The notes under the pieces: model-generated | Told to the model about the DNA's origin: nothing | Seen by the model: only the letters and a program-made list of their open reading frames with translations | Databases searched by the model: none | Shown: positions 1-44,035 of the stretch, piece by piece | How positions within the stretch are numbered: the first letter of the stretch is position 1 | How the letters are laid out: the number at the start of each line of letters is the position of its first letter | Program-made: the position numbers and the translations under genes | DNA from: Bacillota bacterium | GTDB taxonomy: Bacteria > Bacillota > Clostridia > Lachnospirales > Lachnospiraceae | Length of the DNA stretch: 44,035 bases | Assembly (NCBI GenBank): GCA_023663285.1 | Contig: JAMPHT010000002.1 | Location: forward strand, 70,932 to 114,966 | Reading direction: 5' to 3'

Positions 1-2
1 AT

Positions 3-209
3 GAAATGGGCGGACGGTATCTGCTCTCTGCCGCCTGGATCCAGAACGCAGAAGCCCAGGGGCTTACTCTGCTGAATGAAACGCCTTTTGAGACAGATGA
101 CAGCTATTATTACATTTATGTTTATGAGATCAGTCCTTATATTCCCTTACCGCAAAAAACGCCTCCACAACTGCCGGATCAAAATGTGTGCCGGATTCTT
201 CCCGGATGA
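3..209 (+). CDS. C-terminal end of an unidentified protein, cut by the window edge
   Basis: An open frame enters from the left edge and ends at a TGA at 207-209. The first ~45 residues look like real protein (it starts EMGGRYLLSAAW and contains TDDSYYYIYVYE), with the aromatic-rich end typical of some extracellular or membrane polysaccharide proteins. A DUF6044-type tail is possible, but I cannot confirm it. The last 26 codons overlap the 3' end of the convergent HD-GYP gene and are proline-rich with little character, so the frame may run past its ancestral stop. Function unknown. Confidence 0.45.
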   Translation, partial: EMGGRYLLSAAWIQNAEAQGLTLLNETPFETDDSYYYIYVYEISPYIPLPQKTPPQLPDQNVCRILPG

Positions 210-1440
210 TCGCATACGCCTTTTCAAGCGGCATGGCATCTTTATAACAGCGTTTGGAGGTCAGCGCGTCAAAGACGTCCGCAACCGCCATGATCCTCGC
301 GCAAAGCGGTATTTCTTCTCCGCTTATGCCATAAGGATAGCCCTTGCCGTTCCACCATTCATGATGATATGCCGCCATCTCCACCGCCGTATTCAGATAC
401 CCCGATTCCCCAAGCTCCGCCTTTGCATGGGTAAGCAGCTCTTCCCCTGCGGTGGTATGGGTTTTCATGATCTCAAATTCTTCCTCTGTCAGCTTTCCCG
501 GCTTGTTTAAGACTGCATCCGGTATATGTATTTTCCCAATGTCATGAAGGGGCGCTGCCACTACCATATCATTCAAATATCTGTCCGTCAGAATATCACT
601 GTACATTCCCCGTCTTTTCAATTCCCTGGCAATGCACTCCACATATTCCGCCGTGCGCCTGATGTGTCCGCCCGTATTATCATCCCTGTTTTCCACAACT
701 TCCGCCATGAACGTAATCAGGCCGGACTGCATACCGGAAACCCGTTCATGGTAAAAAGAACGCTTATTGCCCTGCATGATCAGCGCGATGATCGTGATCG
801 TCATGAGGAAAGCGGAAATGCTGGCAATCCCGATGAAAGATGCCAGGCCCTGCCCGCTCATACTGTCTGCCGTCTGCACATTGCCAACGTCTGCTATGAT
901 CTGTATTGCCGCACTGGCCGTACTGGAAAAAAACATAAGCAAGATACCGATGAGCCAGAGCAGGTATTTTTCCGATCTCCGCAGGCTTCTGTGCCGCATA
1001 TTTTCATGGAACCAGCTTCGCCAGCTTTTCCCTTTCACATAGAACAAAAGAAGCAGCAGGGCCAATACGCCGTACAGAATAAAACAGTAAACGTAAGTCC
1101 CCTGTTCTGACAACGCTAAAAAATACGGCGGTATGATCAGTACCGGAATAAAAAGTCCGTTGATGATGCCTGCAAACGGAATCATCAAAAGCAGCTTGTA
1201 CAGCCTGAGTTGTTCACTGCCAAGACAGGCATTGAGACCGATCATAAATAAAGCTGCCATTGTTGCCGCATCTTTTCCCAAAGCCAGAAACACGATACCA
1301 ATCAGGAAAAAGCTGACGCAGTAAAAAATGCGCTGCTTTTTTTCCTCCATATCCGGCTCCAAAAATACATATTTTTTTATCAGGAAGCCGCTGACTGCGA
1401 CTGCCGCCGTTTCCAGTATTTCCAATATGGCTGTTATCAT
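130..1440 (-). CDS. Membrane-bound HD-GYP domain c-di-GMP phosphodiesterase
   Basis: The N-terminal half holds about seven hydrophobic membrane segments. The C-terminal ~190 residues are a complete HD-GYP domain: ENRDDNTGGHIRRT, the HD pair in HDIGKIHIPD, the downstream H of MKTHTTAGEELL, and HHEWWNGKGYPYG. HD-GYP proteins hydrolyse c-di-GMP to pGpG or GMP. All metal-ligand motifs are present, so activity is likely. A GTG start at 1476 is open, but it has no ribosome site. ATG at 1440 has AGGAG at 1453-1457 and is preferred (436 residues). The gene has a consensus promoter and a ~190-nt leader with a terminator. It may set the c-di-GMP level read by the PelD-like protein at the other end of the window; that link is inference. 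Confidence 0.9.
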   Translation of the reverse strand: MITAILEILETAAVAVSGFLIKKYVFLEPDMEEKKQRIFYCVSFFLIGIVFLALGKDAATMAALFMIGLNACLGSEQLRLYKLLLMIPFAGIINGLFIPVLIIPPYFLALSEQGTYVYCFILYGVLALLLLLFYVKGKSWRSWFHENMRHRSLRRSEKYLLWLIGILLMFFSSTASAAIQIIADVGNVQTADSMSGQGLASFIGIASISAFLMTITIIALIMQGNKRSFYHERVSGMQSGLITFMAEVVENRDDNTGGHIRRTAEYVECIARELKRRGMYSDILTDRYLNDMVVAAPLHDIGKIHIPDAVLNKPGKLTEEEFEIMKTHTTAGEELLTHAKAELGESGYLNTAVEMAAYHHEWWNGKGYPYGISGEEIPLCARIMAVADVFDALTSKRCYKDAMPLEKAYAIIREESGTHFDPAVVEAFFAVREYKD

Positions 1441-1636
1441 ATCTGTATACTGCTCCTTTTGCTTATTCCCTATCACGCTTTTATGATATGGAAAAAGGGT
1501 GTAACCACCGGCTGCACCCTTACGTTCATCAAATCACAAGATGGGCGGCGTATCCATCATCTCAGGTACTCTCACGAGTGTGTCGGGGGCCTTTCCGACC
1601 TTTGTAATTTGATTAATAGTTATTTTATGTAATTTG
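1440..1636 (-). promoter_or_regulatory. Structured 5' leader of the HD-GYP gene (possible riboswitch or attenuator)
   Basis: This is the transcript leader expected from the promoter at 1637-1665. In transcript order it holds a hairpin GUCGG...CCGAC (1599-1582), a hairpin ACUC-GUGA-GAGU with a GNRA tetraloop (1579-1568), a hairpin GAUGG...CCAUC (1558-1540), and a stem ending in a U tract (1521-1491). The last lies 50 nt before the ATG. Promoter, compact hairpins, terminator, then gene is the layout of a transcriptional riboswitch. I do not recognise the class; the GEMM-I and GEMM-II consensus elements are not visible. Confidence 0.45.
1491..1521 (-). terminator. Rho-independent terminator in the HD-GYP leader
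   Basis: On the minus strand AGGGTG pairs with CACCCT (plus positions 1515-1520 with 1496-1501). Two more pairs extend the stem, and a run of five T follows (1496-1492). It lies between the PBECR-like gene and the HD-GYP start. It could either end the upstream transcript or act as the switch of the leader. Confidence 0.55.
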
Positions 1637-1665
1637 ATTATAACCTATGAATTGTTACTTGTCAA
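1637..1665 (-). promoter_or_regulatory. Consensus sigma-A promoter of the HD-GYP gene
   Basis: TTGACA (1665-1660), a 17-bp spacer, and TATAAT (1642-1637) on the minus strand match the vegetative consensus exactly. The -35 lies within the last codons of the upstream PBECR-like gene. Just downstream a 13-bp direct repeat (TGTAATTTGATTA read on plus, at 1603-1615 and 1628-1640) overlaps the -10 and may be a regulator site. Confidence 0.75.
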
Positions 1666-2026
1666 ATTTTTTTAATCGCCCGTTAGCTATCCCATGCTCT
1701 AGTTTTGCCTTTGTTATTATATGTAATGTTGCGACATACAAATAATGGTCTTTCGCATCAATTTTTATTCCAATCTGTATATTTTTCGTCAGGATTTTAA
1801 CAAGTTCAAAACTGTCCTCTTTTTCATTCGGATTTACGTCAATATAATCAGGAGATGATATGATTTCCGAAATCAGGTCCATATATTTCAAGCACTCAGG
1901 ATGTCTCTTCAAGATATGCTTTGCTAAACCTGCCGACTGATATATATACTCACTCTTTACCTTATATGGCAGATACAAATCAAAAAGTTCATTATATTTG
2001 CCGACTTTTTTAAGCCCTTTATCCAT
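1655..2026 (-). CDS. PBECR-like (barnase/EndoU/ColicinE5-RelE fold) nuclease-type protein
   Basis: A 123-residue protein without signal peptide. The motif HILKRHPE, followed by a PDYI segment (SSPDYIDVNPNEKE), a strand pair around IQIGIKIDAKDHYLYVATLHIIT and a C-terminal Lys, fits the PBECR group of small RNase-fold domains known from phage polyvalent proteins and stand-alone genes in Clostridia. The role would be RNA cleavage or a degenerate relative; the substrate is unknown. No antitoxin gene is adjacent. The gene is clearly more AT-rich than the housekeeping genes nearby, which suggests lateral origin. A GGAGAG lies 11 nt before the ATG. Confidence 0.55.
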   Translation of the reverse strand: MDKGLKKVGKYNELFDLYLPYKVKSEYIYQSAGLAKHILKRHPECLKYMDLISEIISSPDYIDVNPNEKEDSFELVKILTKNIQIGIKIDAKDHYLYVATLHIITKAKLEHGIANGRLKKFDK

Positions 2027-2125
2027 TAAATATACTGCTCTCCGCAGTCACCCTCCTTATTCTCCTGTATCCCGAAACCCGTTCCGGCATCAGAGCACTC
2101 TCTTATGACTTGTTCAAATTAATTG

Positions 2126-2680
2126 TTAAATTTCCAAATTTGTTGTAAATATTTCCTCAACTGGAAATGTAACTTTTACTAACCCTATTGAAACAAATTT
2201 ACCACTCATTTTTTTAAATTCGTGAAGCAGCAAATCACTTGCTTTAAAAAAAGCCTCATCTGTATCCTCATTGGTTAATGCAATAGTGCAATGCGGCGCC
2301 CATCTGTTTGGAGAATACCATTCCCAGCCTTTTGTATCAAAACAATTTAATGTTTCATGCAATTCTCGTTGAAATTGATACATACTACTATTCATTACAG
2401 GTGATACAAAAATAGTTTTGCTATCATTAAACATTCCTATCGAACCTATATATGCAGGCATAACCTTATGTTTTTTTGCAAATTCTCTTATCCGCGCTAT
2501 ACATTCGCTTTCATCTACATCCGTAAAACATGCCAACGTAAGATGCGGCCTTGTTTTCCACTCTAAAAACTTAGTGCTGATTTTTTCAGCAGCGACCTTT
2601 TTTGCCAACTCAAAAAGCTTATCTTCTGTTTCATTGTCAAAATATAATTCTACCGCATATTGCATTTCCACTATCCCCAT
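2126..2680 (-). CDS. 2H phosphoesterase (2'-5' RNA ligase-like) protein
   Basis: A 184-residue protein with the two HxTx motifs of the 2H superfamily: HLTL in RPHLTLACFTD (residues ~46-50) and HCTI in WAPHCTIALTN (~129-133). The spacing is normal, so the two catalytic His and Thr pairs are present. The family includes RNA 2',3'-cyclic phosphodiesterases and LigT-like proteins, and the natural substrate here cannot be told. AT-rich like its neighbour at 1655-2026. In these bacteria such genes are often solitary. Confidence 0.85.
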   Translation of the reverse strand: MGIVEMQYAVELYFDNETEDKLFELAKKVAAEKISTKFLEWKTRPHLTLACFTDVDESECIARIREFAKKHKVMPAYIGSIGMFNDSKTIFVSPVMNSSMYQFQRELHETLNCFDTKGWEWYSPNRWAPHCTIALTNEDTDEAFFKASDLLLHEFKKMSGKFVSIGLVKVTFPVEEIFTTNLEI

Positions 2681-2709
2681 TCAATAATAATCTTTTTGGT
2701 ATGTAACAC

Positions 2710-3126
2710 TTATACCTTTCTGTCAAACATAGACGCGCTCCCGCCATCCGCCATATCCATAAAGGTATACTGGTCATTGTGAGGAAACAGCATCTCCATA
2801 TACAGGTTTCCAAGCAGATTTTTCACCTCTTCATTATCAACGGTTATCTCCGGAAAGGCATTCGTTTCCAGGCGTTTTAACCTTTCCAGCACTCTCGCTA
2901 TCCCCTTCCAGTCAGAAGCCTCCTGTTTTGGTTTATCGCTTAAGGATTCCGCGGCGGCCGGTTCCATGATGGGCTTTGCCTCCGGAATATTATAGATCAC
3001 GTTTTGACAGGTTTTTGCAAAGCATTCCGGGTCATACTTTGCCAGATACCCCAAATCATCCATTGTCAGCGGTTTTTTATGGTGTATTTTAAGATAGATA
3101 TTGACAAGATGTGTATCTTTTCCCAT
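2710..3126 (-). CDS. Hypothetical protein, 138 residues
   Basis: I do not recognise this protein. It is soluble, with a charged N-terminal helix region (MGKDTHLVNIYLKIHHKK), a variable middle rich in Pro, Ala and Glu, and a C-terminal helix ending FMDMADGGSASMFDRKV. It has a good ribosome site (GAGGGG) before the ATG. It is followed closely by the 2H phosphoesterase and preceded by the DUF4253 gene on the same strand. Coding is supported by the ribosome site and by the lack of a competing frame. Confidence 0.6.
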   Translation of the reverse strand: MGKDTHLVNIYLKIHHKKPLTMDDLGYLAKYDPECFAKTCQNVIYNIPEAKPIMEPAAAESLSDKPKQEASDWKGIARVLERLKRLETNAFPEITVDNEEVKNLLGNLYMEMLFPHNDQYTFMDMADGGSASMFDRKV

Positions 3127-3242
3127 AGCTATACCCCTCTGTGCGCTTCAGCACGCCTATCAATCAATATTTGAAGGCTTACTTTCAAGCTTTCCCTCCT
3201 TCTATGGATTCAGATCATCCGCAAATACCCGTCCGCCTTTTC

Positions 3243-4058
3243 TTAGTCCCACCAGAAATACCATATCTTTGATGCAGCGACACATACCGCCAGCTCGCTT
3301 AAGGTCTCTGTCGCCGTACCCTGAAATACTCTGTCCGGCGTAAACGCAAAATGCTCCTTTGCCGCCTGCAGAGCGTCCTTCTCTGAGACAGGCGCAGGCA
3401 CACGCATTTCCATTACATCATGAGAGATCGTCACAGGCACTGCTCCGTATTTTTCATACCAATACTTACAGACCGCCATCATCTTCCCGGCCTCAGGACA
3501 TTCGTTCCATCCGCCAAAGGGCACATAAGCCACCACCTCCCAGGGTCTGACAGTAGGGATCTTAAACAGCAGCGTCTCCAGGTTTTTATCGGAAAGCGCG
3601 TCCTGAAACGCCGAATATCTGTCAACCACCTCCGGTTCTCCGTCGAATTCGCCCACAAATTCTTCCATATCAAATTCACCGGCCTCGGCCTCTGTGTATT
3701 CCTGAAAGCGTTTTTTCAACAGTTCCTCACCGGATTCCAACTCTGCCTTCAGCGTATCCTCCAGGGAATACCCATCGCCCTTTAAGATCCCCAGATACTC
3801 CTCCAGTACCTCATCCGCCGGGACCAGTATCGGCGTATATCCTTCCTGCCGTCCCTGCAGCAGAGCCTTTTCATAGGCATCCATCACATCCTCATAGCTT
3901 GCCCTTGATGAAAAGATCTGACAGGGATAGCCCAGCTGCCCGGCAATACTCCGGGCGGTCTCCGACGCCTGCTCCAAAGTCAGTTCAACGCTTCCCTGCC
4001 CTGCATCTGCCTCGGAAGCTTTCTGCGTGTTCTTTTTCCACTTATCAAAAATACCCAT
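3243..4058 (-). CDS. DUF4253 domain protein
   Basis: 271 residues. The C-terminal ~110 residues (from PTVRPWEVVAYVPFGGWNECP through ALQAAKEHFAFTPDRVFQG to IWYFWWD) carry the pattern of DUF4253, including the WYEKYGAVPVTISHDVMEM block. The N-terminal part is acidic and probably helical. The function of DUF4253 is unknown; many members are solitary or lie near polymorphic-toxin or immunity genes, but no toxin is seen here. GGAGGAG precedes the ATG. A promoter-like pair lies at 4134-4162. Confidence 0.75.
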   Translation of the reverse strand: MGIFDKWKKNTQKASEADAGQGSVELTLEQASETARSIAGQLGYPCQIFSSRASYEDVMDAYEKALLQGRQEGYTPILVPADEVLEEYLGILKGDGYSLEDTLKAELESGEELLKKRFQEYTEAEAGEFDMEEFVGEFDGEPEVVDRYSAFQDALSDKNLETLLFKIPTVRPWEVVAYVPFGGWNECPEAGKMMAVCKYWYEKYGAVPVTISHDVMEMRVPAPVSEKDALQAAKEHFAFTPDRVFQGTATETLSELAVCVAASKIWYFWWD

Positions 4059-4133
4059 CTGTTCTCCTCCTTTTGAATCTTCTCTCCTTCTGAATCATCT
4101 GATGTTTTGTCCCACAACGCTTTTTCAATTACT

Positions 4134-4162
4134 ATTATAATGTCAACCGCGCTCCCGCGCAA
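4134..4162 (-). promoter_or_regulatory. Probable promoter of the DUF4253 gene
   Basis: On the minus strand TTGCGC (4162-4157), a 17-bp spacer and TATAAT (4139-4134) lie about 75 bp upstream of the ATG. The -10 is perfect; the -35 matches at three to four positions. A GC-rich inverted repeat (GCGCGGGAGCGCGG) overlaps the -35 and spacer. Confidence 0.45.
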
Positions 4163-4176
4163 CTTAAAAACTCTAT

Positions 4177-4656
4177 CTACTTATGATAGGGCTCCCCATT
4201 GATGATGCGAAATGCCCGGTAGATCTGTTCCGTCAGTATCACCCGCATGAGTTGATGAGGAAAGGTCATATCCGAAAAGCTCAAATTCATATCCGCACGT
4301 TTACATACATCCTCATGCAGTCCAAGAGAGCCTCCTATCACAAAAGCAATGTGGCTGGTTCCACTGATCGTCAGTTTTTCCAGCCACTGTGCCAAGTCCT
4401 CGGAGGAAAGCTTTCTGCCGCCGATCTCCAGCGTGCAGACGAAAGCGTCCTCCCTCAGTTTTTCCAGGATCCGCCCGCCCTCTTTTGCCTTGATCTGCTC
4501 CTCCAGGGCGGGACCCGCGCCCTCCGGCGTCTTTTCATCCGGCACCTCGATGATCTCCGGCTTACAATATCTGCCCAGACGCTTCACATACTCATCCACC
4601 GCATCCCGATAAAAGCTTTCCTTTAATTTTCCCACACATACTATGGAAATCTTCAT
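4177..4656 (-). CDS. rlmH: 23S rRNA (pseudouridine-1915-N3)-methyltransferase RlmH
   Basis: 159 residues, the normal length for the SPOUT-family methyltransferase RlmH, which methylates pseudouridine 1915 in helix 69 of 23S rRNA on assembled 70S ribosomes using S-adenosylmethionine. The knotted cofactor site is intact: FVIGGSLGLHEDV followed by LSFSDMTFPHQLMRVILTEQIYRAFRIINGEPYHK. The N-terminal MKISIVCVGKLKE is typical. The ATG overlaps the last codons of the upstream zinc-ribbon gene by four bases, so the two are translationally coupled. Confidence 0.97.
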   Translation of the reverse strand: MKISIVCVGKLKESFYRDAVDEYVKRLGRYCKPEIIEVPDEKTPEGAGPALEEQIKAKEGGRILEKLREDAFVCTLEIGGRKLSSEDLAQWLEKLTISGTSHIAFVIGGSLGLHEDVCKRADMNLSFSDMTFPHQLMRVILTEQIYRAFRIINGEPYHK

Positions 4657-5471
4657 TCTACCCTATCCCCGAAAATACGGTCATAAACATAATCGTCAAT
4701 AAACTGATTCAAAAATCCCTGGTTCAGATTCACGAACTGATGGTTCAGCCTCTCCTTGATACAGGAGGAACGCCTGAAATACGCAATTTCATCCGACATT
4801 CCTTCTGCGCAGACTTCAGCGTCGATCTCCTCCGCCTTCAGGTTCTCCCCGCACCAATCCAACAGCGTCTGTCTGAGAGAATTTTCAGACTCCGCCTTTT
4901 TTTCAAAAAATCTGGCATTTTTCATGGATACTATGCCCGCCACTACAAACAAAATAAAGATAGCCCCCATGACGCCGTAAAAGAGATAGGGATTGCCCAG
5001 ACGCAGCGGCAGTATTCCCGTCACGCCCAGGATCATCACGATCAGCCCTGCTGTTCCAAGTCCCAGCAGCACCCATGCCGAAGAACGATTATCGCTGGCC
5101 CGTTCAGAACTGTCCTGATAAAGACCATTTTCGCCGGCCCTTGCCTGCCTGGCGGTCTCTTCACCGCTCAGCCTTACATCCTCCGCATCCACAGGATCCT
5201 CCGCAGAATCTGCCAAGCATTCCCCGGCAAGCTCCTCCCCAGGGTACATCGGGCAGCTTTCACCAATCTCATTCCCGAAGTAGGAGGCGCATCCCTGTGC
5301 TCCCGGCCTTTCCTCCCACGGGTTTCGTTCAGAATCATTTTCGGGTCCTTCCTCCCACAATTCTCCCGTCGGACCATCATCCGGTCTCTCCGTCACCAGC
5401 CGGCTGCCGCAGTCTGCACAGACCGTAAAGCCTTCTCTGTACTCCGTCTTGCACTTAGGACACCATGGCAT
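4653..5471 (-). CDS. Zinc-ribbon membrane protein
   Basis: 272 residues. It begins with a zinc ribbon (CPKC at residues 4-7 and CADC near 18-21), then an acidic Glu/Pro/Gly-rich linker of ~100 residues, two membrane segments (residues ~130-185) and a cytoplasmic C-terminal region. Members of this loose group often accompany rlmH in Lachnospiraceae. The biochemical role is unknown; Zn binding and membrane anchoring are inferred from sequence. GAAGG lies before the ATG. The downstream gene rlmH overlaps it. Confidence 0.7.
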   Translation of the reverse strand: MPWCPKCKTEYREGFTVCADCGSRLVTERPDDGPTGELWEEGPENDSERNPWEERPGAQGCASYFGNEIGESCPMYPGEELAGECLADSAEDPVDAEDVRLSGEETARQARAGENGLYQDSSERASDNRSSAWVLLGLGTAGLIVMILGVTGILPLRLGNPYLFYGVMGAIFILFVVAGIVSMKNARFFEKKAESENSLRQTLLDWCGENLKAEEIDAEVCAEGMSDEIAYFRRSSCIKERLNHQFVNLNQGFLNQFIDDYVYDRIFGDRVE

Positions 5472-5510
5472 AGTTTTTACCTTCTTTCCCCGTTTCTCCT
5501 TCGTAAACTG

Positions 5511-5567
5511 CTACCTGCCGCTTAAGTATTCGTCTATCCCTTTCGCTGCCGCCTTACCTGCGCCCAT
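5511..5567 (-). pseudogene. Second, diverged copy of the nfnB 3' end
   Basis: A 57-bp segment repeats the last 18 codons plus stop of nfnB (5588-5644), separated by 20 bp. Six bases differ: four are silent third-position changes, one changes Lys to Arg, and one changes TAA to TAG. The pattern shows that both copies were once selected as protein, so this is the tail of a second homologous gene left after recombination or tandem-gene collapse, not a recent slip duplication. Confidence 0.75.
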
Positions 5568-5587
5568 ATCAGGCCATAGGTGCCGAG

Positions 5588-6973
5588 TTACTTGCCGCTT
5601 AAGTATTCGTCTATTCCTTTCGCTGCCGCCTTGCCGGCACCCATGGCCAAGATAACGGTAGCAGCGCCTGTGACCGCGTCGCCTCCGGCGTATACGCCCT
5701 CCTTGCTGGTCTGTCCGTTTTCCTCCTCCGCCACGATGCACTTCCACTTATTGGTTTCCAGTCCCTCTGTGGTGGAAGAGATCAGAGGATTGGGGGATGT
5801 TCCCAGAGACATGATGACCGTATCCAGCTCCATGGTAAACTCGGAACCGGGTATCTCCACAGGACGGCGGCGGCCCGACGCATCCGGCTCTCCCAGCTCC
5901 ATTCGGATGCACTTCATGCCGGTGACCCAGCCCTTTTCATCCGCCAGGATCTCCGTGGGATTCGTCAGCAGGTCAAAGATGATGCCCTCCTCCTTTGCAT
6001 GGTGGACCTCTTCCACCCTGGCAGGCAGCTCTTCCTCGCTGCGGCGGTATACGATATGCACCTCCGCTCCCAGGCGCAGAGCGGTCCTTGCCGCGTCCAT
6101 AGCCACGTTTCCGCCGCCCACTACAGCCACCTTCCTGCTCTCCATGATAGGCGTATTGGAATTTTTATCAAATGCTTTCATTAGATTACTTCTGGTCAGA
6201 TATTCGTTTGCGGAGAATACACCGTTTGCATTTTCTCCGGGGATTCCCATAAATTTGGGCAGCCCTGCGCCGGAACCGATAAAGACGGCGTCAAAGCCTT
6301 CCTCCCCGATAAGCTCGTCAATGGTGACGGACTTGCCAACCACCACATTGGTCTCGATCCTTACTCCGAGAGATTTTACATTTTCAATTTCTTTTGCCAC
6401 TACATCCTGCTTCGGCAGACGGAATTCCGGGATTCCGTAGACCAGCACGCCGCCTGGCTCATGGAGGGCCTCAAAAATCGTCACCTCATACCCCAGCTTC
6501 GCCAGATCTCCCGCACAGGTCAGTCCCGCAGGGCCGGAACCAATGACCGCCACCCTTTTGCCGTTCTTTTCACTTGCACCTGTGGGCTTGATGCCTTTTT
6601 CCCTGGCCCAGTCCGCCACAAAGCGTTCCAGCTTTCCGATGGAAATAGGGTCTCCCTTGATGCCGCGGATACATTTTCCCTCGCACTGGCTCTCCTGGGG
6701 ACATACCCGCCCGCAGACAGCAGGCAGGGCGCTGGATCTGCTGATGATCTGATATGCCTCCTCGATATTTCCTGCCTTTACTTGCTCGATAAAGCCGGGA
6801 ATATCGATTGCCACAGGGCATCCCTTGACACACTGCGCATTTTTACAGTTGATACACCTGGAAGCCTCTGTCTGCGCCTCCGCCTGATCATAGCCCAGGC
6901 AGACCTCCCGGAAATTTGCGGCACGTTCCTTTGCGTCCTGCTCTCTCACAGGAATCTTGGTCAAAACGTCCAT
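5588..6973 (-). CDS. nfnB: NfnB / GltA-type NADPH-binding flavoprotein (glutamate synthase small-subunit family)
   Basis: About 461 residues from ATG 6973, chosen because GGAGG lies 8 nt upstream; ATG 6988 would have the ribosome site inside the frame. N-terminal cysteines for two [4Fe-4S] clusters are visible (CINCKNAQCVKGC and CGRVCPQESQCEGKC). An FAD-binding GSGPAGLTCAGDLA and an NADPH-binding VVGGGNVAMDAARTALRLGA follow. It is commonly annotated as homotetrameric glutamate synthase GltA. The adjacent upstream gene encodes the NfnA-like partner, which favours the ferredoxin:NADP+ transhydrogenase NfnAB, an electron-bifurcating enzyme of clostridia. No glutamine-amidotransferase large subunit is in the window. 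Confidence 0.9.
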   Translation of the reverse strand: MDVLTKIPVREQDAKERAANFREVCLGYDQAEAQTEASRCINCKNAQCVKGCPVAIDIPGFIEQVKAGNIEEAYQIISRSSALPAVCGRVCPQESQCEGKCIRGIKGDPISIGKLERFVADWAREKGIKPTGASEKNGKRVAVIGSGPAGLTCAGDLAKLGYEVTIFEALHEPGGVLVYGIPEFRLPKQDVVAKEIENVKSLGVRIETNVVVGKSVTIDELIGEEGFDAVFIGSGAGLPKFMGIPGENANGVFSANEYLTRSNLMKAFDKNSNTPIMESRKVAVVGGGNVAMDAARTALRLGAEVHIVYRRSEEELPARVEEVHHAKEEGIIFDLLTNPTEILADEKGWVTGMKCIRMELGEPDASGRRRPVEIPGSEFTMELDTVIMSLGTSPNPLISSTTEGLETNKWKCIVAEEENGQTSKEGVYAGGDAVTGAATVILAMGAGKAAAKGIDEYLSGK

Positions 6974-7023
6974 TCTTGTTTCCTCCATTCTCTTATTCCC
7001 GTACCGGGAAATATTTCTGAATC

Positions 7024-7151
7024 TTATTCTTCTGAGGGAACTCCCTTTATCGCCAGATCCACGATCTCATCCACAGTGGGTTCCGGAGGGAGTCCCACCA
7101 ATGTGGGATAATAGATCAAATCAGTTCCTCTCTGGATAACTTTTCAGACAT
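7024..7151 (-). pseudogene. Frameshifted small ORF between nfnA and nfnB
   Basis: An ATG at 7151 with a strong GGAGG site starts MSEKLSREELI and then meets TGA. In the next frame, starting at the same spot, the reading continues LIYYPTLVGLPPEPTV and ends VDLAIKGVPSEE and TAA at 7024. Read together they give a plausible ~43-residue protein, interrupted by a one-base shift near 7118. It may be a genuine small gene broken by mutation, or a sequencing error. No function can be given. Confidence 0.45.
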
Positions 7152-7176
7152 GTTTATTTCCTCCAACCTATGTAAG

Positions 7177-8052
7177 TCAGCAATTCCCGCAGCCCCCGTG
7201 GTGGGTGCCGCCCTCCTCCAGCTTCAGCATGGCTCTGCCCTCCGCCGTCTTATACATCTGCTGACGCCTCATGGCTTCGTCAAAATTCACTGCATGGCCG
7301 TCGAACTCAGGGCCGTCCACACAGGCAAATTTCACCTTTCCATCCACCGTCACACGGCAGGCGCCGCACATTCCCGTTCCATCCACCATTATGGGATTCA
7401 GGCTGACAATGGTGGGGATGTTCAGTTCCTTCGTCAGCAGGCAGACAAACTTCATCATGATCATAGGGCCGATAGCGATACACACATCATACTCTTTACC
7501 CTCTGCCACCAGATCCTTGATCGTCTGGGTCACCATTCCGCTTCTGCCGTATGAGCCGTCGTCTGTGGTGACATAAAGGTTTCCCGCCACCGCTTCCATC
7601 TCCTTCTCCAGGATCAGCAGGTCCTTTGTCTTGCTTCCCACGATCACATCCGCCCCTACGCCGTTCTCATGGAGCCACTTGACCTGAGGATACACAGGAG
7701 CCGCTCCCACGCCGCCTGCCACAAACAGAATCCGTTTCTTCTTTAAGCTCTCCGGCTCCTCTTTCACCAGCTCGGACGCGCAGCCCAAAGGCCCTACAAA
7801 ATCATGGAAGCAGTCGCCTGCCTGTAATGCCGCCATCATTTTTGTGGCCGCCCCTACGCACTGAAACACGATGGTGACTGTTCCCTTCTCCCGGTCATAG
7901 TCGCAGATCGTCAGAGGGATCCGTTCTCCCTCCTCATCCATCCTGACGATCACAAACTGTCCAGGCTCACAGGCCTTCGCCACTCTCTTTGCCTCCACCT
8001 CCATCAGATAAATGTTTGTGGTAAGCTCTTCTCTTTTTACAATCTTATACAT
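7177..8052 (-). CDS. nfnA: NfnA-like FAD/NAD-binding oxidoreductase with [2Fe-2S] site
   Basis: 291 residues, the usual length of the NfnA / sulfide dehydrogenase beta / dihydroorotate dehydrogenase electron-transfer (PyrK-like) group. An N-terminal beta-barrel binds FAD (PLTICDYD). The middle binds NAD(H) (FVAGGVGAAPVYPQVKWL). The C-terminal cysteines for a [2Fe-2S] cluster lie in GMCGACRV...FACVDGPEFDGH. In clostridia the NfnAB complex couples NADH and reduced ferredoxin oxidation to NADP+ reduction. The gene lies directly upstream of nfnB on the same strand. GAGGTGG lies before the ATG. Confidence 0.88.
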   Translation of the reverse strand: MYKIVKREELTTNIYLMEVEAKRVAKACEPGQFVIVRMDEEGERIPLTICDYDREKGTVTIVFQCVGAATKMMAALQAGDCFHDFVGPLGCASELVKEEPESLKKKRILFVAGGVGAAPVYPQVKWLHENGVGADVIVGSKTKDLLILEKEMEAVAGNLYVTTDDGSYGRSGMVTQTIKDLVAEGKEYDVCIAIGPMIMMKFVCLLTKELNIPTIVSLNPIMVDGTGMCGACRVTVDGKVKFACVDGPEFDGHAVNFDEAMRRQQMYKTAEGRAMLKLEEGGTHHGGCGNC

Positions 8053-8166
8053 GATCCACCTCTTTTTTATTTGATTCAGCCAAATTGATTTCAGCTGACA
8101 AGTACCTGTATGCGCCGGTCAACACCTCCGTCGGGCAGGCGTCCTTCCCTGTCCGAACCGATTCGC

Positions 8167-9837
8167 TCAGAACAGCCCTGTGATCACGCCGTCCTCGTTC
8201 ACATCTATCCCGTAAGCCGCCGGCTTCTTAGACAATCCCGGCATGGTCACCACGTCTCCCGTCAACGCCACCACAAACCCTGCGCCGGCGGCCACATATG
8301 CCTCCCGTACATAAAGCTCAAAACCTTCCGGCCTGCCAAGCAGCCTTGGGTCGTCGGAAAGGGAATACTGATTCTTCGCCATGCACACCGGCAAGCTTCC
8401 AAAGCCCATCTCCGTGATCCTCTCCAGTTCCTTTTTTGCTCCCGCAGAAAAGCTCACGCTGCCCGCTCCGTAAATTTCAACTGCTACCCTTGAGATTTTT
8501 TCCTCCAGGGACAAGCTATCCTCATAAAGCACATGAAAATCACTTTTCTTTGTCTCCAGTGTTTTTAACACTTTCTCAGCCAGGGCGATCCCGCCCTCGC
8601 CCCCCTTCTCCCAGACCTGGGACAGGGCAAACTCACAGCCTCTTGCTTCGCAGAAGCCTCTCACATACTCCGTCTCTGCCGGAGTGTCCGTCACAAAGGC
8701 ATTCAGCGTCACCACCACAGGTATCCCGTATTTCTGCAGATTTTCAATATGCTTCTCCAGATTCACGATTCCTTTTTCCAGGGCTTCCAGGTTTTCGGTA
8801 TTTAAGTCCGCCTTCGCAACGCCGCCGTTGTATTTCAGCGCCCTGACCGTTGCCACCAGCACCGCTGCATCCGGCTTCAGGTCCGCGATACGGCACTTGA
8901 TGTCAAAGAATTTCTCCGCGCCTAGATCCGCGCCGAAGCCCGCCTCCGTAATACAGTAATCCGCCATACGCATTGCCGCTCTGGTGGCCCGCACAGAGTT
9001 ACAGCCGTGGGCGATATTGGCAAAGGGCCCTCCATGTACCAGCGCCGGCGTCTGTTCCAGCGTCTGGATCAGATTGGGCTTCATGGCATCCTTTAAAAGC
9101 GCCGCCATGGCTCCCACCGCGTTCAGGTCTCCTGCCGTGACAGGTTCCCCCGCCACATTATATGCAACAATGATGCGGGCAAGTCTTGCCTTGAGATCCT
9201 GCATATTCTCCGCCAGGCAGAGGATCGCCATGATCTCGCTTGCCACCGTAATGACAAAATGATCCTCCCGCACCACGCCGTCCGCCTTTTTCCCCAGGCC
9301 CACCACAATGTTGCGCAGTACCCTGTCGTTCATATCCATACAGCGTTTCCACACGATCTGCCGGGTGTCGATCTGCAGTTCGTTTCCCTGCTGGATATGA
9401 TTATCCAGCAATGCCGCCAGCAGATTGTTGGCCGAGGTGATGGCATGGAAATCCCCTGTAAAATGCAGATTCAGATCCTCCATGGGAACCACCTGGGCAT
9501 ACCCGCCCCCCGCAGCGCCTCCCTTGATGCCGAAGCAGGGGCCCAGAGAGGGCTCCCGCAGGGCGATCACCGCCCTTTTTCCCAGCTTTCCGAAGGCTTC
9601 CCCTAATCCTACGCTGGTAGTGGTCTTTCCCTCCCCGGCAGGCGTGGGATTGATGGCCGTCACCAATATCAGCTTCCCGTAAGGCTTACCTTTAAGGCTG
9701 TCCAGATACTCTTCCGTCAGCTTCGCCTTATACTTGCCGTAAAACTCCAGCTTGGACCGCCCGATCCCCAGCTTTGCCGCCACGTTCTCTATCGGCTCCA
9801 TAACAGCCTCCTGGGCAATTTCAATGTCTGTTTTCAT
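8167..9837 (-). CDS. fhs: Formate-tetrahydrofolate ligase
   Basis: 556 residues, full family length. The enzyme makes 10-formyl-tetrahydrofolate from formate, ATP and tetrahydrofolate, feeding purine and one-carbon metabolism and, in acetogens, the Wood-Ljungdahl methyl branch. The nucleotide-binding [18 protein letters not shown] (near residue 65), the [11 protein letters not shown] loop and the C-terminal [18 protein letters not shown] are as expected. The ATG has GGAG upstream. The gene lies between ftsK and nfnA, all on the minus strand, but with ~105-115 bp gaps, so a single operon is not certain. Confidence 0.97.
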
Positions 9838-9941
9838 TCTCTGTTCTCCGTTCCTGCATGATCTCTGCCTGCCACTTCCCCTCGCTTCTCCCTCATCGGA
9901 TGCATAGGGCCCTCCAACCTGCTGCTTTCTGTTATCCAGTG

Positions 9942-12671
9942 TCAGACGATTTCCTCTATCAACTGCTCAAATTGCTCAGGCCCCATCAACACCTTTCGGG
10001 GCTTCGTTCCTTCGCCTCTGTCCACAACGCCGTACTCACAGAGCTGATCCATGATCCTGGCGGCACGGTTGAAGCCGATCTTCAAAAGCCTCTGCAGCGC
10101 GCCGATGGACGCCTTGTCCTGTTCTATAATGAACCGACCGGCTTTCTCGAAGAATTCATCCAGATCCGCGTCTCCGCCCCCGGAGCCGCCGACGCCGCTT
10201 CCTATGTTCAAAATCTTCTCTTCCACATCCTCCGCATAAATATTGCCCAGACTCTGATTCTTCAGGAAATCCACCACATCCGAGACCTCCTTATCAGACA
10301 CAAAGGCTCCCTGGATACGGGCAGGCTTGGAATAGCCCTGGGGGTAAAAGAGCATATCTCCCTTTCCCAGCAGCTTTTCCGCACCGTTCATATCAAGAAT
10401 GGTACGGGAATCCACACCGCTGGAAACCGCAAACGCCACTCTGCTGGGCATATTTGCCTTGATCAGACCGGTGATCACATCCACGCTGGGCCGCTGGGTG
10501 GCTATGATCAGATGAATGCCTGCCGCTCTCGCCAGCTGTGCCAGACGGCAGATAGACTCCTCCACCTCCCCCGGCGAGACCATCATCAGGTCGGCAAGCT
10601 CGTCCACAATAATGACGATCTGCGGCATTTTGGCAGGCGCATCCTCAGCGCCTTTCTCCTGCATGGACTCTACCTTTTTATTGTAGCCCTTCAGATCCCT
10701 TACATTAAAGTCCGCGAATTTGCGGTAGCGGTCCTCCATCTCAGATACGCCCCAGTGCAGCGCGGCAGACGCCTTTTTCGGATCTGTCACCACCGGTATC
10801 AGCAGATGGGGAATGCCGTTATACACGCTGAGCTCCACTACCTTGGGGTCCACCATGATCAGCTTTACATCGTCCGGATGGGCCTTGTACAGGATACTCA
10901 TGATCAACGTATTGATACACACCGACTTGCCGGAGCCCGTCGCTCCCGCGATCAGCATATGGGGCATCTTTGCAATGTCCGCCACCACCGTCTGTCCGGC
11001 AATGTCTTTTCCCACCGCAAAAGCAATATTGGAAGGGAACTCCTTAAATTCTTTTGATTCCAGCAGATCCCGCAGAGCCACGGTCATATTTTCCTTGTTA
11101 GGGACCTCGATGCCCACCGCCGCTTTGCCCGGAATCGGCGCCTCGATACGAATATCCGTGGCCGCCAGATTCAGCTTGATATCGTCTGCAAGCCCTACGA
11201 TCTTTGACACCTTGACTCCCTGCTCCGGCTGCAATTCATACCGGGTGACGCTGGGTCCCTGGCTGATGTCCGTAATAGTCACTCTCACGCCGAAGGTGTT
11301 CAGAGTCTGCTGAAGGTGCATTGCCGTCTCCTTCAATTCCCTGGTGGAATCCCCCGTTGCCGCCACACCCTTCTGCAGTCTGGACAGCGGCGGGAACATA
11401 TACTTCTTTGGCGTTCTCTGAATATCCGGGGCAGGCGCAGATGCCGAGGGACGCTCAGACGTCCCGGTATGCCCCCCTGCTTCCTGACGGCCAAAGCCTG
11501 CGGACGCCTGTAGCCGCCCGTTTTCCCCCTCAATACCTTCCTTATGGATCCTTATCGTCTGCAGATCACTTTCATATGTAGAGGACTCTGGCTTCGAGGC
11601 TTCATATGCTTCCCATGAATCGTCTTCCATCGATTCCTCAGGTTCATCGGCCTCCGCCGTTTCCAGCTCATTCAGAGATACCTGATGCATACTTCTGATG
11701 CGCACCTTTTCAAAATCAAATCCGGCCGCGGGCGGCTGTGCCTGTTCCTCCGGAAAAGGCCCCTGCTCCTCCGCAAGATCTTCAGAGAACATGATCTCAT
11801 GTATATCGTCCCGATGATTTTGCTCTTCCGGCTTCATTAGCGTGGTATCCAGCATGACGCCGGAAACCTTTTTCTCCATGCGCAGGATCTTTTCATTTTC
11901 CTTCGCCTCCGCTTTCAGCCTGCGCTGCTCATCCTGCTCCTGTCGTCTCAGTCTGGCGCTTTCCTTTCGGCGCTCCGTCTCTTCCCTGCGCTGCTGTGCA
12001 AGCTCTCTGCGGCGTTCCGCATCTTCCCTGGAAAGCTCCCGCATACGGCTTCCGCCGTCCCTCACACTTTTTAACAGGGACCGTTCCGTCAGCAGGATCA
12101 GGCTTATCACGGCACAGAGCAGCACCACCAGCACCGTTCCGATGGTGCCCAGATAATGCTGCAGCAGAAAGCTGATGCTGCCCCCCAGGATCCCTCCCCC
12201 ATTCTTCGCATCCCTGCAGCTCTCATAGATCGTCTTTACGCCGTAGTCAGCCATCCCGGCGGTTCCCCCCACTATCAGATCGCACACTGCTCCCAGCATG
12301 AGAAATAGAACGAATCCCGCTATCAGCTTTCTCACCACATTGGGATTCCCCTCGTTGGCAAACCAAAATGCCGCCGCCAGAAAAGTAAGCACCGGCGCCG
12401 CATATGCGGTAAATCCAAATACACCAAAAAGGAAGCCGCTGACCGCGTCTCCCACAGGCCCGATGATACCGAAATTGCAGCAGAACAAAATGACCATCAG
12501 CACAAAGAGCGCGATCAGCCCTATCTCATGGAACAGCGCGCCGTCCCCTGCAGATGTCTGCATATCCTCCGCCTTTTTCCCTGTATTCCTGTTCTGTCCT
12601 CCCGATTTTACGCTTCCGGAATTCTTTCTATTTTGTGAAGATGATGTCTTTTTGCCGTTAGACGCTGCCAT
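9942..12671 (-). CDS. ftsK: DNA translocase FtsK/SpoIIIE
   Basis: 909 residues. Order: a Ser/Asn/Lys-rich N-terminus, four membrane segments (residues ~45-190), a charged Arg/Glu-rich linker with long coil (RRREELAQ-type, ~210-290), the motor with Walker [15 protein letters not shown] (near residue 575) and Walker [12 protein letters not shown] (near 690), and the C-terminal gamma winged helix ending [12 protein letters not shown]. It pumps DNA at the septum during division, chromosome dimer resolution or sporulation. With four rather than six membrane segments and one copy in the window, FtsK and SpoIIIE roles cannot be told apart. The upstream antitoxin-like ORF ends 17 bp before the start. 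Confidence 0.96.
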
Positions 12672-12688
12672 CTGTCATCATACCTCTC

Positions 12689-12904
12689 TTACCTGTTTTT
12701 ATGAAACGGATTTTCCTTGGAATAAGCAACTGCCGCTTCATTAAATTCATCAGAACTCACATTATCAAACTGTTGCCTCTGCCATTTCGTATAATCAAAT
12801 TTTTCTCTGTTGATTACAGCTATAAAGCGTTCTGTCTCCACTACACCTAATTTCTCCAAAAGGCAGTTGATTCCCCTGCTCATAATTTCAATATCACCAG
12901 TCAT
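12689..12904 (-). CDS. Hypothetical protein coupled to the PIN-domain gene (possible antitoxin partner)
   Basis: 71 residues, soluble and helical (SRGINCLLEKLGVVETERFI, then FDYTKWQRQQFDNVSSDEF). Its ATG at 12904 lies inside the 3' end of the broken PIN gene, overlapping its stop by 11 bases in a different frame, the layout of a translationally coupled pair. Proteins of this type commonly sit beside PIN-domain proteins in Clostridia; the antitoxin role is inference. It appears intact although its partner is not. More AT-rich than ftsK. Confidence 0.6.
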   Translation of the reverse strand: MTGDIEIMSRGINCLLEKLGVVETERFIAVINREKFDYTKWQRQQFDNVSSDEFNEAAVAYSKENPFHKNR

Positions 12905-13236
12905 TTAAATCTTCCTCCAATTTTCTGATAAAATCCATGGGATTTAACATCTGGATCTCACCTGTATGATATTTTAACAATCTGTTGTCAGTAGTAAGAA
13001 AACAGTCGCAAGAAGCATATATTCTTCTCTATAAATTCGCCAATTGCAATGCGCTTTGTCTCATATGGATTCTGACTGTTTTCATACCACAATACATATG
13101 AGGTAACTAAATCCACTCTTTTTGCTTTTATCAAATCCTGCACATATAGCTTTGCCTGAGTTTCCAGTGATATGCGAATTTGCGTCTGGTCATCATATGG
13201 ACGATTATAACAGCAATTATCTAAATATATTTTCAT
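12894..13236 (-). pseudogene. PIN-domain nuclease gene with internal deletion and frameshift
   Basis: The 5' part encodes the PIN N-terminus MKIYLDNCCYNRPYDDQ (Asp6 is the first metal ligand) up to GEFIEKN. The reading then shifts. A second frame takes over with IYASCDCFLTTDNRLLKYHT...MDFIRKLEEDLNDW and stops at 12894, which is a standard PIN C-terminus with the TTDNRLL motif. The segment that normally lies between them, with the central acidic residue and the KDACHVASA-type block, is missing. A deletion whose length is not a multiple of three explains this. Promoter and AGGAGG site remain intact. PIN proteins are RNases, often toxins; this one should be inactive. Confidence 0.8.
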
Positions 13237-13255
13237 ATTCCTCCTCTTTCCGCTT

Positions 13256-13284
13256 ATTATATAATGCCCTGATAAAATTTACAA
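13256..13284 (-). promoter_or_regulatory. Promoter of the broken PIN gene pair
   Basis: On the minus strand TTGTAA (13284-13279), a 17-bp spacer and TATAAT (13261-13256) lie ~20 bp upstream of the PIN ATG, followed by AGGAGG. The short 5' UTR suits autoregulated toxin-antitoxin pairs. Confidence 0.6.
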
Positions 13285-13287
13285 GAT

Positions 13288-13764
13288 TCATTTCTTTCCT
13301 TTCAGCGCCCGCTTCATCCTCGCCACTGTTTTTGACAAAAAAGGCCGGAGCGGCCGAATCTTAAGCCAGACTGCCGAAAGCATCCGGTAAAAGGGATTTC
13401 TTACGGAAAAACATTTTCCTCTGCGCACCACCTGGTATAAGATTCCTTTCATTTGTTCCGCTTTCAATGGACCTTCTATCTCGCTCTGGTTATCCCCCAC
13501 CAGATAGAAGCCCTCCGGCTTCCGTTTCCAGATGCGGTGCAGTACCAGAATACTTCCTTCCCTGCGGTATAGCACTACATCTCCACGCTTTAATTTCTCC
13601 GCGTCCGCAGGAACAATGACCGCCTCGTCCCTGCCGGGGACAAACAGCGGATACATACTATAGCCCTGAGGGTGGATACGAATACTTTTTCCCTCCGCCA
13701 GCAGCGCCTCTATATCCACGCCCTTTGTCCCGTTGTCCTTCTTTGTTGTCTCCTGTGCTTCCAT
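13288..13764 (-). CDS. S26-family (signal peptidase I-like) serine peptidase, Ser/His type
   Basis: 158 residues. The nucleophile motif GYSMYP (Ser36) sits in the usual box. The second box, GDVVLYRREGSILVLHRI, has His76 where bacterial LepB has Lys, as in the ER/SipW-type branch. VGDNQSEIEG matches the conserved GDN box. There is no hydrophobic N-terminal anchor; instead a basic amphipathic C-terminus (residues ~125-158) may touch the membrane. The gene follows the ABC exporter at 108 bp, and the twin leader-bearing proteins lie just upstream. It may cleave their leaders, since the exporter has no C39 peptidase domain. The ribosome site GGAGG is ~15 nt from the ATG, so a slightly later start is possible. 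Confidence 0.82.
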   Translation of the reverse strand: MEAQETTKKDNGTKGVDIEALLAEGKSIRIHPQGYSMYPLFVPGRDEAVIVPADAEKLKRGDVVLYRREGSILVLHRIWKRKPEGFYLVGDNQSEIEGPLKAEQMKGILYQVVRRGKCFSVRNPFYRMLSAVWLKIRPLRPFLSKTVARMKRALKGKK

Positions 13765-13872
13765 GCCTGACCGCCCTGCCCTCCTTAATGCCCCGCTACT
13801 TGCAGCGAGGTTGTTGACTTATTACGGATTTATCATGACTTTATTATGACTTGTCGTTGTTGATCCCCTTTT

Positions 13873-15672
13873 TCAGAAGTTCCGTATCATCTCATCGATC
13901 TCGCTCTCCTCAAGACAGACGCAGCGCCTGTCCCGTATGGCATAGACCCTGCTGCACATACTTAAGACCGTAGGCCGGTGAGTGGTCAAAATACAGGTGC
14001 GGGGATAGGAATCCTTCAGGATATTCTGCAGGACCTTCCGCTCCGTAGCCACATCCAGCGCCGATGTCGCCTCGTCCATCAGCAGAATGGGCGATTTCCG
14101 GATCAATGACCTTGCAATGGAAAGCCGCTGGGCCTGTCCTTCCGAGAAGCCTCCGCCCCGCTCGCCTACCTTTGCATTGATTCCATCCCCCAACCTGCTC
14201 ACAAAGTCCCAGGCACAGGCCATCCTCAATGCCTCTATGATCTCCTCATCCGTGGCGTCCGGCTTCACGTTCCGCATATTTTCCGCAATGGTGCCTGAAA
14301 ACATGGTATTCCCCTGGGGTACATAGGAAAAAAGCTTCCTGGTGGATGGACTCATCTCCATCCTGTCCGCCCCCGAAAAGATACTGATACTCCCTTCCTT
14401 TGGAAAAATCAGCGAAAGCAGCAGCCTCAGCATGGTCGTCTTGCCCTCGCCGGAGGGTCCCACCAGCGCAATGATCTCATGGGGATGGGCCTCGATGGAC
14501 GCCCCCGCAAAGACCGGCTCCCCGCCGCGATAGGCATAATTTACATCCGTCAGCTGTAGTGACACGCCTTCCGCCCGATGCCGTTCACCAAATGCTGCCG
14601 CCTCCTCGCCATGGCTGTAATCCTCCTGGGGCATTTCCACAATGTCCATGAGCCGCCCCGCAGAGGTAGTCAGGCTGATGACGGAAGGGACCAGGGAAGT
14701 CAGATTATGCAGAGCGCCTGTCAGGGTCCCGGACAAGCTCAAAAACAGGGTCATCGTGCCGTAGTCAATGGCGCCGCTCCACACCCGGTAGATACCCCAG
14801 CCGTAAGCGCCGTAGGAAACCAGCATGGACACCACGGACAACAACAGCGACGTTCCCATGGACATCCGCTGGAACTCCAGCCGCATACTGATATAGTCCG
14901 CCTGAAGGCGCTTCAGCTTACTGGTGTAAAAGGGAATCAGGTCAAATGCCTTGATAGTCTGGATATTGGAAAAGGTCTCCTGGTTAAAGCCGGACATCTT
15001 TGCTCCCATGGCGGCGCTGCGCTTGTTGTTGTTCACCATGCGGCGCATAAGGGTCTTTGACAGAAGCAGGCTCACCGGCATACCTAAGAATGCAAAAATA
15101 GCAAAGGACACATCATTGGCCACCACCACCACAAAGGCGCTGATAAAACGGAACAGATAGATGATCATATTCGGCACAAAATTCAACACACCGTTAGAAA
15201 TATTGGAGGCGTCGCTGCTCCATCTGGTCAGCAGATCCCCGGTGTGATACTGTGTCAGGGACTCCCAGTCCGTCACCAGTATCTTGGAAAAAATATCGGA
15301 CTTGATCTCCGAGTCCACTTTCATGCCGATCCAGGAAGAGGCGTAGCTTGAGATCTGGTTCACGATCGTACTGCCTATTCCTAAGCCTATCATGGCGGCA
15401 AAGGTCTTTACCACCTCTCCCGCCTGAAAGCCTGTAATGATATTTACCAGATCCCTGGAGACAAAGCTGGACAACAGCGACACCACCGTCCCCGTCAATC
15501 CCAGCAGGGTATAAAAAATCATGGCAAGCCAATAGTGGCGGGCATACTCATAAATCCACTTAGTCTGCCGCAGCATCTCCTGAATGCGTCCGGCCTTGAT
15601 CCTGCCCATATAAAATTTTACCCGTTCCCGAACGCTCATGCCGGATGCCCTCTCACTTTTTCGGTAGGACAC
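13873..15672 (-). CDS. ABC exporter (fused membrane and ATPase domains), likely for the twin small proteins
   Basis: 599 residues, a half-transporter of the ABCB/MsbA-like class that would work as a homodimer. Six membrane segments fill residues ~50-330. The ATPase domain has Walker A GPSGEGKTT (near 404), signature SEGQAQRLSIARSL, Walker B ILLMDEATSALD (near 527) and a switch His in LTTHRPT. There is no N-terminal C39 peptidase domain. A GTG start at 15672 has AGGA at good distance; ATG at 15639 with GAGAGG is an alternative. It follows the twin leader proteins across a strong terminator and precedes the S26 peptidase, so export of those proteins is the natural guess. Confidence 0.9.
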   Translation of the reverse strand: MSYRKSERASGMSVRERVKFYMGRIKAGRIQEMLRQTKWIYEYARHYWLAMIFYTLLGLTGTVVSLLSSFVSRDLVNIITGFQAGEVVKTFAAMIGLGIGSTIVNQISSYASSWIGMKVDSEIKSDIFSKILVTDWESLTQYHTGDLLTRWSSDASNISNGVLNFVPNMIIYLFRFISAFVVVVANDVSFAIFAFLGMPVSLLLSKTLMRRMVNNNKRSAAMGAKMSGFNQETFSNIQTIKAFDLIPFYTSKLKRLQADYISMRLEFQRMSMGTSLLLSVVSMLVSYGAYGWGIYRVWSGAIDYGTMTLFLSLSGTLTGALHNLTSLVPSVISLTTSAGRLMDIVEMPQEDYSHGEEAAAFGERHRAEGVSLQLTDVNYAYRGGEPVFAGASIEAHPHEIIALVGPSGEGKTTMLRLLLSLIFPKEGSISIFSGADRMEMSPSTRKLFSYVPQGNTMFSGTIAENMRNVKPDATDEEIIEALRMACAWDFVSRLGDGINAKVGERGGGFSEGQAQRLSIARSLIRKSPILLMDEATSALDVATERKVLQNILKDSYPRTCILTTHRPTVLSMCSRVYAIRDRRCVCLEESEIDEMIRNF

Positions 15673-15704
15673 TGAACCTCATCCTACATCTGTCGTATAT
15701 CTGT

Positions 15705-15740
15705 AATCAAAACAGCACCACCTGCAAAAGGTAGTGCTGT
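15705..15740 (-). terminator. Strong hairpin terminator between the leader proteins and the ABC exporter
   Basis: ACAGCACTACC pairs with GGTGGTGCTGT (11 bp, one G-T) around a 7-base loop at 15740-15712, followed on the minus strand by TTTGATT. On the plus strand the same hairpin is followed by CTCTTTTTG, so it could work both ways. It should make the two small genes more abundant in mRNA than the exporter behind them. Confidence 0.75.
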
Positions 15741-15778
15741 CTCTTTTTGTTCCCTAATTTATGTCTGCCGCAACAAAA

Positions 15779-16207
15779 TCAATCAAATCCGCCCTGTACA
15801 TTTACAACATGGGTACAGACAATACCGGAACTGGTTACTGCTAACCCTTTCGGCCATATCTTTAACAGAGAGTCATAATTATCTCCGGAATAATATGCAT
15901 TTGCATGAGACTCTCTTGTCAGCGTCACTGTATTCCCGCTCACCTCAGCAGAACCTTCAAATTCGGCTGCTGATACAGAACCATTAAATACAACCGTCAC
16001 AACCGTCTTTGAAGAAATATGCGTCACACCATCACTATGCTTAGCCTTCACCCGATAAGTTGAATATCCTCCTGCATCCTGTTGATCCATGGTGACATCA
16101 ACCTTCCAGCAATCGCTGCTCGTTTCTTCAGCAGCACCGCTCGCTGCATACACACCCTCAGCCACATCCTCATTTGCCAATACTATCGGCTTTTCATAAT
16201 TCATCAT
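15779..16207 (-). CDS. Leader-bearing small beta-sandwich protein A (candidate export substrate)
   Basis: 142 residues. Residues 4-25 (YEKPIVLANEDVAEGVYAAS and two more) are almost identical to those of protein B, while the rest is diverged. There is no hydrophobic signal peptide. The leader is acidic with small residues at its end, like a ribosomal-peptide or double-glycine type leader. The body (33-142) is strand-rich with Ser/Thr/Val and is framed by Cys33 and Cys131, the disulfide placing known in CBM2-like domains, which suggests life outside the cell. Both genes share the same ribosome region (GGGAGAGG, TAAAG). The ABC exporter and S26 peptidase follow. Function unknown; cargo role is inferred. 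Confidence 0.75.
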   Translation of the reverse strand: MMNYEKPIVLANEDVAEGVYAASGAAEETSSDCWKVDVTMDQQDAGGYSTYRVKAKHSDGVTHISSKTVVTVVFNGSVSAAEFEGSAEVSGNTVTLTRESHANAYYSGDNYDSLLKIWPKGLAVTSSGIVCTHVVNVQGGFD

Positions 16208-16315
16208 CTTTACCCTCTCCCTTCCTAATGCACTGCTTTCTATCCTTTAAAGCCTGTGATTGCAGTATTTTCACAAGCTTTCATGTACATTTACAACTCG
16301 CCCGTTTTTACTTTC

Positions 16316-16702
16316 TTACTTCACTTCAACCGAATCACTGCTATACGACACAACAACTTCAACAGTTATCTTTTCACCTACCGGAATCGCTCCGCCACCA
16401 CCGGGTGTTATGGTTATCGTACTCCCGCTTAATGATGCACTTGCCAGCCAGCCATTGTATACCTGCGCACCTGTTGCTGTGCCGGAAGTAACAGATATAT
16501 TGACCGACCAATCCGTTGATTCTTCGCTTCCACTGTTCTTTATGGTTACCTTGTATGTATTGACCTTATTGTATTGACTACCTGCACTTGTCAACTCCAC
16601 ACCGGACACTGACACAGAGCCTGCCGGCGCTCCACTGGCCGCATATACCCCTTCTGCCACATCCTCGTTGGCCAGCACCACCGGCCTTTCATAATTTGTC
16701 AC
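16316..16702 (-). CDS. Leader-bearing small beta-sandwich protein B (candidate export substrate)
   Basis: 128 residues from a GTG at 16702 that lines up base for base with the ATG and ribosome site of gene A; a longer frame from further upstream lacks support. After the shared leader (NYERPVVLANEDVAEGVYAAS), the body resembles a CBM2 or related beta-sandwich: KNSGSEESTDWSVNISV, then QVYNGWLASASLSGSTITIT, then GEKITVEVVVSYSS. It has no cysteine. After the stop TAA the same frame continues for 14 codons and contains a 14-nt match to the end of gene A, so B may be shortened by a nonsense change. Carbohydrate binding is a guess from fold resemblance. Confidence 0.72.
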   Translation of the reverse strand: MTNYERPVVLANEDVAEGVYAASGAPAGSVSVSGVELTSAGSQYNKVNTYKVTIKNSGSEESTDWSVNISVTSGTATGAQVYNGWLASASLSGSTITITPGGGGAIPVGEKITVEVVVSYSSDSVEVK

Positions 16703-16791
16703 CTTTATCCTCTCCCTTCTTCTTTCCGCTGTTTTAACAACAGTCAAAAATTTTCTGTTTTCTTCACGTCAGAACCTATAATGTTAGGACT

Positions 16792-16820
16792 ATAGTAACA
16801 TATCGCGACCCAAAAAACAA
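16792..16820 (-). promoter_or_regulatory. Probable promoter of the leader-protein operon
   Basis: On the minus strand TTGTTT (16820-16815), a 17-bp spacer and TACTAT (16797-16792) lie ~90 bp upstream of gene B. The leader between has no clear terminator. It could serve gene B, gene A and, by read-through, the exporter and peptidase. Confidence 0.45.
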
Positions 16821-16853
16821 GTATCTTTCCCAAAATTGGCAAAAAATATGTGA

Positions 16854-18545
16854 CTATCTAATCAGCACCTCTTTCCCCCGGAATGCAAATCCATATTTGC
16901 GGATACATTCCCTGGGAATTCCTCTTTGAACAAGCGCCGTCTCATACTTCATCCTGTCTATCTGCTCCAGCGCGGCGGCCGCCGTCTCCTCCAGCGTCTT
17001 TTCCTTTGAATCCTGCACCTTAAACTCGATGATAATAGCACTGCCCATACCGTCAGCCGCCCCCTGCCTGGGCTCCAGCATGACGTCATACCTTCCAAAT
17101 CCGCTCTCTCTGTTGGATGTCAGCACATATCTGTCTGCCAGCTCCACCATCAGCCCCAATACAAAGCCATGGTAAAACCGTTCCGGCTCTTCCCCTGACG
17201 GCTGCTTTCCCGTATCAAAGAAACTGAAGGTCTGCAGCGCCACCCTGTTCATATAATCGTTCATCGCCTTCAGATCGTTCAGCAGTAACGCTTTAATAAA
17301 ATCATTATAGCTGTCCTCCGCCTCCGCAAACCAATCCCGGATCATCTCGGTGAACATAATGCAGACTTCCCTGTTTGTCAACGAAAGCGTATAAAGCCAC
17401 CGACCTGTTTCCTCAACAAATTCAACAGCTTCCGCTTTCAGATAGCCGCCGGCAAGCAGAAGGCTCCAGATTGCATTCTTTTTCCCGTTCAGCTGATCAT
17501 ATACGATCCGCTCATCCAATTCCATTGTAATACTTTCGCCCTGCATCAGCTTCTCAAAATCCTGCTTTACGCTCCTGTTTCCCTCTCGGATCAGCTTTCC
17601 AACCAGGCTGTTGGAACTGGTGTTGGCCCAGTAGGTGGCGTATTTTCCTGTTTTCAGATAGTTCAAAATAGACCATGGATTATAAATATCCCTGCTCTCT
17701 CCAAAAACAAAGCCGTCATACCACCTTTTGACCTCGGCTCTGCTGTCTCCCATCCCGTATTCATCCAACGCCGAAAAAACTTCTTCCTCCGTAAAGCCAA
17801 AGCTGTCCGAATAGGACTTCGATGTGGTAGTTACGACCTCCAGATTATTCAGATCGGAAAAAACAGATTCTTTACTAACTCTGGTGATTCCGGTCATAAC
17901 AGCCCGCTCCAGATACGGATTTGTCTTAAACGCCGCATTGAACAGATTTCTGGTAAATTCCGCCAACTCTCCCCAAAATCCTCTGACATAGGCTTCCTGC
18001 ATGGGCGTATCATACTCATCCAGCAGGATGATCACCTTTTTCCCATAATATCGGGACAAATAATCTGATAAGGCATTTAAGGCATTGACTGCTATATAGT
18101 CCTCCATCTCAGCAGATACTTTTCTGAAAATTTTCTTTTCGTCCTCATTCATGCAGTCGCTGGCAAGCAGATAATCATGCTTGTTGTACAGATCCTTTAT
18201 GATTTGACATATTTGTTTTCTGATATTTGAAAAGGAATTCCCCTTTACATTTGCAAACGAAAGGCTGATCACAGGATAGGAACCCTGCAGCTGTCTGTAG
18301 CTTTCATCCTGCCATATAGAAAGTCCCTTGAACAAATCTCCCCGATCTTCATATTTCAGCGAAAAAAAACATTCCAGCATACTCATATTCAGGGTTTTTC
18401 CAAAGCGTCTGGGACGAGTGATCAAGGTAACGGCATCCCCGCTTTCCCACCATTCCCTGATAAAGGCTGTCTTATCGATATAAAAATAATTATTTTGAAT
18501 CAAGCGTTCAAAATCCTGATGCCCAATGCCGACGGTCCTTCCCAT
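16854..18545 (-). CDS. AAA-ATPase-like / PD-(D/E)XK nuclease family protein (DUF1703 type), copy 1
   Basis: 563 residues. The N-terminal AAA-ATPase-like domain has the modified P-loop TRPRRFGKTLN and Walker B VIILLDEYDTP. The C-terminal PD-(D/E)XK nuclease fold has GRYDVMLEP and AIIIEFKV (Asp and Glu-x-Lys). These proteins are abundant in gut anaerobes. Their role is unproven; nucleic-acid cleavage or defence is proposed for the group. The ATG has AGGAGG four bases upstream. A second, diverged copy lies at 20491-22071. The gene separates the leader-protein operon from the type III toxin relic. Confidence 0.9.
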   Translation of the reverse strand: MGRTVGIGHQDFERLIQNNYFYIDKTAFIREWWESGDAVTLITRPRRFGKTLNMSMLECFFSLKYEDRGDLFKGLSIWQDESYRQLQGSYPVISLSFANVKGNSFSNIRKQICQIIKDLYNKHDYLLASDCMNEDEKKIFRKVSAEMEDYIAVNALNALSDYLSRYYGKKVIILLDEYDTPMQEAYVRGFWGELAEFTRNLFNAAFKTNPYLERAVMTGITRVSKESVFSDLNNLEVVTTTSKSYSDSFGFTEEEVFSALDEYGMGDSRAEVKRWYDGFVFGESRDIYNPWSILNYLKTGKYATYWANTSSNSLVGKLIREGNRSVKQDFEKLMQGESITMELDERIVYDQLNGKKNAIWSLLLAGGYLKAEAVEFVEETGRWLYTLSLTNREVCIMFTEMIRDWFAEAEDSYNDFIKALLLNDLKAMNDYMNRVALQTFSFFDTGKQPSGEEPERFYHGFVLGLMVELADRYVLTSNRESGFGRYDVMLEPRQGAADGMGSAIIIEFKVQDSKEKTLEETAAAALEQIDRMKYETALVQRGIPRECIRKYGFAFRGKEVLIR

Positions 18546-18655
18546 GCTGCCTCCTGCGGAATATTCCTATATTTAGTAAATCTCATACATTGATTACAGC
18601 TTATGAATGACTGCCCGATTTGTCACGATTATTTTATGCAGCATATATGAAACCG

Positions 18656-18684
18656 TTGACATATTTCCCTGTCTTACGTATAAT
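18656..18684 (+). promoter_or_regulatory. Consensus promoter of the type III toxin-antitoxin relic
   Basis: TTGACA (18656-18661), a 17-bp spacer and TATAAT (18679-18684), a perfect sigma-A consensus on the plus strand. Transcription would start near 18691 and run through the RNA antitoxin region into the toxin fragment. Confidence 0.75.
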
Positions 18685-18690
18685 AATATT

Positions 18691-18780
18691 GACGAGTAGT
18701 GATACTCAAAAAGCGGTGTACCCTACCAAATCAAGTGGGAGTCAAAAAACGAAGGGCTGAGCCACAATGTTCAGCCCTTC
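18691..18780 (+). ncRNA. Probable ToxI-type RNA antitoxin remnant of a type III toxin-antitoxin locus
   Basis: The transcript from the promoter at 18656-18684 begins here. It holds one repeat-like unit (GATACTC, then AAAAAGCGGTGTACCC, then a second AGTC with six A), then a 10-bp hairpin (GAAGGGCTGA/TCAGCCCTTC, 18751-18780) directly before the toxin start. Promoter, short repeats, hairpin terminator and toxN is the standard type III order. Functional loci carry several repeats; here about one is left. The identification rests mainly on the toxin fragment. Confidence 0.5.
18751..18780. terminator. Hairpin between RNA antitoxin and toxin fragment
   Basis: GAAGGGCTGA and TCAGCCCTTC pair perfectly over 10 bp with a 10-base loop. 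On the plus strand the U tract is weak (ACCTTTGG), giving partial termination as expected between ToxI and toxN. On the minus strand a run of six T follows, so it would also stop minus-strand transcription. Confidence 0.65.
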
Positions 18781-18798
18781 ACCTTTGGAGAGAATGCT

Positions 18799-19050
18799 AT
18801 GAATTTTTCTTTTTACACAGACTTCAATAACATGATACCCGTACCAGCGGAATGCCTGACAAAGGTAGAACTCCGAATTCTGGAAACCGATGCAAAGCCT
18901 GATATTGATTACAAAAACCTGCTCTCTAACCAACTGTCATGGTGTAACTCCCATAAAGACACTATATTAAAGCAAGCCGAAAAACTATACAATATGATCA
19001 TACACGGAAAAGCCTGGAAAAATCTGGCGGGGCGCTGCTGCGATATATCC
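18799..19050 (+). pseudogene. ToxN/AbiQ-family type III toxin, internally deleted and 3'-truncated
   Basis: After a GGAGAG site the frame starts MNFSFYT, as ToxN/AbiQ endoribonucleases do, then jumps to DFNNMIPVPAECLTKVELRI and YKNLLSNQLSWCNSHKDTI...KAWKNLAGRCCD, which match the second half of that family. About half of the usual ~170 residues, including the N-terminal active-site part, is missing. The frame then loses similarity around 19045 and runs into the antisense of the response-regulator gene. ToxN is an RNase held by ToxI RNA. This copy should be dead. It is the only plus-strand gene between 0.2 and 22 kb. Confidence 0.75.
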
Positions 19051-19061
19051 CCTACACTGCT

Positions 19062-20423
19062 TTACTGCACCTTACTCCTCTTTTCAAAGAAATCGTCAAT
19101 GCTCGCCTTGATCTCCTTCTCCGGCATGGTCTTTAACAGATACCCCTCCGGTTTTAAGGCGATTACCTTTTTGACGCTCTCCCGATCCCCCCTGCCGGTC
19201 AGGAAAAATACCGGAGTATCCGCCATATCCGTCTCCGAGCGAATCATCTCAAGGGCCTGCTTCCCGTCGCAGATGGGCATTTCATAATCCAGCAGCACCA
19301 GATCCGGTCTGTTCAGCGCTATCTTCTTGATCGCAGATATGCTGGAGCTTGCTTCTATCACTTCATAGTCGCTGCAAAGCAGCTTACACATACTGGCCCG
19401 CAGGAAATCCGAGTCGTCCACCACAAGGATCTTACGCTTTTCCCTTGCCCGTTCCTCCTTTTCCCTGTCCAGATAGTTATGAATGATGCCCATGGCGTGC
19501 TGTGCGTCGATGGCAGGGGAAAGCTTTCCGTTGACCGTACCTGAAGAGGTCGCATAGAATGCAAAATACCCTTTCCCTGTGTCAAACAGCAGGCTGCACA
19601 GTTTCTCGTCCCGCTCATAAGACTTTACGATCTGCTCATGGGTCAGCAGACTCTCCTTTTCCAGGGTCAGAAGGTCTATGGCCGGGAAGTTCTCCCTGAC
19701 CTGCTCTAAGAACTGACGGGCCACATACCGGATCACATTGATCACCATGTCGTCAACTCTCGGATATTCCACATTCAGTATCTTGCCCACCACGCTGAGC
19801 ACAAAGCGCTCCTCCATAATGAGGGTCACTTCCCACTTGTTTTTCTGTTCTCCCCGGTAGCAGAACCGACAGCAGATCATCTTGCCGAAATTCTCCCCGG
19901 CGTACTGCTCGCTGATAAGCTTTGCAGGAAAGCCCACTACCTCCTTAGTCAGCTGCATGATCACCGTCTCAAGCGCCTCTATCTCTTTTCCCGGCAGAAG
20001 CTTCACCCGCTTGGCGGCAGGCTTTTTCATTGCGATCCTCTGATCCTCCGTCTTGGTATGGGCGATCACCCAGCCGATGCAGACCCCCAGGAAATGCTTG
20101 ACGGCCTCCTCCGAATACTGTGTCTCCTCCAGCTCCGCTTCCAGAGAGGGAAGGGTATGGTATCGAAAATCGTCATGCAGGCGCTTATGTATCTCGTACT
20201 CTTCATGCTGGATGGACTGCATATAATTTTCCTCATGCTCAAAATGCTCCACCGTATGGTTTTTTAAGTATTTTATGCCCTCCCTGCACGCCCATTCACT
20301 TTTTTCTTCGCTCTCGATGATCCTGAGCAGCTTGTTCATGGTGGCAAAAAGCGTCTGATGCTCCTTGTCAATAAAATCCACATTGATTATATAGCGGTCA
20401 TCCCATTCAAGATGTCTCATCAC
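19062..20423 (-). CDS. Bacteriohemerythrin / CheX-like / receiver fusion protein
   Basis: 453 residues, three parts. Residues 1-135 are a bacteriohemerythrin with all seven di-iron ligands in place (H22, H60, E64, H79, H83, H122, D127), an O2- or redox-sensing four-helix bundle. Residues ~150-315 resemble a CheX-like phosphatase or sensor domain (weak call). Residues 331-453 are a receiver with acidic pair D336/D337, phospho-acceptor D379, T409 and K431. No output domain and no kinase gene is adjacent. It is probably an oxygen- or iron-linked signalling adaptor. Its 3' end abuts the broken toxN. It lies 67 bp behind AAA copy 2 on the same strand and may be cotranscribed. Confidence 0.85.
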   Translation of the reverse strand: MMRHLEWDDRYIINVDFIDKEHQTLFATMNKLLRIIESEEKSEWACREGIKYLKNHTVEHFEHEENYMQSIQHEEYEIHKRLHDDFRYHTLPSLEAELEETQYSEEAVKHFLGVCIGWVIAHTKTEDQRIAMKKPAAKRVKLLPGKEIEALETVIMQLTKEVVGFPAKLISEQYAGENFGKMICCRFCYRGEQKNKWEVTLIMEERFVLSVVGKILNVEYPRVDDMVINVIRYVARQFLEQVRENFPAIDLLTLEKESLLTHEQIVKSYERDEKLCSLLFDTGKGYFAFYATSSGTVNGKLSPAIDAQHAMGIIHNYLDREKEERAREKRKILVVDDSDFLRASMCKLLCSDYEVIEASSSISAIKKIALNRPDLVLLDYEMPICDGKQALEMIRSETDMADTPVFFLTGRGDRESVKKVIALKPEGYLLKTMPEKEIKASIDDFFEKRSKVQ

Positions 20424-20490
20424 CGTTCCCCCTTACCAGTACCATTAAAATATATTTTACTATATTCCTCCACTTTCGTCCAGACAAAAA

Positions 20491-22071
20491 TCAACTTTGC
20501 TTTTTCAGACGCTCTATCACGCAGCTATGCGGTTTATTGACGTTATCCCTGTCATAGCTTATTCCTACAGCCAGTATCTCACCCGTATATCCCTCGAAGC
20601 TTCCGGTATAATGCCTGTCCTTTATCTGCTGAATTGCGGCATGAGCTGACTTATCATATTTCAGTTCCACCACGATCGCCGGCTTACCTACAGAGGGCAG
20701 CGGTAAAAAAACAATATCGGCATAACCATGACCTGCCGGAAATTCCCTTATGAGTTTGTAATCCTTTCTTGCACTGTAATACGCAAGACCGATTGCACAA
20801 GCAAGGGAATTTTCATCATTATATGTCAGTATGGAAGCCGCTTCCGTATGCGCCCGGTCAAGCCCTGCGGCAACACTGGCAGCATCACCATTCAACGTAT
20901 CCTGCAGCAGCTTGTCTGATTCCTTCAGAATACGCATGATTTCCGGCCAGCCGCTGACACTCATGGCGTTTTTAAATTCTTCGCTGATTTCCCTGTTGGG
21001 AATAAATGCTGTTTCCTCCTCCGAATCATACGCAAGATATCCTAAATGGATCAGCAGCGTAAGCACATCGTCCTTTGTCTTGAAATTCTGCATATCATTC
21101 TGGAAGCTCCGGGTATTGACCCTGACGTATCCGCCTCCCAGCATATGCACAATATCTGCGCGCAGCCCGTCAAAGTCCATATCGATATAGATTTTCAGGG
21201 CCTCATAGGATTCCGTGGCCGTCCAATAATTTGAAAACCGATGTCGGGACATAGCCTCCACCACAGACTTGGGATTATAAATATGCTTAAAACTCATAAA
21301 CCGATATCCGTCATACCAACTGCCCGCCTCGGCAAAATCCATGCCATACCGCCTGCACAGTGCCTTTACCTCACTCTCCGTAAATCCTGTATATTCCTCT
21401 AAAGAGTTCTGATCTGTCATGGAAAGCTCCCTGAACATATTCAATGCCGAATGCAGACCGTACTTCTTCACAGGCAAAATACCCGTCATATAAACAAGCG
21501 CGACATATACCTGATCCTTAAAAAGATTTCTTAAAAAATCCAGATATTGTCTCTGCAGCGCCTCCGACTCCTGCCGTTCCCGCATGACACAGTCCCACTC
21601 ATCTATCAGAAAAATAAACTGCTTTTCCGTTTTTGCATAGATCCTTCTAAATGCAGCGGCAAGCCCCATATCCCGCCCCTGCAAAATATCCCCATATTCC
21701 TCCTTAAGATCCTCCAGTACCTCCTGCTCCAGATACTCTGTCACCTTCCCGGCAGGAGCCTCGATCAGGAACTGCTGCATATTCAGAAAAACCACATCAT
21801 ATTTATTCAAATGCTCATCAAAGCTTAGGCAGTTCTCGATCACTCTACCCGCAAACAGGTCTCCGGATTCACAGCCCCTGCTGTAATAAGCGGCCAGCAT
21901 CTTCAGCGCCATAGATTTCCCGAAACGCCGAGGCCTGCTGACACAGATATATTTCTGCTCTGTATTGATGAATTTGTTCATGTCTGCGATCAGACCCGTC
22001 TTGTCAACATAGATCTCCGAACGTACAGACTCCCAAAAGCCCTTATTCCCCGGATTCAGATAGATACCCAT
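20491..22071 (-). CDS. AAA-ATPase-like / PD-(D/E)XK nuclease family protein (DUF1703 type), copy 2
   Basis: About 526 residues from ATG 22071 (GAAAGG upstream). The frame is open to TTG 22110, but that lies within the promoter. P-loop SRPRRFGKSMALKM, Walker B FIFLIDEWDCV, and a C-terminal nuclease fold with GYADIVFLPLP and AIVVELKYDKS. Same architecture as the protein at 16854-18545 but only distantly similar, so the two are old paralogues or separate arrivals, not a fresh duplication. Function unproven. Divergent from the PqqD-HPrK-like gene. Confidence 0.9.
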   Translation of the reverse strand: MGIYLNPGNKGFWESVRSEIYVDKTGLIADMNKFINTEQKYICVSRPRRFGKSMALKMLAAYYSRGCESGDLFAGRVIENCLSFDEHLNKYDVVFLNMQQFLIEAPAGKVTEYLEQEVLEDLKEEYGDILQGRDMGLAAAFRRIYAKTEKQFIFLIDEWDCVMRERQESEALQRQYLDFLRNLFKDQVYVALVYMTGILPVKKYGLHSALNMFRELSMTDQNSLEEYTGFTESEVKALCRRYGMDFAEAGSWYDGYRFMSFKHIYNPKSVVEAMSRHRFSNYWTATESYEALKIYIDMDFDGLRADIVHMLGGGYVRVNTRSFQNDMQNFKTKDDVLTLLIHLGYLAYDSEEETAFIPNREISEEFKNAMSVSGWPEIMRILKESDKLLQDTLNGDAASVAAGLDRAHTEAASILTYNDENSLACAIGLAYYSARKDYKLIREFPAGHGYADIVFLPLPSVGKPAIVVELKYDKSAHAAIQQIKDRHYTGSFEGYTGEILAVGISYDRDNVNKPHSCVIERLKKQS

Positions 22072-22095
22072 AAATTTTAGCCTTTCGCTGCTTTT

Positions 22096-22135
22096 ATTAT
22101 AAAACCTCAAGAATACTATACAAATGCTAGCATTT
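22096..22135 (-). promoter_or_regulatory. Promoter of AAA copy 2 with overlapping palindrome
   Basis: TTGTAT (22123-22118), a 16-bp spacer and TATAAT (22101-22096) on the minus strand. A perfect 14-bp palindrome AAATGCTAGCATTT (22122-22135) abuts the -35 and is a candidate operator. It lies 40 bp from the divergent promoter at 22176. Confidence 0.55.
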
Positions 22136-22175
22136 AAGACATTTGACTGTCAAGCACATTTTCTCCTTCCGCGAG

Positions 22176-22204
22176 TTTACTTTTACTTTCAAATAAGATA
22201 TAAT
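22176..22204 (+). promoter_or_regulatory. Promoter of the PqqD-HPrK-like gene
   Basis: TTTACT (22176-22181), a 17-bp spacer and TATAAT (22199-22204) on the plus strand, ~60 bp before the ATG. The gene thus has its own control, apart from the minus-strand polysaccharide operon it faces. Confidence 0.6.
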
Positions 22205-22263
22205 GAGCGTTAGCGGGAAGAACGCGCCTGCTTATTACTAAAAACAAACACGGGAACACTCTT

Positions 22264-23451
22264 ATGAAGCAAAACGATAATTATATGCTCCACGAACTGA
22301 ACGGCGTCCCCTATCTCCTGCCTTTCGGACAGGGCGTGGCTGACCTGCGTCGGGGCGTTAGGATCAACCGGACCGGAGCCTACATCTGGGATCTGCTTGA
22401 TACGGAAATAACAGAGGAACAGATCCTCTCTCTCTGCGCCGCCCATTTTCACGCCGCTGACGAAGAGCTTCCGCAGCTTCAGGCGGATATATTGCAGTTT
22501 TTAAACAGCCTCCGGCTTTGGGGTCTGCTGCAGGAAGGATCCTGCCCTGCCGCTCCCGCCGCCGGAGACAGATACCTTTCTATCGGCGGACTGACTCTGT
22601 CCTTCACCGGCCCGGAAAAATATTTTTCCGCTGATTTTTCTGCCTTTTGCATACCCGCCGTTTCCCCGGACGCCATTGACCAGCGCTTTGAGCTTCGTCC
22701 CTTTGCCCCCGGCTCTCACCCCCTGGGCAGGATCCTGCTGCGCAACAGCCAGCTGCTGGTGCTGGAAAACGAGGTCGGCTATATCCTGGTCTTTCCGGCG
22801 GCGGAAAGTCCCCTGGAGATCCGGCTCTCCTCCGACGGTTCCCAGGTTTTGATCTTTGCCGGCGGGGAGCCCACAGAGCTTTTTGTAAAGGATATCTTCC
22901 ACGCCATCCGCCTCTGCTATCTCTTTCTGGCACAGCGAAAGGGTCTGTTTGCCCTGCACTCCGCCTCTCTTCTGTATCGGGACCACATCTGGCTGTTTTC
23001 CGGGCATTCCGGCGCCGGCAAGAGCACCCACACCAATCTCTGGAAGAGACTTTTACAGGTGCCCCTTGTCAACGGCGACTTAAACCTCCTGGAGCTGTCA
23101 GCAGCACAGAGCCCCAGAGTACACGGCCTGCCCTGGTGCGGCACCTCCGAAATATCCACCCCCGGCCTCTGGCCCCTGGGCGGCATCGTTTTCCTCAGAC
23201 AGGCTCCCAGTGATACTGTGGAACAGCTCCCTGAAGAGGAAAAACAATTATTGGTTGCACAGCATCTGATCTCTCCCGTCTGGACCAGGGAGCAGGCAGC
23301 CTTAAACCTCCATGGAGCGGAAACTGCAAGCAGACGTCTCCTTATCTGCCGCCTCTGCTGCACCAAGGAATCCACGGCTGTGGATACCGTCCGCGCCGTC
23401 ATGGATCAGTGGCTGGACGGCCTCACTTCCACAGCTTCATCTGCTCCATGA
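22264..23451 (+). CDS. PqqD-like domain fused to HPr-kinase-like P-loop kinase
   Basis: 395 residues. Residues 1-95 look like a PqqD-type peptide-binding (RRE) domain (GVRINRTGAYIWDLLDTEIT). Residues ~105-390 are an HPr kinase/phosphorylase-like domain with P-loop GHSGAGKS (247-254) and the downstream VNGDLNLLEL and GLWPLGGIVFL blocks. Such kinases occur in ribosomal-peptide clusters, where HPrK-like PadeK/PsmK phosphorylate lasso peptides, and in the SynChlorMet cassette. It is not the carbon-control HprK: the N-terminal domain and genomic setting differ. It is convergent with the nucleotidyltransferase, overlapping by 29 bp. The ribosome site is weak. The substrate may be the leader proteins or a sugar-linked acceptor; this is unknown. 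Confidence 0.8.
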   Translation: MKQNDNYMLHELNGVPYLLPFGQGVADLRRGVRINRTGAYIWDLLDTEITEEQILSLCAAHFHAADEELPQLQADILQFLNSLRLWGLLQEGSCPAAPAAGDRYLSIGGLTLSFTGPEKYFSADFSAFCIPAVSPDAIDQRFELRPFAPGSHPLGRILLRNSQLLVLENEVGYILVFPAAESPLEIRLSSDGSQVLIFAGGEPTELFVKDIFHAIRLCYLFLAQRKGLFALHSASLLYRDHIWLFSGHSGAGKSTHTNLWKRLLQVPLVNGDLNLLELSAAQSPRVHGLPWCGTSEISTPGLWPLGGIVFLRQAPSDTVEQLPEEEKQLLVAQHLISPVWTREQAALNLHGAETASRRLLICRLCCTKESTAVDTVRAVMDQWLDGLTSTASSAP

Positions 23452-24634
23452 CCCGACTGCGCTCCGAAGCCTTCCGCAGGATCGTGCGCCCTGAAACCCC
23501 TCGGATCTTCCGATTGTTCCGCAAAAATCTTATCAGTGTCACCACCCAGAGCACAGGCCATAGAGGGAACCATTTTCCTGCCCGTGGAAAGTTCAGATGC
23601 ATCTGATGCTGAAACTCCCAGACATAGCCCACAAGTCCGGGCTTTCGCAGTACTACCATTCGCTCTTTGGAGGACTTTCCGAATTCCTCCGCCTCCAGGA
23701 CCTCCCGCATAAAGCCCTCCGCCCTTAATTGCATCGGAAGCCCCATCCAGTCTACACGTTCCTTTTCCAACCCCAGATACTGACAGCAGGCTTTTGTTAC
23801 CATGTCGGAAAATCCCTTCACCCTGCTCTCCCGCACCAGCTCCAGATACCTTCTGCGCTCTTTCTCAGACACTTCCTCTCTCCATAATACCACCCAGTCG
23901 CAGAGGAACCGCAGTCCGAACCCGGAACGCAGAAAATGCTGCAGCATATGCAGAAGCAGTTCAAATGCGTGACAGCCATAATCCAGCATAGGCAGCTCCA
24001 CCCCCATGACCTCCCGTCGAACCCTGTGTTCCAGACACTCCGGCAGCTTTTCCTTCAGATATTCGTTTATCTGCTCATTGTCGAAGGGCTCCGCCAGCAT
24101 AGTATGGATCTCTGTCTCGATTCCCTCCTCCGTCACCAGCACCACATGATGCAGGGCAGGCTGCCGCTCCGCCACCCTGCAGCCGATCTTTTCCAGCTCC
24201 CTGCAGGCTGCCTCCAGATGTTCGGGATGTACCAGCAGGTCAATATCTCCCGCCTTGCGCAGCTCCGGTTCCGGGTAAGAGCGGGCTGCAGCGACACCCT
24301 TCAGCACTGCTACAGGGATCCCTGCTCCTTCCAGCTGCCGCACTGCCGCCCTGGTGGCAAAAAGCAGCCGATAGCTTTGCAGCACTATCCCCCTTGCCTC
24401 CTGTGCCACTGCTTTTCTAAGCTGCTCCGGAAGCTCCTCTGTTCCCATGCAGGGGTAACAGAGCAGGGAAAGCACGGAATGTCTGCGGGCCACCGTCTCC
24501 AGCCGATTCCAGTCCATCGTCTTTTTCACTTTTTCGTCCATTGCCGCCACTGCGCAGCTTTCCGCCGGCTCCTTCTCTGTCAGCCCCTCTCCCAGCAGCT
24601 GCAGTAGCAGATACTCTTCCTTACCTGTTTCCAT
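23423..24634 (-). CDS. NTP_transf_5 family nucleotidyltransferase
   Basis: 403 residues. The nucleotidyltransferase motif is LKG (111-113) followed by AGDIDLLVHPEHLE (128 onward), with Asp130 and Asp132 as metal ligands and IETEIHTML as the third block, the pattern of PF14907. A hydrophobic stretch near residues 360-375 may touch the membrane. Relatives occur beside HPrK-like kinases in lasso clusters; in the pseudomycoidin cluster PsmN works with the kinase to add sugar to a phosphorylated peptide. Here it is the last gene of the polysaccharide run, 6 bp after the flippase, and faces the HPrK-like gene. Confidence 0.82.
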   Translation of the reverse strand: METGKEEYLLLQLLGEGLTEKEPAESCAVAAMDEKVKKTMDWNRLETVARRHSVLSLLCYPCMGTEELPEQLRKAVAQEARGIVLQSYRLLFATRAAVRQLEGAGIPVAVLKGVAAARSYPEPELRKAGDIDLLVHPEHLEAACRELEKIGCRVAERQPALHHVVLVTEEGIETEIHTMLAEPFDNEQINEYLKEKLPECLEHRVRREVMGVELPMLDYGCHAFELLLHMLQHFLRSGFGLRFLCDWVVLWREEVSEKERRRYLELVRESRVKGFSDMVTKACCQYLGLEKERVDWMGLPMQLRAEGFMREVLEAEEFGKSSKERMVVLRKPGLVGYVWEFQHQMHLNFPRAGKWFPLWPVLWVVTLIRFLRNNRKIRGVSGRTILRKASERSRVMEQMKLWK

Positions 24635-24640
24635 ACGCCT

Positions 24641-26173
24641 TTACCTCTTTGATTTATGGAGGATTGCCAGTCCCTTCTGCTTCAAAAGCCTAAATTCCTT
24701 TGTGCGGTGATACACCAGTAAATACACCAGATTTGTCACAAGCAGGCAACACACCAGACGTCCGGCACACACTGAAAACAGGGAGCCAGTCATCTGTCTG
24801 CATAAAACATCCAAGCCAAACCACACTCCAAAGGTTACCGCCGCATAAATGCCATACCGTAGAAAATATCTTCCGGAAGAACACTCCAGCTTATGCCGAT
24901 ACAGCATATAAGGCTCCACCCACAGAGAGGTCGTCACCATGCTGACGGTTGTACCTATAAATACACCTATGGTTCCCAACTGCTTTCCCAAGACCCAGGA
25001 AACAACAAGATTGATAACCGCCTCCGCCAGGGACTTATAGCGATCATACCAGAATACTCCCAGGGAATCCCTGAAAATCAGAGTCGGCTGTCTCATACCC
25101 GTTATGTAAAAGTTCAGACACAGCACCAGCGTAATGTACTCTGGGAACACATACTGACTGCCGAAAAACAATTCCACAAAGGGATTCAACACCTGATAAA
25201 GACAGATAGCGACCATGCCGTACACCCACTGTCCCATAAAAAAAGAAGCCTCAAAAATCTTCCTGACACGCCCCGGACTGCTTTCCACTCCCAGATTTCC
25301 TACACTTGCAGTGATCCCGCCGAACATCTGGGCAAGCACCTGCTGAATGGAACCGATGATCAGAAAATAATTGGTATAGCAGCCCACACTGCGGATTCCT
25401 ACCAGCGCGGAAAGTAACAGATTGTCTGTGCTGTTTACGATTACCGTACTGGTCTTGTGCATCAGCATGGCACGGATATTACGGAAAATCCCCTTCCGCT
25501 CCTCCTCCGGAAGCTTTTCCGCCTTTTTGTCCTGCAGATAAGGATACATCCTGTCAGCCTTTGCAGAGATACACAGATTATTTGCTATAGTACACACTGC
25601 CATCACGGATACATAAAGCATAAAGTTTTTCGTGAGCAGAAGTACTCCTATCTGCAGCAAGCTCTGCGCAAACCAGGACATTGTCTGATAAAGCACTCCT
25701 ATATAGCTGAGCTGATGGGCATCCACCAGAGTCCTCTTATAAACAAACGTATAGGACAGTACGGAGTTTGCAAGGTACAACAGATATATCAAGGTCAAAT
25801 GTTCCACTCTTGGCTGATCTCTGAACAGGTATCCCAGAAACGGGACTAACAGCAGCCCCAGCGTCAGCACCATGCCTGCCACTCCCCGGTAAAAATTGCG
25901 GTACATCCGCATCAAAGCTTTCTGCTTCTCTATATTTCCCTCGGAAATAGGCTTGTACAGAGCGTAGGTAATGGCAGTCCCCACTCCCAGCTCCGACAAC
26001 GCAAGCACATTCAGTATGTCTGTAAACAGTCCGTTGATTCCCACATACTCTTCGCTGAGAGTATGGGTAAATACCACTCTTGCCACAAAACCGGCAAGCA
26101 TGGCGAGAATTCGGGAGCACATTGCCACCGTTGCATTTCTCGCCGAATATTCAGTCCTGCTTTTCTCCGTCAC
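24641..26173 (-). CDS. Oligosaccharide flippase (Wzx/MATE-like)
   Basis: 510 residues with ~14 predicted membrane segments and the N-terminal polysaccharide-transporter pattern (SRILAMLAGFVARVVFTHTL, EYVGINGLFTDILNVLALSELGVG). Such proteins flip lipid-linked repeat units or teichoic-acid-type intermediates across the membrane. GTG start with GAGAGGA upstream; the start lies one base behind the Stealth-gene stop. It is a second exporter besides PelG, suggesting that the operon handles two glycans or a main chain plus a decoration. Confidence 0.88.
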   Translation of the reverse strand: MTEKSRTEYSARNATVAMCSRILAMLAGFVARVVFTHTLSEEYVGINGLFTDILNVLALSELGVGTAITYALYKPISEGNIEKQKALMRMYRNFYRGVAGMVLTLGLLLVPFLGYLFRDQPRVEHLTLIYLLYLANSVLSYTFVYKRTLVDAHQLSYIGVLYQTMSWFAQSLLQIGVLLLTKNFMLYVSVMAVCTIANNLCISAKADRMYPYLQDKKAEKLPEEERKGIFRNIRAMLMHKTSTVIVNSTDNLLLSALVGIRSVGCYTNYFLIIGSIQQVLAQMFGGITASVGNLGVESSPGRVRKIFEASFFMGQWVYGMVAICLYQVLNPFVELFFGSQYVFPEYITLVLCLNFYITGMRQPTLIFRDSLGVFWYDRYKSLAEAVINLVVSWVLGKQLGTIGVFIGTTVSMVTTSLWVEPYMLYRHKLECSSGRYFLRYGIYAAVTFGVWFGLDVLCRQMTGSLFSVCAGRLVCCLLVTNLVYLLVYHRTKEFRLLKQKGLAILHKSKR

Positions 26174-26174
26174 C

Positions 26175-27209
26175 TTATCCTCTCATTCTGCAGCCGATAG
26201 CTGCCTCATCCTGTTCAAACACTGAGGGAGTCGGTAATATCTGCTGAAACGCTCCTCTGATCGCTTTTCCCGCTTCCTCCGCCTGATTTTCAGGAATAGA
26301 TACGTCGTTGATACATATGGTTTTTTTCTTTTGTTTTCTGATGGTACGAAGCAGTCTGTCCGTTTTGCCGATTACCGTGAAAAATGCAAAATCCTGCTGT
26401 ATATTCTTTGGCCGGAAGCGTCCTGACAGTTTCTGATATTCTCGAAACAAATAAGGCGTTAAGTCATCCCGGCTGCGGAACCGATTAGCTGACATCTTTT
26501 CCAGCGCTTCCCCTTCCTTCTCCCACAACTCCTGAAAGGTGCTTTTTAAGAAAGGCATGGGACCATGCACCGTATAGAAGCCCGTAAACCGTGGAAAAAA
26601 AAGCTCCAGAAAATTATAGCAAAAATACAGAGGGGGATATCCGATGTGAAAATAGCTTCCCGGTTGTCTGCGCACATTTTCCCGTTTGTCAAAATATTTG
26701 GACAATACCAGCGCATTGTTTAAAAACAGATGAGACATCACCGGATTGTCCCTGTTTGCCACTACCGGCTGCAGAGCCAGCATATCGCAGGGCAGACCCC
26801 CCCTGAAAAAATATTCCGGCTTTACCGGTTTTGTCAAATACATATCGTCATTGAAATAGACAAACTGCTCTGCAAGCCCCCTGATACGGTATAGATAGAT
26901 TTCTATTACGTTCCCGTTAAAGGTGGGAAGAAATTCTGCAGGAATAATGTCCTCATGCCGCACCACATTCAGCCTGGGGCAGTCTGTATTCAACCACTCC
27001 GGTATATGCCCCCAGGTCACCAGATGTACCTTGCGCACCCAAGGTGCAAACTTTTCTACACCTCTGAACCAGTAGCGGAACAGCCCCCAGTCCCGATATC
27101 TCTCGGCTCTTCCGTCCTCCCCTTCTCCGGGGGCATACTTTTCCCTGCTCCGGCGCCAGTCCGGATCACTTTCATTCAGCCAGGTTACTACAAAATCGAT
27201 CTCCTGCAT
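26175..27209 (-). CDS. Stealth-family hexose-phosphate transferase
   Basis: 344 residues. Conserved regions appear in order: IDFVVTWLNESDPDW (region 1), RYRDWGLFRYWFRGVEKFAPWV through VHLVTWGHIPEWL (region 2), and GNVIEIYLYRIRGLAEQFVYFNDDMYL (region 3). Stealth enzymes move hexose-1-phosphate from UDP-sugars onto capsule or teichoic-acid-like chains. This predicts a phosphodiester-linked sugar in the surface polymer. The gene sits between a DUF4832 protein and the flippase. Confidence 0.92.
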   Translation of the reverse strand: MQEIDFVVTWLNESDPDWRRSREKYAPGEGEDGRAERYRDWGLFRYWFRGVEKFAPWVRKVHLVTWGHIPEWLNTDCPRLNVVRHEDIIPAEFLPTFNGNVIEIYLYRIRGLAEQFVYFNDDMYLTKPVKPEYFFRGGLPCDMLALQPVVANRDNPVMSHLFLNNALVLSKYFDKRENVRRQPGSYFHIGYPPLYFCYNFLELFFPRFTGFYTVHGPMPFLKSTFQELWEKEGEALEKMSANRFRSRDDLTPYLFREYQKLSGRFRPKNIQQDFAFFTVIGKTDRLLRTIRKQKKKTICINDVSIPENQAEEAGKAIRGAFQQILPTPSVFEQDEAAIGCRMRG

Positions 27210-27238
27210 TGGTTTATTTCTCCCATATCTGCATTTCT

Positions 27239-28966
27239 CTACTCAAGAATTCGAGCCATCCACTCCGGAAACTCTTGTTTCCAGAGTTCTTTTATTTCTT
27301 CGGTTTCTCCCAGTTTCAGCGTACCCACCCTGTAACCTATTCTATCCGGGTCCTGCTCATTTCCCAGCAGTATTATTTCCCCCGACAAAGCATCGGACAT
27401 ATGGAAATATACCTCATACTCTCCCTGAGGCATCCCGCCCATGGAAAGTTCCCAGCGCAGCGTCTTTTGTTCGTCAGACTGGGTGCCTCCCGCCAGATCC
27501 CTAATATCCTGCGTCGGATCACAGACATAGGAATATTCTCTTCCATGCTCCCTGTCATACAGAACCAGTTCTACCTGCGTTTCTCTGTATATCGGTGCAA
27601 ATCCCACGTTTTGAAGTGTTATCTCCGCCGTCAGCCCGTCCTCTTTCCAGTCATACTCCAACTCCGCTTTCCGCAGCACCAGGCGGTAACCCAAATGCCG
27701 CTCCATATAGGTCAGTCCGTCCATGCCGTTAAAACAGCCGTCCTCCTGCACAGTGGTTTTTTCCCACTTGTTGAACACCCTGGTATCAAAATCCCGGTTG
27801 GCGTAGGTGACGTGCATGGCCTTCATATCCGCCAGCGCATTTTCAAAATCATTATAAGAATTAGGATTCATGATTTCCCCGCCAATAGGTACGATTCTGC
27901 ACAGAATGTCCTGAAAAGCCAATTCCTCCTGACGATTCCAGAAAGTGAAGTCTCCATGCTCCGCCCGTGTCTGATCTCCGTAGGTTCCGTAATCGCTCCA
28001 GCTTCCCAGCATACCATCATTAAACAGGCCCAGTCGGGATGCCAGAGTTCCGTCCCCCCGATCTACCAGACTCGGATCTCCGATTCCCGTAATCATTCTC
28101 CACTGGGCAGGCATACGCACGGAAAGATAAGTACTGTCCGCCGTCGCCTCGTATAATGCTTCAGCAAGAGCCTGATAATTCTCCGTGCCCAGAAATTTTG
28201 AGCTGTGCATCTCCCCCCAACTGCCGATAAACAGGCCCTGGGTCAAAAATATCTGGTCGCTGTGTTCCTTCAGCCAGGGTCCTACCTGTTCTATATGCCG
28301 CAAAATGGTATCCAGACTGTCCGGCTCATACTGCAGATTTTTCCCATCCCAGTCATAGAGAAAACGTATGATCAAATGCTTGTCATCCACATGCTCCTCC
28401 AGGGCCCGGAACAGATTATCCAGGCTTTGCAGACCCTTCTCCGAGATCTCCCTGCTTTTAAAATATTGCAGGTTTATCTGAATCATTGTCAGGCTGGTCT
28501 TGTTATCCTTGGCATATCTCCAGCCAAGATCTTCCTGAAAGCTCTCAAAGCTCCTGACTTCATCTTTAATGAAGTAACCGTGCATATGATAAAATCCCCT
28601 GTTTGGATTCTTCAGTTCCCTGGCAGACTCTGTAAATTCAAAGCTTTCCGCTGTACCCATACCATGTCCCCTGGCCTCCAGATAATTCTGCCAAAGCGTG
28701 GAAAAATGCCCCAACAGCGCTGAGAACTGATTGGAAAGCGCCGTATGCTCCCCCGTAAGTGTGGAATGCTCCTCCGTAAGCCCCGAATACTCATCAGAAA
28801 GTGCCGCAAGCCGTTCTGACAGCGCCAGCGCCTCGCCATCCCGTTTATATAGCATCCAGCCTGTCCCTCCCAAAAGCAATAGCAGACAGAAAACAAACAG
28901 GCTCACAATGACACGCGATAACCTATGCTTCTTTTTTTGCCTTTCCTGCTCTTTACTCACTTCCAC
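27239..28966 (-). CDS. Membrane-anchored DUF4832 protein with coiled-coil stalk
   Basis: 575 residues. Basic N-terminus, one membrane segment (17-40), then seven heptads in a row (residues ~49-97, units such as LSDEYSG, LTEEHST, LTGEHTA) that should form a coiled-coil stalk. The rest is a DUF4874 plus DUF4832 module like that of the protein at 31389-32765, with GSWGEMHSSKF as the shared core. The family resembles glycoside-hydrolase TIM barrels; the Glu in WGEMH may be catalytic. It would act outside the cell on the polymer. The start overlaps the upstream gene by 10 bases. Confidence 0.85.
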   Translation of the reverse strand: MEVSKEQERQKKKHRLSRVIVSLFVFCLLLLLGGTGWMLYKRDGEALALSERLAALSDEYSGLTEEHSTLTGEHTALSNQFSALLGHFSTLWQNYLEARGHGMGTAESFEFTESARELKNPNRGFYHMHGYFIKDEVRSFESFQEDLGWRYAKDNKTSLTMIQINLQYFKSREISEKGLQSLDNLFRALEEHVDDKHLIIRFLYDWDGKNLQYEPDSLDTILRHIEQVGPWLKEHSDQIFLTQGLFIGSWGEMHSSKFLGTENYQALAEALYEATADSTYLSVRMPAQWRMITGIGDPSLVDRGDGTLASRLGLFNDGMLGSWSDYGTYGDQTRAEHGDFTFWNRQEELAFQDILCRIVPIGGEIMNPNSYNDFENALADMKAMHVTYANRDFDTRVFNKWEKTTVQEDGCFNGMDGLTYMERHLGYRLVLRKAELEYDWKEDGLTAEITLQNVGFAPIYRETQVELVLYDREHGREYSYVCDPTQDIRDLAGGTQSDEQKTLRWELSMGGMPQGEYEVYFHMSDALSGEIILLGNEQDPDRIGYRVGTLKLGETEEIKELWKQEFPEWMARILE

Positions 28967-31383
28967 TCTTCCTCACTCTGATATAAAATTCCCAGTTGAT
29001 ACAAGTTTTGCGGGTTCTGCTTTATATAATAACACACAAAATGCTCATCCTCATAGTAGGTCTTCAATTCGCCCGGATACAATGCGGCAAATTCCTGACA
29101 CCATTTATATGCCAGAGATTCCAGCACCGTACGGGCATTCAAGAAAGAATAAACGGAGGAGCTGACTTCAAATACATATTTTGACCCCGTCAGTTCCTCT
29201 TCCGGTATAAGCTTTGAAACCGTAATGTCCGGACACTGGCTGACGTAGGAATCATAATAATCTGCATACTTCTCGTATGCCAGCCACCTGGGTCCGGTGA
29301 AAAAATGGCTCTGAGCATACTCGATAGGCGTCTTCTCAATGAAGATAAATAAATGCTCCGCAGGCAGACGGTATTCCTCCTCCTGACACTGGTTTACGAA
29401 TGAAACCAACTCCTCGTGCCAGCCATACTGTATCTGCTGATACAACTCGTCGACAGGAGAAATGATCATATAACTGTATGGCGGAAGCGTCGCCGTAATG
29501 GAATAGGTCGTCAACACCGCACCGTTAAAACGGGTCAGCTCATAATACAGGAAGCCGTGATATGTCCCCGTCACAAGAGTAAAAACATAAATACCCGCCA
29601 CCGCCATGGCCGCCACTGCCTTGAGAAGTCCCTTCCAGACTATCAAGGCAATTACCGTAAACAGTATATCAAAGGGCACGCCCATCATGGCAAGAATGAG
29701 CATCTGAATGGTAGAACACAGTCTGGAGCCCGCAATCAGAGACGGCAGCCCCAGACTGGTGGCACCGTACATCCCCACAAACAGAATCGACGCAAAAGTA
29801 ATCGACAGATACTGATCAAAATATGCCGGCTTCGGCTTCCGTTTTCTCCTGCGCAGCGCCAGCCACAGCAAACCGGCCGGCAGCCGATAGCACAGCCATA
29901 TCAAAAGAGCTAAAACAGTAAAAGCCACGATCCATTGCGCCCGTTCAGAGCGATACAAAGTCTCATAGCCGGCCTTGTAAAGCGCCTGTCCCTCTTTTAG
30001 CAGAAACTCTTTTATCCGCTGAAGTAATGCCACAATGCGAACCGATATCGGCTCTTTTATCTGCTCCACTTCTTCTCCGTTGCCGACGGCCTCTCCGACA
30101 GCGGTAAAAGCTTCTCCGCCGCCCTGCACTCCCTCACTTGTCTGCCCAGGCTCTGTCCCGGCATCTTCTTCATCCGTTCCGCTTATAAACTGGTTTTCCG
30201 TTCCGTCAATGACACTCATTGCCCAGCCGATAGACCCCTGAAAAGGAATTCCTGAGAGCAGCGCGCCTCCCATGGGAAGCACCGCCACCAGGACCCCTGC
30301 GGCCACAGCCGCCACCAGCGGCGTAAACCTCGTCCGGGAAAAAATCCTTTTCAGATGAACCGGTACAAAGGCCACACAAAGGAAAAATGCCATAATAGTA
30401 GGATAAAAATGAATCGCAAGGGATGCGGCAAGAGCAAGGGCAAACACCAACAGATTTTCATCCCAATACCCTTTCGTCAGTTTTCCCCTGAATACGGTCC
30501 GCTTCTCAGAGTGCAGGTAGCGCACCAGAAAAGCAGCACACAGGAAAACTGAATACAAGCCGAATTCCATGGGCAGGGACCACTGCAGACGGGACATACC
30601 GTATATTTCATCAATACAGACCACATCCAGCGTCAGAAACGCCGTCAATACAAGCATGGGCGTATATCGCCAGCGAAACACCTCTTTGAACAGGACGTAA
30701 GCCGCCAGAAGATAAACCGCCACATGAATTCCCGCCATAAACAGCAGACAACTGTATATCCGAATGCCAAACAGGGCGTGCAGGCCGTAAAGGAAACAAT
30801 GCATTCCCTCCGGATAGACACCCTCCACAAAAATCTGTCCCTGCACCAGGCCATATATCCATGCGTTATGAGGATACAGATCCCCGAAACCATAAGAGTA
30901 ATCCTGAAATGCACCCCATGAAAAATAGATCATCCCATAGATAATGATGACCGAAAGCAGTCCGTACTCCCACCAGTGGGAATGACAGCGCCTGCAAAGC
31001 ATCTGAAGGATCCCCTTTATCCGCTTTCCGATGCCTGACAACAAGTTGTGGCTGAACATTTTCATCCCGTAGGTCCCGTTCAGCAGATGCTTGATATTAC
31101 GTCCTTCCTTTCTGCCCCAGCCCAGCCATTTGAACACTTCTATCAGAAACGGGATGTAGAACAGCCCCCGGACCACCCATATATTCAGCAGATGGAACAG
31201 TCCCAGCATGATCACCACCGTATTGATCAGCACGGGCTGAAAGGTAGTGCAAAAGGCAAAGCAGAACGTGGTGGAACGGCCGTTCAGGAATCTGCGCAGC
31301 ACAACGGCAGGCCAGATAAACATCAGAAATAAGTATCCCGCCAGTACCTTTACATATTCACCTGCCCAATACCATGTGACCAA
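28957..31383 (-). CDS. Large polytopic membrane protein, likely glycosyltransferase-C-like
   Basis: 808 residues, about thirteen membrane segments, with an extracytoplasmic acidic insert (around 400-450: EDAGTEPGQTSEGVQGG) and a soluble C-terminal domain of ~190 residues. The pattern (GFGDLYPHNAWIYGLVQGQI after the first segments) resembles DUF6541-type or GT-C membrane transferases that use polyprenyl-phosphate sugars. No catalytic residue can be fixed. TTG start with GGAGAG 9 nt upstream. It is placed between two DUF4832 proteins. Confidence 0.75.
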   Translation of the reverse strand: MVTWYWAGEYVKVLAGYLFLMFIWPAVVLRRFLNGRSTTFCFAFCTTFQPVLINTVVIMLGLFHLLNIWVVRGLFYIPFLIEVFKWLGWGRKEGRNIKHLLNGTYGMKMFSHNLLSGIGKRIKGILQMLCRRCHSHWWEYGLLSVIIIYGMIYFSWGAFQDYSYGFGDLYPHNAWIYGLVQGQIFVEGVYPEGMHCFLYGLHALFGIRIYSCLLFMAGIHVAVYLLAAYVLFKEVFRWRYTPMLVLTAFLTLDVVCIDEIYGMSRLQWSLPMEFGLYSVFLCAAFLVRYLHSEKRTVFRGKLTKGYWDENLLVFALALAASLAIHFYPTIMAFFLCVAFVPVHLKRIFSRTRFTPLVAAVAAGVLVAVLPMGGALLSGIPFQGSIGWAMSVIDGTENQFISGTDEEDAGTEPGQTSEGVQGGGEAFTAVGEAVGNGEEVEQIKEPISVRIVALLQRIKEFLLKEGQALYKAGYETLYRSERAQWIVAFTVLALLIWLCYRLPAGLLWLALRRRKRKPKPAYFDQYLSITFASILFVGMYGATSLGLPSLIAGSRLCSTIQMLILAMMGVPFDILFTVIALIVWKGLLKAVAAMAVAGIYVFTLVTGTYHGFLYYELTRFNGAVLTTYSITATLPPYSYMIISPVDELYQQIQYGWHEELVSFVNQCQEEEYRLPAEHLFIFIEKTPIEYAQSHFFTGPRWLAYEKYADYYDSYVSQCPDITVSKLIPEEELTGSKYVFEVSSSVYSFLNARTVLESLAYKWCQEFAALYPGELKTYYEDEHFVCYYIKQNPQNLYQLGILYQSEEEWK

Positions 31384-31388
31384 TCTTT

Positions 31389-32765
31389 TTATCTCTCCAG
31401 TTCCCCTATTTTTGTCCTTCCGTCCTTATCACAGCCGTTGGCAAACCGGATGCACGCCCCGTCCGCCTTTCTGTTTGCCCGGATCCACAGCTGCCGGGGC
31501 TTCAGCAAAATATTGCAGGATAAGCTTCTGATCTCTCCGCTGTTCCAGACGGTATCCGCATTCTTTTCCGGCGCAAGGCGCAGCCGCTCTGCGCCCTGCT
31601 CCTGAGGCCCCTCCTTTTCAGGCATCTGCCCTGACTCTTCGGACATCCGGTCTCCGGGTAGAGCTTTGCTCTCCAGCCAGAACTCCGCCTCCTGATACAG
31701 AGAGGCAAACCCGGTATTCTCTATGACGATCTCCAGCTTCCCGCTTTTCTCTCCCCGCCCGGCCTGAAGCCGGACGCTTCGGATCACCAGACGATATCCC
31801 AGATGGGCGCCGATATAGTCATACAGGCTTTTCCCGTTCCACTCCGCCGCCCCGGCATATTTCCACTGCTTCCAGATGTCCAGTATCCCGGCGTCATAGA
31901 CCTTGTTCAAATAGGTGATGTGCATCCGGCGTAAAGTCTCCTCCGTAAGCTTCGGCGTCAACTGCTCCTGAAAGGCTTCCCCGTAAACGGCCTCCCCTCC
32001 GTTTGGCACGATACGGCACAGCTCCTCCTCAAAGCACAGCTCTTCCTCCCGCTTCCACGCCTCTCCCCAGCCGTTTTCACGGCCAAGGATCCCGAAGGTG
32101 CCCAGGTGATCCCCGGAGGCAAATATGGCGTCGTCGAACAGGCCCATGTCCCGCCTGCCATACCGCCCGTTCTTCTGTTCTCCGTGGAGCTGCCGCCAGT
32201 ATGCGGGGCGGCGCACGGCGGCATAGGTATTCTCAGGTATGTATTCCTGCAGGATCTCCCAAAGCTCTTTCCTTTTCCGCTCATCCTGAAAGCGGGTGGT
32301 GTGCATCTCTCCCCAGTTTCCCGTGAGCAGACCCTGATAGATGAAAATGTGTTCCCCGTACTCCCTGAGCAGCTTTCCCACCTGGCGCATATGCTCCTTT
32401 ACCTGATCCCAGAAGTAAGGCTCTCTCTCCACAGCCTTTCCCTGATGGTCGTACGCCACCCGCAGGATCATATTGTAATGATTATCACGGAAAAAAGCAA
32501 GAATACGCCTTATCCGGTCAAGAGCCTCCTCGTCCAGCTTCCTGTCCCTGAAGCCTCCTATATCCACAAAGACCAGGGCCAGGGACGCTTTCCGGTCCAG
32601 ACACCATTCCAATTCTCCGAAATCCGGCTCCGAATCCGCCTGAAAGGTATGGATCTGATACCATCCCCTGCATGGATTGCAGACATCCTCCGGCCGCTCT
32701 GTAAGGTCGGCGGGATCGATTTTCCAGCCGGATTCCGATTTTTTTATTTTTTCCAAAAACTTCAT
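31389..32765 (-). CDS. DUF4874/DUF4832 protein, cytoplasmic or leaderless form
   Basis: 458 residues. N-terminal DUF4874 (NPCRGWYQIHTF, LALVFVDIGGFRDR, YNMILRVAYDHQGK) and DUF4832 (from GLLTGNWGEMHTTRF, through VAELCRIVPNGGEA-like, to HLGYRLVIRSVRL). It has no signal peptide or membrane anchor, unlike its paralogue at 27239-28966. A short low-complexity insert (residues ~375-405) lies in the C-terminal part. Probably a carbohydrate-active TIM-barrel protein; the substrate is unknown. It follows the GT2 gene by 12 bp. Confidence 0.82.
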   Translation of the reverse strand: MKFLEKIKKSESGWKIDPADLTERPEDVCNPCRGWYQIHTFQADSEPDFGELEWCLDRKASLALVFVDIGGFRDRKLDEEALDRIRRILAFFRDNHYNMILRVAYDHQGKAVEREPYFWDQVKEHMRQVGKLLREYGEHIFIYQGLLTGNWGEMHTTRFQDERKRKELWEILQEYIPENTYAAVRRPAYWRQLHGEQKNGRYGRRDMGLFDDAIFASGDHLGTFGILGRENGWGEAWKREEELCFEEELCRIVPNGGEAVYGEAFQEQLTPKLTEETLRRMHITYLNKVYDAGILDIWKQWKYAGAAEWNGKSLYDYIGAHLGYRLVIRSVRLQAGRGEKSGKLEIVIENTGFASLYQEAEFWLESKALPGDRMSEESGQMPEKEGPQEQGAERLRLAPEKNADTVWNSGEIRSLSCNILLKPRQLWIRANRKADGACIRFANGCDKDGRTKIGELER

Positions 32766-32777
32766 TCCGGCCTCCCG

Positions 32778-33536
32778 TTACCTCTGTTTGAACACCTTGA
32801 TACGCATCCACACCGCGATGATGGAATACATCATGCGGAACATATATATCAGCGGCTTTATGACTCCATGGTGCATACTGACTCCCTCATGTCTGGCAAA
32901 CATCAGCGCAGGCATCTCCTCCACCTGATAGCCCAGCAGCAGCATCTGCATGATCATATTTGCATCCGGATACTGATCGTCAAAATGCCGGAACTCAGCA
33001 TAATAGGAAAAAGCCCGTCTGCTCAAGCCCTGAAGCCCTGTGGTGGGATCCTTTATCTTCCTGCCGGTCCCGATCCGGATCAATACCCTGAAAAAGCTGT
33101 AGGCTATTCTTTTCACAAAGGATACGGGATAGGTCTCACTGCCCTCCACAAACCGGGAACCCAGCACAATATCCGGTCTTTTCCCCTCTTCATTCTCCGC
33201 AAGCAGCCTGTCGTAGATCTTTTTCACATTGCTGACCGCGTGCTGCCCGTCCGCATCCATCTGGATCACATACTCATAGCCCTTGTCCACGGCATATTTA
33301 TAGCCTACCTGCAATCCGCTGCCATACCCCAGATTATAGACGTGGGTCACTACCGGGTAGCCCTTATGCCTGACGATCTCCGCCGTCTTGTCCGTAGAAG
33401 CGTCGTTCATGACCAGAATATCCGCCCACTCCGGGATCCCGGCAGCCTCCAGCGTATCCAATGTATCGCCTATGCTCTTTTCCTCATTGTATGCCGGAAT
33501 GATGATCAGCAGCTTCTTCCGTATCTTTTCCCCCAT
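32778..33536 (-). CDS. Family 2 glycosyltransferase (dolichol/polyprenyl-phosphate sugar synthase-like)
   Basis: 252 residues, GT-A fold: IIPAYNEEKSIGDTL at the start, then VIQMDADGQH (DxD metal site), and GLQGLSRRAF near residue 165. No C-terminal membrane pair. It resembles polyprenyl-phosphate-mannose/glucose synthases, which would supply the lipid-linked sugar for the membrane transferase two genes downstream; that link is inference. GGGGGAG precedes the ATG. Confidence 0.9.
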   Translation of the reverse strand: MGEKIRKKLLIIIPAYNEEKSIGDTLDTLEAAGIPEWADILVMNDASTDKTAEIVRHKGYPVVTHVYNLGYGSGLQVGYKYAVDKGYEYVIQMDADGQHAVSNVKKIYDRLLAENEEGKRPDIVLGSRFVEGSETYPVSFVKRIAYSFFRVLIRIGTGRKIKDPTTGLQGLSRRAFSYYAEFRHFDDQYPDANMIMQMLLLGYQVEEMPALMFARHEGVSMHHGVIKPLIYMFRMMYSIIAVWMRIKVFKQR

Positions 33537-33574
33537 TTTTTCTCCCCCATCTCTTCACAGTGCAGGCTCTGAAG

Positions 33575-34774
33575 CTATACAAGCCCCAGCAGCTTATCCA
33601 GCTCCGCCCTGTCCCCAAAGGAACGCCCGGCAGCCGCCCTGCCTAAGTCCTCTCGCAGCTTTGGCGTATGGATCAGTCTCTGTATCCCCTCACAGATGCT
33701 CTCCGGCGTCAGATCGCAGAACAGCCCGTCCACCTCATCCGTCACCTGCTCCCTGTTGCCGCTGCAGTCAGATACCAGAATAGGCTTTCCCAGGATCTGG
33801 GCCTCCTGTATGGCAATGCTCTTCCCCTCAAACCGGGTGGCGTGGACATATATATCCGCCTGCGCAAAATAGGGATAGGGATTCCTCACGGCTCCCGGTA
33901 ATAGAAAATCCTGCTCCAACCCCAGCTTTTTCCTCTTTTCCTCCAGAGAACTCCTCTGATCTCCCTCTCCCAGCACATACCACCGCACCTGCTCTCCCCG
34001 CTCCTTCAGCAGGCTCATAGCATCCAGCGCGGCGTCATATGCCTTTTGTGCGGTGAGCCGCCCCACCGTCAAAATGCGGATCCCCTGAAAATCATCCTCA
34101 AAGCCCCCCGGCAGGGATGCCTTTCTCCTGATTTCCTCTACATCCAGCAGATTTTGAAAAACAAAGCTCCGGTCCCCACATTCCGGATATACCCTGTCAA
34201 AAGAAGCCTTCACCTCGTCGGACACGGAAAAGATCCTGTCAAATGCCGGATAACAGTCTTTATCCAGCTGCCTGGTGTAGCCTGCCTGCTCATAATCTAT
34301 GTGTATAAAGGCCGCCTTTTTTGCCGCCTTCACATGATCCGCTACATAGTAGGCGGAGCCGCCCTCCAGATAAGCCACCGCCAAATCGTATCTTGCAGAA
34401 AAGCGCTGTTCGCCGTCAGACAAAAGCCGCCACAGCAGCTTATCCGTCTGCACTCGGCCCTTTGCCGCCATGGCAAAAAGATTCCTGATCAGATAGGGCA
34501 GCAGCCTGAAAACCGTCCCCCTGCGAAGAGCCGCCGCCATGACCCGGCGCGCCATCAGCCGCCTGCCCGCCCCGCTCAACACGGGTCTGTCATAAAAAGA
34601 GCGGTTCAGCAGCCTCACATATTCCGGAAGCTCGCTTACCATCTCCCCCTGGCCCATCAGCACATAAAGCGAGACCTCATACTGCTTCGGATCTATCTGC
34701 CGAAGCAGGTTCAGCAGCGCCGTCTCCGCTCCCGCCTGTCCCAGGGTATTGATCACAAACAGAAGCTTTTTCAT
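33575..34774 (-). CDS. Family 4 glycosyltransferase
   Basis: 399 residues, GT-B fold. MKKLLFVINTLGQAGAE is the typical start with the glycine loop. The C-terminal half has ILTVGRLTAQKAYD, YVLGEG and the E-x7-E motif in FEGKSIAIQEAQILGKP. It uses an activated sugar to extend the glycan. Its ATG overlaps the DUF2304 stop by four bases, so the two are coupled. Confidence 0.92.
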   Translation of the reverse strand: MKKLLFVINTLGQAGAETALLNLLRQIDPKQYEVSLYVLMGQGEMVSELPEYVRLLNRSFYDRPVLSGAGRRLMARRVMAAALRRGTVFRLLPYLIRNLFAMAAKGRVQTDKLLWRLLSDGEQRFSARYDLAVAYLEGGSAYYVADHVKAAKKAAFIHIDYEQAGYTRQLDKDCYPAFDRIFSVSDEVKASFDRVYPECGDRSFVFQNLLDVEEIRRKASLPGGFEDDFQGIRILTVGRLTAQKAYDAALDAMSLLKERGEQVRWYVLGEGDQRSSLEEKRKKLGLEQDFLLPGAVRNPYPYFAQADIYVHATRFEGKSIAIQEAQILGKPILVSDCSGNREQVTDEVDGLFCDLTPESICEGIQRLIHTPKLREDLGRAAAGRSFGDRAELDKLLGLV

Positions 34775-35157
34775 ACAGACTCATCCTCCATCCTTCCGGA
34801 CAGTTCCTCAAGCTTCTTCCACAGCTCGTCCTTCTCCCAGTTCAACAGAGACACCTGCATGGCAAGCTCCTGATTCTTCCGCATCAGCTCGGACACTCTG
34901 GTGCTGACAAAAAAGGCGATGTAGATCACGGCAAAGCCCAGAAGCAGCACCAGAAACATACCTGTAAGACTGATAAAACGGTTCCATATGCTGGGCCGCA
35001 GCAAAATGCCCGCCAGTATCAGCACCACGCTGATGATTCCCCAGGCCAGGCAGAAGGGCTCTGTCATCCTCCGCCTGGCAAGGGAGGACATGGTAAGACC
35101 CAAAAGCGCTACGCCCCCGCAGCAAATAATGATCCGCAGTATATCTCCCGTTTCCAT
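34771..35157 (-). CDS. DUF2304 small membrane protein
   Basis: 128 residues: three membrane segments (residues ~7-25, 38-55, 65-88) followed by a coiled helix (ELMRKNQELAMQVSLLNWEKDEL). This is the DUF2304 plan, commonly next to glycosyltransferases in capsule and pel-like loci, perhaps as a scaffold. Start 3 bp behind pelG and overlap with the GT4 gene indicate one transcript. Confidence 0.85.
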   Translation of the reverse strand: METGDILRIIICCGGVALLGLTMSSLARRRMTEPFCLAWGIISVVLILAGILLRPSIWNRFISLTGMFLVLLLGFAVIYIAFFVSTRVSELMRKNQELAMQVSLLNWEKDELWKKLEELSGRMEDESV

Positions 35158-35160
35158 TCC

Positions 35161-36696
35161 CTACGCCCCCCCCATTTTCTTTTTTTTCATCTGCACTGCC
35201 TGCTGTCGTTCCCTGTTCCTGCCGTTTTCCGAACTGTCCGCCCCTTGGCCGCTGCCAATACCGCCTTTCACATAGACCAGGTTGGAGGGCTTCCGCCCCT
35301 TCCCCCTTTTCAAAATGCTGCCGTTGCAGAATATATGTACGTCCATGGTCTTTTCGATCCTGCGCAGTCTGTAGTAGGCCATGACCCAGCCGGCGAAAGA
35401 GCCTGCCACCACCCCCATTCCAAACCACAGCGGGCTTAAACGGCTGGCATAAATACTTCCCGCCAGAGTCACTGCAAAGAAGGTGACGGACGTCATCATT
35501 GCCCCTGTCATATCGTTAAAATAGTACTGAAAGATAATGGCCGCATACATGATGAACAGAATGAAATAGCCTGCAGCCAGGCAGGGATAGATCCGCATGA
35601 TCTGTCCGCCGAAGCCTATCTTTGGAAGCAGGATGATGCAGATGAAGAAGATCACCACAGACACAATAAACTGCAGCCGGGTCAGATTCATCAGCTCTTC
35701 CGAGAGCTGCCCGAACATCATCTTCTTGGCGTCCTCAATGTCTGCGCCCCGGCCGCCGATGACCGCCTCGGAATATGCCTTGTACCGCTCATGAAAGTGC
35801 ATCTCCACCCTGGAAATAAAGATCATACTTGCGGTGATATTGGTGAACATGGCAAGACAGGTAGCCATGTCGTAGGTGGGCATACAGATAAACCCGCCCT
35901 TCACCTCCATTCGCATATCCGTGGACCAGAACACAAAATTATGGACATACATCCCCACTGTATAAAGAGTGTTGGTGATAGTCAGCTGCCAGTGGCTCTT
36001 AAAATACTCCAGCACCTCCCGGTATTTCCCGCTGTTTTTTCTAAAGTAGCTCTTGATCAACGCCAGCTCCAGACATCCGATCACCAGAAAGCCCACCGTC
36101 AGCGAAACCACGATACTGTAGATCACATCTACTTTGAACAGCTTTACCAGCGCCAAAGACAATAAGATCGCCACGGCCATACCTATCAGGAAAAACACGG
36201 ATATTTTCTTATAATCCTTACATATGGACAGATACAGCATGGAATAAAATACCATGACAAGGCTCATGTACCCGCAGTAGCTGATAAAGACAAACACCAG
36301 CTCCACGCCCAGCAGATGCTCCCGAATGCAGAACGGGATCCCCACAATGCAGCTCAACAAGATATTCAGCGTCAATCCCACGTAATAACAGGGCAGGATG
36401 TCGTCATAGGTCTCGTTGTAGATAACATCCGAAAGATACCGTGACAGTACCGCGTTGAAGGGCGCCGCCGTAGTAAGTGAAAAAATGAAAATATACAGCA
36501 CCGTGCAGGAACACAGCTCTCTGGAGGCATAGTCGATCTTTGCATATCCCAGTATCTGCTGCATGACGATCAATGCGCCGATCACCAGAAACATGGGCGC
36601 GATGGTGATGACCATACTGTATCCGAAGCCTATCAGGTTAGTGGTGATCGTGTTCTTGCTGAATATTCGATTCAATCTAACGCCAATACCTGCCAT
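35161..36696 (-). CDS. pelG: PelG, polysaccharide exporter of the MVF/flippase superfamily
   Basis: 511 residues with about twelve membrane segments. The N-terminal block (IGFGYSMVITIAPMFLVIGALIVMQQILGYAKIDY) and SRYLSDVIYNE are typical of PelG. In Pel systems PelG works with the glycosyltransferase PelF at the inner membrane to export the polymer. A basic, Gly/Ser/Arg-rich C-terminal tail (~50 residues) is longer than usual. It sits 56 bp after pelF. Confidence 0.93.
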   Translation of the reverse strand: MAGIGVRLNRIFSKNTITTNLIGFGYSMVITIAPMFLVIGALIVMQQILGYAKIDYASRELCSCTVLYIFIFSLTTAAPFNAVLSRYLSDVIYNETYDDILPCYYVGLTLNILLSCIVGIPFCIREHLLGVELVFVFISYCGYMSLVMVFYSMLYLSICKDYKKISVFFLIGMAVAILLSLALVKLFKVDVIYSIVVSLTVGFLVIGCLELALIKSYFRKNSGKYREVLEYFKSHWQLTITNTLYTVGMYVHNFVFWSTDMRMEVKGGFICMPTYDMATCLAMFTNITASMIFISRVEMHFHERYKAYSEAVIGGRGADIEDAKKMMFGQLSEELMNLTRLQFIVSVVIFFICIILLPKIGFGGQIMRIYPCLAAGYFILFIMYAAIIFQYYFNDMTGAMMTSVTFFAVTLAGSIYASRLSPLWFGMGVVAGSFAGWVMAYYRLRRIEKTMDVHIFCNGSILKRGKGRKPSNLVYVKGGIGSGQGADSSENGRNRERQQAVQMKKKKMGGA

Positions 36697-36752
36697 ATCC
36701 GGTCCCCCTGTCTTTATCCTGTCTTTATCTCTTCCACTGGCGGATCCCGCTT

Positions 36753-38630
36753 CTACGTGCTTTCCACGTCAGGATCCTCTAAGTCGAAGTCCTCCGCGTC
36801 CAGATCCTCTATATCATAATCTTCCATATTCGCGCCTGCGGCGGTGAAATCATCCAGGACAAAGCCTTCCTCGTCAAAATCCCTTCCATCTGCCGCCGAG
36901 TCGTAATCATCGCCCTCCGAAGCTGCCCGGCCGTAATCGTCGTCCTCGGCAGCCTCCGCTGCATGATCCGGATGCCGGAGCGTCCAGCCGTAACCGCTTG
37001 CAGCAGTATCTCCGTAGTCATATTCCTCATGATACTTCTCATGATATTCCTGCGATTCCTTTCCATGGCCGTCCGTATCTGCCGCCTCTGGAAGCTCCGC
37101 GCCATAACCATCTGCCGCCTCCGAAAGCTCCGCTCCATAGCCGTCTGCGGCCCCCGAAGGCGTCGCGCCGTAGCCGTCCGTCTCATCATCCTCTCCCGGC
37201 CAAATCTTTCCGTATTCCCAGCCTATCTTTGTATAAAGCTGCTCATAGGTCTCTATCATCTGGCTCAGCTGATAATTTGCTTTCAGCCTGGCGTAGCCAC
37301 ATTCCCCCATGGTTCTCCGCCGTTCCGGAGACTGGGCAAGCTCCCTGATGGCGGCGGTGATCTCCTCCACATTCATAATGTGGGTCAGTATCCCGGCAGC
37401 CCCCAAATCGTCGCCCTCCTCACCGTATATCAGGCCCCGGCAGTTTCCTACATCCGTAGCGATCACAGGCTTTTTGGCCGCGTAACCCTCCAGGATCGTC
37501 AGGGGCTGTCCCTCACTGACGCTGGTCAGTATCGTAAAGTCCATCCTGCCCAGATATTCCCGCACATCGATACGCCCGGTAAAAATCACATCCCTGACCC
37601 GCATTGCCTCCACCAGCTGGTAGCACTCCTCCGCATACTCCTTGTCCTCATCCACCGGTCCCATGATCCACAGACGCAGCGCCGGGTTCTGCTCCTTTGC
37701 AAAGGCAAAGGCCCGGATCATGGTCTTGACATCCTTGATGGGGGCCACACGAAGCACTGCACCCACGTTGATATATCCTTCATCCTCCGGCTGCTTCCCC
37801 GGTATATCGGCAAAACGGCTCATGTCGATACCGTTGGGCGTGACCTTTGTTTTTTCCTCCTCGCACCCCAGCCCCAGCTGCAGCTGCCTTGCATGCTCAT
37901 ACAGGCTGGTGACGCCGTCTGCTCTTTCATAGGCAAGCCGGGACATCTTTCGGAACTGGTCGATCCATACATTTTTATAGATACCTTCCACCCAGTTAGC
38001 CTTCAGCAGTTCCTCCTCTCTCTCTCTGGTATAGATACCATGCTCTGATATCAACAGCCCGCTCCGGTAAAAATGCTTTGCCATACTCCCCAGTACCCCT
38101 GCATACCCGGTGGCCACGCAATGATAAATGTCCGCTTTCGGCAGCGGGGTCTGCAGGATCAGAAATAGCGGCATATAGATAGAACGCATGGTCCAGAGGA
38201 AATCGGAAAAGACAATCAGGGGATATCTTCTCTGATAGCACTCCTTCACAATATTCAAAAAATCCGCTCCCATCAGCAGGTCGTCAATGGAAAAACGCTT
38301 TTTCTGGAACAGGTTAAAGACAGTGTCCCAGTCCACAGCCTCATCCAGCAAAATGCTTCTCAGCGCCTTGTATTCTTCTTTATTCAGCTGGGTCCGCTTC
38401 CCGCTCTTGCGCTTATGTCCCCAGTCCAGATCCTCCAGATATGCCTCGTAGACCTCCGTCACATTATCCGGCAGTTCATAGACGAACTTCCCGCTCTGAG
38501 CACGTTTGGAAACTATGGCAAGCACCACGAACTCCACCTTGGGAAACGCCCTTATCATACTGTGGATCCAGCTGGACACCCCGCCCACCACATAGGGGTA
38601 ACAGCCCTCTGCTACAATACATATTTTCAC
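36753..38630 (-). CDS. pelF: PelF, Pel polysaccharide glycosyltransferase with unusual acidic tail
   Basis: 625 residues. Residues 1-478 are a PelF-type GT4 protein: MKICIVAEGCYPYVVGGVSSW, then LLISEHGIYTREREEELLKA, NVGAVLRVAPIKDVKTMIRAF and the E-x7-E in SVSEGQPLTILEGYAAKKP. PelF polymerises UDP-GalNAc/GlcNAc-type sugars. The last 147 residues (479-625) are an Asp/Glu/Tyr/Gly-rich tail not found in ordinary PelF, with three 11-residue repeats of type DGYGAELSEAA. GTG start with GGAGAA upstream. The tail is probably disordered; whether it binds a partner is unknown. Confidence 0.93.
   Translation of the reverse strand: MKICIVAEGCYPYVVGGVSSWIHSMIRAFPKVEFVVLAIVSKRAQSGKFVYELPDNVTEVYEAYLEDLDWGHKRKSGKRTQLNKEEYKALRSILLDEAVDWDTVFNLFQKKRFSIDDLLMGADFLNIVKECYQRRYPLIVFSDFLWTMRSIYMPLFLILQTPLPKADIYHCVATGYAGVLGSMAKHFYRSGLLISEHGIYTREREEELLKANWVEGIYKNVWIDQFRKMSRLAYERADGVTSLYEHARQLQLGLGCEEEKTKVTPNGIDMSRFADIPGKQPEDEGYINVGAVLRVAPIKDVKTMIRAFAFAKEQNPALRLWIMGPVDEDKEYAEECYQLVEAMRVRDVIFTGRIDVREYLGRMDFTILTSVSEGQPLTILEGYAAKKPVIATDVGNCRGLIYGEEGDDLGAAGILTHIMNVEEITAAIRELAQSPERRRTMGECGYARLKANYQLSQMIETYEQLYTKIGWEYGKIWPGEDDETDGYGATPSGAADGYGAELSEAADGYGAELPEAADTDGHGKESQEYHEKYHEEYDYGDTAASGYGWTLRHPDHAAEAAEDDDYGRAASEGDDYDSAADGRDFDEEGFVLDDFTAAGANMEDYDIEDLDAEDFDLEDPDVEST
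37081..37179. repeat. Three 33-bp tandem repeats within the pelF tail
   Basis: Units at 37081-37113, 37114-37146 and 37147-37179 each code for 11 residues (DGYGA, two variable, S/P/E, AA). They differ by several bases each, so they are not fresh. The repeat lies at the start of the acidic tail, and its copy number could vary between strains. Confidence 0.75.
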
Positions 38631-38651
38631 AACGATTCTCCCTTTTTACCA

Positions 38652-40484
38652 TCATCCCGGAAAGTAAAATTCTGTCTCTCCCTGCTTTTTCTCAAGCTGC
38701 AGCTGCGCGGAATGCGCAGTGATATGAATCAGATAAGTGTCATCCTCCAGGCAACGGTAATCTCCCCCCTGCATCTCTTTCACAGTCTCTCCGTGAGTTC
38801 TCAGCAGAAACCACGCTTCTTCCGCTCTCTCCGTATTTATAGTAATGGTATCTCCCTGCCTGAACTGCGTATATTCCAGATTCAAAAAGTTCCTCACCCG
38901 CCTGTCGCTCTCAGTCAAAGTGGTACTTTCAAACCTGTCCTTCTCCAGCCAGTAGGTTCCCACATTACTTGAAATCTCGTCAAAATAATTTTCCCACTGC
39001 TCTTCTTTTGACTGCGGCCAAAACGCCGGTTTCATGTCCAGCAGCAGATTGGAATAACCCAAAGCCGTGTCCAGGCTTCTTAACTGTAGATCCCGCGAAT
39101 AGGTATATGTACTTGCATTTCCTGTAACACACTGCACCGTGATTCCGTCATTGTAATAAGACAGCAGCTGTCCGCCTTCCCGGTAACTGCTCACCACCGT
39201 TCTTACATTCTCCAGGCTTCCGTCCGTAAGCGCCTCTTTCTCCGCATCCTCCAGTATTTCTCCGGCGTAATAGGCACTGAACTGATAGGAAATGTCATTC
39301 TGTTTCCAAAATACCCTATCTCTGACAAGCTTCTCCGCCAATGACACATTCCCTTTATATTCAAGGGTCTGTCCGGCTTCTCCGCTGATTTCTTTCAGCT
39401 GCTGCAGGAAAAATACAATATCTTCCCCCGAAGGCTCCGCATCGTCTCCGTAATCATATTGTGCCATGAAAAAGCAGGTAAGCTTTCTCTTGTTCAAATC
39501 CGAAAGTGCCGACAATCCCGGCCACATCACATCCTGCTGCAAGGCGCCCGGACTGCGGCTATAGAGTTCGTTCAGCTTCTCCACATTCTCCCCGGCAAAG
39601 CCCGGAAAATTTGCTATGGTTGCATTTTGCGCATTGACCACCGGATACAAAGCATAATCCTCCAATTCGTAGACAAATCCGCTTAAAAATCCCATTCCTG
39701 ACACCCGTGTCATATAATTGCCATTCACCGCAAATACAAAGGTCCCCCGAAAATTATTACGCCAAACAATCGGCGGAAACATTTCCCGCTCTATTTCATC
39801 TTCGTCCAGCAATCCTGTCATATACACCTTAGTCCCTTTGCCCAACCGATACCAGGACACATCCGTAACCAGGTCCTGCAGTTCCTTATCTTCCTCCCTG
39901 CTGACCTTATAGGTAACACCTCCGCCCAGCAGGAACCCGGAATACAGCTGGATCCCCTCCGTCTCTACCGAAAACGCCGCCACTTCCGAAATTCCCAGAA
40001 GACTTTTAAGCCCTGTACAGCTTTCCAGCACCCGCGCCTGAGGCAGGCGCAGGAACACCATGGCCGTCCCTGTTTCAGCCAGCTCCAGCAGCGTCTCCTC
40101 CTGCAGAGGCAGCTCCAACGATTCCCCGTCGATCAGCAGCATTTCCGCCGGGTTTTCCCGCAAAAGCTCCAGCATCTGCTCAGGGCTTTCCGCCACAGTC
40201 AGGCTGTGCTTTGTGTACAGGCACCACTGACTTACCACGTTAGCCAGTTCTCCCCCTGCTTTCCCAAGGAACAGAATATCCGGCGCATCCGTTTCTTCGG
40301 AAGCCTCCCAACGTTCCGTCCCCGACGGGACATCTCCCCCCACATATGCATTTATATCGTATGCGTTCCCGCCCTCCTTAAACAGAAGGAAGAACTGGAA
40401 CATGAAAAACAGCACTGCCATCATGGTACATATGCTGAAAAAGTTCCGACGAGATACCATTCCTGTCCCCTTCTTCATACTCAC
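38652..40484 (-). CDS. DUF2194 protein, PelA-like component of the Pel locus
   Basis: 610 residues. One N-terminal membrane anchor (residues ~12-33) and a large outer part with the DUF2194 pattern (FVFAVNGNYMTRVSGMGFLSG, YALYPVVNAQNATIANFPG, FMAQYDYGDDAEPSGED). In Gram-positive pel-like loci this gene takes the place of pelA, the hydrolase/deacetylase. I do not see a clear D-HxxxH metal triad, so deacetylase activity is unproven. The GTG start overlaps the PelE-like stop; ATG 40478 is an alternative start. Confidence 0.82.
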   Translation of the reverse strand: MSMKKGTGMVSRRNFFSICTMMAVLFFMFQFFLLFKEGGNAYDINAYVGGDVPSGTERWEASEETDAPDILFLGKAGGELANVVSQWCLYTKHSLTVAESPEQMLELLRENPAEMLLIDGESLELPLQEETLLELAETGTAMVFLRLPQARVLESCTGLKSLLGISEVAAFSVETEGIQLYSGFLLGGGVTYKVSREEDKELQDLVTDVSWYRLGKGTKVYMTGLLDEDEIEREMFPPIVWRNNFRGTFVFAVNGNYMTRVSGMGFLSGFVYELEDYALYPVVNAQNATIANFPGFAGENVEKLNELYSRSPGALQQDVMWPGLSALSDLNKRKLTCFFMAQYDYGDDAEPSGEDIVFFLQQLKEISGEAGQTLEYKGNVSLAEKLVRDRVFWKQNDISYQFSAYYAGEILEDAEKEALTDGSLENVRTVVSSYREGGQLLSYYNDGITVQCVTGNASTYTYSRDLQLRSLDTALGYSNLLLDMKPAFWPQSKEEQWENYFDEISSNVGTYWLEKDRFESTTLTESDRRVRNFLNLEYTQFRQGDTITINTERAEEAWFLLRTHGETVKEMQGGDYRCLEDDTYLIHITAHSAQLQLEKKQGETEFYFPG

Positions 40485-41389
40485 TGAAATACCCTGATAA
40501 GCTCAAGCATCTCGTGATCCAGCACCACGGAAGAATGCTTCAGCTCATCGATCACCTCAAAGAATTTACGTTTCTGCCCGCTGTTGAAATAAAGCTTCAG
40601 CAGGCAGGCAAAAGTGGCCAGCGTGTTGGGATAATGATACTCCGCCCTCTCACACCATTTTTCACTGCTCTCAAAATCCTCCAGCTCCAAATACCTGAGA
40701 CTGATCGCCTCATACCTGGCGCTGGTCATACGTGGCCTGTCTTTATTATACAAAAGCTCACAGACCTCGCCCATGATGCCCACGTAGCGCTCCTGCTCCA
40801 GCTCTGTAAATACGTGCTGTACCAACACTTGATCCATATAATCGACCAATGCTTCCGCAAGCTCCAGCTGCTCCGGACCTTCCTCCATGATAAGGTTGTA
40901 CTGCTTCTGCACATTGGCCCTAAAATCGTTCAGGGCGTCCTGAAGCACGCTGGCCGCATAATGGGCCGTCTCCGAATCCTCGCTGTTCAACGCCAGCATG
41001 ATAGAAGCCAGGGATTTCTGAATATCCCCACGGACTATATTCATCATCAACCCCCGGAGATTATCGGTATCCGTGATCTCAATAGCTTCCTCCAGCGGCA
41101 CCAGATTCCGCTCCCGATCCTCCTCCGCATGAACGAAAGTACGCTTCCGCTCCTTGCTGAACACCACATCCTCCAGGTTCACGGGAGCCGAAAAGAACAG
41201 GCGGAAAAAAAGCTGAGACAGTGCAAAAAGCAGGGGCCCCACCAGCGGGCAGAGCAGCATGACCAGGCTGCGAATGATACAGCTGCGGCTCTTTGTGCGC
41301 TTCCGCAGCAGATTCCAGGCCAGGTAGATCAGCACGATCAGCAGGTTTATCCCAAGCAATACGCACAATATGATCTGCTTTGTCATCAT
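40481..41389 (-). CDS. pelE: PelE-like membrane protein with TPR-type helices
   Basis: 302 residues: two membrane segments (residues ~5-25 and 38-68), then a helical cytoplasmic part with TPR-like helix pairs (ALNSEDSETAHYAASVLQDAL, RYLELEDFESSEKWCERAEYHYP). PelE has this plan and binds PelD or PelF in Pel complexes. The position between pelD-like and DUF2194 genes supports the call; sequence identity to known PelE is probably low. Confidence 0.75.
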   Translation of the reverse strand: MMTKQIILCVLLGINLLIVLIYLAWNLLRKRTKSRSCIIRSLVMLLCPLVGPLLFALSQLFFRLFFSAPVNLEDVVFSKERKRTFVHAEEDRERNLVPLEEAIEITDTDNLRGLMMNIVRGDIQKSLASIMLALNSEDSETAHYAASVLQDALNDFRANVQKQYNLIMEEGPEQLELAEALVDYMDQVLVQHVFTELEQERYVGIMGEVCELLYNKDRPRMTSARYEAISLRYLELEDFESSEKWCERAEYHYPNTLATFACLLKLYFNSGQKRKFFEVIDELKHSSVVLDHEMLELIRVFQ

Positions 41390-41404
41390 TCCTGCCGCCC
41401 CCCT

Positions 41405-43582
41405 TTATCCGTTTGCCACAATACTGCTCTTATATCCCAACTCTGCAAAACGCTGGATAACATACTCCGCATCCCCGCCGTTCGTATTGGCAAGCAAAGT
41501 ATACAGCCTGCCGTCCTCCAATGTGCCGATATAGTCCGACTGACGGAGCTTGCCGGTCAAAAGCTTTGCCGCCTCCATATAATCGCCCTCTTCCACCTGT
41601 ACCGCCAGCAGGGTACACTCTGTCAGCCCCCTGTTCCTGGCTGTCAGATACGCCTTCACCAACGTCTGGAAGGCTTCCGTTTTCAGCGTCTGGGTCCCCG
41701 CCACATAGCGCTGCTCCTCCAGCGCTACAAGATACCGGTTTGCACGCAGCACGGCATTCTGGATCAGCGCACTGATGACTACCAGCTGATTGGCCTGTCC
41801 CAGCGTCATACGCTCCCAAGGGATCCCCCACACCATAATGATCATCTGCATCTCTTCATTCTCAAAAATGGCGTTCGCCATCAGCGGATAATGCTCTTCC
41901 ATCTTCCGGTTGATAAACACTTTGCGCTCCAGCAGCGTTTCGTACAGTTCCCCCATATTCGTATACTGGATGGAGCTGCCCAACTGGCGCGCCTTCTGGG
42001 AGGTAGAGGAAAACAGTCTGGCATATGCCCGGTTTGACACGGTATAAATGGCAACATCCTTGCTCTTTAGGAGCTTCCCAATCATTTCCGCCGCATAGAA
42101 CAGCACCTCCTCCGGGCTGTATTGATCCAGGGCCGAGGTGATACTGTAGATCTTTCCCACACTGTCGTTCTGGTTTACTATCTGCGTCTCCAGCGCCGCC
42201 TTCACACGCACGTTACTGCTGTTGATATCCTGAATATCCACGAGCTGCATATCCAGGAATTCTCTTTCGCTCTGGCTCTCCTGCTTCAGCTTCGTGATCT
42301 GGTCCCGCATATAGCCCACTACCAGTCCCAGAATAAACAACTGTGCTATCCACACATATGTATTGGCGTCCAGCATGACCTCAAAAGCGGATCGGTCATA
42401 CATCTGCCGGAAACAGTAGCCCGCCACCGAAAGCACCGAGGAAAGGGTCGCCTGATGCTGGCCGTAAACAATGGCAAACAATAAGACATACAACAGGTAA
42501 AAGTCCAGATTTGCAAAATATTCGCTGCCCACCGCCCGGTTGTTCAGCATGAAGAAGGGAATAAACAATATCAGATTTTCCGCAAAGGGAAGCAGAGTCT
42601 TAAACAGCCAGCCCGCCTTATCCCTGATCCTTTCCTTCAGAGGCTTGTCATTTTCTCCTCCGTTCAGGAACAGATGGGATTTCCGCTTCATCTGTGTGGT
42701 TATCTTTTTCACCGTATCCTGCACCTCGCAGAAAAACGGATTGCCGAATTCGCTCTCGTATAAAGCATCGGAAAGAATGCTTCTGCTCTCCTGATCCTGC
42801 ACGGGGATCAGCTCCAGCGGCTCCTCCCAGACCTGACATATCATATCCGCCAGTTCCTTTTCCGTCAGTTCCCGCATGGAGGACAGATTATAGACAGAAC
42901 TTCTGTGCTCTTTACACATGGCCAGACGGTTGATAAACTCTACCGCGTCCGTCACATACAGAATAGAAAACACACGGTTCTCCCCCACGGTGATACGCTT
43001 GCTCTCCAGGGCTTCCAGGCACATACGGCTGCAAATGTCCCTGGCGTCCCTGCGGCTCTCCGGAATACCGTACACATGATCCAGCCGCAGGACAATGATA
43101 TCCTTTTCGCAGCTCCTCCGGTAATTTTCACACATTTCCTCGCCCTGGGACCAGACCATGGCAGGAATGCCGTCCGGCGTCACAGGCTCTGTTTCCGTTA
43201 TGTTCTCCGGATAGCTGTCTCCATACACCTCCTGGGTGGAAAGATACAGAAACCTCCCCTCCGTGTACTGAGAATATGCCATGAGGATATTCATCAGGCT
43301 GCCCGAAAAACGAACCGCCTCCCGCTCCACGCCCTCGCCGGTCCATTTGAAATTTGTGTCATACGCCCCCATAAAAACAGTAAGCTCCGGCCTGACACTC
43401 TCAAATATCTCCTTCAGGCTGTCGCTTTCATAGGGAAAATTATATTTTTCAAACGTATGCTGATAGGAAGCCTTTCCATATCGGTCTCCCGTCAGCAGGG
43501 ATATTCTGTGTCCCTCTTTATTCAGTTTGATGATCAGATTATTGATCAAATTACCTGCTCCGCCGATCAGCAATATATTCAT
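41405..43582 (-). CDS. pelD: PelD-like c-di-GMP receptor fused to a degenerate SDR epimerase domain
   Basis: 725 residues. Residues 1-290 follow an extended SDR epimerase (MNILLIGGAGNLI; STQEVYG at 115-121), but the catalytic YxxxK reads W144-SQG-E148 and the GxxGxxG has lost its last Gly, so it is probably inactive. Residues ~325-430 are membrane segments, then a coil, a GAF domain (~470-600), and a degenerate GGDEF: LEDGR (688-692) replaces GGDEF, while the c-di-GMP I-site RQSD (680-683) is kept. This is the PelD design: a receptor that activates Pel synthesis when c-di-GMP binds. It is the first large gene of the operon, 26 bp after pqqD. Confidence 0.9.
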   Translation of the reverse strand: MNILLIGGAGNLINNLIIKLNKEGHRISLLTGDRYGKASYQHTFEKYNFPYESDSLKEIFESVRPELTVFMGAYDTNFKWTGEGVEREAVRFSGSLMNILMAYSQYTEGRFLYLSTQEVYGDSYPENITETEPVTPDGIPAMVWSQGEEMCENYRRSCEKDIIVLRLDHVYGIPESRRDARDICSRMCLEALESKRITVGENRVFSILYVTDAVEFINRLAMCKEHRSSVYNLSSMRELTEKELADMICQVWEEPLELIPVQDQESRSILSDALYESEFGNPFFCEVQDTVKKITTQMKRKSHLFLNGGENDKPLKERIRDKAGWLFKTLLPFAENLILFIPFFMLNNRAVGSEYFANLDFYLLYVLLFAIVYGQHQATLSSVLSVAGYCFRQMYDRSAFEVMLDANTYVWIAQLFILGLVVGYMRDQITKLKQESQSEREFLDMQLVDIQDINSSNVRVKAALETQIVNQNDSVGKIYSITSALDQYSPEEVLFYAAEMIGKLLKSKDVAIYTVSNRAYARLFSSTSQKARQLGSSIQYTNMGELYETLLERKVFINRKMEEHYPLMANAIFENEEMQMIIMVWGIPWERMTLGQANQLVVISALIQNAVLRANRYLVALEEQRYVAGTQTLKTEAFQTLVKAYLTARNRGLTECTLLAVQVEEGDYMEAAKLLTGKLRQSDYIGTLEDGRLYTLLANTNGGDAEYVIQRFAELGYKSSIVANG

Positions 43583-43608
43583 ATTTTCCTGTGTACCCCC
43601 GCCGCTGA

Positions 43609-43911
43609 TTATTCCTTACCGATAACGACTCCCTGGGCTTCCAGACCCGCCAGGAAACCACGCACATCCGCAAGCGCCGTTTCCCTGTGGATCTGATATC
43701 GGCTGCTCAGCTGCTCCGCAGCAGCTTCTTCCTGCATCCCCTGCTGTAAGAATCCCCAGATCTCCGCTCCGACCTGATTCAGCGAAAGCGGCGGTCTCCT
43801 GCTGCCCGGCTCCTGCATCATATCCAGCAGCCAGTAGGTGCCTGCCGCGTGTCTCAGCTGCCACCGCTCAGGTTCTTTTATCCTGTTCTCTGCCACCCGT
43901 TTGCTCTCCAT
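43609..43911 (-). CDS. PqqD-like peptide-binding protein
   Basis: 100 residues from ATG 43911. Pattern: RWQLRHAAGTYWLLDM, LSLNQVGAEIWGFLQQGM, EAAAEQLSSRYQIHRETALADVRGFLAGLEAQGVV, the winged-helix PqqD/RRE fold that binds leader peptides. An ATG at 43953 lies upstream of the -10 and cannot be in the transcript, so it is rejected. Leader is short with no clear Shine-Dalgarno site. As the first gene of the polysaccharide operon it is out of place unless the operon also handles a leader-bearing peptide. Confidence 0.8.
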   Translation of the reverse strand: MESKRVAENRIKEPERWQLRHAAGTYWLLDMMQEPGSRRPPLSLNQVGAEIWGFLQQGMQEEAAAEQLSSRYQIHRETALADVRGFLAGLEAQGVVIGKE

Positions 43912-43935
43912 AAAAATGATAACTACCCAGATTTT

Positions 43936-43963
43936 ATTATAGCACAAAATCACGATTTTGCAA
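43936..43963 (-). promoter_or_regulatory. Promoter with overlapping operator-like inverted repeat for the polysaccharide operon
   Basis: TTGCAA (43963-43958), a 16-bp spacer and TATAAT (43941-43936) on the minus strand. A perfect inverted repeat CAAAATC-AC-GATTTTG (43945-43960) fills the spacer and the edge of the -35, where a repressor would block polymerase. A second TTGCAA is spaced 3 bp upstream (TTGCAA-CAG-TTGCAA). No regulator gene for it is in the window. Confidence 0.6.
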
Positions 43964-44035
43964 CTGTTGCAATCAATTCATCAGGGTTGTTTCACGAAGC
44001 TTTTTAATAAGCGTGTGGTCAAATTTTTATCCCTG
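43964..44035. other. Upstream edge of the window
   Basis: The last 72 bases upstream of the operon promoter hold no gene start, stop or terminator that I can support. It contains an AT-rich stretch and the second TTGCAA (43967-43972 region). The next gene lies beyond the window. Confidence 0.5.

Follow-up and report, generated by a model that had tools for sequence, protein, structure and literature searches.

The closest described relatives of the system reported here are the linear polyphosphorylated peptides (LPP), published in May 2026 (Popov et al. 2026, PMC13381572). For genes of Paenibacillus alginolyticus it was found that a YxxP leader is bound by LppB, a PqqD-type RRE protein, that the HprK-like kinase LppK phosphorylates Ser3 (S3) of the core and that the SipW-like peptidase LppS cuts after F-E-T (T-1), a step that requires LppB and is stopped by loss of Ser29, His68 or Asp93 (PMC13381572). 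The NTP transferase had no effect in the authors' host, export of the product is not shown in the sections of the paper considered here, and by the authors' own account the final product has not been identified and the biological role is unknown (PMC13381572). The S26 cluster of these systems comprises 126 members, and the authors consider a patchy pattern of gain and loss to be characteristic of conflict genes (PMC13381572).

Two further systems bear on the locus. The phosphorylated lasso peptides paeninodin and pseudomycoidin likewise depend on a gene set with an RRE, a Ser-phosphorylating kinase, a nucleotidyltransferase and an ABC exporter, and PsmN has been linked to a hexose on the phosphoserine (PMC9266682). 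For Gram-positive pel loci, the accessories described are CotH, a poly-phosphate polymerase, DUF4956 and DUF4832; a nucleotidyltransferase appears in one supplementary legend, and the main text, as far as it was covered, makes no mention of PqqD, a signal peptidase or an ABC transporter (PMC7112168).

Here we analyse a 44,035-nt stretch of a Lachnospiraceae contig (the window), in which the five functions of the LPP core set are present within positions 13288–24634. Two genes of this region encode small proteins, A and B, for which a preliminary description knew no described system of the same make-up; that view does not survive, as this set of genes is already described for LPP, whose precursors combine a YxxP leader with highly variable C termini (PMC13381572). 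We read A and B as the cargo of an LPP-like maturation and export system, related to lasso machinery and with a Pel-linked role, and give this reading a probability of roughly 0.68.

RESULTS

Proteins A and B share a leader and differ in their bodies

Protein B (128 aa, GTG start, positions 16316..16702) and protein A (142 aa, ATG start, 15779..16207) are encoded on the minus strand, followed on the same strand by an ABC exporter gene and an S26 peptidase gene, with gaps of 106–108 bases between the four. The coordinates given for the pair at the outset (15779..16702) are correct. The first 24 residues of the two proteins (16631..16702 in B, ending ...EGVYAASG, and 16136..16207 in A, both minus strand) are nearly identical and the remainder is unlike, so the shared leader of the preliminary description stands, at a length of 24 residues. 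Searching the organism's own genome with the leader of B returned B itself and A (E 2.9e-10), and beyond these two no match at E ≤ 10. The stretch AAGGGAGAGG ahead of the start codon is also common to both genes. Across the 21 leader codons from Tyr to SG, the genes show 12 synonymous differences and 2 residue changes; the leader thus looks to be maintained by selection at the protein level rather than freshly copied. No hydrophobic signal is found in the first 35 residues, where the highest 15-residue Kyte-Doolittle mean is 0.83 for A and 0.92 for B, just as had been noted before.

The body of B exceeds the Pfam cut-off for CBM_2 (PF00553, 26.4 bits versus 24) and matches the Cex CBD (1exg) with an E-value of 0.0047. 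In the Cex CBD, Trp residues serve in polysaccharide binding; in the alignment with B the first of them is replaced by Tyr, the second is kept and the third is absent. We consider this body a putative carbohydrate-binding domain. The His-rich protein A reached the cut-off of no Pfam family, gave no match at E ≤ 1 in a profile search of the PDB and, in a search of NCBIfam with 34 A-type proteins, yielded scattered weak matches (best E 0.0025); that its body may be a beta-sandwich is our guess. Cys33, Gln42, His57, His63 and Phe74 are invariant among A-type bodies (alignment of 34). Neither A nor B matched PHROGs at E ≤ 0.1. Of the earlier claim that both bodies are CBM2-like, only the half concerning B holds. 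The two bodies are indeed unlike each other, as was also claimed: hhalign gives a Prob of only 1.1 for the body of B against 21 bodies of the A group, although one phmmer edge (L048_9926, E 1.2e-6, in a set of 39 sequences) links B to that group.

The leader defines a family

The preliminary description had proposed a search with the leader alone across the family, and this search brought up the same leader in front of different bodies. Searched with the 25 N-terminal residues of B, 397 genomes of this family yielded 39 matches, which lie in 23 of them. With a leader-only profile the count rose to 40 (30.7–60.3 bits) in the same 23 genomes, while the remaining 374 had no match at E ≤ 0.001. 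Leader genomes are spread over 19 of 334 genera. A class-level sweep of 391 genomes, few of them from the organism's own family, yielded strong leader matches in two genomes only (G000 and G022); three further genomes with E-values from 3.2e-4 to 6.7e-3 had no leader-bearing open frame.

Ser-Gly lies at a constant distance from the first motif residue in all 40 leader genes of the profile search, which were not chosen by patterns requiring Glu or Ser. When leader genes were aligned, the first motif residue was Tyr in 37/38 and Pro was present in 38/38 (this alignment, like the comparison of 39 bodies below, leaves out the second leader genes of genomes G158 and G135). Family genomes and named loci together gave 87 unique leader proteins of the form YxxPxV...EGV[YF]xxSG, with Tyr in 83, Pro in 84 and Gly after Glu in 84; these were picked by patterns requiring Glu and, for the named-loci part, Ser, so the invariance of these two residues among the 87 is partly by construction. 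In 86 of the 87, Ala, Gly or Ser immediately precedes SG, and two positions ahead of that residue stands an aromatic one. Outside this set, named locus L087 reads EGVYAANVSG, with Ser-Gly shifted by two, and genome G096 has a divergent leader, TAEGIYAGSG, that lacks YxxP and adjoins its exporter gene. Neither AEGVYAASG nor EGVYAAS was matched in the open-access papers searched, and the shorter VYAASG occurs there in seven unrelated papers only.

Gene conversion within clusters was considered as a source of leader similarity. Leaders are no more alike within a locus (0.68) than between loci of the same body type (0.69; Mann-Whitney P = 0.20), which lends no support to such conversion.

The bodies are diverse

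The 39 bodies, 53–138 residues long, fall into groups of 23, 6, 3 and 2 and five singletons. The largest group holds the A-type bodies and, through the single edge mentioned above, B; it has one invariant Cys and frequently a second. The group of six is of a four-Cys type and the group of three of a short Cys-rich type. Leader proteins with Cys-rich bodies of just 53–58 residues (L056:7949-8200, L057:7893-8135, L046:9939-10184) have the shortest cargo seen. The group of two comprises leader proteins of genome G146 (L041:9873-10352 and L042:9665-10075) with weak ubiquitin matches (PF00240, E 1.3e-4 and 0.0015) that are under the cut-off and involve different parts; the neighbouring stretch examined holds no exporter for either. 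Between body groups hhalign gives Prob ≤ 13.2, save for the main group against L036 (22.3) and L047 (48.2). The bodies were formerly taken for folded beta-sandwich proteins, a picture too narrow for a cargo that includes Cys-rich and weakly ubiquitin-like forms. CBM2 is a minority among them; besides B, a relative in L109 exceeds the PF00553 cut-off (26.5 bits). There are one to three leader genes per locus, and in several clusters two or three bodies of different types stand in tandem, L109 having a CBM2, a four-Cys and a His-rich one.

An exporter and an S26 peptidase accompany the leader genes

The ABC exporter (13873..15672, minus strand) has only ABC_membrane and ABC_tran above Pfam cut-offs, and its best NCBIfam match, TIGR02204 (MsbA_rel), is under cut-off. 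The C39 peptidase domain of C39-type exporters (PCAT) was not found in it with Pfam, which bears out the early view of an exporter without a peptidase of its own. The S26 peptidase (13288..13764, minus strand) resembles archaeal/SipW-type signal peptidase I (sigpep_I_arch, E 5.9e-9, under cut-off). It had been assigned to the Ser/His type, and Ser36 and His76 are in fact invariant in 18/18 aligned sequences; so is Asp91, which that assignment omits. In residue type the three correspond to Ser29, His68 and Asp93 of LppS (PMC13381572). A plasmid search with the S26 protein returned three records, none with 80% coverage. A short ORF after the S26 gene (12988–13236), without a Pfam match, may be a gene fragment.

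For 31 of the 40 leader genes an exporter gene is found no more than 10 kb away, and in many loci it comes directly after a leader gene. Eight have none in the stretch examined, and in four of these stretches (L034, L041, L043, L046) the contig stops before the full 10 kb of flank is reached; the remaining leader gene is on a contig of 5 kb, accompanied by NTP5 alone. The expectation that the leader is always near exporter and peptidase was thus too strict. Among 28 leader neighbourhoods from 22 other genomes, the exporter was present in 19, a PqqD-kinase fusion (see below) in 18, S26 in 18 and NTP_transf_5 in 15; the nine neighbourhoods without exporter are one 5-kb contig and eight that lack the cluster, four of them running into the end of the contig. 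Named records contributed 37 loci (Lachnospiraceae 27, Acetatifactor 7, and Blautia, Gastranaerophilales and Bacterium D16-51 with one each), among which we counted the leader in 36, ABC in 35, the fusion in 30, NTP5 in 27 and S26 in 25, several of these loci being cut by contig ends and some contigs repeating those of the genome set. For Bacterium D16-51 (L089), the 12 kb covered contain a leader gene and the fusion, and no other part of the set.

Upstream of the leader genes, the window also contains AAA-ATPase/PD-(D/E)XK genes at 16854–18545 and 20491–22110. They are probably mobile, as the first has no homologue in the 28 loci (E ≤ 1e-4) or in the 37 (E ≤ 1e-50).

The make-up of the exporter leaves room for a different account, in which the leader is a recognition tag only, processing by the RRE-kinase and the S26 peptidase takes place in the cytoplasm, and the exporter has another substrate, such as a glycan or a lipid-linked precursor from the polysaccharide locus. 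An MsbA-like transporter that has no peptidase domain and sits in a polysaccharide locus would suit such a task, and the sections of the LPP paper considered do not show product export either (PMC13381572). The position of the exporter gene, within 10 kb of 31/40 leader genes and often directly after one, speaks against it, and the invariant Cys of the main body group together with the CBM2 of B would suggest an extracellular place for the bodies. We regard cytoplasmic processing of this kind as very unlikely, and export of the body by the ABC protein as probable.

A PqqD-kinase fusion co-occurs with the leader

About 5.6 kb from the leader genes, on the plus strand, a gene at 22264..23451 encodes a PqqD (RRE) domain (PF05402, E 3.5e-10) fused to an HprK-like P-loop kinase. 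It is followed on the minus strand by an NTP_transf_5 nucleotidyltransferase gene (23423..24634; PF14907, E 3.2e-39), whose product we place with the LppN/PsmN type by context rather than by direct comparison. A second PqqD protein, free-standing, is encoded upstream of the Pel genes (43609..43953, minus strand; PF05402, E 1.9e-12); such a protein is found in the window and in 7 of the 37 named loci. PF05402 was matched in 21/26 fusion sequences, the other five rows being trimmed and hence starting late. The three best PDB matches of the fusion profile, TbiB1 (5e-5), LppB (9x8z, 0.0012) and PbaB1 (9x90, 0.0014), are all lasso/LPP RREs; LppB and PbaB1 score equally, and the profile is no closer to LppB than to the lasso RREs. 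The fusion is the likely reader of the leader. While the dedicated recognition, export and cleavage system proposed in the preliminary description is borne out as to leader, bodies, exporter and nearby S26 peptidase, it had missed the PqqD(RRE)-kinase fusion, the NTP_transf_5 protein and the Pel genes.

In the kinase part, a P-loop protein, GxSGxGKST and NGD are invariant, as are His232, Lys253 and Asp272 (26 rows); Gly precedes Asp272 and replaces the first Asp of the HprK DD motif. The best PDB match of the fusion profile outside the RREs is PEP carboxykinase (E 0.012), an enzyme related to HprK. No Pfam kinase model was matched in the 26 members, and against 20 HprK proteins hhalign gave a Prob of only 13.8, with His and P-loop in the expected register, so we call this part HprK-like only with reserve.

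Among the 397 family genomes, 69 match the fusion profile at the original limit of E ≤ 1e-30, most of them via separate kinases. At E ≤ 1e-87, a cut chosen after the gap to the next value (4e-64) was seen, 23 remain. The leader occurs in 23 genomes, the fusion by this cut in 23 and both in 22 (Fisher exact test, P = 7e-34, a value that is too small because of shared ancestry, as is that for PelG below). The sole genome with the fusion only is G096, where the divergent leader lies beside the exporter; the sole leader genome without it is G146, which is 68% complete and has three leaders. It should be noted that 19 leader neighbourhoods went into the making of the profile and that 19 of the 23 fusion genomes contributed to it, which leaves 4/23 as independent observations (three with the leader by profile, one by eye).

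Leader genes are linked to a Pel-type cluster

Beyond the nucleotidyltransferase gene, and likewise on the minus strand, lie genes for a flippase (Polysacc_synt, 24641..26173; in 30/65 neighbourhoods), a Stealth family protein (26175..27209; in 15/65), presumably a sugar-phosphate transferase, and a DUF4874/DUF4832 protein (27239..28966). Farther along the same strand are those for the exopolysaccharide exporter PelG (35161..36696; PF16933, E 2e-146), a PelF-like glycosyltransferase (36753..38630, DUF3492 plus GT), DUF3492 being a domain of PelF, a DUF2194 protein in the place of the PelA deacetylase, assigned by position only (38652..40484), and an epimerase-fronted protein with an architecture like that of clostridial PelD (41405..43582). 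Positions 33575–43953 look like a Gram-positive Pel-type cluster with the free-standing PqqD gene ahead of it. The window thereby shares with the Gram-positive pelDEADAFG loci PelG, a PelF-like protein, an epimerase-fronted PelD-like gene and DUF4832, a named accessory there (PMC7112168). At least one Pel-type gene was present in 22 of 65 neighbourhoods (flanks up to 10 kb per side), a set that includes repeats of one contig under two labels (e.g. L031 = L099).

PelG was detected in 63 of 378 family genomes, 21 of which are leader genomes: 21/21 leader genomes are positive versus 42/357 others (P = 2e-18). The figure of 357 controls takes the 378 genomes drawn to be part of the 397; all 42 positives come from the latter set. 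Two leader genomes tested apart are also positive, which makes 23/23. PelG shares a contig with a leader gene, at a distance of 4–28 kb, in 18 of the 21, and the picture is similar in G391 (11 kb). PelG is absent from G096, the genome with the fusion and the divergent leader.

One may ask whether the bodies are instead bacteriocin-like antagonistic effectors sent out by a RiPP-type exporter, their diversity being driven by competition and not by a function in the matrix. A leader as patchy as this one (23/397 genomes, 19/334 genera), with one to three genes per locus and some short Cys-rich bodies, would fit, and the LPP authors tie such gain and loss to conflict genes (PMC13381572). Yet Pfam found no toxin domain in the 12 leader proteins scanned, and the CBM2 body together with PelG in 23/23 leader genomes suits a polysaccharide partner better. 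We therefore hold effectors to be unlikely. For a role of the bodies in Pel or the matrix we see about an even chance.

DISCUSSION

The leader-tagged system is a variant of LPP and not categorically new. Common to both are a SipW-like S26 peptidase, a PqqD-type RRE, an HprK-like kinase (by motif here), an NTP transferase and an MsbA-like exporter (PMC13381572). LPP precursors, one to three per locus and 35–200 aa long, have a YxxPxV N terminus and highly variable C termini, as does the present leader family, and LPP loci are embedded among polysaccharide genes like those studied here (PMC13381572). The comparison rests on descriptions; only the LPP RRE chain in the PDB was compared by sequence. 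Four features are new with respect to LPP: the RRE is fused to the kinase, the leader (YxxPxV...EGVYAASG) is distinct, the cargo includes recognisable domains, and the system is tightly linked to Pel. The RRE of LPP is a discrete protein, whereas here the main RRE is fused to the kinase and a separate PqqD is added in some loci (PMC13381572). The present leaders match the YxxPxV half of the LPP consensus YxxPxVLxHQxIxFETxxS and then continue as EGVYAASG, with Ser one residue farther from YxxP, so the LPP cleavage site and phosphosite need not map here (PMC13381572). Neither recognisable domains in the cargo nor a Pel cluster as partner belongs to LPP as described in the parts of the paper considered, and the name Lachnospiraceae, the host family in our case, is absent from its main text (PMC13381572).

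Phosphorylated lasso peptides differ in that their target Ser is C-terminal, whereas the candidate Ser here is near the leader end (PMC9266682). They also differ in the cargo, which here consists of bodies of 53–138 residues in place of a short core. Neither a macrolactam cyclase nor a B2 protease was found among the 22 window proteins scanned with Pfam. A SipW-family peptidase is known to mature a small beta-rich biofilm matrix protein, TasA of Bacillus subtilis. Whereas TasA has a hydrophobic Sec signal, A and B lack one and instead carry a leader of the RRE type, served by an ABC exporter that appears to be dedicated to it.

We suggest the following route. The YxxPxV motif of the leader would be bound by the PqqD/RRE domain of the fusion (22264–23451), and it is very probable, to judge from the domain and its PDB relatives, that an RRE does read the leader. 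The fused HprK-like kinase would then phosphorylate the conserved Ser of the ...AASG motif, a step towards which we lean with less assurance. Leader removal by the S26 peptidase is quite probable; the enzyme would cut at the leader end, with the leader presented by an RRE. Cleavage between [YF]-x-[AGS] and SG is favoured over the alternative between VYA and ASG, because the Ala, Gly or Ser at that place and the aromatic residue two positions before it mirror F-x-T. The NTP transferase may put a sugar or a nucleotide on the phosphate, and the body would be secreted by the ABC exporter. Outside the cell the bodies, some of them putatively carbohydrate-binding (CBM2), would act with the Pel-type exopolysaccharide of the neighbouring cluster.

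A bolder form of this proposal is that the phosphate on Ser is joined to a sugar by the NTP transferase or the Stealth-type protein, so that leaderless domains come to be bound covalently to the Pel-type exopolysaccharide or are seeded into it. We consider it quite unlikely. If true, gut Lachnospiraceae would possess modular, leader-addressed, glycan-anchored matrix proteins of CBM2, His-rich, Cys-rich and ubiquitin-like types.

Sibling clusters with separate RRE and kinase were noticed in the same family. The fullest one, L144, belongs to a genome that is also leader-positive (G118) and contains a kinase, S26, NTP5, ABC, a weak RRE match and a small protein with another leader, WMEPVVEVQEFAANEYVAACGDS. 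Similar small proteins occur in L143 with kinase and S26 and in L135 with kinase and RRE; the three (L144:6751-7155, L143:1580-1960, L135:5167-5589) have WxxP...QEFxxNEYVAACGDS or a close form of it. They appear to form another class of leader, served by this same machinery. Separate RREs and kinases with another leader suggest that Lachnospiraceae make wider use of systems of this sort, in which the cargo varies.

A leader of 24 residues that tolerates unrelated bodies could serve as a handle to export small proteins from Clostridia. In the form found here, the LPP toolkit handles cargo in which domains can be recognised, and in genome after genome it accompanies one defined polysaccharide cluster. 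In a bacterial family that lives mostly in the gut, an orphan RiPP-like group thus yields an idea that can be tested, namely that the leader directs small matrix proteins to export and that these may serve the Pel biofilms of gut bacteria.
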